IMG/VR virus record: IMGVR_UViG_3300028844_006665
Location: 1 to 26,540 of that record
Reading direction: 5' to 3' (one strand)
DNA: 26,540 nt
Origin: a virus
Shown here: positions 1 to 26,540 of the stretch, one piece after another
How positions within the stretch are numbered: position 1 is the stretch's first letter
Layout of the letters: each line of letters starts with the position of its first letter
Program-made: the position numbers and the translations under genes
The notes under the pieces: generated by a model
What the model saw: the letters and a program-made list of their open reading frames with translations, nothing else
Told to the model about the DNA's origin: nothing
Databases searched by the model: none

Positions 1-1
1 T

Positions 2-91
2 CTGGGCGCCTACCCGCATCTGGCGACGACGCATGTGACGACGACGTCGCCCTTCAGCTACATGAGCCTGTTATCGGGAGATCCAGCATGA
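2..91 (+). CDS. C-terminal end of an upstream phage gene (partial)
   Basis: Frame 2 is open from the window edge to a TGA at 89-91. The last 29 codons read LGAYPHLATT...LLSGDPA. The stop overlaps the ATG at 88 in an ATGA arrangement, the usual sign of translational coupling in phage operons, which is the main reason to believe this frame. It lies just upstream of the lysis cassette, so a tail or other late protein is likely, but too little is visible to name it. Confidence 0.4.
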   Translation: MGAYPHLATTHVTTTSPFSYMSLLSGDPA

Positions 92-295
92 CCACGACCC
101 AAGCGCCCGAGCTTCTGCTCCAGCACCATCTCAAGAAGCTGCGACATCGTTGCCTTGGTCGCCTGGCCGCAGCGAAAGGTTGTCTTCCGGAATGTGAACG
201 AGGTCAAAGAAGCGCTGTCAAAACGCCTGTCGGTCAATTGCTTTGTCGAGGGTTGCGAGCGCGCGTCTTGGATGGAGGCGATCGCGTGGACATGA
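88..295 (+). pseudogene. Small late-operon gene with an apparent one-base frameshift
   Basis: An ATG at 88 overlaps the preceding stop (ATGA), and a TGA at 293-295 overlaps the next ATG at 292 in the same way. The two ends are in different frames: 208 bases is one more than a multiple of three. Frame 1 starts plausibly (MTTTQAPELLLQHHLKKLR). From about base 143 the protein-like reading continues in frame 2 as DIVALVAWPQRK, then FRNVNEVKEALSKRLS, ending in MEAIAWT. Beyond codon 20 frame 1 is rich in Arg, Gly and Cys, like an out-of-frame shadow. This could be a sequencing error, a real inactivating insertion, or a +1 programmed shift near 'aagctgcgac'. Function unknown. Confidence 0.4.
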
Positions 296-558
296 TCTCC
301 ACGTACTGGGAGCAACTACTTCTTATCGGCGCGCTCATTTTCCATGCGGCAAGAAGCTATGCACAACTATCAGAGATGCGAAAAGACATCGACCAGCTTC
401 AGGCCGAAATTCTCAGGTACACAAAATGGACGCAAAAGCAGGCCGAGGAAATAGTCGAGCTCAAGAGCGAATCACGCGTGCTCGTAAAACAAGTGACAAG
501 TTTATGGGACTTCACCAACGGCCTGCGTGACCGGCTCAACGGTCACGGAAAACACTAA
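292..558 (+). CDS. Small membrane-anchored coiled-coil protein of the lysis region
   Basis: This 88-residue protein starts at the ATG at 292, which overlaps the stop of the preceding reading frame (ATGA). A hydrophobic stretch at about residues 8-22 (LLLIGALIFHAA) is followed by a long charged, helical region from about residue 28 to 72 with heptad-like spacing (LSEMRKDIDQLQAEIL...EEIVELKSESRVLVKQV), so a single membrane anchor plus coiled coil. The same frame is open back to base 88, but the region before 292 is better explained by another frame. It sits 18 bases upstream of the endolysin, so a role in lysis or as an inner-membrane accessory is plausible by position only. No family recognised. 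Confidence 0.6.
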   Translation: MISTYWEQLLLIGALIFHAARSYAQLSEMRKDIDQLQAEILRYTKWTQKQAEEIVELKSESRVLVKQVTSLWDFTNGLRDRLNGHGKH

Positions 559-576
559 CAACCACCGGAGACATCA

Positions 577-987
577 ATGATCGACTGGAACGACTTCCCG
601 AATTTCGGGGAGAAGGAATTCGCGTGCCAATGCGGCTGCGGCGTTTCCGCTATACAGGAGCCGGCGCTCCAAACATTTCAGGATCTTCGCACCTCGTACA
701 ACCGACCGTTGACCGTGTCCTCTGGATACCGCTGCGTGGCGCATCCCGAGGAAGCGCGAAAGGTCGATAACGGTGGTCGACCAGGATCGCATTTCTCTGG
801 ATTTGCCGCTGACTTCGCTGTCGCCGGCGAAGACGCGATCGACCTTTTACGATTAATGCTCAACGACCCACGGGTGACGGGCATTGGGATTCAACAGCGT
901 GGCCCGTGGAATTCGAGATTCCTACATTGCGATATTTTACCCGAGGGCGGCGACATCGCACGCCCTGCACTCTGGACTTACCCATGA
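577..987 (+). CDS. Zinc D-Ala-D-Ala carboxypeptidase-like endolysin (peptidase M15)
   Basis: This 136-residue protein has the layout of M15_3-type peptidases used by phages to cleave peptidoglycan cross-links. Seen in the sequence: an N-terminal FGEKEFACQCGCG segment usual for this group, then SSGYR at about residues 48-52, the metal-binding block GSHFSGFAADF at about residues 70-80 (His and Asp ligands), and a second histidine in FLHCDI near residue 113. No signal peptide is visible, so it would need the holin encoded immediately downstream to reach the cell wall. The start has an upstream purine-rich CCGGAG. Length matches free-standing M15_3 endolysins. Substrate specificity cannot be told from sequence. 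Confidence 0.85.
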   Translation: MIDWNDFPNFGEKEFACQCGCGVSAIQEPALQTFQDLRTSYNRPLTVSSGYRCVAHPEEARKVDNGGRPGSHFSGFAADFAVAGEDAIDLLRLMLNDPRVTGIGIQQRGPWNSRFLHCDILPEGGDIARPALWTYP

Positions 988-999
988 AAGGAAATTCAA

Positions 1000-1185
1000 A
1001 TGTCCAAAATACTTCAACTTGTCATTGCGCGCGCAAAGGAGCCGAGCACGCTCGCATCCCTGGCGGTAGTATTTTCCGCACTAGGATTCAACGTGAGCGA
1101 CCAAATGATGAGCGCGATAATGGGGATAGTCGGCGGTGCTGCGGCGCTCGCCGGGATCCTCGTGTCTGAGAAAGGTAGCTCGTGA
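1000..1185 (+). CDS. Holin-like small membrane protein
   Basis: A 61-residue protein beginning 12 bases after the endolysin stop, with an AAAGGAAA ribosome-binding sequence. A short basic N-terminus (MSKILQLVIARAKEPS) precedes hydrophobic segments at about residues 17-30 and 35-56 (MSAIMGIVGGAAALAGILV), with a short polar C-terminus. Size, topology and its place between an endolysin and a spanin pair fit a phage holin that opens the inner membrane at lysis. Holin families are diverse and no specific one is recognised. Its TGA overlaps the GTG start of the next gene (GTGA). Confidence 0.65.
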   Translation: MSKILQLVIARAKEPSTLASLAVVFSALGFNVSDQMMSAIMGIVGGAAALAGILVSEKGSS

Positions 1186-1373
1186 GTGTTTGGGCTATTG
1201 TACTCGTCTGTCTCGCAGGCGGCGCCACGTTGGCCGGCGCCGTCTGGCTGGGGCGGCGTTGGCAGGCGGGTCGCCAGGCGGAGGCTACATCTGCAGCCCA
1301 GGCTCGTATGGCGGAGCATCGCGATAGCAGTGATTCTGCTTCTACCGACAGGATGCGTCACGGCCGTTGGTAG
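1182..1373 (+). CDS. Rz-like inner-membrane spanin subunit (candidate)
   Basis: A 63-residue protein starting with GTG that overlaps the holin stop by four bases. Residues 2-24 form one transmembrane segment (VWAIVLVCLAGGATLAGAVW), followed by an Arg/Ala/Gln-rich soluble tail. A lipoprotein gene is read in a second frame across its 3' part and beyond, the signature arrangement of Rz/Rz1 spanin pairs, which join inner and outer membranes in the last step of lysis of Gram-negative hosts. It is short for Rz proteins (usually over 100 residues) and lacks an obvious long coiled coil, so this is a positional assignment. Confidence 0.5.
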   Translation: MSVWAIVLVCLAGGATLAGAVWLGRRWQAGRQAEATSAAQARMAEHRDSSDSASTDRMRHGRW

Positions 1374-1632
1374 CGTCGTCGGGGCAGGGGCGTCATCAAT
1401 AGGCGCGTACTGGGACTACCGCGGTGCCAAGAAGGGCGAGCCGGTTATCGTCACCCCGCCAATCGAAGCCTATTCGAATGACGTCCAGGCAGCCGCAGCC
1501 GCGGAGATGAAAGCGTTGGCCGGTCCATGTCCACGGGACACGGTGGTCGGCGACTGCTCGGTGCTCAAACGTATGGTCATCGACTATGGAGATCTGCGGC
1601 AGCGGATCCGGGCCGCTAATGCACCGGACTGA
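1186..1632 (+). CDS. Rz1-like lipoprotein (outer-membrane spanin candidate)
   Basis: The frame is open from a GTG at 1186, but the first roughly 40 codons are Arg/Pro-rich and look like a shadow of the overlapping spanin gene. The convincing part begins near 1290: a lipoprotein signal RSIAIAVILLLPTGC with the lipobox Cys at codon 1354, followed by VTAVGSVVGAGASSIGAYW and a tail to residue 148. No in-frame ATG lies close upstream of the signal, so the true start is uncertain; a CTG at 1291 is one option. Predicted sorting is to the outer membrane. The overlap with the preceding small membrane protein supports a spanin role. The stop overlaps the next gene by 14 bases. Confidence 0.55.
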   Translation: MFGLLYSSVSQAAPRWPAPSGWGGVGRRVARRRLHLQPRLVWRSIAIAVILLLPTGCVTAVGSVVGAGASSIGAYWDYRGAKKGEPVIVTPPIEAYSNDVQAAAAAEMKALAGPCPRDTVVGDCSVLKRMVIDYGDLRQRIRAANAPD

Positions 1633-1771
1633 TGACGAGTACGACTGGGCCCAGGACGCGATCGGTTCATACGCACTGGCGATCCAGACGCTCCGAGAGA
1701 GCTATCTGGCTAATCGTCTTCCTGGCGAAAGCGCAAAGGAATACCTCGAGCGGACCTCGAGCGAGCCTTGA
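1619..1771 (+). CDS. Small hypothetical protein ending the late operon
   Basis: A 50-residue reading frame from an ATG at 1619 that overlaps the end of the lipoprotein gene, ending in a TGA at 1769-1771. The sequence is acidic and polar (DDEYDWAQDAIGSYALAIQTL...SAKEYLERTSSEP) with no membrane segment or known motif. An upstream in-frame ATG at 1586 exists but would extend the overlap. It is the last gene before the terminator and the integrase attachment region. Function unknown. Confidence 0.45.
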   Translation: MHRTDDEYDWAQDAIGSYALAIQTLRESYLANRLPGESAKEYLERTSSEP

Positions 1772-1775
1772 AGTC

Positions 1776-1795
1776 TGCCCAAATGCTGCCCAAAA
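1776..1795 (+). repeat. Integrase arm-type repeat, left copy
   Basis: TGCCCAAATGCTGCCCAAAA, itself two TGCCCAAA units 11 bases apart (one helical turn). It is identical and in the same orientation as the copy at 2060-2079 on the other side of the tRNA core. An 11-base unit spacing would place two integrase N-terminal domains on the same face of DNA. Confidence 0.75.
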
Positions 1796-1803
1796 TAACA
1801 AAT

Positions 1804-1843
1804 AAGGGCTTAGAGGATTTATTTAATTTTCCTCTAAGCCCTT
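1804..1843. terminator. Bidirectional rho-independent terminator
   Basis: A perfect 14-base-pair stem (1804-1817 with 1830-1843; AAGGGCTTAGAGGA and its complement) around a 12-base AT-rich loop. Its T/A-rich flanks suit termination of the rightward lysis operon, and possibly of leftward transcripts as well. Confidence 0.8.
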
Positions 1844-1851
1844 GATTGTAT

Positions 1852-1896
1852 TGGCTCCGCGGCCAGGACTCGAACCTGGGACAAGGTGATTAACAG
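1852..1896 (-). other. 3' half of tRNA-Asn(GTT): attachment-site core
   Basis: On the minus strand this reads anticodon loop CTGTTAA, the 3' anticodon stem TCACC, variable loop, a T arm with stem CCAGG/CCTGG around loop TTCGAGT, acceptor strand CCGCGGA, discriminator G and CCA. Identity to tRNA stops exactly at the anticodon loop; the bases that should form the 5' anticodon stem do not pair. It is therefore not a tRNA gene but the copy a phage carries to restore the 3' end of a host tRNA-Asn after integrating in the anticodon loop. Confidence 0.85.
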
Positions 1897-1931
1897 AAAA
1901 CGGCTTCGACGGTTTAGGTAATTATATTACG

Positions 1932-1958
1932 TTATCTTAAATTATCTCTGATTATAAT
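1932..1958 (+). promoter_or_regulatory. Probable integrase promoter
   Basis: A perfect -10 box TATAAT at 1953-1958 in an AT-rich segment. Only a weak -35 candidate (TTATCT, 1932-1937) lies upstream, with short spacing. Transcription would begin near 1965, upstream of the second arm repeat and the integrase start, so integrase binding to the arm could repress its own gene. Confidence 0.45.
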
Positions 1959-2059
1959 ACCGCAGTAAAAACAACGCATTAATGCGTATTTTGCTTTGCG
2001 ACGTGGGTCAGGTGTGGCATGTTTATGTACCGGTAAATACTCGTAGATCCCGTTCAATA

Positions 2060-2079
2060 TGCCCAAATGCTGCCCAAAA
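2060..2079 (+). repeat. Integrase arm-type repeat, right copy
   Basis: This is the exact 20-base duplicate of 1776-1795, ending one base before the integrase ATG at 2081. It lies between the -10 box and that start, a position that would let bound integrase block its own expression. Confidence 0.75.
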
Positions 2080-2080
2080 A

Positions 2081-3538
2081 ATGAATGATATAGATATACG
2101 ATCCGCGCAACCTCGTTCCGGTATTTATGATATTTGGGACGATCAGATTAAAGGCCTGCACGTAATTGTTTCGCCTGGAGGTACTAAAGCGTTCTATCTG
2201 CGGTATCGGTTTGGCGGACGCCTTAGAAAGAAACGCATAGCGCTGTATATGAAGTCGGGTTTCAAAGAACCGGAGACAACTCTCGCAACTGCGCGGCGGC
2301 TCGCTAGAAATTACCTCAACAAAATATCAGAGGGCATCGACCCTTTCCTCGAGGTTAGACGCAAAGTCCAGCAAGACGAAGCAGACGCCATCGCGAAGGC
2401 AGCTCGTAAGACCTTCCGGCAGCTCGCCGACGATTACATCGAGCTGTATTCAAAACCCCACAAAGATTCTTGGAAACGCGACCAGGAGATCCTTGATCGC
2501 GATGTCCTTCCGCGCCTGGGCGCGATGCCCCTGGAAGAAATCCGTAAAGCAGATATCGCCGACGTCACACGGCCTATTTTGAAACGCGGGTCACCGTCCT
2601 CTGCAAACTACTGCTTTTCTGTTATGCGTGCCGTTTTTAACTGGGGCTCGAATGAGGGCTACGGCGGAATGGAATACTCGCCAATGATCGGTATGAAGGC
2701 GCCGGCGCCGAAAGGCGATGGTCGCGAGCGGGTACTATCCGAGGAGGAGATCCGGACAGCGTGGGACTGGTTTGAAACCGGCAGCGATATGCATGAGCTA
2801 ACGCGCAATATTTACAAACTTACACTTGTGACGGGACAGCGTCCCGGCGAAGTGTGCCAGATGGAGAAAGAACACGTCAGCGTATACGGCAATCATCACA
2901 TATGGACGATCCCCGGCACCATTAGAAAATCCGGCCAGACGCATGTTGTACCGCTGTCGGGCATGGCAATCGAGATCCTGGAGCAGGTCGAAGCCGAGAA
3001 GAAAAAGCTCGACTATGTAGACGTCGAAACCTTTAACCCAAGACTGGGGGAGTGCCTGCATTGCGGAGGAGGTCTTCCCGTTCCTAAAAACCGGGACGGC
3101 CGGCGTATTCGTTTGCAATATTGTAGCGAAAAATGTCGCAGCGACAGGGCGGTGCTCCTGCGAAAGTCAAACCGCGAGCCGCGGTTCATAAACAGTCCGT
3201 TTGTATTTCCGTCGCCTCGAACACGCGGCAAGTGTTACGCGGAGAACACGCTGACCCATGCTCTAGACCGAGCTCGCGAAAACGACATGACGCTCGAGCA
3301 TTGGACGCCTCACGATCTACGGAGGACGGCCGGCACGCATATCACTGGTTTGGTAAAAGAGACCCGAGAAATCATGGATCAGGTGCTCGGGCACAAGGAC
3401 GGCAAGGTAGGCGCTGTCTATGATCGCTATGCGTACTTCGACGAGAAGCGCCGCGCACTTGATGGATGGTCTCGAGAGCTGCGACGGATCCTCGACGGTA
3501 CGGAGGAGAGCGCTACAATTATTCCGCTATATCGATAG
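2081..3538 (+). CDS. int: Tyrosine integrase with inserted zinc finger
   Basis: This 485-residue site-specific recombinase would integrate the phage at tRNA-Asn. The N-terminus (IYDIWDDQIKGLHVIVSPGGTKAFYLRYR) is the DUF4102-type arm-binding domain, followed by a core-binding domain at about residues 110-210. Catalytic residues are visible: Arg254 in GQRPGEV, Lys in IRKSGQTHVVPL, His411-x2-Arg414 in HDLRR, the LGH block near residue 430, and the tyrosine within VYDRYAY (residues 446-452). Between the Lys and His/Arg motifs lies a C-x2-C-x19-C-x3-C zinc finger (Cys325, 328, 348, 352), not a standard part of the family. The frame is open back to an ATG at 1982, but that would put the arm repeat inside the coding region; the start at 2081 gives the usual N-terminus. 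No Shine-Dalgarno sequence is evident. Confidence 0.93.
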   Translation: MNDIDIRSAQPRSGIYDIWDDQIKGLHVIVSPGGTKAFYLRYRFGGRLRKKRIALYMKSGFKEPETTLATARRLARNYLNKISEGIDPFLEVRRKVQQDEADAIAKAARKTFRQLADDYIELYSKPHKDSWKRDQEILDRDVLPRLGAMPLEEIRKADIADVTRPILKRGSPSSANYCFSVMRAVFNWGSNEGYGGMEYSPMIGMKAPAPKGDGRERVLSEEEIRTAWDWFETGSDMHELTRNIYKLTLVTGQRPGEVCQMEKEHVSVYGNHHIWTIPGTIRKSGQTHVVPLSGMAIEILEQVEAEKKKLDYVDVETFNPRLGECLHCGGGLPVPKNRDGRRIRLQYCSEKCRSDRAVLLRKSNREPRFINSPFVFPSPRTRGKCYAENTLTHALDRARENDMTLEHWTPHDLRRTAGTHITGLVKETREIMDQVLGHKDGKVGAVYDRYAYFDEKRRALDGWSRELRRILDGTEESATIIPLYR

Positions 3539-3727
3539 TGGCCGGTGAATTCTTGCCTGCTCGTACTCCTCAACCGCGCGTAACGGGTATAGCACTTTGT
3601 GCTCGAGCTTCACATACTCGGGGCCGCGACCCTGGTTGCGCCAATTTGCCAGTGTCTGGACATGGCTAACTGCGCCCCGCCAGCGATCCAATAATTCCGC
3701 TGGTGTCAGATAAATTTGATCAGCCAT
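3527..3727 (-). CDS. xis: Excisionase / AlpA-like helix-turn-helix protein
   Basis: A 66-residue protein: YLTPAELLDRWRGAVSHVQTLANWRNQGRGPEYVKLEHKVLYPLRAVEEYEQAR. This is the MerR-like winged helix pattern of AlpA/Xis proteins (LTPxELxxRW, then W-R-xx-G-x-GP-x-Y-x-K and YPLxxVxxYE). Such proteins bend attachment DNA and steer the integrase toward excision. It is convergent with the integrase, their 3' ends overlapping by 12 bases, so antisense interference between the two is possible. TAGGAG lies 6 bases before the ATG. It is the last gene of a leftward operon of small genes. Confidence 0.8.
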   Translation of the reverse strand: MADQIYLTPAELLDRWRGAVSHVQTLANWRNQGRGPEYVKLEHKVLYPLRAVEEYEQARIHRPLSI

Positions 3728-3902
3728 TTCGTCTCCTAACGCAACTCCCCATCAACATCCGCACCCCGGCCGCGCCCGCCTGGACGTGCGCCGCCTCGAT
3801 GTGCGCTCTGCAATCCGCCCGCGTCCATCGCTGTTCGCCCGCCGCCCGCGCCTCGATAGCGACGCAGGTAGCAGAGCAAAGCATGTATATCGCGACGATC
3901 AT
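3720..3902 (-). CDS. Small hypothetical protein with N-terminal signal-like segment
   Basis: A 60-residue frame starting with ATG at 3902 that overlaps the stop of the upstream mini-gene (ATGA), its own stop overlapping the xis start by eight bases. The N-terminus (MIVAIYMLCSATCVAIEARA) is hydrophobic, like a signal peptide or anchor; the remainder is Arg/Ala-rich and without motif. Its credibility comes from overlap coupling on both sides. Another frame covers part of the same DNA (start at 3936) but lacks those overlaps. Function unknown. Confidence 0.4.
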   Translation of the reverse strand: MIVAIYMLCSATCVAIEARAAGEQRWTRADCRAHIEAAHVQAGAAGVRMLMGSCVRRRNG

Positions 3903-3982
3903 AACGTCGCATCGAGGATCGCGACGTAGACCGCAAACCAGATCAGGCTCGCGATCAACGACACAATCAGCACGTCTCTCAT
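3899..3982 (-). CDS. 27-residue single-span membrane peptide
   Basis: A mini-gene encoding MRDVLIVSLIASLIWFAVYV followed by AILDATL: almost entirely one transmembrane helix. GGAG lies seven bases before its ATG, and its TGA overlaps the next ATG (ATGA), so the signals for translation are good despite its size. It lies 20 bases downstream of an 86-residue gene in the leftward excisionase operon. Many phages carry such tiny membrane peptides; no function can be assigned. Confidence 0.5.
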   Translation of the reverse strand: MRDVLIVSLIASLIWFAVYVAILDATL

Positions 3983-4001
3983 CTTCTCCAGTAGCTGCAC
4001 C

Positions 4002-4262
4002 TCAGTCGCTCCGTGCATCCGGTTCGCTGGTTGGAAGATGCGGTTTCAAACGCGTTACCCGACGGCCGCCGGGGACCTTCTGGGTCACCGCTGAGTGCCC
4101 GAGGCGGCGGATCTCGATGCTCATCTTGTAAGCGTTGTTCTCGTCCTGAAAGTCGAGGCTGTCGCCAACCTCCAACTGAGCAGCAATTTGCTGAAACGCA
4201 TCACGGCGATCGCGGAGGTTTATCCGCGGTATGCCTTTCTTCACATTGTATCTTACACTCAT
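4002..4262 (-). CDS. Small hypothetical phage protein
   Basis: An 86-residue, basic protein (VRYNVKKGIPRINLRDRRDAFQQIAAQLEVGDSLDFQDENNAYKMSIEIRRLG...GGRRVTRLK). There are ATGs at 4268 and 4262; TAGGAG directly abuts the first and lies six bases before the second, so the start at 4262 is chosen. Alternating hydrophobic residues in the middle suggest beta strands, and the Arg/Lys content suggests nucleic-acid binding. It lies between the DUF932 gene and the excisionase operon, same strand. No family recognised. Confidence 0.55.
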   Translation of the reverse strand: MSVRYNVKKGIPRINLRDRRDAFQQIAAQLEVGDSLDFQDENNAYKMSIEIRRLGHSAVTQKVPGGRRVTRLKPHLPTSEPDARSD

Positions 4263-4368
4263 TTTCATCTCCTATTCGACTGTCTGTTTTCGAGTCCGCG
4301 TGTGACACGAGCTCGGCAGGACGCCCGGCGGTAGAAGGAAAAACACCGGACGCCCCACCGAGGTCGCG

Positions 4369-5328
4369 CTACGCGGCAAGGAGCGCCGTGAATGGTGCAG
4401 ACCGGACCCAGCGCGAGACCTCGTCTTGGCGATCGGAAAGGGTCGTGGCGACGTTGTCGTTGCCCGTGACCCTAACCGGAAAATCGTCACTGTTATGGGA
4501 GCTGTAAAAGGTAAAGGCGGACGTCAAAGCGTATACGTTGAAACCACGCTCGGCGCATTCGCGGGCTGCTCGCTCGAGGAGCTTCTCGGCCTTCTTATCT
4601 GAAACGCTCGGCAGCGCGCGGACCGTTTCCTCGATCTGCGTCCAGGTCAGCCCGGTAGCCGACCACGCTTTCATGGTCTCGACCTGTGCCGCAAACCGTG
4701 GGGCGAGATCATGAAGCCAATCCTCAAACACCTCGGCGGTCGCGTTCTTCGTGTGACGCTTACGGAACCAGTCCATCATGGACAGCGCCGTCATACCGTT
4801 GTTGCAGACAAGGTCCAAGGTGCCGACGTCGAGCTGCGTGCTTGAGCCGCCGTCATATGATGTGGTTATAGAGCAGGTCGCAGCGACAGTCGTGCCGACT
4901 TCGAGCGTGCGGGCGGTGGTGTTGCCGTAGTGTAAAGCCTCCTCGAAAGCCTTAACGACGTACTGCCGCTGAACCCATGCACCGCTGCCGGCGCTGGAGT
5001 CACGGATCTCGACGCTCGCGAGCTGCTCCGGCGTGAACGCGTCTAGCATGACGCGCTCGGCCGCGGCGCACAGATCGCGCATCTGAACGACCTGATAACT
5101 ATCACTGACAACGCCGAGCGGCACTGGCTGGCCATCGCGCACCGCGTAGGTGCCGACGTACCCTGGCATCTCTAATGCCTGGCCTTCACGGCCGATGCCT
5201 TGTACAGGGCGCTTGACGACACGCGACAGGATTGCAGAGCCCGCGTGGCTCGCGAATATTTGTGGTCGAGGGAGGTTGTCGTTCCCGCGAATAAAAGACA
5301 TTCTTCGATTCCTAACTTCTTTGGCCAT
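4369..5328 (-). CDS. DUF932 phage/plasmid-like protein
   Basis: This 319-residue protein resembles the DUF932 family common in phages and plasmids. Typical blocks are seen: PGYVGTYAVRDGQPVPLGVVSDSYQVVQMRD near residues 54-84, a central strand-rich region with LEVGTTVAATCSITTSYDGGSSTQLDVG, and LDLVCNNGMTALSM near residues 171-184, where DUF932 members have a conserved V-C-x-N-G/T segment. The family is thought to act in DNA metabolism but its biochemistry is not established. The ATG at 5328 has AGGA only three bases away; the ATG at 5301 has AGGA eight bases away and may be the true start. It heads the leftward operon from the 5329-5553 intergenic region. Confidence 0.75.
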   Translation of the reverse strand: MAKEVRNRRMSFIRGNDNLPRPQIFASHAGSAILSRVVKRPVQGIGREGQALEMPGYVGTYAVRDGQPVPLGVVSDSYQVVQMRDLCAAAERVMLDAFTPEQLASVEIRDSSAGSGAWVQRQYVVKAFEEALHYGNTTARTLEVGTTVAATCSITTSYDGGSSTQLDVGTLDLVCNNGMTALSMMDWFRKRHTKNATAEVFEDWLHDLAPRFAAQVETMKAWSATGLTWTQIEETVRALPSVSDKKAEKLLERAARECAERGFNVYALTSAFTFYSSHNSDDFPVRVTGNDNVATTLSDRQDEVSRWVRSAPFTALLAA

Positions 5329-5366
5329 GGTTCCTGCGAGGGTTCTAGCGGCCGGGTTGATGAGGA

Positions 5367-5396
5367 GGGTCGGTAGAGTTGCAGCTCTGCCGACCC
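5367..5396. promoter_or_regulatory. Strong hairpin in the divergent intergenic region
   Basis: Twelve-base arms, GGGTCGGTAGAG and CTCTGCCGACCC, pair with a single T-G wobble around the loop TTGCAG. No T-run follows on either side, so it is not a classical terminator. In the leftward transcript it would lie in the 5' leader about 40 bases before the DUF932 start. It could be a regulatory leader structure or an operator. Confidence 0.5.
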
Positions 5397-5458
5397 ATTT
5401 CGTATGACACTTATTGAGTGTCTAAGCATCAACATATAAAGCAAGACATTATCTAGTA

Positions 5459-5495
5459 CAATCAATATGTGATGATTAAATTCACAAATTGATTG
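5459..5495. promoter_or_regulatory. CAATCAAT inverted repeat, candidate operator
   Basis: CAATCAAT (5459-5466) and ATTGATTG (5488-5495) are perfect inverted copies 21 bases apart in AT-rich intergenic DNA between divergent genes. They share CAATCA with the palindrome between the repressor and cro genes (8206-8225). The same regulator might bind both. A GATAAT-like -10 for leftward transcription lies just outside the repeat near 5447-5452. Confidence 0.4.
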
Positions 5496-5553
5496 CCGAA
5501 TCGTGTCCCCGAGTCCGCTTGACTGTCCCCTCGATAGAGAACAAATATAGAAC

Positions 5554-5772
5554 ATGCGTGACGATATTGTAGCTCAATTCAAATATGTCTTTCGTAGACA
5601 CGTCGATCTGAAGCGGTTGTCGAGCATTTGCAAAGGCGACCAGGTGGCAGCGCGGGCTGTTGCCGTACAGGCGCTACGTGAACTGGCTGACGAGATCGAG
5701 GGAGAGGGAGGCGGGGCCGTCGTCGAATGGGACCCGTTCCTTAAAATTCCGGTGATGAAGAAGAGAGAATAG
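5554..5772 (+). CDS. Small hypothetical phage protein
   Basis: A 72-residue acidic-basic protein (MRDDIVAQFKYVFRRHVDLKRLSSICKGDQVAARAVAVQALRELADEIEGEGGGAVVEWDP...). The middle is predicted helical. No Shine-Dalgarno sequence precedes the ATG, but TTGACT (5519-5524) and an AT-rich AAATATAG (5543-5550) could be a promoter giving a nearly leaderless message. It is an isolated rightward gene convergent with the repressor operon and divergent from DUF932. Function unknown. Confidence 0.5.
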   Translation: MRDDIVAQFKYVFRRHVDLKRLSSICKGDQVAARAVAVQALRELADEIEGEGGGAVVEWDPFLKIPVMKKRE

Positions 5773-5843
5773 CGCCGGGACGATACTCTAGGTATTTGGG
5801 GAACGCAGCATACCGCCCGGCGCTGCACCCTACGCTGCCCAAG

Positions 5844-6191
5844 TCAGCAAACCAGTCCATTCACGGCCATCATTAAGAATAGGAATATTATACTGGGGAG
5901 CATGGCGATACATGCGGCTTCTGGTAATATGAAGAAAATTAACGCCCAAATCTTTTCGTTGTATCTTCCATCTTCGTTTTTCAAATCTCGATACATGTCG
6001 CGCACCCAATCCCAAGGCATGTCATAGGGATACCTGCGCCTATCGCGAGAAGATCTGCGTGTTAATTGCACACGAGGGCACACTTCGTGGTAGGCCAGCT
6101 TCCATATTAGCCAGGGCCAACCGATAACACCGCCCGCTATCAAGTGAATTAAAGCGTTATCCTTATCTGCAAAATTACAGATGATATCCAT
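5844..6191 (-). CDS. Two-span membrane protein coupled to the repressor gene
   Basis: A 115-residue protein whose ATG shares one base with the repressor stop (TGATG), so it should be translated with it. Two hydrophobic regions are visible: about residues 16-33 (LIAGGVIGWPWLIWKLAY) and 81-112 (WALIFFILPEAACIAMLP, IIFLFLMMAVNGLV), separated by an Arg/Tyr-rich cytoplasmic-like loop. A membrane protein expressed from the lysogenic promoter alongside the repressor would fit superinfection exclusion or another lysogenic-conversion function; that is inference from position. No family recognised. Confidence 0.65.
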   Translation of the reverse strand: MDIICNFADKDNALIHLIAGGVIGWPWLIWKLAYHEVCPRVQLTRRSSRDRRRYPYDMPWDWVRDMYRDLKNEDGRYNEKIWALIFFILPEAACIAMLPSIIFLFLMMAVNGLVC

Positions 6192-8128
6192 CAGAACTTA
6201 ATGAATGCGCCAACCACAACGGCGTGGATCCACACCTTCTCATCGCCTGTGTTCTCTAGGAGCATGCGCGTGTGATTGCGATTGCTGCTCTCAGGCTGCA
6301 GCACGTAGACATTAGGTAAGCTGTCGTGCTTTTCGAGACGCTTGCAGGTGGCCTCTACCTCATCCGACGCCTTGTCCTGCCGCATGACGATGACGTATTC
6401 GCCGATCGGCAGCTTATCGTCCTCTTCATTGTATCTATTACAATAAAGGATCGATCCTTCCGGGAACCGCTTATCCATCGAATCCCCGCGAACGCGTAGG
6501 CCGAACTCCGCTTCGTCGGCACCAACACCAGGATATGAAACGAACTCTGGCAGTTCCTCAACAGCGGCACGCCACTCGCCAGCTTGCACGTATCCAACGA
6601 CCGGGAACAGCCCTTCGGTTTCAGTGAACGTAACCGGTTCGACGCCGGTTTTGCTTATGGTTTCGTTGAGTTGATTTGAGGCGCCGCGCTTTTCATCTAT
6701 CAACGCAGTGGTCGCATCGACGCGAACGTGTAAATCACTTCGGTCGATATTGAGGCCAGAGAGGTAAGCGATACTGCCTTGCAGCATGCGTCCGATATTG
6801 CTGGTTGGTGCAATAATCGCGACGGCGCGCGCTGAGAGCTTAAGTCGATGCAGGATGTAATTGACGTGTGATTTAGGCTCTAAATAACCCTGCGGACCTT
6901 TTGGTGATTGATGCGGGTAGCTTCTTCCCGCTTCTTCCGGGTCAATGTAAAGCTCGTTATCGCCAAGCTGTATCGAGCAAAAGTTCGTCCAATCGGTCTC
7001 ATTTATATATTGATGCGCTTGTTTTGGAATTTCGGTCCGCATCGTTTCCATAAGGGAATCGACAATTCGATTCAGCGTGTTGTCTTTGAAATCGACCGGA
7101 TTGTTTTCCACAAATAGCGGCGCGATGCTCTGCTTCATAAATCTTGTTACAGCGGACTGGGCTACCTGCGCCGTCGTTGCCATTTTATTATAAGACCAAC
7201 CAGTGATCTCTCGGAGAAGCTCAAAACCTGCTTGTTTAATAAGAACTTGCCGGTGCAACGCGAATGCTGCCAAGGTCTCTGCAGGGACTAGTGGTGCTGG
7301 CTCACTGGGTGGTTGGTCCTCATCACCCATCTCTTCAATATTTTTAGATCCGGCTGAAATAACGGCTGAGACATACCGCTTTTCAGCATGTAGATAGGCC
7401 AGTCGATACGTTCGTAATGCTCTTTGAAACTCTTCATCTGCGAAGCCGATCCGCGCCTTCTCATATTCGAAATCGTATTCGCGCCAAGTTTCATACAGTC
7501 TATCGAATTCATCGTCGCAACTTATGAATTCCCCTACAGAGATTTCTTCGTTAAAGCGTTCGTATATTTTCCCAGGGTTATTCATATACTCTTTCGTAAG
7601 ATGGGTGATCCTCACTTCCGTTGCGTCGCTGGCTCTCTCCCCATAATCGTGCATCGCGCTGCTCGTGTCTTGCGCGCGATAGTACCAATTGTGATTTTCC
7701 TCTAACTCGTCCTCGACCTTCTTTATCTCAACCTCGATGAAATGGAGACGCTTCTTATTTGCCGCCAAACGGTCTTTATAAATCCCTATGTAATTCGCCC
7801 CGTCTTCCGCCTCGGCCTTATCAAGATTCAAGGGGCGCGCGGCCGGTTTGACCCGCTCAAGACCCTCCATCATTTGATCGATCCGCTCATCGAGCGGGGC
7901 GTCTTTGTCAATATTTCTGGCGTTTTCGCTGATTTTCTCAACACGCGCGCGGGTCGGCGGTTCATAAAAGTCTCCGCGGTAGACGCCGGGGAGCGGTGGC
8001 GCGAAATCACCGTTATATCTCCTATGCCGACCCATAACGGACTTCTTCTCCGCCGGTTTTTCAGGCGTTTCCTCGTCCGAATCGGTGTGACTTAGAAAGC
8101 CAACTGGTTCGTCTGTGTCCTCTTCCAT
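6191..8128 (-). CDS. Very long LexA/CI-type repressor with S24 autoprotease domain
   Basis: A 645-residue protein, against about 200-240 for usual CI-like repressors. The C-terminus is an S24 self-cleaving domain: Ala516-Gly517 in GYVQAG as cleavage site, Ser550 in RGDSMDKRFPEGS as nucleophile, Lys596 in VEATCKRLEK as general base. A helix-turn-helix-like segment lies at about residues 300-333 (LLREITGWSYNKMATTAQVA). The first 290 residues are charged and helical, with coiled-coil stretches near 98-125, then about 180 residues of unknown fold between HTH and protease. It divides from the Cro-like gene across a palindrome, so it is the likely lysogeny repressor, inactivated by RecA on DNA damage. 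No Shine-Dalgarno precedes the ATG. Confidence 0.85.
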   Translation of the reverse strand: MEEDTDEPVGFLSHTDSDEETPEKPAEKKSVMGRHRRYNGDFAPPLPGVYRGDFYEPPTRARVEKISENARNIDKDAPLDERIDQMMEGLERVKPAARPLNLDKAEAEDGANYIGIYKDRLAANKKRLHFIEVEIKKVEDELEENHNWYYRAQDTSSAMHDYGERASDATEVRITHLTKEYMNNPGKIYERFNEEISVGEFISCDDEFDRLYETWREYDFEYEKARIGFADEEFQRALRTYRLAYLHAEKRYVSAVISAGSKNIEEMGDEDQPPSEPAPLVPAETLAAFALHRQVLIKQAGFELLREITGWSYNKMATTAQVAQSAVTRFMKQSIAPLFVENNPVDFKDNTLNRIVDSLMETMRTEIPKQAHQYINETDWTNFCSIQLGDNELYIDPEEAGRSYPHQSPKGPQGYLEPKSHVNYILHRLKLSARAVAIIAPTSNIGRMLQGSIAYLSGLNIDRSDLHVRVDATTALIDEKRGASNQLNETISKTGVEPVTFTETEGLFPVVGYVQAGEWRAAVEELPEFVSYPGVGADEAEFGLRVRGDSMDKRFPEGSILYCNRYNEEDDKLPIGEYVIVMRQDKASDEVEATCKRLEKHDSLPNVYVLQPESSNRNHTRMLLENTGDEKVWIHAVVVGAFIKF

Positions 8129-8136
8129 GCATCGTC

Positions 8137-8164
8137 AGTATCACAAATGTGCAGATATGCTCAA
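8137..8164 (-). promoter_or_regulatory. Repressor promoter (leftward)
   Basis: On the minus strand TTGAGC (8164-8159) and GATACT (8142-8137) are 16 bases apart, with a TG extension before the -10. Initiation would fall within a few bases of the repressor ATG at 8128, so the message would be leaderless or nearly so, as for lambda cI from its maintenance promoter. Confidence 0.45.
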
Positions 8165-8205
8165 GTAGAAAGTCAAGAAAACCAACGATAGCAATAAAAT
8201 ACACG

Positions 8206-8225
8206 CAATCATGCAAAAATGATTG
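8206..8225. promoter_or_regulatory. Palindromic operator between repressor and cro
   Basis: CAATCATGCAAAAATGATTG: seven-base perfect arms around a six-base centre. It lies between the divergent repressor and Cro-like genes and its right arm covers the first bases of the candidate -35 of the rightward promoter (8223-8228), the right place for a repressor to block early transcription. Confidence 0.6.
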
Positions 8226-8251
8226 TCTTGAGATCTGCGGTGTGGTCTACT
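8223..8251 (+). promoter_or_regulatory. Early rightward promoter (cro side)
   Basis: TTGTCT (8223-8228), a 17-base spacer and TCTACT (8246-8251), four of six consensus matches each. Initiation would fall at about 8258, the A of the Cro-like ATG, again predicting a leaderless message. The -35 overlaps the palindromic operator by three bases. Confidence 0.4.
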
Positions 8252-8257
8252 GCATCT

Positions 8258-8467
8258 ATGACCTTACCCCCATTCTCCCACCAGATCCTGACGGACTTCG
8301 AAGAGCGCGCCCGGAATCTCGGGCTTAACTTCAGCAAGATCTGTCGGCAGGCCGACATCGCCTACAGCACCTACGCGCGTTGGCGGAAAGGTATCACCGA
8401 CCCACTTCGATCGGCGGCAAAGATTGACGCCGTCCTGCGCCAACACGAGGAGCGGGACAATCGATGA
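8258..8467 (+). CDS. Cro-like helix-turn-helix protein
   Basis: A 69-residue protein with one HTH: ILTDFEERARNLGLNFSKICRQADIAYSTYARWRKGITDP, in which helix-turn-helix spacing (SKICRQADIAYSTYARWRKG) is clear at about residues 24-45. The reading frame extends to an ATG at 8219, but that lies inside the operator; the ATG at 8258 gives the usual small-protein length and coincides with the predicted transcription start. It is divergent from the long repressor and first in the rightward early operon, the position of Cro or a CII-like regulator. Its role in the lysis-lysogeny choice is inferred from layout. Confidence 0.7.
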   Translation: MTLPPFSHQILTDFEERARNLGLNFSKICRQADIAYSTYARWRKGITDPLRSAAKIDAVLRQHEERDNR

Positions 8468-8474
8468 GCGGTCA

Positions 8475-8930
8475 ATGTTTAAAGTCCTCGGTGTCGACGT
8501 TGGTCTCGACGGTGCAATCGCACTTGTCGGCCACGGATTTCTCGCTGTCGAAGACATGCCCACAATGGGCAGCGGCCGGCAGCGCGTCATTAACGGTGCT
8601 GAACTCTGCGACATTATTACTAGGTGGGCACCAGACCTCGCCGTCGTTGAGAAGGTACATGCCTTCCCAGGACAGGGTGTCTCGAGTGCTTTTCGGTTTG
8701 GCCAAGCGCTTGGAACCGCCGAAGGCGTCATCACCGGTCTCAAAATACCTATTAAATACGTGTCGCCTGCAGCGTGGAAGCGCAGCTACCGCCTCACATC
8801 CGACAAGGAACAGGCTCGAATGCGGGCCATTCAGCTATTTCCCCACATGTCTGACCGGCTCGGCCGCAAAAAGGACCACGATCGGGCAGAAGCTCTCCTT
8901 ATTGCCGCACTACAACAGGATGGTGAGTAG
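8475..8930 (+). CDS. RuvC-like Holliday junction resolvase
   Basis: A 151-residue protein with the RNase H-fold pattern of RuvC: first acidic residue Asp8 in LGVDVGLDGAIAL, second Glu59 in DLAVVEKVHAFPGQGVSS, and the C-terminal acidic pair in KKDHDRAEALLIA (about residues 134-139). Phage versions resolve branched recombination or replication intermediates before packaging. An ATG at 8424 is in frame but lies deep inside the upstream HTH gene and gives a non-conserved extension, so the start at 8475 is preferred. It lies eight bases after the Cro-like stop. Length is slightly below cellular RuvC (about 170). Confidence 0.85.
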   Translation: MFKVLGVDVGLDGAIALVGHGFLAVEDMPTMGSGRQRVINGAELCDIITRWAPDLAVVEKVHAFPGQGVSSAFRFGQALGTAEGVITGLKIPIKYVSPAAWKRSYRLTSDKEQARMRAIQLFPHMSDRLGRKKDHDRAEALLIAALQQDGE

Positions 8931-8975
8931 CAATGTGCATAGTGGCGGAATCGAGAAGGGCGTAAGGGCTTTATC

Positions 8976-9269
8976 ATGAGTCATACACAGACAGAAAAAC
9001 CCCGGTTCGAGATCCTGCGCCTTGCAGAGGCTGCCGTGACCGATCGGGAGAAGCAGTATTCATCGCCCGACGTGAACTACGACCGCGTCGCGCGGATCGT
9101 CCAGGTCATCCTCCAGGACAAATTGCGCCCCGAGGCGGAGCTGTCTCCGGCCGACATGGTTCTGGTCAATTTGGCCATAAAAATGTCGCGCCTTATTGAA
9201 AAGCCTGACCACACGGATTCCCAGGTCGATATCGCCGGGTATGCATCGCTGATGAGCGAGGTGGTCTGA
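8976..9269 (+). CDS. DUF6378-like phage protein
   Basis: A 97-residue protein whose C-terminus, NLAIKMSRLIEKPDHTDSQVDIAGYASLM, matches the pattern I associate with the DUF6378 phage family (K-x-SRL, P-x-HxDS-x-x-DIAGYA). The N-terminal half has the R-x-x-x-YSSPDVNYDRVARI segment also typical of it. The many His/Asp/Glu positions recall nucleotide-pyrophosphohydrolase-like all-helical proteins, but no activity is established. Its TGA overlaps the next ATG. It is part of the early replication operon. Confidence 0.7.
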   Translation: MSHTQTEKPRFEILRLAEAAVTDREKQYSSPDVNYDRVARIVQVILQDKLRPEAELSPADMVLVNLAIKMSRLIEKPDHTDSQVDIAGYASLMSEVV

Positions 9270-9586
9270 TGACAGCCACGCCCGGCATCGAGACATGGCT
9301 GCGAACGGCCGAGCCGGGCGAGGTGTACCTCTATTACGTCGGCTTTTTGGCCATCGACAAATCCAAATATACAGACACCAAGCGCCTGCGGACCGCTACA
9401 AAGGCAACGCGTCTTGCCAGAGAGGGCAAAGTCTTCCTCGTTCAGCGCCACCTTGGGAAAGCAAAGTTCGAATATCTCGCCATCAAGGCGAAGCAGGAGA
9501 ACAAGTGCCGCACTTGGTGGAACCGTGACTTCGAGCCGGTCGCCGCTAACGACATTATGGGCGGGGGTAAAACCCGATGCAGCTAA
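9269..9586 (+). CDS. Small hypothetical phage early protein
   Basis: A 105-residue basic protein starting at an ATG that overlaps the previous stop (TGATGA). Visible segments: PGEVYLYYVGFLAIDKSKY, then a Lys/Arg-rich helical part, and FEYLAIKAKQENKCRTWWNRDFEPV. The strand-rich start and the basic middle could bind nucleic acid. It overlaps the following helicase gene by 10 bases, so the two are probably co-translated. No family recognised. Confidence 0.6.
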   Translation: MTATPGIETWLRTAEPGEVYLYYVGFLAIDKSKYTDTKRLRTATKATRLAREGKVFLVQRHLGKAKFEYLAIKAKQENKCRTWWNRDFEPVAANDIMGGGKTRCS

Positions 9587-10968
9587 AGCCCGGAGCATAT
9601 CGCGCCGAATCACTGGTTCTGATGCCACACCAAGAGACACTTCGTGACAGGCTCTTTAATAGCGTCACGCACTTGGTTCACGGCGACCAGGGCATCGGCA
9701 AGACGGCGATCGCCATCACTGCCATGAACAAGCTCGTTAAGGCCGGCCGCATATATAAGCCAATGCTTTGGGTTGGCCCGACCAGCTCAGTGCTGAATGT
9801 CAGCCGCGAAGTCGAGAAGTTTGGCGGCATCGAGGGCCACAGTGTTCGCGTCATAAGAAAGACCGCAGATTGGGCCCCCGCTCGGCCGGGAGAGGTTTTG
9901 GTCATGTCATACGACATGATGGTTCGACTTCTTCCCGAACTGGCCAGATCGATGTTTTCCATCTTTGTCCTGGACGAGGTTCAGTTCTGTAAAAATCCCC
10001 GAACCAAGAGAACAAAGGCCGTGTTTGGCCATCTTTCGCGACCAGGTCTGGCAGCTCACGCTGATTTCTTCTGGGCGATGAGCGGCACACCAGCACCCAA
10101 TCATTTTGGAGAGTTGTATCCGTTCCTGCGGGAAGCGGGCCTCGCCTCCGTTTCTTATGACACCTTTGTCCGACGACACTGCCGGATACGCGAGGATCGG
10201 TTTGGCTACAAGATTGTCGGGAACAATCGCCCCGCGATCGACCAGCTCATGGGCAATGCGTCGGAGGTCTATTCGCGCATTCGTAAGAGTGAAGTCCTTA
10301 CCGACCTACCACCCATTACGTTCAATAATGTGCAGGTATCGGGCGACCGGACGATGCGTAAACAACTCGCGGCCATCGAGGATGGTCTTCGGCCGCAGAT
10401 CGATGCGTTGATAAAGACAATCCGCTACGGCGAGACTCCTCCCGTCGAGGAGGTGGCGTCGCTGCGCAGACTGACAGAGATCGCCAAGGTTGGAGAGGCA
10501 ATCGAGATCGTCAGTGCCGAGCTGTCCGACAGGGCAATCAACAAGATTGTTATCTTTGCGACGCACCGCGACACGATCGCGGCATTGGAGGAGGGGCTTT
10601 CCAAATTCGGTGTGCGCGTCATCCATGGCAGTGTCAGCGTGGCCAAGCGGCAAAGGGCCATAGACGATTTTCAGGATGATCCGACGGTCCGTGTGTTTGT
10701 GGGCCAGACAGTTGCGGCCGGCACGGCGATTACGCTGCATGCCAACGGCGCCTGTCAGGATGTCCTGTTTGTGTCGGCTGACTGGGTTCCATCGAACAAT
10801 GCCCAGGCCGTCGCGCGTGTTCACCGCAAAGGCCAGATCGGCAATGTCCACGCCCGTTTCCTTCATCTCGAAAACTCGATCGATGAAGCAGTCCAACGGG
10901 CCGTTATGCATAAGACCAGAATGTTAAGTGAAATCTTTAAAGATGAAAGGAGCCATCATGCGGCGTAA
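9577..10968 (+). CDS. SNF2-type DEAD/DEAH-box ATPase (phage helicase)
   Basis: A 463-residue superfamily 2 ATPase of the compact SNF2-like type found beside phage replication genes. Motifs in order: motif I HGDQGIGKTAIA with Lys42; motif Ia near LWVGPTSS; motif II DEVQ at residues 133-136; motif III SGTPAPN; then the second RecA-like domain with IFATHRDTI, HGSVSVAKRQRAIDDF, motif V VGQTVAAGTAITL and motif VI QAVARVHRKGQ. Such proteins translocate on duplex DNA; in phages they are presumed to remodel replication or recombination intermediates. It is followed by overlapping small and nuclease genes, the usual SNF2/nuclease neighbourhood. Confidence 0.9.
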   Translation: MQLKPGAYRAESLVLMPHQETLRDRLFNSVTHLVHGDQGIGKTAIAITAMNKLVKAGRIYKPMLWVGPTSSVLNVSREVEKFGGIEGHSVRVIRKTADWAPARPGEVLVMSYDMMVRLLPELARSMFSIFVLDEVQFCKNPRTKRTKAVFGHLSRPGLAAHADFFWAMSGTPAPNHFGELYPFLREAGLASVSYDTFVRRHCRIREDRFGYKIVGNNRPAIDQLMGNASEVYSRIRKSEVLTDLPPITFNNVQVSGDRTMRKQLAAIEDGLRPQIDALIKTIRYGETPPVEEVASLRRLTEIAKVGEAIEIVSAELSDRAINKIVIFATHRDTIAALEEGLSKFGVRVIHGSVSVAKRQRAIDDFQDDPTVRVFVGQTVAAGTAITLHANGACQDVLFVSADWVPSNNAQAVARVHRKGQIGNVHARFLHLENSIDEAVQRAVMHKTRMLSEIFKDERSHHAA

Positions 10969-11167
10969 CAGCATGCGCGAGGCGGATTACCGCTTCAATT
11001 ATCTGGAAGATATAGACCTCGATACCATCGAGCTCGATTATCGGGACGACCCCTGCGTCGTGTTTTTATGTCAAAGTCTTCGGACGGAACGCCGTGACCG
11101 TGCGGTCGAACGGGAGAGTATGGGTGCCGAGATCGACGATCTCAAATGGAACGGCGTCTGCAACTGA
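10958..11167 (+). CDS. Small acidic hypothetical protein
   Basis: A 69-residue protein. Although an earlier ATG exists at 10928, AAAGGAG at 10947-10953 sits just upstream of the ATG at 10958, which is therefore taken as the start. The middle is strongly acidic (YLEDIDLDTIELDYRDDP), with a polar helical end. It overlaps the helicase by 11 bases and its stop overlaps the next ATG by one base (TGATG), so it is a real operon member. No family recognised. Confidence 0.6.
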   Translation: MRRNSMREADYRFNYLEDIDLDTIELDYRDDPCVVFLCQSLRTERRDRAVERESMGAEIDDLKWNGVCN

Positions 11168-12306
11168 TGGCTGCTCATTCAAACATCATGGGCGGCTCGA
11201 ACGCATCGCGACGGATGAATTGCTATGCGTCCTACCGGCTTGAGCTGGAGGCACCGGAACCACCTGCCTCCAAGTTCGCTGTCGAGGGAACGTTTCATCA
11301 CGACGTCATCGAGCAGCACTTCAATGGCAAGTCTTACGCCGAGCTTGAGGGATACACCCGAGACGGTTTTACGCTGACCCAGGAATACATACGCGAACTG
11401 CATTATCCGGCAGTCGCCGCGTGGCAACAGCTCCTGAAAAAGTATGGCGTGGAAGAGGTCGAATACATGACCGAGGCGCGGGTGTCCTATCCGGGCGTCG
11501 ATGCGTTTGGCACAGTGGACGTGCTCGGCACTTCTGACGAATACACGATAATCGGTGACTGGAAGTTTGGCCGCGGCGTGCGTGCCGGACCATCGGCACT
11601 TGAATATCAGCTTCCATTCTATGCGGCAGCGGCGCGCGTGACACCAGACTGTTCGGATATGTTCAGCCCGGACAAGAAAATCATCGTTGCCGCGATCCAG
11701 CCCGCCATGGACATGCCACTGAGTGACCGGGTCATGGAGTATGATGAGGTTGTGGCCTTCGAGAAGAGGGTGCGCGACACCATCCTGATCATGACGGCGG
11801 GGGAAGCTCTCCCACCCACGGCTGGAAAGCACTGTCGTTGGTGCCGGGCGGCCGCATTATGCCCTGCCAAGAAGTCGCTCGCGACCGCAACCGCCGTTAC
11901 CGAAGTCGACAAGGAAAAGCTCAACGCGGATGAGGTTGGTTTTTACCTCAAGATCGCGGACGAGCTGGAACACTGGATTTCATCGATCCGTTCTCATGCC
12001 CACCAACAGTTGGAAGGGGGCCAGGACGTGACCGGCTACAAGCTGGTGCCGAAGCAGGCACGGCGGCGGTGGTCGAGTGTGACGGAAGCCGAACAGATGT
12101 TCGAGCGTCACGGTATCGCGTTCTCAGAGTTTATGGATTCGAAACTGATTTCGCCCGCAAAGGCGAAAAGGGTCTTGAAGGCAAACGGTATCGATGCCGA
12201 CGCCTTCGAGATGTTGATTGTGGCGACCTCAAGTGGGTCGTCACTCGTCCCGCAAGACGATCCCCGTCCTGCAATTACTGACACTATAAGGAATTTAGAA
12301 GTATGA
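11167..12306 (+). CDS. DUF2800 PD-(D/E)XK nuclease, RecB/Cas4-like
   Basis: A 379-residue phage nuclease. The N-terminus MGGSNASRRMNCYASYRLE is the DUF2800/RecB-like entry motif that selects ends; the catalytic core shows FGTVDVLG followed by IIGDWKFGRG (Asp and Lys of the D-x-K pair), then YQLPFYAAA. A C-x2-C-x5-C cluster (HCRWCRAAALCPA) near residue 235 is like the iron-sulfur ligands of Cas4/AddB relatives. The C-terminal 130 residues are helical and may bind DNA. The ATG at 11146 would extend into the previous gene; the ATG at 11167 overlaps its stop and is preferred. It probably supplies an exonuclease for recombination-dependent replication. Confidence 0.85.
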   Translation: MAAHSNIMGGSNASRRMNCYASYRLELEAPEPPASKFAVEGTFHHDVIEQHFNGKSYAELEGYTRDGFTLTQEYIRELHYPAVAAWQQLLKKYGVEEVEYMTEARVSYPGVDAFGTVDVLGTSDEYTIIGDWKFGRGVRAGPSALEYQLPFYAAAARVTPDCSDMFSPDKKIIVAAIQPAMDMPLSDRVMEYDEVVAFEKRVRDTILIMTAGEALPPTAGKHCRWCRAAALCPAKKSLATATAVTEVDKEKLNADEVGFYLKIADELEHWISSIRSHAHQQLEGGQDVTGYKLVPKQARRRWSSVTEAEQMFERHGIAFSEFMDSKLISPAKAKRVLKANGIDADAFEMLIVATSSGSSLVPQDDPRPAITDTIRNLEV

Positions 12307-12974
12307 ATATGTTAGCAGTTTTCGAGAAGAACCGTGAAGCCCTTCAATCCTTTGAGCAGATGGCGCTCGAGGGTGCGCGGGGTGCGTTAAGTTTCCTGAA
12401 GTTCACCAAAGGCATTTGGGTTGCCGGGATGGACGAACAGGAAATCGACCGAGACGAAGAACTGGCACTGGACCCCAAATCAATTTCCAAAGGTGGAATT
12501 TGCTGGAGTGGCGGATCGGTTTTGGACGAGCGATTTGAGACTTTGGCATCGGGTCGAATGGTCAACCTTGGCGAGCTGCCGGACCACGGTCCATACGCCA
12601 ATGATGATGACGGCTGGAAGGCAGCCGTACATTGCAAGTTCAAGTCGCTGACGACTGGTGAAGAGTATTCCTTCTCCAGCACTTCGCACGGCGGCAGGAA
12701 GGCGCTCGCGACTGTGACCAAGGAGTTCGTCGCCCGGATGAAGTCGGGTGAGAGTGATCTGGTCCCGATCGTGCGCCTTTCGTCCGACGGTTATAAGCAC
12801 AAGCTGTATGGCTACGTTGCAACACCGGTGATCGAGATCGTTGGCTGGTCCAACGACGACGATCTGCAGGCGGGTAACGTCGATGTTGTTGAAGAAGTAG
12901 CCGAGGAAGCACCGACGCCAAAAAGGCGCAAGGTTGCCGCCTCGGCCATCAGCAACGGGTCGCTGCCTAGCTAA
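12303..12974 (+). CDS. Phage early protein of unknown function
   Basis: A 223-residue protein overlapping the nuclease stop by four bases. Residues 20-190 look globular and strand-rich, with KGGICWSGGSVLDERFETL, a central KAAVHCKFKSLTTGEEYSFS block and a GYKHKLYGYVATPVIEIVGW end. The last 35 residues are acidic then basic and disordered (VVEEVAEEAPTPKRRK). An acidic disordered tail and a place between a DUF2800 nuclease and the polymerase resemble phage single-strand-binding proteins, but no motif proves that. A terminator-like hairpin follows. Function is therefore unassigned. Confidence 0.65.
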   Translation: MNMLAVFEKNREALQSFEQMALEGARGALSFLKFTKGIWVAGMDEQEIDRDEELALDPKSISKGGICWSGGSVLDERFETLASGRMVNLGELPDHGPYANDDDGWKAAVHCKFKSLTTGEEYSFSSTSHGGRKALATVTKEFVARMKSGESDLVPIVRLSSDGYKHKLYGYVATPVIEIVGWSNDDDLQAGNVDVVEEVAEEAPTPKRRKVAASAISNGSLPS

Positions 12975-12990
12975 TCGCTGCCACGAGGGG

Positions 12991-13010
12991 CGGGGTGGTG
13001 GTGCACCCCG
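12991..13010 (+). terminator. Hairpin terminator before the replication gene
   Basis: CGGGGTG and CACCCCG form a seven-base perfect stem around GTGGTG, followed by TCTCTCAGTTTTCC. The T-run begins eight bases after the stem, so it may act as a leaky terminator or an attenuator ahead of the very large replication gene. Confidence 0.5.
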
Positions 13011-13050
13011 TCTCTCAGTTTTCCTAATAACAGAAGATTCGGATGGTGAC

Positions 13051-13110
13051 ATGGAAAAACCGGTCGTACCAAATCGATCCTCCTATCAAACTATCGAAGG
13101 CCGTCGATGA
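13051..13110 (+). CDS. Possible 19-residue leader peptide
   Basis: ATG at 13051 encodes MEKPVVPNRSSYQTIEGRR and stops at a TGA (13108-13110) that overlaps the ATG of the replication protein (ATGA). The overlap suggests translational coupling. No good ribosome-binding site is seen, and another tiny frame (from 13043) covers the same DNA, so this is tentative. Confidence 0.25.
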   Translation: MEKPVVPNRSSYQTIEGRR

Positions 13111-16100
13111 TCGGGCCCGCTGAAGTAGCGGCTGCGATTGGCGGCAATTCCCGCGAAGGCGATGGATACGTTGCCTTCTGTCCACTGCATGAAGCAGACG
13201 GGAAATCACACAACCCCTCCCTGATCCTTTCAGAAGGTCATTCTAAACCGGTCATCGGTCATTGCCGGGCGGGGTGCTGCCAGGATGACATTAATGCTGC
13301 GGTTGATGAGATCGTCGAGCGCCTCGAAGCAGGCGAAACCGTGACTCCGATCGAGAGCAAAGTCGAAATCAAGAAGTCAGGAAACAAGCTGCACGCCCGT
13401 ATCCTGAGGGAGGGTGCCCCCACGGACGCGTATCAATATGACGACATTGACGGGAATTATGTTGTCACGAAGATCCGCTGGGAAGCCGTCATCGACGGGC
13501 GGCGTGAGAAGACATTCCAATTCTGTAATCAGCAACTGCCTGCAACGAGCCCGTCCGCATTCCGCATGCCGGAAGCTGCGGCAATGCCTTTATATAATGC
13601 GCACGCTCTAAGAGATCTGGAGTCTGACGACCTCGTCGTGATTTGCGAGGGCGAGAAGGACGCCAATACCATGCTGGGCCTCGATTACGTTGCGGTATCG
13701 ACACATAACGGCGTAGCAGGGTGGAGCAGTCAGAGCGCTGGCTGTTTGCAGGGTCGCCATGTAGCCATCGTGCCAGACAACGACGACGCAGGACACAAAT
13801 ATGCCAAGAAGGTAATCAAAGCGCTCTCTCCATTCGCCAAAAGCGTGAAGGTCATCGAGCTGCCCGGACTGAAAGATAAGGGTGACGTTACAGACTGGGT
13901 TGATGCCGGCGGGACCGAGCAACAATTTTGGGAACTCTACACCGGGCAGTCTGAGGAGGATCTTGGTGGCCCCAATCCTGAGTGGAGAACGACACTCTCG
14001 CGAAACGCGCAGGGCGCCATACGATCGAATGACTTTAATTTAAATATCATGCTGTCGCGGTCCCCCGAGTTTCACGGGCTGTTTCGTTATAACCACTTTC
14101 AAAATGTTATTGAGCTGTGGCGAGCGATACCCGGCAGTGATGACACTGGCCCGTTCCCAAGAGTTTGGCAGGATACAGACGAGACGGATGTCCTGGTCTG
14201 GGCGCAGCGAGCAGTGTTCCCGTCAATGGCGCGCTCCAAGATCATGCCGGCCGTCCAGGCTGTCGCCGCTGACAATGGCTATGACCCGCTGGTCGACTAT
14301 CTCGACATGCTGGCGTGGGACGGGGAGGAACGTCTTGATTGCTTCCTGCAGGAATATCTCGGGGCTGAAGGTGTCGACCGTTATATAAGTGCGGTGGGTC
14401 GTATGTGGGCCATATCCGCAGTTGCTCGTGCCTATCAGCCCGGATGCCAAGTCGACACCATGCTCGTACTGGAGGGACGCCAGGGGCTTTATAAGTCGTC
14501 GGCTTTACGAGCCCTGGTGCCGCATGAAGAGTGGTTCTCTGACGACATCAGCTCGATGCGCGGCGATAAGGACGACAAGCTGGCGCTGTTCGGGCGCATG
14601 ATCATCGAGATCAAAGAACTCGAGGCGCTGCGGAAGGCTGAGATTGGCGCTATCAAATCGTTTATCGATACACGGGTCGATAAGATCCGTGTACCTTACG
14701 GTAGATCGGTCCAGTCCTTTCCGCGGCGGTGTGTCATGGCCGGGTCGTACAATCCAACGGGCCACGGGTATCTGAAAGATGCATCCGGCGGTCGGCGTTT
14801 CTGGCCCGTAACAATCAAACATCTGGCCGACATCGATGGGCTGCTGGCGATTCGTGATCAGCTATGGGCCGAGGCGGTGGTGGCCTATAAGACCGGTGAA
14901 AAATGGTGGACGTTCGACCGCGACCTCATGAAGCTTATCGAGGCAGAACAGGAAGAGCGCTATCAGGTCGAACCGATTGAGGAGTTGGTTCACAGTTACA
15001 TCGATAACGAGTGTCTTGCGGATGATCAGGATGGTGCGCACAACATCCGTCGATCGTGGATACCCCGCAAAGAGCCATTAGACACATTCTTCACGCATAA
15101 CTTCTGTGAGGATGTATTGCTTCGATCGTGGGACCAGGTGAGGCGCCCTGATCTGAATATTATTGGTCAGGCGATGACCCGCATCGGGTGGACAAAGGGC
15201 AAATTATGGAACGCTCGCATCAGCAAAACGAGCACCGGGTGGAAGCGTCCTGACACTGAAAACCGACCTCACCCTCCGAGAAAAACCACCTCACCCTCTG
15301 ACAAAATTGCCGCAAAAAGTGATGCACAGGCATCCGCTGCGTTGCGTGGGAAGGTGCAAAACGCCGCCGTGGAGACGGAAAACGTAGCCGTTTTGTCGAA
15401 AACCTCACCCTCTGACCCCCAAAGGGTGAGGGAGGGTGAGGTAAAGGGTGAGGTGCTAAGTTATTCCAGCGCAACAGAAAAAGGTAAAACCTCACCCTCC
15501 TCACCCTCTTTTCCTATTAACTTTGTGGAAAGTAATGAGGGGTTAGATACAGGGGTATATATAAAGTTTTGGGACACTGAGGGTGAGGTTGGCCTCCACG
15601 ACGCTCGCTCGGCACTGAAGAGCGCCCTCGACGACGGGATCGTCGGGTTCGACCTTGAGACGACGGGACTGTCGCCGGTCGACGACAGCCGGGCCCGACT
15701 GATGCAGGTCTGGCGCGACGATCACTGTCACGTTTTCGATCTCGATGTGTTTGGTGGCCTCGAGGCATTCGGCGATCTGCTGGAAGGCTCCGACCTTGTC
15801 GCCTTCAACGCACTTTTCGAAATGAGGTGGCTCAGGGCTGCGGACATTGATGTCGTCCCTCACGACCTGATGTTAGCCTGGTCGGCGGTTTATGGCGGCA
15901 CATTAAAAATAACGCTCGAGCATGTTGTGAAGGAGCTGCTGGGCGTTGAATTGGACAAGACGATGCAGAAGTCGGACTGGTCGGGTGAGTTGACCAAAGA
16001 TCAGATCCAGTACGCCTTCGATGATGCGTACTTCACGCTCATGGCTTGGCGGAAGCTGACGGGCATCATGGCCCCGGAGCAGGTTGCCGGATACGAGCTA

Positions 16101-17345
16101 TTCAAGAATTCACAACGGCCCGTCATGAGAATGATGGAAGCCGGCGTTGGGTTCGACATCGACGGCCATGCCGAACTGCTCTCACGATTTGAACGAAAGT
16201 TCATCTGGGCGGAAGATTGGTTAGCGCGCCACGTACCCGACGTGAAGAACTGGTCGAGCTCTTCGCAGGTTGCGAAATGGTTGAACGATTCTTTGCCTGA
16301 GAACGTGAAGGGACGGTGGCCTCGTACCGAAAAGACACTGGCCATGAAGACCGGTGCCGATGCCTGTAAGCAATTCATCCTCGATGTCGACCGCGACCTT
16401 CGCCGCGTCTTTTGGGCCTACCAAATTCTCCAAACCTATAGGAAATACATAAGCACCTATGGCGAGAAGCTTGTTCGCAATCATTATCGGGATAGGCGCC
16501 TCTATGGGAACTTCAGGATCGGCCGAGCCATCACCGGGCGAATGGCCTCCGAGAAACCAAACCTCCAGAACATGCCGGGCAGGGGTCCTATAGGAGCTGC
16601 GTTTCGCAGTCTGTTTATAGCACCGCCTGGTAGCCGTCTGGTAATTGCTGATTACAGTCAGATCGAGGTTCGCGTCGGTGGCATACTGGCTGATGAGCCA
16701 GCCTTCAAAGAAATGTTTGAACGTGGCTACGATGTTCACGCCGCGACGGCCGCGCTGATGCTCGGCAAGGAATACGATGAGGTTTTTGACAGCGAAAAGA
16801 AAAGTGTCCGTCCGGAGTACAAGCATGCGCGGTCGGCAGCGAAGGAAATTACATTCGGAATGCAATACGGCATGGGTGACCGGACGCTTGCCAGCAAGTT
16901 GAACCTCACGGTCCGGGAGGCGCGTCAGGAAATACGCAAATGGGAAGAGAACTTTCCCAAGGTAACAGAATGGAGAGAGAAGAGTGCGGAGTATGGTGCT
17001 CGCAATAAGGGGCTGGTGATGCCGAGCGGCCGCACGATTACTCTCGATTATAGACCGTCTCCACAAGCCTGTTACAATTATCCGGTTCAAGGCACTGCCG
17101 GCGACGTGATGTATGCCGCACTGGTCGAATTGGATCGGCGCCTCGATGAGGCGGACATCGATGCAGTGCCATTGTTGGTCGTTCACGATGAGATCGTGCT
17201 TGAGGCGGCAGAAGAAGATGCGGAGGAAGCGGCGAGGATACTCGAAGAGGCAATGGTCGCCGGGTTCAGGAAACTGTTCCCGAACGGCGGCATCAACAAT
17301 TTGGTCGAAGCGAGTGTCTGTAGCACGTGGGCAGATAAATCATGA
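13107..17345 (+). CDS. Primase-helicase-exonuclease-DNA polymerase fusion
   Basis: One uninterrupted frame of 1412 codons. Domains in order: primase-type zinc finger (Cys25, His28, Cys53, Cys57); TOPRIM at about 176-265 (Glu181 in CEGEKD, Asp224/226 in PDNDDAG); VirE/D5-type ATPase at about 310-700 with Walker A GRQGLYKS (457-464) and an acidic strand MIIEIKE; a low-complexity Ser/Pro/Lys linker at about 709-830; DEDDy 3'-5' exonuclease at about 835-965 (Asp849/Glu851 in GFDLETTGL, NALFE, YAFDDAY); family A polymerase to the end, with motif A DYSQIEVR (Asp1182), motif B RSAAKEITFGMQYGMG, motif C VVHDEIVLE (Asp1361). It would make primers, unwind, proofread and extend. These functions are usually on separate phage proteins. 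In exonuclease motif II the usual Asp is Glu. Confidence 0.93.
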   Translation: MIGPAEVAAAIGGNSREGDGYVAFCPLHEADGKSHNPSLILSEGHSKPVIGHCRAGCCQDDINAAVDEIVERLEAGETVTPIESKVEIKKSGNKLHARILREGAPTDAYQYDDIDGNYVVTKIRWEAVIDGRREKTFQFCNQQLPATSPSAFRMPEAAAMPLYNAHALRDLESDDLVVICEGEKDANTMLGLDYVAVSTHNGVAGWSSQSAGCLQGRHVAIVPDNDDAGHKYAKKVIKALSPFAKSVKVIELPGLKDKGDVTDWVDAGGTEQQFWELYTGQSEEDLGGPNPEWRTTLSRNAQGAIRSNDFNLNIMLSRSPEFHGLFRYNHFQNVIELWRAIPGSDDTGPFPRVWQDTDETDVLVWAQRAVFPSMARSKIMPAVQAVAADNGYDPLVDYLDMLAWDGEERLDCFLQEYLGAEGVDRYISAVGRMWAISAVARAYQPGCQVDTMLVLEGRQGLYKSSALRALVPHEEWFSDDISSMRGDKDDKLALFGRMIIEIKELEALRKAEIGAIKSFIDTRVDKIRVPYGRSVQSFPRRCVMAGSYNPTGHGYLKDASGGRRFWPVTIKHLADIDGLLAIRDQLWAEAVVAYKTGEKWWTFDRDLMKLIEAEQEERYQVEPIEELVHSYIDNECLADDQDGAHNIRRSWIPRKEPLDTFFTHNFCEDVLLRSWDQVRRPDLNIIGQAMTRIGWTKGKLWNARISKTSTGWKRPDTENRPHPPRKTTSPSDKIAAKSDAQASAALRGKVQNAAVETENVAVLSKTSPSDPQRVREGEVKGEVLSYSSATEKGKTSPSSPSFPINFVESNEGLDTGVYIKFWDTEGEVGLHDARSALKSALDDGIVGFDLETTGLSPVDDSRARLMQVWRDDHCHVFDLDVFGGLEAFGDLLEGSDLVAFNALFEMRWLRAADIDVVPHDLMLAWSAVYGGTLKITLEHVVKELLGVELDKTMQKSDWSGELTKDQIQYAFDDAYFTLMAWRKLTGIMAPEQVAGYELFKNSQRPVMRMMEAGVGFDIDGHAELLSRFERKFIWAEDWLARHVPDVKNWSSSSQVAKWLNDSLPENVKGRWPRTEKTLAMKTGADACKQFILDVDRDLRRVFWAYQILQTYRKYISTYGEKLVRNHYRDRRLYGNFRIGRAITGRMASEKPNLQNMPGRGPIGAAFRSLFIAPPGSRLVIADYSQIEVRVGGILADEPAFKEMFERGYDVHAATAALMLGKEYDEVFDSEKKSVRPEYKHARSAAKEITFGMQYGMGDRTLASKLNLTVREARQEIRKWEENFPKVTEWREKSAEYGARNKGLVMPSGRTITLDYRPSPQACYNYPVQGTAGDVMYAALVELDRRLDEADIDAVPLLVVHDEIVLEAAEEDAEEAARILEEAMVAGFRKLFPNGGINNLVEASVCSTWADKS
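15267..15588. repeat. CCTCACCC repeat cluster in the linker region, candidate origin
   Basis: The 8-mer CCTCACCC occurs five times on the plus strand (from 15267, 15289, 15403, 15490 and 15499, each extended to CCTCACCCTC) and four times as its complement GGGTGAGG (from 15424, 15434, 15446 and 15581). Opposed copies at 15403-15412 and 15432-15441 can form a hairpin. All lie in DNA encoding the variable linker between helicase and exonuclease. The following 15520-15565 stretch is AT-rich. Iteron clusters inside the initiator gene are known from lambda O; here the same role is proposed by analogy. Confidence 0.6.
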
Positions 17346-17824
17346 CGGCGGCCGTACAGAATAAATCAGCGATACGCATCAACGAAGACACCGTCATCGA
17401 AGAGACGCCCCAGGCGGGCGTGTTCCGCAGACGGCGGATCGGCCTGCTCGAGCGTTGGGCTGACGAGGGGGTTATCACACAAAGACAACTCGACGCGGCT
17501 GACGCGTTCGGTGCGATCTTCGAGCGCGCGCAGCTCCGCGAGCGGTACGCGATGTCGACGTCTGCGATAGATCGGGTCGATGGCGGCGGCAGCGGCGGCG
17601 AGGATAGTCGATCCGCCGGGCTCTACGACGCTCGAGAGCGGGTCATCGAGGCGTTGGCGCTCTTAGGCGACAGTATGGGCCCAGTGGTCTGGGATGTCGT
17701 CGGATCCGGTCTCAGCCTGCGGGAGCATGTATCGAGACAGGTGGGCGTGACACGGGTCACGGTTCACGAGGCACGTGGACGGTTGATCGCGGGGCTCGAC
17801 ATCCTGGCACGGGCGTGGCTTTGA
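17342..17824 (+). CDS. Small HTH-like regulator at the end of the early operon
   Basis: A 160-residue protein whose ATG overlaps the polymerase stop (ATGA). Residues 30-65 are helical (RRRIGLLERWADEGVITQRQLDAADAFGAIFERAQLRERY), and the C-terminus LREHVSRQVGVTRVTVHEARGRLIAGLDILA has helix-turn-helix spacing. This layout, with the GLLERW-like and WDVV-G-SL segments, resembles DUF6456-type alphaproteobacterial proteins. A Gly/Ser-rich insert (DGGGSGGED) separates the halves. Last in the early operon, it could switch on later genes; that is positional inference only. Confidence 0.55.
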   Translation: MTAAVQNKSAIRINEDTVIEETPQAGVFRRRRIGLLERWADEGVITQRQLDAADAFGAIFERAQLRERYAMSTSAIDRVDGGGSGGEDSRSAGLYDARERVIEALALLGDSMGPVVWDVVGSGLSLREHVSRQVGVTRVTVHEARGRLIAGLDILARAWL

Positions 17825-17859
17825 TGATCGAATAGAATTTTAGAAATTTGATTCGATCA
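17825..17859. terminator. Inverted repeat after the phage early operon
   Basis: TGATCGAAT (17825-17833) and ATTCGATCA (17851-17859) are perfect inverted copies around a 17-base AT-rich loop, immediately after the stop of the last early gene. A second small hairpin, CATGCG-TGAT-CGCATG, lies at 17869-17884. Neither has a T-run, so termination is plausible but weakly supported; an operator for the next gene is the alternative. Confidence 0.35.
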
Positions 17860-17987
17860 GATCAAAAGCATGCGTGATCGCATGGCTTGATATGCCCATT
17901 AAACATCCGCGACATTATCAGCTCCATGATGCCCGACCTATCATCAGGCCCATAGACGAACACCACAAAGCCAGTAGATAATTCAGC

Positions 17988-20009
17988 ATGCACCGCTTGC
18001 TCGCCATCGCAGCTCTCGTTCTATCCTTCGGCATATCGTCTGCCGAGGCGGCCAAGCGTGTTGCATTGGTGATTGGTAACAACAGCTACAAAACACTTCC
18101 TGACCTGGACAACGCGCGAAAGGACGCTGACGGAATTGCATCCAAACTCCGGAGCCTGGGTTGGGATGTCGTCTTGAAGAAAGATTTAAGCCGGCGGCAG
18201 GCCTATCGACAAATCGCGACGTTCGAAAGCAAGCTCCGGGATGCCGAAGTGGGTCTGGTTTATTATGCGGGGCATGGCATTCAAAAGGATGGCAAAAACT
18301 ATCTGATACCATCCGATGCCGAGATAGAGGTCGAGGAGGATCTGCGGTCGGAAGCCTTTACATCATCGGACATTCTTGAAGCGATGGAGAAAGCGGGCGC
18401 TCCGATGAACATCGTCATCCTGGACTCCTGTCGGGACAATCCGTTGCCAAGACGGTCCCGTTCGGCTGAACGTGGTCTTGCCGCTCCCTCGCTGCCGGCG
18501 GGTATTAAAGGCACAGCGATTGTGTTCTCTGCTGGTCCCGGACAGGTGGCAATGGATGGGCCGAAGAACGGACATGGTGTGTTTACGGGCGAGTTGCTGA
18601 AGGTGCTGGATAGACCGGGATTAAAACTCGAAGAGGTCTTTAAACAGACCGCTCGGCAGGTGGCGGTCCGGACCAACAGCAAACAGAAGCCATGGATGAA
18701 TTCATCGGTGACGAGCGATTTTTATTTCCAGGAAGAGAAGGCTACGCCGGCTGCTTCTGTGCCCGCTGCAGATAAGGAGACAGTGTTCTGGCAGTCGATA
18801 GCAAACAGTGATCGCGCTGGGGATTATAAAGCCTACCTATCGCAGTATCCAAGTGGAGCTTTCGCAGCGCTCGCTCGCAGTCGTTTGTCCGCACTAAAGG
18901 AGACTAAAACGGCGAGCCTGTCTCCACCAAATTACACGATCGAGGCAATGGACGAGACGCTGGTAGCGCTGCGTTCAGCGAACGTGCGTGAACGGCCTAC
19001 GACATCTTCCGCAAAGTTGGCGACCCTAAAATCAGGTTTTGCAGTCGAGGTGACGGGTAAGACACAGTTTGAAGGTAAGGACTGGTACCGGATCGCGATG
19101 TCTGGCCGCAGCGCTTATGTCTTTGGGTCGTTACTGGGTGAGAAAGCGACCCCGGTGGTGGGCGTCTACCCATCTCTGGCACCGGGCAAGACGTTCCGGG
19201 ACTGCGCGGATTGCCCGGAAATGGTGGTGATCCCATCAGGTTCATTCAGGATGGGTGATTTGAGTGGTGGTGGTTACAAGTATGAAAAACCGGTTCACAA
19301 GGTGCGGATCGGTTACAGTTTTGCGGTTGGAAAATACGAGGTAACGCGAGGAGAATTCGCAAAGTTCATCACGGAGACAGGCTACGATGCGGGCAACTCC
19401 TGTTATGTCTGGTCGGGTACGAAGTGGGAGAGCCGGTCAGGTAAAACCTGGAGGGATCCGGGATATAGCCAAACTGATCGAGATCCTGTGGCCTGCGTGA
19501 GCTGGGACGATGTAAAAGCGTATGTTGACTGGATGTCTCGGAAGAGTGGCAAGGAATATCGTCTTCTGAGTGAGTCCGAGTGGGAGTACATGGCACGGGC
19601 TGGGAGTACGTCGAAATATCCATTTGGTGCCAGTGATACAGCTCTTTGCCAACACGGGAACGGAGCGGATCAAAGTACGAGTTTTGATTGGCGTAATAAG
19701 TCTTGTAATGATGGGGTTGGTGAGAAGACATCCCCGGCGGGAAGTTATAAGGCTAATAAATTCGGTGTCTATGACACGGTCGGTAATGTCTGGGAGTTGG
19801 TAGAAGACTGCTGGAACAAGAACTACCACGGCGCACCCATTGATGGCAGTGCATGGACGAGCGGCGGTGACTGTTCAAAGCGCGTCTTGCGGGGCGGTTC
19901 CTGGTACAGCGGTCCTAGGCTCCTCCGTTCCGCGCTCCGCAACTGGAACGATGCCTCGTTTCGGTACAACCTCCACGGGTTCCGGATTGCCAGGACGCTT
20001 TCGCGCTAG
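17988..20009 (+). CDS. Secreted caspase-SH3-FGE protein, probable DGR target
   Basis: A 673-residue protein. A signal peptide (about residues 1-21, LLAIAALVLSFGISSAEAA) predicts export. A C14 caspase-like domain follows at about 22-245, with catalytic His96 in YYAGHG and Cys148 in LDSCRDNP. A spacer (about 260-300) contains YLSQYPSGAFAALARSRL; then a bacterial SH3 domain at about 318-385 (ALRSANVRERP...SGRSAYVFGSLLG). The C-terminal half is a formylglycine-generating-enzyme (FGE) type C-type-lectin fold from about 405 (PEMVVIPSGSFRMG, EVTRGEFAKF, LLSESEWEYMARAG, YDTVGNVWELVED), ending in RVLRGGSWYSGPRLLRSALR and GFRIARTLSR. That end is where DGRs diversify such proteins. The fold would be the binding face and the caspase the effector. 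Base composition is close to the phage part. Confidence 0.85.
   Translation: MHRLLAIAALVLSFGISSAEAAKRVALVIGNNSYKTLPDLDNARKDADGIASKLRSLGWDVVLKKDLSRRQAYRQIATFESKLRDAEVGLVYYAGHGIQKDGKNYLIPSDAEIEVEEDLRSEAFTSSDILEAMEKAGAPMNIVILDSCRDNPLPRRSRSAERGLAAPSLPAGIKGTAIVFSAGPGQVAMDGPKNGHGVFTGELLKVLDRPGLKLEEVFKQTARQVAVRTNSKQKPWMNSSVTSDFYFQEEKATPAASVPAADKETVFWQSIANSDRAGDYKAYLSQYPSGAFAALARSRLSALKETKTASLSPPNYTIEAMDETLVALRSANVRERPTTSSAKLATLKSGFAVEVTGKTQFEGKDWYRIAMSGRSAYVFGSLLGEKATPVVGVYPSLAPGKTFRDCADCPEMVVIPSGSFRMGDLSGGGYKYEKPVHKVRIGYSFAVGKYEVTRGEFAKFITETGYDAGNSCYVWSGTKWESRSGKTWRDPGYSQTDRDPVACVSWDDVKAYVDWMSRKSGKEYRLLSESEWEYMARAGSTSKYPFGASDTALCQHGNGADQSTSFDWRNKSCNDGVGEKTSPAGSYKANKFGVYDTVGNVWELVEDCWNKNYHGAPIDGSAWTSGGDCSKRVLRGGSWYSGPRLLRSALRNWNDASFRYNLHGFRIARTLSR
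19881..19997 (+). other. Putative DGR variable region
   Basis: The last ~117 coding bases before the stop encode the FGE binding surface. Codons where DGR template repeats usually have AAC/AAT are here TAC, AGC, GGT (19905-19913), CTC, CTC, AAC, GAT, TTT, TAC, AAC, CTC and CAC: nearly all NNC or NNT, as adenine-specific mutagenesis would leave. Constant positions (RGGSW, LRSA, GFRIAR) are intact. The end, GGGTTCCGGATTGCCAGGAC, is the expected place for the initiation-of-mutagenic-homing sequence. No template copy was found in the window. Confidence 0.6.
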
Positions 20010-20018
20010 CGAAAGTGT
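19995..20018 (+). other. Hairpin at the stop codon, as downstream of DGR targets
   Basis: CTTTCGC-GCTA-GCGAAAG (19998-20015) is a perfect seven-pair stem with a four-base loop, extended to ten pairs with one G-T. The TAG stop lies in the loop/stem. DGRs such as that of Bordetella phage BPP-1 need a short hairpin with tetraloop just downstream of the variable region for efficient retrohoming; size and position match. Confidence 0.6.
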
Positions 20019-20063
20019 TACCTCTTCAATCTTTACCTCTTTACCTCTAGGGGGAGAGCCCAG

Positions 20064-20098
20064 AGAGGGGTTTCCCCTTTCTGGCCGCGTAAGCGGCT
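20064..20098 (+). terminator. Two small hairpins after the caspase-FGE gene
   Basis: AGAGGGG-TTT-CCCCTTT (20064-20080) and GGCCGC-GTAA-GCGGCT (20083-20098, closed by a G-T pair) lie back to back, the second followed by AATTT. Together they could terminate the gene ending at 20009. Confidence 0.45.
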
Positions 20099-20220
20099 AA
20101 TTTCAGCTGGTTAACTCAGAGTAGCTTCCAATGCCTCGCGAGAAGATCAGGTCCTGCGATCATACGACCAGTAACGATAAAACCGTTATTTGGGCCGGAT
20201 GGGGCCAGCGCGACGGCGTA

Positions 20221-20381
20221 ACCTACCCACACACACAAAAATCCACTAAACTGATTTCTATGAGGAAACTAACCGCCACCATCTGTCTGACCTTTGCCGT
20301 GCTTCTTGGAAGTGTGGGGATGAGTGCGAGTGCTGATTACCAAAAGGATCTAACCGCATACAAGAGTGGTGATTACGCAAC
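20221..20381 (+). repeat. Export-leader module, copy 1
   Basis: The upstream sequence CTACCCACACACACAAAAATC... plus ATG at 20260 and codons for MRKLTATICLTFAVLLGS, continuing in near-identity with copy 4 to GGTGATTACGCAAC (ends 20381), after which the two sequences part abruptly. This is the longest shared stretch between copies. Confidence 0.8.
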
Positions 20382-20412
20382 ATTTTGTAATACCGAAGGT
20401 GGCGATGACTAA
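20260..20412 (+). pseudogene. Truncated Sel1-family secreted protein remnant
   Basis: A 50-codon frame: signal peptide MRKLTATICLTFAVLLGSVG, then ADYQKDLTAYKSGDYAT, the start of a Sel1-repeat protein as in the gene at 23495. At base 20381 homology stops and the frame runs through CNTEGGDD to a TAA. The following lipoprotein gene starts inside this tail (ATG 20405). So only the leader and the first 20 mature residues of a Sel1 gene survive. The export leader is intact, so a short secreted peptide could still be made. Confidence 0.7.
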
Positions 20413-20989
20413 TTTGATAAAAGCAAAGGTTTCCAATTTATCTGCTACAGCAGTGCTTTTAATTTCTCTCGCTGTCACCGGATGCCAAACCACAGAAAAT
20501 AGTTTTGAGCCGCCAGATACATCACTGCGTATGATCCAAAGCACTGCTGATTATTGTCAAATTACAGATTCAAATTTTGCAATTGATTTAGATTATCTGG
20601 AATTATCGGTTTGGTGGTCTGATAAATGTGAGGATGGTTCTCCGAAAGGTTCGGGGAGACTGATTATATTTAAGGGTGATGCAATAGTTGAAGAATATGT
20701 TGGTAAAATGGAGAAAGGTCCAGTTGGAATGGCGAGACATGGCCAGGGTGTCATTACCCATTATTTTAGAGAAACTATAATGGGTGAATCTAAACAATTT
20801 CCTCGCTGGAGATATGAAGGTGAATTCCTATTTAATGAGCGAACTGGCAATGGGTTTTACACAAATGAAACCGGCTTGCGAATTAAGGGCTCGTTTAAAG
20901 ACGGTAAACCTAATGGAGTTTGCGCTGTAACGTTCCCTAACGGCACCTCTAAAAATATTGAGTTTGATGAAGGAAAACCAATCCAGTAA
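20405..20989 (+). CDS. MORN-like repeat lipoprotein
   Basis: A 194-residue protein. The frame is open from 20366, but the ATG at 20405 starts a proper lipoprotein signal: MTNLIKAKVSNLSATAVLLI then SLAVTGC, with lipobox Cys at about residue 27. The mature part contains MORN-like units: KGSGRLIIF, HGQGVITHY, WRYEGEFLFNERTGNGFYTN and IKGSFKDGKPNGVCAVTFPNG. MORN repeats are structural and can bind lipid or partner proteins. The gene is AT-richer than its surroundings and begins eight bases before the stop of the truncated Sel1 leader frame, so it may be translated by coupling from it. It looks inserted into a Sel1 gene. Confidence 0.7.
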   Translation: MTNLIKAKVSNLSATAVLLISLAVTGCQTTENSFEPPDTSLRMIQSTADYCQITDSNFAIDLDYLELSVWWSDKCEDGSPKGSGRLIIFKGDAIVEEYVGKMEKGPVGMARHGQGVITHYFRETIMGESKQFPRWRYEGEFLFNERTGNGFYTNETGLRIKGSFKDGKPNGVCAVTFPNGTSKNIEFDEGKPIQ

Positions 20990-21202
20990 GGAATCTCTTA
21001 TTGGCCGAGAAAAAATATGCGCAGCGTGAAATTAGAAACTCTTCAATGATAGCAGCTGGGGCTGTTCAATTCACAACGAGAATAGTCAAGTATATCGGAA
21101 AACTCCGTTAATACTGAACAAATCTAGCACTCTCTTGAGATGATGAACCAGGCTTTTAAAGATAATAGCAGATATAGGTTAGCCTTATGGGTAACGCAGA
21201 CT

Positions 21203-21296
21203 ACACAGGTATGCCAAATCCACTGAACTCATTTCTATGAAAAAACTGACCGCAATATTCTGTCTAACCATTACCGTGCTTTATGGGGCTACGGGA
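21203..21296 (+). repeat. Export-leader module, copy 2
   Basis: A diverged copy: upstream ...GCCAAATCCACTGAACTCATTTCT, ATG at 21237, then codons for MKKLTAIFCLTITVLYG. It is the least similar of the five upstream parts. The end of the signal has changed to GATGC, converting it to a lipoprotein signal. Confidence 0.75.
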
Positions 21297-22610
21297 TGTC
21301 AGACATCTACAGTTCTGTCCTATTCAGGCCAGTCAGGAGGGAGCCTGCGGCCCTGCACAGGACACCCTGAATCACTTCTATGGACTTATTGTCGGGGATC
21401 CTACCGCCTTAGCAATGGCGAGAGTTATGTTGGAGATATTATCAATGGGAAACCTGGCGGAAAAGGAGAAGTTACGTTCAGTGCACCCCATCCTGATGCA
21501 GGACAGAAATTGGTTGGTGAATTTACAGAGGGCAAGCTTTTAAAGGGAACAGTAACAAACAGGAGACCTCATATTTATGCGGGTTTAGAAAAGTCTGGTA
21601 AATTTTTAGACGGTAAACTTTATGGGAATGTAATTGTTATATGGCGTGTACCACATGCATTGGCGGGTCAGAAATACACTGGTGAAGCGAGAGATAACAA
21701 GCGGCATGGGCAAGGGGTACAAACGTATCCCAAAGGAGGAGTGGACGAAGGTATTTGGCAAGATGGTAGATTTATAAAGCCGCAAAAAACGACTAGTGAA
21801 TTTTTGGCGAAAAGCCGTAAAGAAATTGCCAGTCTTAAAAATCAGAACCAATCCAAACCCAAACAGGTTGCCAAAAGACCTGAACCCAAGAAGTCACCAC
21901 CACCTAAATCGGGTTACACAGGTTCTGGTTTCTTTGTCTCCAAACTTGGTCACATTATTACCAATGAGCATGTGGTCCGTCAGTGCGGTTCAGTGACTGT
22001 CGGAGACAATGCTAACAAACAGATTAGTGCATCCATTCTGGAGAAAGATAAACGCAACGACCTTGCTCTTCTGCGTATATCCTCCACCGAGATGGCATCT
22101 GCAGAGACCAAATCACTGATAAGTAAACTAGGTGCCAAAAAACTTGGACTGAAACTTGTTCCCCTCGCATCTGGTGGACTGATGCGTTCAGATGACATTG
22201 AACTCGGTGAGAGTGTAATGGTTGCGGGTTATCCTTACGGGGAACTGTACAGCAATACCATCAAGGTTACAGGTGGAATGGTGAGTGCTGTAAAAGGTAT
22301 GGGTGATGACAGTGCTCAGTTCCAGATGGATGCTGCGGTTCAACCCGGCAACTCTGGCGGTCCTATCTATGACGAGAATGGAAACATTGTCGGTGTGGTC
22401 ATATCCCAACTGAACAAACTGAAAGTCGCAAAGACGATTGGGTCACTTCCAGAGAATGTGAACTTCGGTATCAAGGCATCCACCGTGAGACAGTTCCTGA
22501 CCTCTGCTGGATTACCCACCAAGTGGTCTAATCGGACGAAGAGAAAGTCCACAAAGGAATTGGCACAGATTGCCAAGAACCAGACCGTGATGGTGGTCTG
22601 TAATCCTTGA
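21237..22610 (+). CDS. MORN-repeat trypsin-like protease lipoprotein
   Basis: A 457-residue protein. The leader shared with neighbouring genes ends in LYGATGC, a lipobox at Cys21, so export and lipid anchoring are expected. Residues 50-185 hold MORN units (YVGDIINGKPGGKGEVTF, LVGEFTEGKLLKGTV, YTGEARDNKRHGQGVQTYPKGG). A Lys/Pro-rich linker (about 205-228) leads to a trypsin-like HtrA-type protease with the full triad: His245 in ITNEHVV, Asp275 in RNDLALLRI, Ser373 in PGNSGGPI. No PDZ domain follows. It is probably a periplasmic or surface protease targeted by its MORN part. Codon use and AT content match the other cargo genes. Confidence 0.85.
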   Translation: MKKLTAIFCLTITVLYGATGCQTSTVLSYSGQSGGSLRPCTGHPESLLWTYCRGSYRLSNGESYVGDIINGKPGGKGEVTFSAPHPDAGQKLVGEFTEGKLLKGTVTNRRPHIYAGLEKSGKFLDGKLYGNVIVIWRVPHALAGQKYTGEARDNKRHGQGVQTYPKGGVDEGIWQDGRFIKPQKTTSEFLAKSRKEIASLKNQNQSKPKQVAKRPEPKKSPPPKSGYTGSGFFVSKLGHIITNEHVVRQCGSVTVGDNANKQISASILEKDKRNDLALLRISSTEMASAETKSLISKLGAKKLGLKLVPLASGGLMRSDDIELGESVMVAGYPYGELYSNTIKVTGGMVSAVKGMGDDSAQFQMDAAVQPGNSGGPIYDENGNIVGVVISQLNKLKVAKTIGSLPENVNFGIKASTVRQFLTSAGLPTKWSNRTKRKSTKELAQIAKNQTVMVVCNP

Positions 22611-22613
22611 TGA

Positions 22614-22720
22614 GTTCTCTACCCACACACTCAAAACACTCTAAATCCATTCCTATGAGAAAACTGACCGCAACACTCTGTCTGACGATTGCTGTGCTTC
22701 TTGGAATGACGGGGATGAGT
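22614..22720 (+). repeat. Export-leader module, copy 3
   Basis: Upstream CTCTACCCACACACTCAAAA, ATG at 22655, codons for MRKLTATLCLTIAVLLGMTG, ending near ATGAGT (22720). Immediately after, sequence becomes extremely AT-rich and unrelated to the other copies. Confidence 0.85.
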
Positions 22721-23269
22721 TCCAAAATGTTAAAGTTTATTAAATATATTTCTACTTTTTTAATATGCGTATCAATTGGATTAGGTTATTTATTTTCTGA
22801 TAATTTATCTTTCGCTGAAAATATAAAATACATGGAAGAGAAATTAAAATATTTAAAACAAAAAAAACAACTAGAGTCTCAAATAGAAGTAATAAATAAA
22901 AGATTAATGGACTTGGATAAGCAGTATAAAACCAGTGGGAAAATAAATAATACAACCAAAGATAAGAAAATTGATAATTCTAAATTAAAAAATGTATTTG
23001 GTAAGAATTACCTTATGAAGGGTGAAACTGATACTGGTTTTTGGGAAATAAGCGCTCTTGCTGATGGTACATTAGAACTATCCATGAGTAATGGATATTC
23101 AGATTATGGTAAATGGTGGATGGAAGGTAATACTTGGTGCCGAAAATTTGATGAAGCACGGAATTCTGTTACAAGTTGTTATATGATACAGCATGTCGAA
23201 GATAATAAATATTTGATTGAAAAAACCAAAGGTAATGGAGTTGATAAGACAACCGTCACCATTGACTGA
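22655..23269 (+). CDS. Leader fused to an AT-rich coiled-coil exported protein
   Basis: A 204-residue frame. Residues 1-24 are the shared export leader. A second Met (ATG 22727) then starts another full signal sequence, MLKFIKYISTFLICVSIGLG, so the payload brought its own. After that comes a coiled coil (ENIKYMEEKLKYLKQKKQLESQIEVINKRLMDLDK), a polar spacer and a C-terminal domain of about 85 residues with strand pattern (GFWEISALADGTLELSMSNG, WWMEGNTWCRKFDE) and two Cys (TWC, TSC) that could form a disulfide. From 22727 on, the DNA is far more AT-rich than the leader. Translation may begin at either Met. No family recognised. Confidence 0.65.
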   Translation: MRKLTATLCLTIAVLLGMTGMSSKMLKFIKYISTFLICVSIGLGYLFSDNLSFAENIKYMEEKLKYLKQKKQLESQIEVINKRLMDLDKQYKTSGKINNTTKDKKIDNSKLKNVFGKNYLMKGETDTGFWEISALADGTLELSMSNGYSDYGKWWMEGNTWCRKFDEARNSVTSCYMIQHVEDNKYLIEKTKGNGVDKTTVTID

Positions 23270-23313
23270 TTAGACCAAAGACCATTGCTGAAGGTCCTTC
23301 TGGACATCGCATT

Positions 23314-23344
23314 AGACCGCAGTTTTTCCTCTCTGCGGTCTTTT
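23314..23344 (+). terminator. Rho-independent terminator
   Basis: AGACCGCAG (23314-23322) and CTGCGGTCT (23333-23341) form a perfect nine-pair stem around TTTTTCCTCT, followed by TTT. It ends the transcript of the coiled-coil gene. Confidence 0.85.
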
Positions 23345-23453
23345 GCGTGCTTATCTAAAAAAGATGAAAAAGAAGATGCTTCCGTTGTGATGTAAATCTC
23401 CTATCCAACGAGATTTCCAACTGACCTGTGGGTCTTTGATACGGAGACATTTG

Positions 23454-23615
23454 TTCCTCTACCCTCAAACTCAAATCCCTCTAAACTCATTCCGATGAGA
23501 AAACTGACCGCAATATTCTGCCTGACGATTGCCGTGCTTCTTGGAAGTATGGGGATGAGTGAGAGTGCTGATTTACTAAAGGGTGCTTTCGCATACAAGA
23601 GTGGTGATTACGCAA
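23454..23615 (+). repeat. Export-leader module, copy 4
   Basis: Upstream TTCCTCTACCCTCAAACTCA..., ATG at 23495, codons for MRKLTAIFCLTIAVLLGSMG and on through AYKSGDYAT, shared with copy 1 up to GATTACGCAAC (ends 23615). This copy is followed by an intact Sel1 gene and probably shows the original arrangement. Confidence 0.85.
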
Positions 23616-24553
23616 CTGCTCTTCGTGAGTTTCGACCTCTTGCCGAACAGGGGAATGCCGATGCCCAGTTCATGCTGGGTGGGATGTACTATAACGGAGA
23701 AGGAGTTCCAAAGAACGATAAGACTGCGGTGAAGTGGTACAGACTTGCTGCCGAACAGGGGATTGCCGCTGCTCAAAACATCCTAGGTGAAATATATCGC
23801 AGAGGACATGGTGTTCCACAGAACCATAAGACTGCGGTGAAGTGGTACAAACTTGCTGCCGAACAAGGTGATGCCCTTGCCCAGAACAATCTGGGTGCGA
23901 TGTACGCACTTGGACACGGGGTCATACAGGATTGGGTCTATGCCCATATGTGGGGAAATATTGGTGCCTCTAATGGTAGTGAGAGAGGTGCCAAAGTGCG
24001 AGACCTCGCTGCTAAAAATATGACCCCATCCCAACTTGAAACCGCAAAGAAACTTGCCCGTGAATGTATCCGTAAGAAATACAAAGGGTGTGAGAGTGCC
24101 GGTCACCAAAAGGGTCTAACTGCTGCTCAAAGTGCTGATTTCCAAAAGGGTCTAACCGCATACCATAGTGGTGATTACGCATCTGCCATGCGGGAATGGA
24201 CACCTCTTGCTGAACAGGGGGATGCCTCTGCCCAAACACTAATTGGTGCGATGTACAACGAAGGAAAAGGTGTTCCACAGGACTATAAGACTTCAGTGAA
24301 GTGGTTCAAACTTGCTGCCGAACAAGGTGATGCCGATGCCCAAGGAAATCTGGGTATGATGTATGCCTTTGGGTGGGGAGTACTAAAAGATTATGTCTAT
24401 GCCCATATGTGGGGAAACATCGCTGCGAAGAATGGAAATGAGTTGGGTGCGAAGTTGCGAGATGATTTTGAGAAGAAAATGACCCCATCCCAACTTGAAA
24501 CCGCACAGAAACTTGCTCGAGAATGTGTCCGTAAGAAATACAAAGGGTGTTGA
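23495..24553 (+). CDS. Exported double Sel1-repeat protein (fused tandem copies)
   Basis: A 352-residue protein with a signal peptide (about residues 1-25, cleaved near SESA-D). Sel1 units such as WTPLAEQGDASAQTLIGAMY and KTAVKWYRLAAEQGIAAAQN repeat with a 36-residue period. It is two gene copies in one: residues 1-197 end in LARECIRKKYKGC, which in related genes is the C-terminus, and then SADFQKGLTAYHSGDYAS restarts a mature Sel1 protein ending again in LARECVRKKYKGC. The stop present in the other copies (ggtgtTGAgtt) is lost here by one base (ggtgtGAGagt). Sel1 repeats form helical scaffolds for protein contacts, probably in the periplasm. Confidence 0.85.
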   Translation: MRKLTAIFCLTIAVLLGSMGMSESADLLKGAFAYKSGDYATALREFRPLAEQGNADAQFMLGGMYYNGEGVPKNDKTAVKWYRLAAEQGIAAAQNILGEIYRRGHGVPQNHKTAVKWYKLAAEQGDALAQNNLGAMYALGHGVIQDWVYAHMWGNIGASNGSERGAKVRDLAAKNMTPSQLETAKKLARECIRKKYKGCESAGHQKGLTAAQSADFQKGLTAYHSGDYASAMREWTPLAEQGDASAQTLIGAMYNEGKGVPQDYKTSVKWFKLAAEQGDADAQGNLGMMYAFGWGVLKDYVYAHMWGNIAAKNGNELGAKLRDDFEKKMTPSQLETAQKLARECVRKKYKGC

Positions 24554-24605
24554 GTTAGAACTCCACTCAGACTGCTAATGACTTTAACAAACATAAGGAA
24601 AATTA

Positions 24606-24887
24606 ATGTCACTCGATCTCTCCACGCTCAATAAAGGTCAAACCCGTAAATTAAATGCTCTTCGTAAAAGTCTGGGAAATGAGATCGCAGATAATGCATT
24701 TGCAAAATGGATGAAAACGCAGACCAAAGAGAACTCGGTTAAGATCGATCCTGTTGCTGAGAAAATCAAAGTTGCCTTATCCTCGTTGGTGCATGACAGC
24801 GCATTCCGTTTGGGCAGCAAGGGATACATTATCAAACGGTCTAAGGGTAAGGGTGCATCTGGGTTTGTAGTCAGTAAGGTTGAGTAG
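24606..24887 (+). CDS. Small basic hypothetical protein
   Basis: A 93-residue protein with AAGGAAA nine bases before the ATG. Sequence is Lys-rich (LSTLNKGQTRKLNALRKSLGNEIADNAFAKWMKTQ...IDPVAEKIKVALSSLVHDS) and ends in GYIIKRSKGKGASGFVVSKVE, where the Lys/Gly-rich hairpin-like end could contact nucleic acid. It has no export leader, unlike its neighbours, and lies between two Sel1 genes. No family recognised. Confidence 0.6.
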   Translation: MSLDLSTLNKGQTRKLNALRKSLGNEIADNAFAKWMKTQTKENSVKIDPVAEKIKVALSSLVHDSAFRLGSKGYIIKRSKGKGASGFVVSKVE

Positions 24888-24894
24888 GGTCAGG

Positions 24895-24991
24895 TTCCTC
24901 TACCCACACACTCAAAACCCTCTAAATCCAATTCTATGAAAAAACTGACCGCAACACTCTGCTTGACCCTTGCCGTGCTTTTTGGAAGTGA
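24895..24991 (+). repeat. Export-leader module, copy 5
   Basis: Upstream TTCCTCTACCCACACACTCA, ATG at 24936, codons for MKKLTATLCLTLAVLFGS. The upstream 40 bases are nearly identical to copy 3. None of the five copies has a recognisable Shine-Dalgarno sequence; the pyrimidine/A-rich upstream sequence is what is conserved. Confidence 0.85.
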
Positions 24992-25625
24992 GGTGAGAGC
25001 ATCTGATTTTTTGACCGGATTGGAAGAATATAAGAAAGGAAATTTGGGAACCGCATTAAGGATATGGAAACCACTTGCTGAGCAAGGCAATGCAGATGCC
25101 CAATATAATTTGGGTATGATGTACAAACGTGGTCGAGTTGTTCAAAGGGATTTTCAGAAAGCAGTGAAGTGGTTTGAACTTGCTAGTAAAAACGGCAGCA
25201 CTGAGGGAACCTATAATCTCGCAGTTGCGTATCACAAAGGACAACATGTAGAAAAAAATCTCGAATACGCATTGAAGTTGTACCATATCGCTGCTTGGAA
25301 CGGTTATGCAGATGCGGAATTTCAAGTTGGTAATTTTGCATTTCAACGCAAAGAATATAAATCCGCCTCAAATTGGTATCGCCTTGCTGCTGAACAGGGG
25401 CATACCGAAGCACAACAATCCCTGGGTGCCTCGCATCACAAAGGTCTTGGTGTTCTTCAGGATTACGTTCGTGCTCATATGTGGGGAAATATTGCTGCCT
25501 CAAATGAGAGTGAGGAGGGCAGTAAATTGCTAGACCTCGTTACGAAACAAATGACCTCTGCACAACTCGAAAAAGCACAAGACCTTGCCCGTGAATGTGT
25601 CCGTAAGAAATACAAAGGGTGTTGA
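24936..25625 (+). CDS. Exported Sel1-repeat protein
   Basis: A 229-residue protein: signal peptide (about residues 1-22, cleavage near VRA-S), then YKKGNLGTALRIWKPLAEQG and Sel1 units (ADAQYNLGMMYKRGRVVQRD, FELASKNGSTEGTYNLAVAY, YRLAAEQGHTEAQQSLGASH). It ends in YVRAHMWGNIAASN...LARECVRKKYKGC, the same C-terminal module as both halves of the preceding Sel1 gene, and the TGA is retained. It differs from that gene mostly in the middle repeats. Likely a periplasmic scaffold; partners unknown. Confidence 0.85.
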   Translation: MKKLTATLCLTLAVLFGSEVRASDFLTGLEEYKKGNLGTALRIWKPLAEQGNADAQYNLGMMYKRGRVVQRDFQKAVKWFELASKNGSTEGTYNLAVAYHKGQHVEKNLEYALKLYHIAAWNGYADAEFQVGNFAFQRKEYKSASNWYRLAAEQGHTEAQQSLGASHHKGLGVLQDYVRAHMWGNIAASNESEEGSKLLDLVTKQMTSAQLEKAQDLARECVRKKYKGC

Positions 25626-25637
25626 GTTAGGAAATCT

Positions 25638-25871
25638 CTAATCTCCACCCTTTTCCTCAAATGCGAAGTAGTCAGCATATCCACCCATCTCAAAACTTGT
25701 TCCTCTGGGTAGTCCTAACTTCTTGTCTATCAGTTTGAGGTCAGCAAAAGTTCCGTCATCTCCAAGAGCAGCAATCTCCTCATTCACTCTTTTTGCAATT
25801 GCGTCATAACCCGCATTTCGTAGTGGTTTTGAAAAACCCTTCAAGGATTCAATTTCGTCTTCAATCGTCAT
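25638..25871 (-). CDS. Small hypothetical protein
   Basis: A 77-residue acidic protein (MTIEDEIESLKGFSKPLRNAGYDAIAKRVNEEIAALGDDGTFADLKLIDKKLGLPRGTSF...FAFEEKGGD), mostly helical. Its ATG overlaps the end of the upstream membrane mini-gene (shared ATGACGATTGA), so the pair form an operon. It is convergent with the Sel1 gene, 12 bases apart. No family recognised. Confidence 0.6.
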   Translation of the reverse strand: MTIEDEIESLKGFSKPLRNAGYDAIAKRVNEEIAALGDDGTFADLKLIDKKLGLPRGTSFEMGGYADYFAFEEKGGD

Positions 25872-26004
25872 TCTTCTCTAATTCCTTCTCTATCAGGTTC
25901 ATCGTCATTTTCATTCCCCACCAGCGACCAGAGTAGAAGGTCACGACAAGAACCATCGTAGTCACCAACGCACACGCAGTTGGTGAGAATGGTATTTCCA
26001 CCAT
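25861..26004 (-). CDS. 47-residue single-span membrane protein
   Basis: ATG at 26004 with AAGGAG six bases upstream. Translation: MVEIPFSPTACALVTTMVLV then VTFYSGRWWGMKMTMNLIEK and ELEKNDD. One transmembrane helix (about residues 10-24) is followed by a Trp/Arg interface and a charged cytoplasmic helix. Its stop overlaps the next gene by 11 bases, supporting a bicistronic unit. No function can be assigned. Confidence 0.6.
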   Translation of the reverse strand: MVEIPFSPTACALVTTMVLVVTFYSGRWWGMKMTMNLIEKELEKNDD

Positions 26005-26077
26005 TCGGTTCTCCTTATTTTAAGATTTGGGTGTGACAAAAAGGGTGGTGGAAATGGGAATTCTAAAACCCCAGAAA

Positions 26078-26094
26078 ACCTCACTTTTTGAGGT
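26078..26094. terminator. Small terminator-like hairpin
   Basis: ACCTCA and TGAGGT pair around CTTTT, with CTGAATTTTT to the right and AAAA to the left, so it could terminate in either direction between the recombinase remnant and the small membrane gene. Confidence 0.4.
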
Positions 26095-26105
26095 CTGAAT
26101 TTTTA

Positions 26106-26131
26106 GTGACAATATCGGTCGATATTGTCAC
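26106..26131. other. 26-base palindrome with GT centre, candidate serine-recombinase site
   Basis: Two perfect 12-base half-sites (GTGACAATATCG and its complement) flank a central GT. That is the exact format of crossover sites of small serine recombinases (12-base half-sites and a two-base core where strands are exchanged). It overlaps the stop codon of the recombinase remnant (26128-26130). Confidence 0.55.
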
Positions 26132-26391
26132 GCAACCTTCTTGAGTTCTCTCTGAACGGTAGCAGTCGAAACACCAACTTCAGACGCAATTGCACGAATA
26201 GACTTCTTCTCAGTCCTCAGTTAGATGATCTGATCAGTGATCTTATCCGTGACGGTCCTCTTCCGTCCCAACTTGGTTCCGTTTGCGACAGTCCTTGCAA
26301 GTCCCGCATTAGTCCTCTCGATGAGCATCTCACGGTTCCATTCTTCCAGAACCCCAATCAGTTTCATCATCATGCGTGTCAATATCGGTGT
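26128..26391 (-). pseudogene. Broken serine recombinase (resolvase/invertase) remnant
   Basis: On the minus strand the frame reads TPILTRMMMKLIGVLEEWNR, EMLIERTNAGLARTVANGTK and LGRKRTVTDKITDQII, the end of a resolvase catalytic domain with its long E helix and the LGRK start of the DNA-binding domain. A TAA at 26223-26221 follows, and the same frame continues past it as LRTEKKSIRAIASEVGVSTATVQRELKKVA to a TGA at 26130-26128, a normal HTH end. The N-terminal catalytic part with the active-site Ser is missing; coding identity stops near 26391, exactly where a half-copy of the palindrome lies. Both the nonsense codon and the truncation make it inactive. Confidence 0.8.
26376..26389. repeat. Half-site copy of the recombinase palindrome
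   Basis: GTGTCAATATCG followed by GT: 11 of 12 bases of the left half-site of 26106-26117 and the same GT core. The right half is replaced by unrelated sequence. It marks the point where the recombinase gene is cut off. Confidence 0.5.
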
Positions 26392-26437
26392 AAAAACCGG
26401 CCAGTATGTTGGCGTAAAACGCCACCAGTTGCGTAGT

Positions 26438-26475
26438 GATATGACAAGGGCCCCGATCGGGGCCCTTGTCATATC
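26438..26475. terminator. 38-base perfect palindrome, likely terminator
   Basis: GATATGACAAGGGCCCC, GATC, then the exact complement. It lies 18 bases after the stop of the leftward frame at the window edge, the place for a terminator, but no T-run follows. A foldback assembly artefact is the alternative. Confidence 0.5.
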
Positions 26476-26493
26476 TTGCGGTGGTTGTTGAGG

Positions 26494-26538
26494 TCAGCGT
26501 TTGCGTTTGGAGCGGCTCTGGGCCAAGCGGTAGGACTG
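26494..26538 (-). CDS. C-terminal tail of a leftward gene (partial)
   Basis: From the window edge the minus strand reads QSYRLAQSRSKRKR and stops at 26496-26494. A basic end of this type is common in real proteins, and the palindrome just downstream would serve as terminator. Only 14 codons are visible, so the call rests on that context. Confidence 0.3.
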   Translation of the reverse strand, partial: QSYRLAQSRSKRKR

Positions 26539-26540
26539 GC

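What the first reader, a model, noticed from the sequence alone, without database searches (positions are those of the whole stretch)
13107..17345. Whole replisome core in one polypeptide: primase, helicase, proofreading exonuclease and DNA polymerase
An uninterrupted 1412-codon frame joins a primase zinc finger and TOPRIM, a VirE/D5-type ATPase, a DEDDy exonuclease and a complete family A polymerase with motifs A, B and C. Phages usually encode these as two to four proteins. Priming, unwinding, proofreading and extension in cis would couple all steps at the fork. The junction is a low-complexity linker, as expected where two proteins became one.
Basis: partly seen in the sequence, partly recalled or inferred. 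Interest (0 to 1): 0.85.

Follow-up and report, generated by a model that had tools for sequence, protein, structure and literature searches.

The report
One-protein phage replicase with built-in origin

Summary
Window 13107-17345 is one open frame of 1412 codons: CHC2 zinc finger, TOPRIM primase, VapE-type AAA+ helicase, 3'-5' exonuclease and family A polymerase. It is not an assembly join. Three more fused homologues occur on unrelated contigs (L002 59%, L007 about 40%, L191), and two close relatives carry the same halves as adjacent genes (L008, L109). The "low-complexity linker" DNA is an iteron array: about nine copies of AGGGTGAGG/CCTCACCCT on both strands, found nowhere else in 26.5 kb, around an AT-rich 60-mer. 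Each fused relative has a different repeat at the same place. The excess persists when the peptide is held fixed and synonymous codons are shuffled (0 of 2000 for each of the four). In 21 of 49 other VapE loci the most repetitive 350 bp lies at the VapE gene's 3' end (3.7 expected). The helicase half matches PriRep1 of staphylococcal islands; there, Rep helicases recognise iterons directly downstream of their own gene. Best reading: initiator, helicase, primase and polymerase fused across their own origin. Single-chain replicases are known (Prex, GP55); this domain set and the origin in the linker appear new. Origin function is untested.

The parts
13107..17345 (+). Fused replicase gene, 1412 aa: primase - VapE helicase - linker - 3'-5' exonuclease - family A DNA polymerase
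   Evidence: same fusion in L002, L007, L191
13179..13277 (+). CHC2-type zinc finger (C25, H28, C53, C57)
   Evidence: conserved in all six family members
13638..13880 (+). TOPRIM domain of a DnaG/T7-gp4-like primase (E181, D224, D226)
   Evidence: Pfam Toprim_2; profile matches DnaG 2au3 1.3e-5 and T7 primase 1nui 6e-5; folded confidently
14301..14963 (+). VapE-like AAA+ helicase domain (Walker A K463-S464, Walker B E501/E504)
   Evidence: Pfam 3e-68; Foldseek best match PriRep1 hexamer on dsDNA 7pds, E 5e-31, TM 0.72 by target length
14964..15254 (+). C-terminal domain of the helicase half, winged-helix-like (helices 663-670 and 680-692, strands 696-702 and 707-713); proposed iteron-binding domain
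   Evidence: AlphaFold model; the A5 profile extends into the C-terminal domain of 7pds; alone its best but non-significant match is 7pds, E 0.57
15266..15589 (.). Iteron array ACCTCACCCTC / GAGGGTGAGGT: + at 15266, 15288, 15402, 15489, 15498; - at 15422, 15432, 15444, 15579; proposed replication origin, which also encodes the protein linker
   Evidence: excess over synonymous-codon shuffles
15509..15568 (.). AT-rich segment inside the array (GC 32% in a 52% GC record), candidate unwinding element
   Evidence: L002 has its AT-rich segment at the homologous place
15612..16061 (+). 3'-5' exonuclease domain, D849/E851, E905 (Glu in place of Asp), Y969/D973
   Evidence: Pfam DNA_pol_A_exo1; motif scan
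16239..17261 (+). Family A DNA polymerase; motifs A D1182, B R1242-K1246-F1250, C D1361
   Evidence: Pfam 7e-61; motif scan; matches Taq/Klenow and Prex polymerase structures
12303..12974 (+). Neighbour gene, probably ssDNA-binding/annealing protein (by synteny with the Gp2.5-like gene of phage P2559Y)
   Evidence: phrog_9528 1e-22, labelled nucleotidyltransferase; synteny
11146..12306 (+). Exonuclease, DUF2800/PD-(D/E)XK
9577..10968 (+). SNF2-type helicase of the same module
8424..8930 (+). RuvC-like Holliday junction resolvase of the same module
   Evidence: phrog_1770 6e-29
17342..17824 (+). DUF6456 protein directly after the replicase
   Evidence: homologous position in L002

Best explanation
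The gene makes one polypeptide holding a DnaG/T7-type primase, a PriRep1/VapE-type self-loading hexameric initiator helicase, a 3'-5' exonuclease and a family A polymerase. The DNA encoding the linker between helicase and polymerase is the phage's replication origin. Proposed cycle: the winged-helix-like domain at the end of the helicase half binds the iterons, helicase rings assemble, the AT-rich segment melts, the TOPRIM domain primes and the tethered polymerase extends. SSB-like, exonuclease and SNF2 neighbours assist. Shown here: the domains and catalytic residues, conservation of the fusion, and the iteron array with DNA-level constraint. Inferred: that the array is an origin, that this protein binds it, and that the enzyme acts as one intact chain.
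For: Domains and motifs. Fusion conserved in L002, L007 and L191, and all six members form one clade by both halves. N half modelled at pLDDT 90; best solved match is 7pds, PriRep1 hexamer with dsDNA, E 5e-31, and by profile 4e-98, with the primase part matching DnaG and T7 primase. Iterons unique to the linker: 9 copies of one 9-mer in 350 bp, next best window 3; 8 matches to the 11-mer against 0.34 expected. L002, L007 and L191 have different repeats at the same place. From 15402 on, window and L002 repeats sit at corresponding positions (constant coordinate offset 5738) and changed in concert on both strands, altering the peptide (TSPS to TSHS, EGEV to EWEV). DNA repetition exceeds 2000 synonymous-codon shuffles in all four. 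AT-rich segment in the array. In 21 of 49 other VapE loci the most repetitive window is at the VapE 3' end against 3.7 expected (0 of 200,000 simulations), while the VapE 5' end and PolA 3' end show no excess. SaPI Rep helicases use their C-terminal domain to recognise iterons directly downstream of their gene, and Cch2 binds likewise (PMC7581432). An origin inside an initiator gene is known in lambda O (PMC6022878).
Against: No replication or binding data exist. Repeats could instead be operators or another protein's sites. The split relative L008 shows no significant 9-mer excess. More than half of VapE loci lack the signal by this statistic. The C-terminal domain alone has no significant fold match. 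An in-frame GTG at 15525 could allow separate polymerase production, though no Shine-Dalgarno is evident. Prex shows that such chains can be cut after synthesis.
Confidence: 0.72

Rival explanations
1. The fusion is real, but the repeats in the linker are operator or other regulatory sites (for example for the S24-type repressor at 6191-8128 or for autoregulation), and the origin lies elsewhere.
For: Both-strand repeat clusters also serve as operators, and a repressor gene lies in the module.
Against: Repeats lie 2.1 kb inside the gene rather than at a promoter and occur nowhere else in the window. The same position at the VapE 3' end recurs across unrelated VapE loci that have no fusion. The helicase is closest to an origin-binding initiator.
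Confidence: 0.15
2. The linker is only a flexible repeat-rich peptide, grown by slippage after two genes fused; its DNA repeats follow from peptide repeats.
For: Linkers often vary in length and are low in complexity; L007 has tandem PQVEP units.
Against: Copies lie on both strands and in more than one frame. The excess persists with the peptide held fixed. Repeats in window and L002 changed in concert. The repeat-rich tail already exists in the split gene of L109.
Confidence: 0.07
3. The single frame is an assembly or sequencing artefact joining two genes.
For: Close relatives L008 and L109 have two genes with a 2-bp gap.
Against: Three further contigs carry the full fusion at 59% to about 40% identity or less, with distinct linkers.
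Confidence: 0.01
4. The protein is made fused but cut, or the polymerase is also started internally, so the working enzymes are separate (compatible with the origin model).
For: The Prex primase domain is reported as proteolytically matured; an in-frame GTG lies at 15525; close relatives work as two genes.
Against: No ribosome-binding site is evident before that GTG, and four diverged members keep the frame open.
Confidence: 0.25

Closest known systems
Prex / PREX (apicomplexan plastid replication-repair enzyme)
   Same: Order primase - helicase - 3'-5' exonuclease - family A polymerase in one chain; the polymerase half matches Prex structures 7sxl/5dkt at 4e-30 to 5e-30 over residues 845-1384.
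   Different: Eukaryotic, nuclear-encoded, plastid-targeted. Its helicase is Twinkle/T7-like from my own knowledge; here no DnaB-type domain is found and the helicase is VapE/PriRep1 AAA+. No origin in the Prex gene has been reported to my knowledge.
GP55 four-in-one replicase of lactococcal phage 1706 (PMC12205980)
   Different: AEP primase and family B polymerase, order helicase-primase-polymerase: non-homologous parts. Its authors call the co-existence of four activities unprecedented.
SaPI PriRep1/Rep and SCCmec Cch2 self-loading initiator helicases
   Same: Helicase core (7pds, profile E 4e-98); C-terminal domain plus iterons directly downstream of the helicase gene (PMC7581432).
   Different: No polymerase fused, and the origin lies outside the coding region. 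Here the reading frame runs through it.
Phage lambda ori inside gene O (PMC6022878)
   Same: Origin lies within the coding sequence of the initiator.
   Different: O has no helicase, primase or polymerase of its own; it recruits host enzymes (own knowledge).
Widespread phage module exo-SSB-PolA-VapE-nuclease-SNF2 (e.g. Croceibacter phage P2559Y)
   Same: Same set of genes.
   Different: There PolA precedes VapE as a separate gene; here the order is VapE then PolA and they are one gene.

Membership tests
Single-chain four-activity replicase (functional class) | Primase, helicase, 3'-5' exonuclease and polymerase domains in one open frame | tested here: met
   fused in four contigs
Single-chain four-activity replicase (functional class) | All four activities measured in one protein | not testable with these tools
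   needs biochemistry
Prex | TOPRIM primase with exonuclease and family A polymerase | tested here: met
Prex | Twinkle/DnaB-type helicase | tested here: not met
   Pfam and Foldseek give VapE/PriRep1 AAA+, no DnaB_C
GP55-type replicase | AEP primase and family B polymerase | tested here: not met
VapE / PriRep1 initiator helicases | VapE AAA+ domain with Walker A/B | tested here: met
   PF05272 3e-68; 7pds fold match
VapE / PriRep1 initiator helicases | C-terminal dsDNA-binding domain | tested here: inconclusive
   winged-helix-like topology; profile reaches into the 7pds C-terminus; domain alone not significant
VapE / PriRep1 initiator helicases | Iterons directly after the helicase coding region | tested here: met
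Family A DNA polymerase | Motifs A, B and C | tested here: met
DEDDy proofreading exonuclease | Four acids D-E-D-D plus Tyr | tested here: not met
   ExoII acid is Glu in all six members; activity not excluded
DnaG-type primase | CHC2 zinc finger plus TOPRIM acids | tested here: met
Iteron replication origin | Clustered repeats next to an AT-rich element | tested here: met
Iteron replication origin | Initiator binding and replication start | not testable with these tools
   needs EMSA/footprint and plasmid or marker-frequency assay

The most novel reading that the evidence does not exclude
A single 4.2-kb gene is close to a complete replicon: it encodes initiator, helicase, primase, proofreader and polymerase, and the DNA of its own inter-domain linker is the origin the protein acts on. 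This gene plan arose at least twice in phages from unrelated primases and helicases (VapE-PolA; AEP-P-loop-PolA).
Probability: 0.5. Interest if true: 0.9.

Novelty: new variant of a known kind. Interest (0 to 1): 0.78.

Why it matters
It adds a third, unrelated build of the single-chain replicase to Prex and GP55, and it explains the odd linker as an origin read through by the ribosome. If true, one gene can be tested as a self-contained replicon on a plasmid, useful for minimal replication systems and isothermal amplification. It also gives a rule for finding origins in the many phages with VapE helicases: look at the 3' end of the VapE gene. The paired fused and split relatives make it possible to test what tethering the polymerase to the helicase does.

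Tried and rejected
Assembly join: rejected by three fused homologues. Close relatives in isolated phages and plasmids: none with at least 80% coverage among the records kept (for phages only the 5000 best-scoring records were kept). Single-sequence scans of viral and genome contigs with the full protein found nothing; a half-protein query, alignments and a DNA motif were needed. A Pseudomonadota sample of 399 genomes gave only the seed L007. Fusion versus fission by trees: the C half is unresolved, and the N half weakly nests the split pair inside the fused ones (87/84 and 90/90), so the direction stays open. Fold search of the C-terminal domain alone: no significant match. The second fusion family was sought in isolated phages: none with at least 80% coverage. 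The common PolA-VapE gene order is the reverse of the fusion order, so a simple stop-codon loss in that arrangement was rejected. Of five such annotated phages only one (L198) has an iteron array at the VapE 3' end.

Full report
Observation. The frame at 13107-17345 is open for 1412 codons. Pfam and PHROGs place a TOPRIM domain, a VapE-like helicase, a 3'-5' exonuclease and a family A polymerase in it. Catalytic residues are intact by sequence: CHC2 zinc ligands, TOPRIM E/DxD, Walker A and B, polymerase motifs A, B and C. One correction: the third exonuclease acid is Glu in all six family members rather than Asp.

Not an artefact. L002 (IMG/VR, another metagenome) encodes the same fusion at 59% identity in the same gene neighbourhood. 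L007, a prophage-like contig in a MAG titled Methylophaga, encodes it at about 40%. L191 is a fourth. L008 and L109 carry the two halves as neighbouring genes with a 2-bp gap. All six form one clade in trees of either half (100/100 and 100/99), so the two halves have travelled together; whether fusion or fission came last is unresolved. No fused relative was seen in isolated phages or plasmids or in 398 other Pseudomonadota genomes.

What the N half is. A model from 53 sequences (pLDDT 90) matches PriRep1 of a staphylococcal pathogenicity island bound to dsDNA (7pds, E 5e-31, TM 0.72 by target length). A profile reaches 7pds at 4e-98 and DnaG and T7 primase more weakly. So this is a DnaG-like primase joined to a self-loading hexameric initiator helicase, not a D5 helicase. 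The helicase half ends in a winged-helix-like domain just before the linker. Alone, that domain's best fold match is again 7pds but not significant.

The linker. The DNA of the linker holds ACCTCACCCTC / GAGGGTGAGGT on both strands: nine copies of the 9-mer AGGGTGAGG in 350 bp, with no other window in 26.5 kb above three. L002 has ACCTCCCACTC, L007 TGGCTCAACCTGT and L191 TGGGGTAAC, each in the linker and each the most repeat-dense place on the stretch held (for L191 the margin is narrow, 21 against 19). Window and L002 copies correspond in position from 15402 on and changed in concert on both strands, which alters the peptide (TSPS to TSHS, EGEV to EWEV). With the peptide held fixed and codons shuffled, the repeat content is never reached in 2000 trials in any of the four. 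An AT-rich 60-mer lies in the array. The pattern points to selection on the DNA rather than on the peptide.

A general rule. Among 49 non-redundant VapE loci outside this family, the single most repetitive 350-bp window lies at the VapE 3' end in 21, against 3.7 expected (0 of 200,000 simulations). The VapE 5' end (4 of 47, 7.8 expected) and the PolA 3' end (2 of 69, 5.1 expected) show no excess; the PolA 5' side is slightly raised (16 of 64, 10.2 expected, P 0.037), partly from loci with repeats ahead of PolA such as L115. This fits SaPI Rep and SCCmec Cch2, whose C-terminal domains recognise iterons directly downstream of the helicase gene (PMC7581432). In the fused genes the reading frame simply runs through that site. 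An origin inside an initiator gene is itself known in lambda (PMC6022878).

A second case. L113, L115 and L126 encode about 1510-aa frames with an AEP Prim-Pol domain, a central region with a Walker A-like motif seen by eye, an exonuclease and PolA. In L113 and L115 the linker ahead of the exonuclease again holds inverted repeats around an AT-rich stretch, well above codon shuffles; L126 is marginal. The parts N-terminal to PolA show no match to the VapE family, so this looks convergent.

Comparison with the known. Prex has the same order of activities but, to my knowledge, a Twinkle-type helicase; GP55 has an AEP primase and a family B polymerase. The present protein belongs to neither family but its architecture suggests it works like both. 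The common phage module has PolA before VapE as separate genes; here the order is reversed and joined.

Limits. No binding, replication or activity data. Contigs are fragments; loci were collected by similarity to the query. The protein may be cut, or the polymerase may also start internally (in-frame GTG at 15525, no evident ribosome-binding site).

Noticed in passing
L113:3121-7659, L115:2794-7344, L126:2317-6828: Unrelated single-frame fusion of about 1510 aa: AEP Prim-Pol, P-loop-like region, 3'-5' exonuclease, PolA; L113 and L115 also have inverted repeats in the linker. No isolated phage record covers at least 80% of it.
   Followed up: partly
L009-L106 (VapE loci): Repeat arrays at the 3' end of VapE helicase genes in many loci, repeats often containing GGGACA- or GTGGTGACA-like cores; putative origins.
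   Followed up: partly
L198 (Corynebacterium phage IME1320_01) near 8200-8550: GTTGTCACA repeated eight times after the VapE-type primase gene, the most repetitive place in the locus; a named phage for testing origins.
   Followed up: no
15819-15821 (residue 905): ExoII acid is Glu instead of Asp in all six family members; proofreading strength may be changed.
   Followed up: partly
16854-16856 (residue 1250): Phe at the position that appears equivalent to E. coli PolA 762 (by motif B, not by full alignment), in a phage record that carries an integrase; PolA 762 type is discussed as a lifestyle marker in PMC6302109.
   Followed up: no
17988-20009: Caspase-like peptidase fused to SH3 and FGE-sulfatase (SUMF1-like) domains, directly right of the replication module; probably host DNA or cargo.
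   Followed up: no
20131-25625: Several secreted MORN/trypsin and Sel1-repeat proteins share nearly the same signal peptide (MRKLTA-FCLTIAVLLGS-G); a tandem paralogue cluster.
   Followed up: no
26221-26472 (-): Fragment of a serine resolvase at the right end of the record.
   Followed up: no
6191-8128 (-): Very long (645 aa) protein with only a C-terminal S24 peptidase/repressor domain recognised.
   Followed up: no
12303-12974: PHROG label 'nucleotidyltransferase' (phrog_9528) for a gene whose position matches the Gp2.5-like ssDNA-binding protein of related modules; the label may be wrong.
   Followed up: no
L189 (IMGVR_UViG_3300007509_000085): Contig end carries the last 267 codons of another member of this polymerase family; truncated, so fused or split is unknown.
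   Followed up: yes

What the first reader, a model, noticed from the sequence alone, without database searches (positions are those of the whole stretch)
15267..15588. Iteron-like CCTCACCC cluster inside the replication gene: candidate origin
Nine copies of an 8-mer in about 320 bases, five one way and four the other, sit in the DNA for the interdomain linker, which is under little protein constraint. Plus-strand copies are read in different codon phases (RPHPP versus TSPSD), so the DNA repeat, not a peptide repeat, is conserved. Opposed copies can form a hairpin next to an AT-rich segment. Lambda places its origin iterons inside gene O; this may be the same strategy in a primase-polymerase gene. 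The same repeats might alternatively have caused the gene fusion.
Basis: partly seen in the sequence, partly recalled or inferred. Interest (0 to 1): 0.75.

Follow-up and report, generated by a model that had tools for sequence, protein, structure and literature searches.

The report
Phage replication origin inside a gene
A phage appears to keep its DNA replication start site inside the stretch of gene that joins the helicase and polymerase halves of one replication protein, so the same DNA is both translated as a spacer and, most likely, bound by the helicase that starts copying; the same type of start site follows related helicase genes in many other phages.

Summary
All nine CCTCACCC copies in the 26.5-kb record lie at 15267-15588, 0.6 expected. 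The gene (13107-17345) fuses Toprim, a VapE-type self-loading helicase, a winged helix, exonuclease and PolA. The repeats start 7 nt after the winged-helix coding region, in the linker. They are constrained as DNA: recoding the same peptide never reproduces them. Three further fusion lineages carry a cluster at the same place with different words (CCTCCCAC, GGCTCAAC, ACCTTACC); the 60%-identical relative has a different word throughout while keeping spacings of 44, 9 and 82 nt. In two close fusions iteron third codon positions are 33/34 identical, against 91/123 in the rest of the linker. Unfused VapE genes carry such clusters just 3' of the gene: 30/50 loci overall (7/506 segments elsewhere, 0/74 after polA), usually opposed copies around a ~90-bp AT-rich spacer. 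A DNA-only search for that geometry with one common word hit 35 contigs, 34 immediately 3' of a SaPI-Rep-type helicase. This is very probably a PICI/SaPI-type origin captured inside a coding sequence. Origin activity and protein binding are inferred, not shown.

The parts
13107..17345 (+). 1412-aa fusion gene: Toprim - VapE helicase - winged helix - linker (origin) - 3'-5' exonuclease - PolA
13638..13880 (+). Toprim-like (primase) domain, aa 178-258
   Evidence: Pfam PF13155
14301..14963 (+). VapE-like helicase domain, aa 399-619; nearest solved structure is PriRep1 (7pds)
   Evidence: Pfam PF05272 E 3e-68; Foldseek E 8e-31 and Z 33.7 to 7pds
14973..15245 (+). predicted winged-helix domain, candidate iteron-binding domain
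   Evidence: AlphaFold models; matches are the C-terminal part of 7pds and many winged-helix DNA binders
15266..15275 (+). iteron 1 ACCTCACCCT
15288..15297 (+). iteron 2 ACCTCACCCT
15402..15411 (+). iteron 3 ACCTCACCCT
15423..15432 (-). iteron 4 (one mismatch outside the 8-mer)
15433..15442 (-). iteron 5
15445..15454 (-). iteron 6
15489..15498 (+). iteron 7, first of the 9-bp-spaced doublet beside the AT-rich spacer
15498..15507 (+). iteron 8, second of the doublet (one mismatch outside the 8-mer)
15507..15580 (.). AT-rich spacer (65% AT vs 44% in flanks), candidate unwinding region; 74 nt, same length as in L005
15580..15589 (-). iteron 9, opposed to the doublet across the AT-rich spacer
15612..16061 (+). 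3'-5' exonuclease domain, aa 836-985
   Evidence: Pfam PF01612
16239..17261 (+). DNA polymerase A domain, aa 1045-1385
   Evidence: Pfam PF00476

Best explanation
The cluster is the phage's replication origin: about nine 10-bp iterons with an AT-rich spacer, bound by the helicase part of the protein encoded around it. Most likely the C-terminal winged helix of the VapE-type helicase reads the iterons, two helicase assemblies form on the opposed sets, the AT-rich spacer melts, and the Toprim and PolA parts of the same polypeptide prime and extend. The origin lies where it lies in unfused relatives, directly 3' of the winged-helix coding region; because PolA is fused in frame, it is also translated as a tolerant linker. 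Shown: repeats, position, DNA-level constraint, conserved layout with changing word, general association with self-loading helicases. Inferred: binding, melting, initiation.
For: Exclusive clustering. Three other fusion lineages (L005; L094/L176; L095) carry a cluster at the same place with a different word; window and L005 share spacings 44-9-82 and a 74-nt AT-rich spacer although the word differs. Recoding test 0/1000 in five fusion sequences and in L029. L094 vs L176: iteron third codon positions 33/34 identical vs 91/123 in the rest of the linker (p 0.002) and 463/679 in the upstream coding region (p 8e-5). 30/50 nonredundant VapE loci have >=5 copies of one 8-mer 3' of the gene (or of the winged helix in fusions) vs 7/506 segments elsewhere and 0/74 after polA (p 1e-29, 9e-16). 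Opposed copies around a spacer of median 90 nt, AT 0.55 vs 0.40, higher in 25/26. DNA-only search with one common word: 35 contigs, 26 with VapE ending 113-139 nt upstream, 8 with DUF5906, DUF927 or D5 helicases; reversed-word control 0. Closest solved structure PriRep1. Published PICI origins have the same plan (PMC6092414), and SaPI Rep reads its downstream origin with its C-terminal domain (PMC7581432).
Against: No experiment. GC skew does not change sign at 15.3-15.6 kb. About a third of VapE loci show no clear cluster, including L096, the unfused VapE-Pol relative. Iteron similarity follows VapE core similarity (rho 0.45, p 7e-4) but not the predicted recognition helix beyond that (partial p 0.7), so the binding domain is not identified by covariation. 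The window has a doublet on only one side of its spacer, and its most AT-rich 40-mer is not unusual for the record.
Confidence: 0.85

Rival explanations
1. The repeats are a regulatory array (operators or autoregulation sites) for the helicase or another phage protein, affecting transcription or copy number rather than serving as the origin.
For: Iterons often double as control sites (general knowledge); arrays near replication genes can be operators.
Against: The array is 3' of or inside the gene, follows the helicase (26 VapE, 8 sister-family genes) in a DNA-only search, and has opposed sets around an AT-rich spacer, the plan of published PICI origins.
Confidence: 0.08
2. The array is a partition or packaging site bound by another phage protein.
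For: Such sites can also be repeat arrays (general knowledge).
Against: No partition or terminase gene was seen beside it among the domain searches run (not exhaustive); association across phages is with self-loading helicases.
Confidence: 0.03
3. The repeats are a by-product of a repetitive linker peptide or of low-complexity expansion.
For: L094 has a peptide repeat EPQVEPQVEPQV over its four 12-bp-spaced copies.
Against: Recoding gives 0/1000; copies lie on both strands and in several phases; third-position constraint; same arrays lie outside VapE genes in unfused loci.
Confidence: 0.02
4. The repeats caused the helicase-polymerase gene fusion by recombination.
For: They lie at the junction.
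Against: Each fusion lineage has its own word, arrays occur at the same place in unfused genes, and unfused L096 has VapE and Pol abutting without a sharp array.
Confidence: 0.02

Closest known systems
PICI/SaPI replication origins (SaPIs, E. coli PICIs; PMC6092414, PMC7581432)
   Same: Two sets of short element-specific iterons around an AT-rich region, immediately 3' of a self-loading helicase initiator; nearest solved structure PriRep1 (7pds).
   Different: Here in phage contigs rather than satellites; in the fusion lineages the origin is inside the ORF and translated as a linker to a PolA polymerase.
Lambda ori inside gene O (PMC7466680)
   Same: Iterons plus AT-rich tract inside the initiator gene.
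   Different: The predicted initiator here is itself a helicase fused to primase-like and polymerase domains; opposed copies around the AT-rich tract; different protein family.
SCCmec Cch2 putative origin (PMC7581432)
   Same: Repeats downstream of a self-loading helicase gene, bound by its C-terminal domain.
   Different: Three short direct repeats, D5/Primase_Cterm helicase, intergenic.

Membership tests
[quoted passage not shown]
   window ++ / 74-nt spacer 65% AT / - plus further opposed copies; one side of the spacer has a single copy only; general in VapE loci
PICI/SaPI-type origin | lies immediately 3' of the initiator helicase coding region | tested here: met
   starts 7 nt after the end of the helicase+winged-helix profile match; inside the fused ORF instead of intergenic
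PICI/SaPI-type origin | initiator is a self-loading helicase with C-terminal DNA-binding domain | tested here: met
   fold and domain order match PriRep1 7pds over the whole model, Z 33.7; winged helix predicted; self-loading activity itself not tested
PICI/SaPI-type origin | initiator binds the iterons specifically | not testable with these tools
   needs binding assay; recognition-helix covariation not significant
PICI/SaPI-type origin | rep plus ori supports autonomous replication | not testable with these tools
   needs plasmid maintenance test
PICI satellite element | element is a phage-inducible satellite | not tested
   window is a virus record of unknown completeness; several relatives with the array are complete phages of 41-57 kb
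lambda-type origin | iterons inside the initiator gene | tested here: met
lambda-type origin | initiator is a lambda O-like protein without helicase | tested here: not met
   the gene carries a VapE helicase domain
iteron-plasmid origin | plasmid Rep protein family encoded beside direct repeats | tested here: not met
   the protein around the repeats is Toprim-VapE-PolA; no plasmid Rep domain found in it

The most novel reading that the evidence does not exclude
A translated origin: a PICI-type origin that has become the interdomain linker of a complete primase-helicase-polymerase replicase gene, where the word can switch in concert across all copies while the layout stays fixed. [quoted passage not shown]
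Probability: 0.75. Interest if true: 0.72.

Novelty: new variant of a known kind. Interest (0 to 1): 0.66.

Why it matters
It would give one gene that carries initiator, helicase, priming domain, polymerase and its own origin, and a rule for locating origins in many phages that now have none annotated. Pairs such as window and L005, with the same layout but a switched word, make a natural test of how an initiator and its iterons change specificity together. No paper in the searched library held both 'virulence-associated protein E' and 'iteron'; the library is open-access only.

Tried and rejected
GC skew as an origin marker: uninformative. Covariation between iteron word and winged helix or its predicted recognition helix: no signal beyond VapE core similarity. 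Search for other contigs with the window's own word and geometry: none. Exact array in the unfused relative L096: not found, only degenerate G-rich repeats. Hairpin formation as the function: strong folding but an automatic result of opposed copies. The AT-rich 40-mer of the window alone is not exceptional for the record. SaPI origin papers of 2007 and 2012 and the 2022 structure paper were not held, so SaPI details come from the papers that cite them.

Full report
Observation. All nine exact copies of CCTCACCC in the record lie at 15267-15588, five on the plus and four on the minus strand, against 0.62 expected. The window is the whole held record, a virus contig of 26,540 bases. The unit is about ACCTCACCCT. 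The copies fall in a single 1412-codon ORF, 13107-17345, with Toprim, VapE-like helicase, 3'-5' exonuclease and PolA domains.

The repeat belongs to the DNA. Resampling codons for the same linker peptide from the gene's own usage never reached the observed copy number in 1000 trials, for the window, four other fusion sequences and L029. The copies use more than one codon phase and both strands. The linker is the least conserved part of the protein: 39% identity to L005, against 69% in the VapE core, 66% in the winged helix and 60% in exo-pol.

Relatives keep the layout and change the word. The nearest relative, L005 (60% identical), has no CCTCACCC at all but has CCTCCCAC copies at corresponding places. 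With up to two mismatches, both arrays end with the same arrangement: an opposed group, 44 nt, a plus doublet 9 nt apart, 82 nt, and one minus copy, with a 74-nt spacer of 65% and 62% AT. Two more fusion lineages were found, L094 (with the close L176 from a Methylophaga metagenome bin) and L095, with GGCTCAAC and ACCTTACC words in the same linker. L094 and L176 end with 48-9-102. Replacement of a scattered repeat by a new common word, with spacing retained, is what is expected of sites read by one binding protein. Between L094 and L176, iteron positions are 88/89 identical and their third codon positions 33/34, against 91/123 in the rest of the linker (p 0.002) and 463/679 in the upstream coding region (p 8e-5).

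The array is a general companion of the helicase. Among 53 nonredundant VapE loci, 50 have enough 3' sequence. In 30 of them the segment from -100 to +700 of the gene end (the winged-helix end in fusions) holds at least five copies of one 8-mer, against 7 of 506 segments elsewhere in the same loci and 0 of 74 segments after polA genes lacking VapE. Mismatch-tolerant counting adds L019, L029, L063 and L180. Complete phage genomes are among the positives: Pseudomonas phage LPPA36, Marinobacter phage PS3 and two Heliusvirales phages. In 26 loci with a definable centre, opposed sets flank a spacer of median 90 nt (IQR 83-107), AT 0.55 against 0.40 in flanks, higher in 25 of 26 (p 6e-8); 23 have an 8-12-bp tandem doublet on at least one side and 15 on both. 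The spacer was chosen as the largest gap of 45-150 nt between opposed neighbours, so its length is partly set by the method; its AT content is less so. In L029 and L180 the array also lies inside the C-terminal coding sequence of VapE itself, so capture by a reading frame is not limited to PolA fusions.

Reverse test. A search of 2.9 million viral contigs by DNA alone, for opposed GTGGGACA doublets 75-105 nt apart, returned 35 loci. In 26 a VapE gene ends 113-139 nt before the element. Of the other nine, eight have a sister self-loading helicase directly before it: DUF5906 (L257, L258, L275, L276), DUF927 with the Cch helix-turn-helix (L277, L278), or D5_N (L282, L283). L260 is unassigned; its contig ends 314 nt after the element. 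The same geometry with the word reversed gave no hit. The 35 loci were not made nonredundant and some are probably close relatives of one another.

The protein. AlphaFold models of the helicase part and of its C-terminal domain are confident (pLDDT 91.7 and 89.3) and show a winged helix ending just before the array. The best structural match over the whole model is PriRep1 with dsDNA, 7pds (Foldseek E 8e-31; Z 33.7 over 408 residues), followed by the NrS-1 C-terminal region and SaPI5 primase-helicase. The isolated C-terminal domain matches the end of 7pds and a range of winged-helix DNA binders at modest Z. That 7pds is a SaPI initiator is my reading of its title and of the SaPI5 entries released the same day; the paper was not held.

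What is known. PICI origins lie immediately 3' of the initiator gene and always have two iteron sets around an AT-rich region; [quoted passage not shown] Lambdoid origins lie in the middle of gene O (PMC7466680). The present array works like the first and is placed like the last.

Limits. No binding, melting or replication was tested. Iteron similarity follows VapE core similarity (rho 0.45, p 7e-4) but not the predicted recognition helix beyond that, so the winged helix as reader rests on fold and precedent. GC skew gives no support. About a third of VapE loci, including the unfused VapE-Pol relative L096, show no clear array. The order of fusion and array capture is therefore not settled.

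Noticed in passing
window 17988-20009 (+): Protein with caspase (Peptidase_C14), SH3 and FGE-sulfatase domains, unusual beside phage replication genes.
   Followed up: no
window about 19800-26540: GC falls from about 0.55 to about 0.43; genes there include a trypsin-like protease with MORN repeat and Sel1-repeat proteins, suggesting host flank or cargo of another origin.
   Followed up: no
window 6191-8128 (-): 645-aa protein with a C-terminal Peptidase_S24 domain, repressor-like; suggests a temperate phage.
   Followed up: no
L029 4122-6494 with array 6177-6455; L180 5926-8232 with array 7977-8165: Iteron arrays inside the C-terminal coding sequence of unfused VapE genes; L029 has two opposed doublets 9 bp apart around a spacer of about 92 nt.
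   Followed up: partly
L257, L258, L275-L278, L282, L283: Origin-like opposed doublets with the same word follow DUF5906, DUF927 and D5 helicases as well as VapE, so one word is shared across helicase families.
   Followed up: partly
L014, L016-L018, L025, L039, about 1.8-4.4 kb 3' of the VapE gene: Strong GTCCCAAC-type arrays distant from the VapE gene, possibly origins displaced by inserted genes or another site.
   Followed up: no
L096 7639-8360: Unfused relative: VapE stop at 8292 and Pol start at 8297, with only degenerate G-rich repeats around the junction.
   Followed up: partly

What the first reader, a model, noticed from the sequence alone, without database searches (positions are those of the whole stretch)
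20221..24991. One promoter/export-leader module joined to five different payloads
About 40 upstream bases and 18-24 signal-peptide codons recur at 20260, 21237, 22655, 23495 and 24936, while what follows is unrelated or rearranged: Sel1 stub, MORN-trypsin, AT-rich coiled coil, double Sel1, single Sel1. The upstream part lacks a Shine-Dalgarno sequence yet is conserved, so it probably carries expression signals. This looks like a gene-capture locus in which a fixed leader supplies expression and secretion to incoming genes, comparable in logic to integron cassettes but without visible attC-like sites.
Basis: partly seen in the sequence, partly recalled or inferred. Interest (0 to 1): 0.8.

Follow-up and report, generated by a model that had tools for sequence, protein, structure and literature searches.

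The report
Shared gene starts on unrelated genes
In a group of marine bacteria, the start of one repeat-protein gene family (control region plus export signal) has repeatedly ended up on the front of unrelated genes through imprecise DNA joining, so old control and export parts are reused for new proteins.

Summary
Five copies of a ~100-nt module (about 40 nt upstream plus 18-24 signal-peptide codons) lie at the stated ATGs: 76-100% identical over the first 54 coding bases (background 52%), with identity collapsing after codon 18-24. It is not local. A degenerate pattern and a profile found 94 distinct copies in 35 records, mostly marine Alphaproteobacteria, up to 24 per genome. About a third front Sel1-repeat genes. 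The rest front MORN, trypsin, caspase-like, M23, hydrolase, histidine-phosphatase and ricin-lectin proteins, many unknowns, or short stubs, some of them stop/start-coupled to complete genes.

The donor is most likely a Sel1 family. Fourteen of 60 non-Sel1 copies still have a Sel1 3' tail downstream, in six within 36 nt of the payload stop. In sister genomes one junction is visible: an 8-bp microhomology fused the leader in frame to the last codons of an enzyme gene and put it at the head of a catabolic operon. Histidine phosphatases with the leader form one clade among leaderless homologues.

So the capture reading is right, but by illegitimate joining at Sel1 gene ends, not integron-like insertion. 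Promoter activity is not shown. Closest known idea: terminal reassortment of type III effectors.

The parts
20222..20325 (+). copy 1 of the 5' module (upstream element, ATG 20260, signal-peptide codons); reads on as a 50-aa Sel1 stub to 20412
20405..20989 (+). payload 1: complete MORN lipoprotein gene whose ATG overlaps the stub's stop (ATGACTAA)
21199..21302 (+). copy 2 of the 5' module (ATG 21237)
21237..22610 (+). payload 2: MORN plus Trypsin_2 protein, 457 aa, lipobox-like cysteine after the leader; stop lies 6 nt before the next module
22617..22720 (+). copy 3 of the 5' module (ATG 22655)
22655..23269 (+). payload 3: AT-rich coiled-coil protein fused in frame; keeps its own ATG (22727) and its own signal peptide (MLKFIKYISTFLICV...)
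23457..23560 (+). copy 4 of the 5' module (ATG 23495)
23495..24553 (+). payload 4: two Sel1 genes fused by read-through of the first gene's tail (24062-24097)
24521..24556 (+). Sel1 3' tail (ECVRKKYKGC*), conserved at DNA level like the leader
24606..24887 (+). 93-aa gene without leader; a homologue lies downstream of a trypsin gene in G016
24898..25001 (+). copy 5 of the 5' module (ATG 24936)
24936..25625 (+). payload 5: Sel1 protein (three Sel1 repeats), with Sel1 tail 25593-25628
25638..25871 (-). 77-aa gene convergent to the array; same place in G007:C2 and G002:C68
26221..26472 (-). remnant of a serine recombinase (invertase/resolvase type); complete copies lie next to leader genes in G007:C2 and G002:C68
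17988..20009 (+). flanking gene: caspase domain, SH3, FGE-sulfatase domain protein (no leader)
1982..17824 (.). phage integrase, repressor and DNA-replication module to the left of the array

Best explanation
The module is the 5' end (upstream element, start codon, signal peptide) of a Sel1-repeat gene family that has multiplied as dispersed and tandem copies in marine Alphaproteobacteria. Illegitimate, microhomology-level recombination repeatedly replaces or deletes the Sel1 body. This leaves the 5' end in front of another gene, either in frame (the new protein gets the Sec leader) or as a short open frame whose stop overlaps or abuts the start of a complete gene (the gene gets expression only). 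Leader-plus-payload units are then gained and lost in arrays by recombination between the repeats, and spread between genomes, in some cases next to prophages. Shown: the shared DNA, unrelated payloads, Sel1 remnants on both sides of several payloads, one before/after junction, and one payload family with and without the leader. Inferred: promoter function, export of each payload, microhomology joining as the general route (one case resolved), and recombination between repeats as the way units move.
For: 94 distinct copies in 35 records, at most 24 in one genome, and rare across the class (9 of 240 sampled genomes). Non-Sel1 payloads belong to MORN, Trypsin_2, Peptidase_C14, M23, His_Phos_1, DLH and Ricin_B_lectin, with a weaker sub-threshold S33/Hydrolase_4 match and many unknowns. 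Of 93 copies classified, 33 are Sel1 and 60 are not; 14 of the 60 still have the Sel1 tail downstream, starting 11 nt after the stop of the M23 gene (L132, L207), 12 nt after His_Phos (L212), 36 nt after the CSNKDREYAK gene (L098, L106) and overlapping the end of a 554-aa gene (L164) (the best tail score in shuffled sequence was not above 0). Sister genomes G011 and G012 are collinear at 92.6% and 94.6% around the site. G012 has a 553-aa gene whose product resembles a thiamine-diphosphate enzyme (by sequence reading, not profile-tested) ahead of a two-gene operon; G011 has three leader units there and a junction at TGAGTGCG, in frame with the last codons of that gene. Histidine phosphatases with the leader are one clade (99/100) among ten leaderless homologues with unrelated signal peptides, and G010 has both kinds. 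G011 has two more leader units than G012 inserted next to a decayed leader.
Against: Only one junction is resolved to the base with a before state. Most non-Sel1 copies (46 of 60) have no detectable Sel1 tail, and none of the window's three non-Sel1 payloads has one, so their route could differ. The genomes are mostly metagenome bins whose contigs often end inside arrays. Some leader-payload pairs are old and shared by several genomes, so the number of independent joinings is well below 60.
Confidence: 0.78

Rival explanations
1. Ordinary tandem duplication: all payloads are diverged members of one ancestral secreted family, and the leader is simply the best conserved part.
For: About a third of the copies are Sel1 genes; tandem Sel1 arrays exist; MORN-trypsin with the leader occurs in two separate genomes (window, G234).
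Against: Payloads match different Pfam families with different folds; identity drops within a few codons; some payloads keep their own start codon and/or signal peptide after the leader (window 22727, L122, L164); leaderless homologues of one payload have unrelated signal peptides.
Confidence: 0.05
2. A dedicated gene-capture system: the adjacent serine recombinase, or a phage-borne relative of it, inserts leader-payload units or payloads at a site within the leader, as integrons do with cassettes.
For: A serine recombinase of the same type lies convergent to the end of the array, beyond a related small gene, in G007:C2 and G002:C68, and as a remnant in the window. Both gene ends are conserved at DNA level, third codon positions included. 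Phage modules lie upstream in the window and in G002.
Against: Junctions vary from about codon 11 to codon 40; no conserved structure in the module; the one resolved junction is an 8-bp microhomology; most leader copies have no recombinase in the sequence examined; the recombinase is of the small invertase/resolvase type.
Confidence: 0.09
3. Mobile promoter element: the upstream 40-56 nt with the leader moves on its own as a small repeat, and Sel1 genes are only its commonest host.
For: In G032 a similar upstream element precedes Sel1 genes with a different signal peptide, and at several loci (G007, G012, G019) the leader lacks the usual upstream part, so the two parts can be separated.
Against: No inverted repeats or constant right edge were seen; Sel1 codons often follow the leader in non-Sel1 genes (20260 stub to codon 40; ADFQ, SAD), and Sel1 tails lie behind some payloads.
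Confidence: 0.08

Closest known systems
Terminal reassortment of type III effectors (Stavrinides et al. 2006, cited in PMC6460904; the original is not held here, described from memory)
   Same: A shared N-terminus with export signal and upstream region is found on otherwise unrelated proteins, giving chimaeric families.
   Different: There the signal serves type III secretion in pathogens. Here it reads as a Sec signal peptide in marine metagenome-derived bacteria, the donor is a Sel1 family with a conserved 3' end as well, and some joinings give expression only.
Polymorphic toxin systems (PMC3482391)
   Same: A constant 5' part for trafficking and a variable 3' part, with spare cassettes nearby.
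   Different: No toxin domains, immunity genes or standalone 3' cassettes were recognised; the constant part is only a promoter-like region and a signal peptide.
Vpma-type surface lipoprotein families of mycoplasmas (PMC2268961)
   Same: Multigene surface/export families rearranged by recombination.
   Different: Vpma variation is high-frequency site-specific recombination by a dedicated recombinase within one family; here payloads are unrelated and most copies carry their own upstream region.
Integron cassette arrays (from general knowledge)
   Same: Arrays of unrelated genes separated by a repeated sequence; units differ between sister genomes.
   Different: The repeat codes for protein, no attC-like structure in it, no integron integrase seen, edges vary.

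Membership tests
Integron cassette array | Repeats between genes fold into a conserved hairpin (attC) | tested here: not met
   RNAalifold on 33 copies predicts no pair. Only the module was tested, not all intergenic sequence.
Integron cassette array | Integron-type tyrosine integrase next to the array | tested here: not met
   The window's only tyrosine integrase hit is a phage-type one 18 kb away; the recombinase next to the array is of the serine type.
Integron cassette array | Constant recombination point | tested here: not met
   Identity ends at different codons in different copies; junction at a microhomology.
Terminal reassortment (as a process) | Homologous N-terminal/upstream DNA on non-homologous C-termini | tested here: met
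Terminal reassortment (as a process) | Homologues of the C-terminal part exist with other N-termini | tested here: met
   Histidine phosphatase family.
Terminal reassortment of type III effectors | N-terminus is a type III secretion signal under a virulence regulator | not tested
   The N-terminus reads as a Sec signal peptide by inspection; no prediction program was available and no type III genes were looked for.
Sel1-repeat protein family (payloads 4 and 5, proposed donor) | Pfam PF08238 above its gathering score | tested here: met
   150.6 and 88.6 bits against a cut-off of 30.7.
Polymorphic toxin system | Toxin domain with adjacent immunity gene | tested here: inconclusive
   Pfam scans gave no toxin domain, but many payloads match nothing; PADLOC and dedicated toxin models were not run.

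The most novel reading that the evidence does not exclude
A phage-linked capture system: prophages of marine Alphaproteobacteria carry a locus of leader-headed genes closed by a serine recombinase, and the two conserved gene ends serve as recombination sites through which new bodies are swapped in and delivered with expression and export signals already attached.
Probability: 0.1. Interest if true: 0.88.

Novelty: new variant of a known kind. Interest (0 to 1): 0.66.

Why it matters
How new or foreign genes acquire working expression and export signals is usually inferred, rarely seen. Here one family supplies its 5' end to many unrelated genes across several bacterial orders, with remnants on both sides, sister-genome junctions and leaderless homologues available, so the route can be dissected event by event. 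It also warns that annotation by N-terminal similarity will link unrelated proteins in these genomes.

Tried and rejected
Leader pattern in viral contigs: no match. Caspase-FGE protein and primase-polymerase as queries in viral contigs: no relatives. Consensus structure of the module: none. Sigma-70 promoter scan: nothing at the conserved upstream element, fewer matches than shuffles; a TAAACT-like hexamer at -13 to -8 in one type of upstream region led me to a leaderless-mRNA idea, but the second type (TGTCAGACTTT) does not fit it, so I do not claim it. Plasmids: only weak Sel1 matches. Phages: only distant Sel1 matches and none to payload 3. 554-aa gene of G032: no homologue in its order, so no before state. 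tRNA sites: one array lies behind tRNA-Pro in G011, but most arrays have no tRNA nearby, so a tRNA insertion site is not general. Literature searches found no description of this module.

Full report
OBSERVATION. The window holds five copies of a 104-nt unit at 20222, 21199, 22617, 23457 and 24898. Over the first 54 coding bases they are 76-100% identical to the 22655 copy (itself included), while the next best 54-mer on either strand of the window is 52%. Pairwise identity falls to background after codon 18-24 and upstream of about -40.

THE MODULE IS WIDESPREAD. The window is a 26.5-kb virus record. A degenerate pattern for M[KR]KLTA..CLT matched only 11 stretches in the GTDB genome collection, nearly all marine Rhodospirillaceae or other Alphaproteobacteria. 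A sequence profile of 33 copies then found up to 24 copies in one genome, copies in 14 of 27 and 12 of 24 genomes of two orders, but in only 9 of 240 genomes sampled across the class, where stricter filters were used. After collapsing duplicates there are 94 distinct copies in 35 records. A shuffled control gave no hit at the cut-off of the first scan.

PAYLOADS. Of 93 copies classified, 33 head Sel1 genes, 38 other genes and 22 short stubs. Other payloads match MORN, Trypsin_2, Peptidase_C14, M23, His_Phos_1, dienelactone hydrolase and Ricin_B_lectin; one is a weak S33/hydrolase match below its cut-off and many match nothing. They do not share a fold, by what is known of these Pfam families. 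Several payloads keep their own start and/or signal peptide behind the leader: window 22727, L122 3349, L164. Some stubs end in ATGA-type overlaps with the next gene: window 20405-20412 and L122 at 2882 and 3349.

THE DONOR IS MOST LIKELY A SEL1 GENE. Sel1 genes in these genomes also have a 3' tail (ECVRKKYKGC*) that is conserved at DNA level. Behind 14 of 60 non-Sel1 copies that tail is still present: 11 nt after the M23 stop in two genomes, 12 nt after a histidine phosphatase, 36 nt after the CSNKDREYAK gene in two genomes, overlapping the end of a 554-aa gene in G032, and downstream of several stubs. The best tail score in 98 kb of shuffled sequence was not above 0, against a cut-off of 26. 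In other cases Sel1 codons (SAD, ADFQ, or up to GDYA in the window stub) remain between leader and payload. So in these cases the payload took the place of the body of a Sel1 gene; for copies without a tail this is inferred.

ONE JUNCTION WITH ITS BEFORE STATE. G011 and G012 are close relatives. From tRNA-Pro onward G012 has a 553-aa gene, which I read as a thiamine-diphosphate enzyme, followed by a carboxymuconolactone-decarboxylase-like gene and a hydroxyisobutyrate-dehydrogenase-like gene (names by sequence reading, not profile-tested). In G011 the flanks are 92.6% and 94.6% identical, but the 1.7 kb between them holds two leader genes of Sel1 type and a leader stub. The stub reads GTGAGTGCG|GCAAATACC; the enzyme gene reads TTGAGTGCG|GCAAATACC; ordinary leader copies read GTGAGTGCGAGTGCT. 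The shared TGAGTGCG is an 8-bp microhomology, and the fusion is in frame with the last codons of the enzyme gene, so the stop next to the following start is kept. G007 and G019 have neither the enzyme gene nor the array at this place. Direction is inferred: a fragment of the enzyme gene in G011 is easier to explain as a remnant than as an addition.

ONE PAYLOAD FAMILY WITH AND WITHOUT THE LEADER. Histidine phosphatases with the leader in G010, G030, G011 and G293 form one clade (99/100) among ten homologues whose signal peptides are unrelated at DNA level (leader scores -39 to -88 against +23 to +64); G010 has one of each kind. The leader was thus acquired by this family, most simply once, and is now found in genomes of different orders.

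ARRAY CHANGE. Next to the CSNKDREYAK gene and its Sel1 tail, G012 has a decayed leader. G011 has the same decayed leader, but two further leader genes (about 4 kb) lie between the tail and it. Gain or loss of whole leader units by recombination between repeats is the simplest reading.

PHAGE AND RECOMBINASE. In G007:C2 and G002:C68 the array end is followed by a small convergent gene and a convergent serine recombinase; the window has the same small gene and a recombinase remnant. In G002 a phage recombination-replication module lies upstream in the same direction, its helicase gene cut and joined directly to a Sel1 tail remnant. The window has a different phage replication module upstream. 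This links some arrays to prophages, and may explain spread, but most copies have no recombinase in the sequence examined.

HOW IT WORKS. Inferred: the upstream element drives transcription, the leader drives Sec export (some payloads gain a lipobox-like cysteine), and coupled stubs provide translation initiation only. Shown: conserved upstream DNA of two related types, a Shine-Dalgarno match in only 5 of 94 copies, no consensus promoter, no conserved fold.

COMPARISON. As a process this is terminal reassortment, known for type III effectors (Stavrinides 2006, cited in PMC6460904; original not held, so described from memory). It differs in the signal, the donor family, the retained 3' tail and the expression-only joinings. 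It resembles polymorphic toxins (PMC3482391) and integrons in logic, but defining features of integrons were tested and not met.

Noticed in passing
L117 (G007:C2) 3390 and 4065: A second, unrelated leader (MRKLILILSLMFSVILSSPSYA) is shared at 81-87% DNA identity by two neighbouring genes with different payloads, with no similarity upstream: the same kind of event with another donor.
   Followed up: partly
L136 (G002:C68), reverse strand of 2988-3297: A phage helicase gene is cut after about 77 codons and joined directly to a Sel1 tail remnant in front of a leader-Sel1 gene.
   Followed up: partly
L273-L279 (G032, 4.1-Mb contig): Seven Sel1 loci with a similar upstream element and the same tail but a different signal peptide (MNRLLILPVLLLTLLVGTSAFSADYQKG), so upstream element and leader can be exchanged separately.
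   Followed up: partly
window 26438-26475: Perfect 38-nt palindrome (GATATGACAAGGGCCCCGATCGGGGCCCTTGTCATATC) at the recombinase remnant near the right end of the record; a natural hairpin or an assembly effect.
   Followed up: no
window 24062-24097: Read-through Sel1 tail: compared with other tails one T is missing (GGGTGTGAG against GGGTGTTGAG), which removes the stop and fuses two Sel1 genes.
   Followed up: partly
window 17988-20009: Caspase-SH3-FGE protein directly right of the phage replication module; FGE-like pieces match host genomes of the family, so the border between phage and host DNA is unclear.
   Followed up: partly
L013 (Nitrospinota bin UBA8248), 7448-7479: A leader copy at the very end of a 7.5-kb contig binned as Nitrospinota; probably a binning error.
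   Followed up: no
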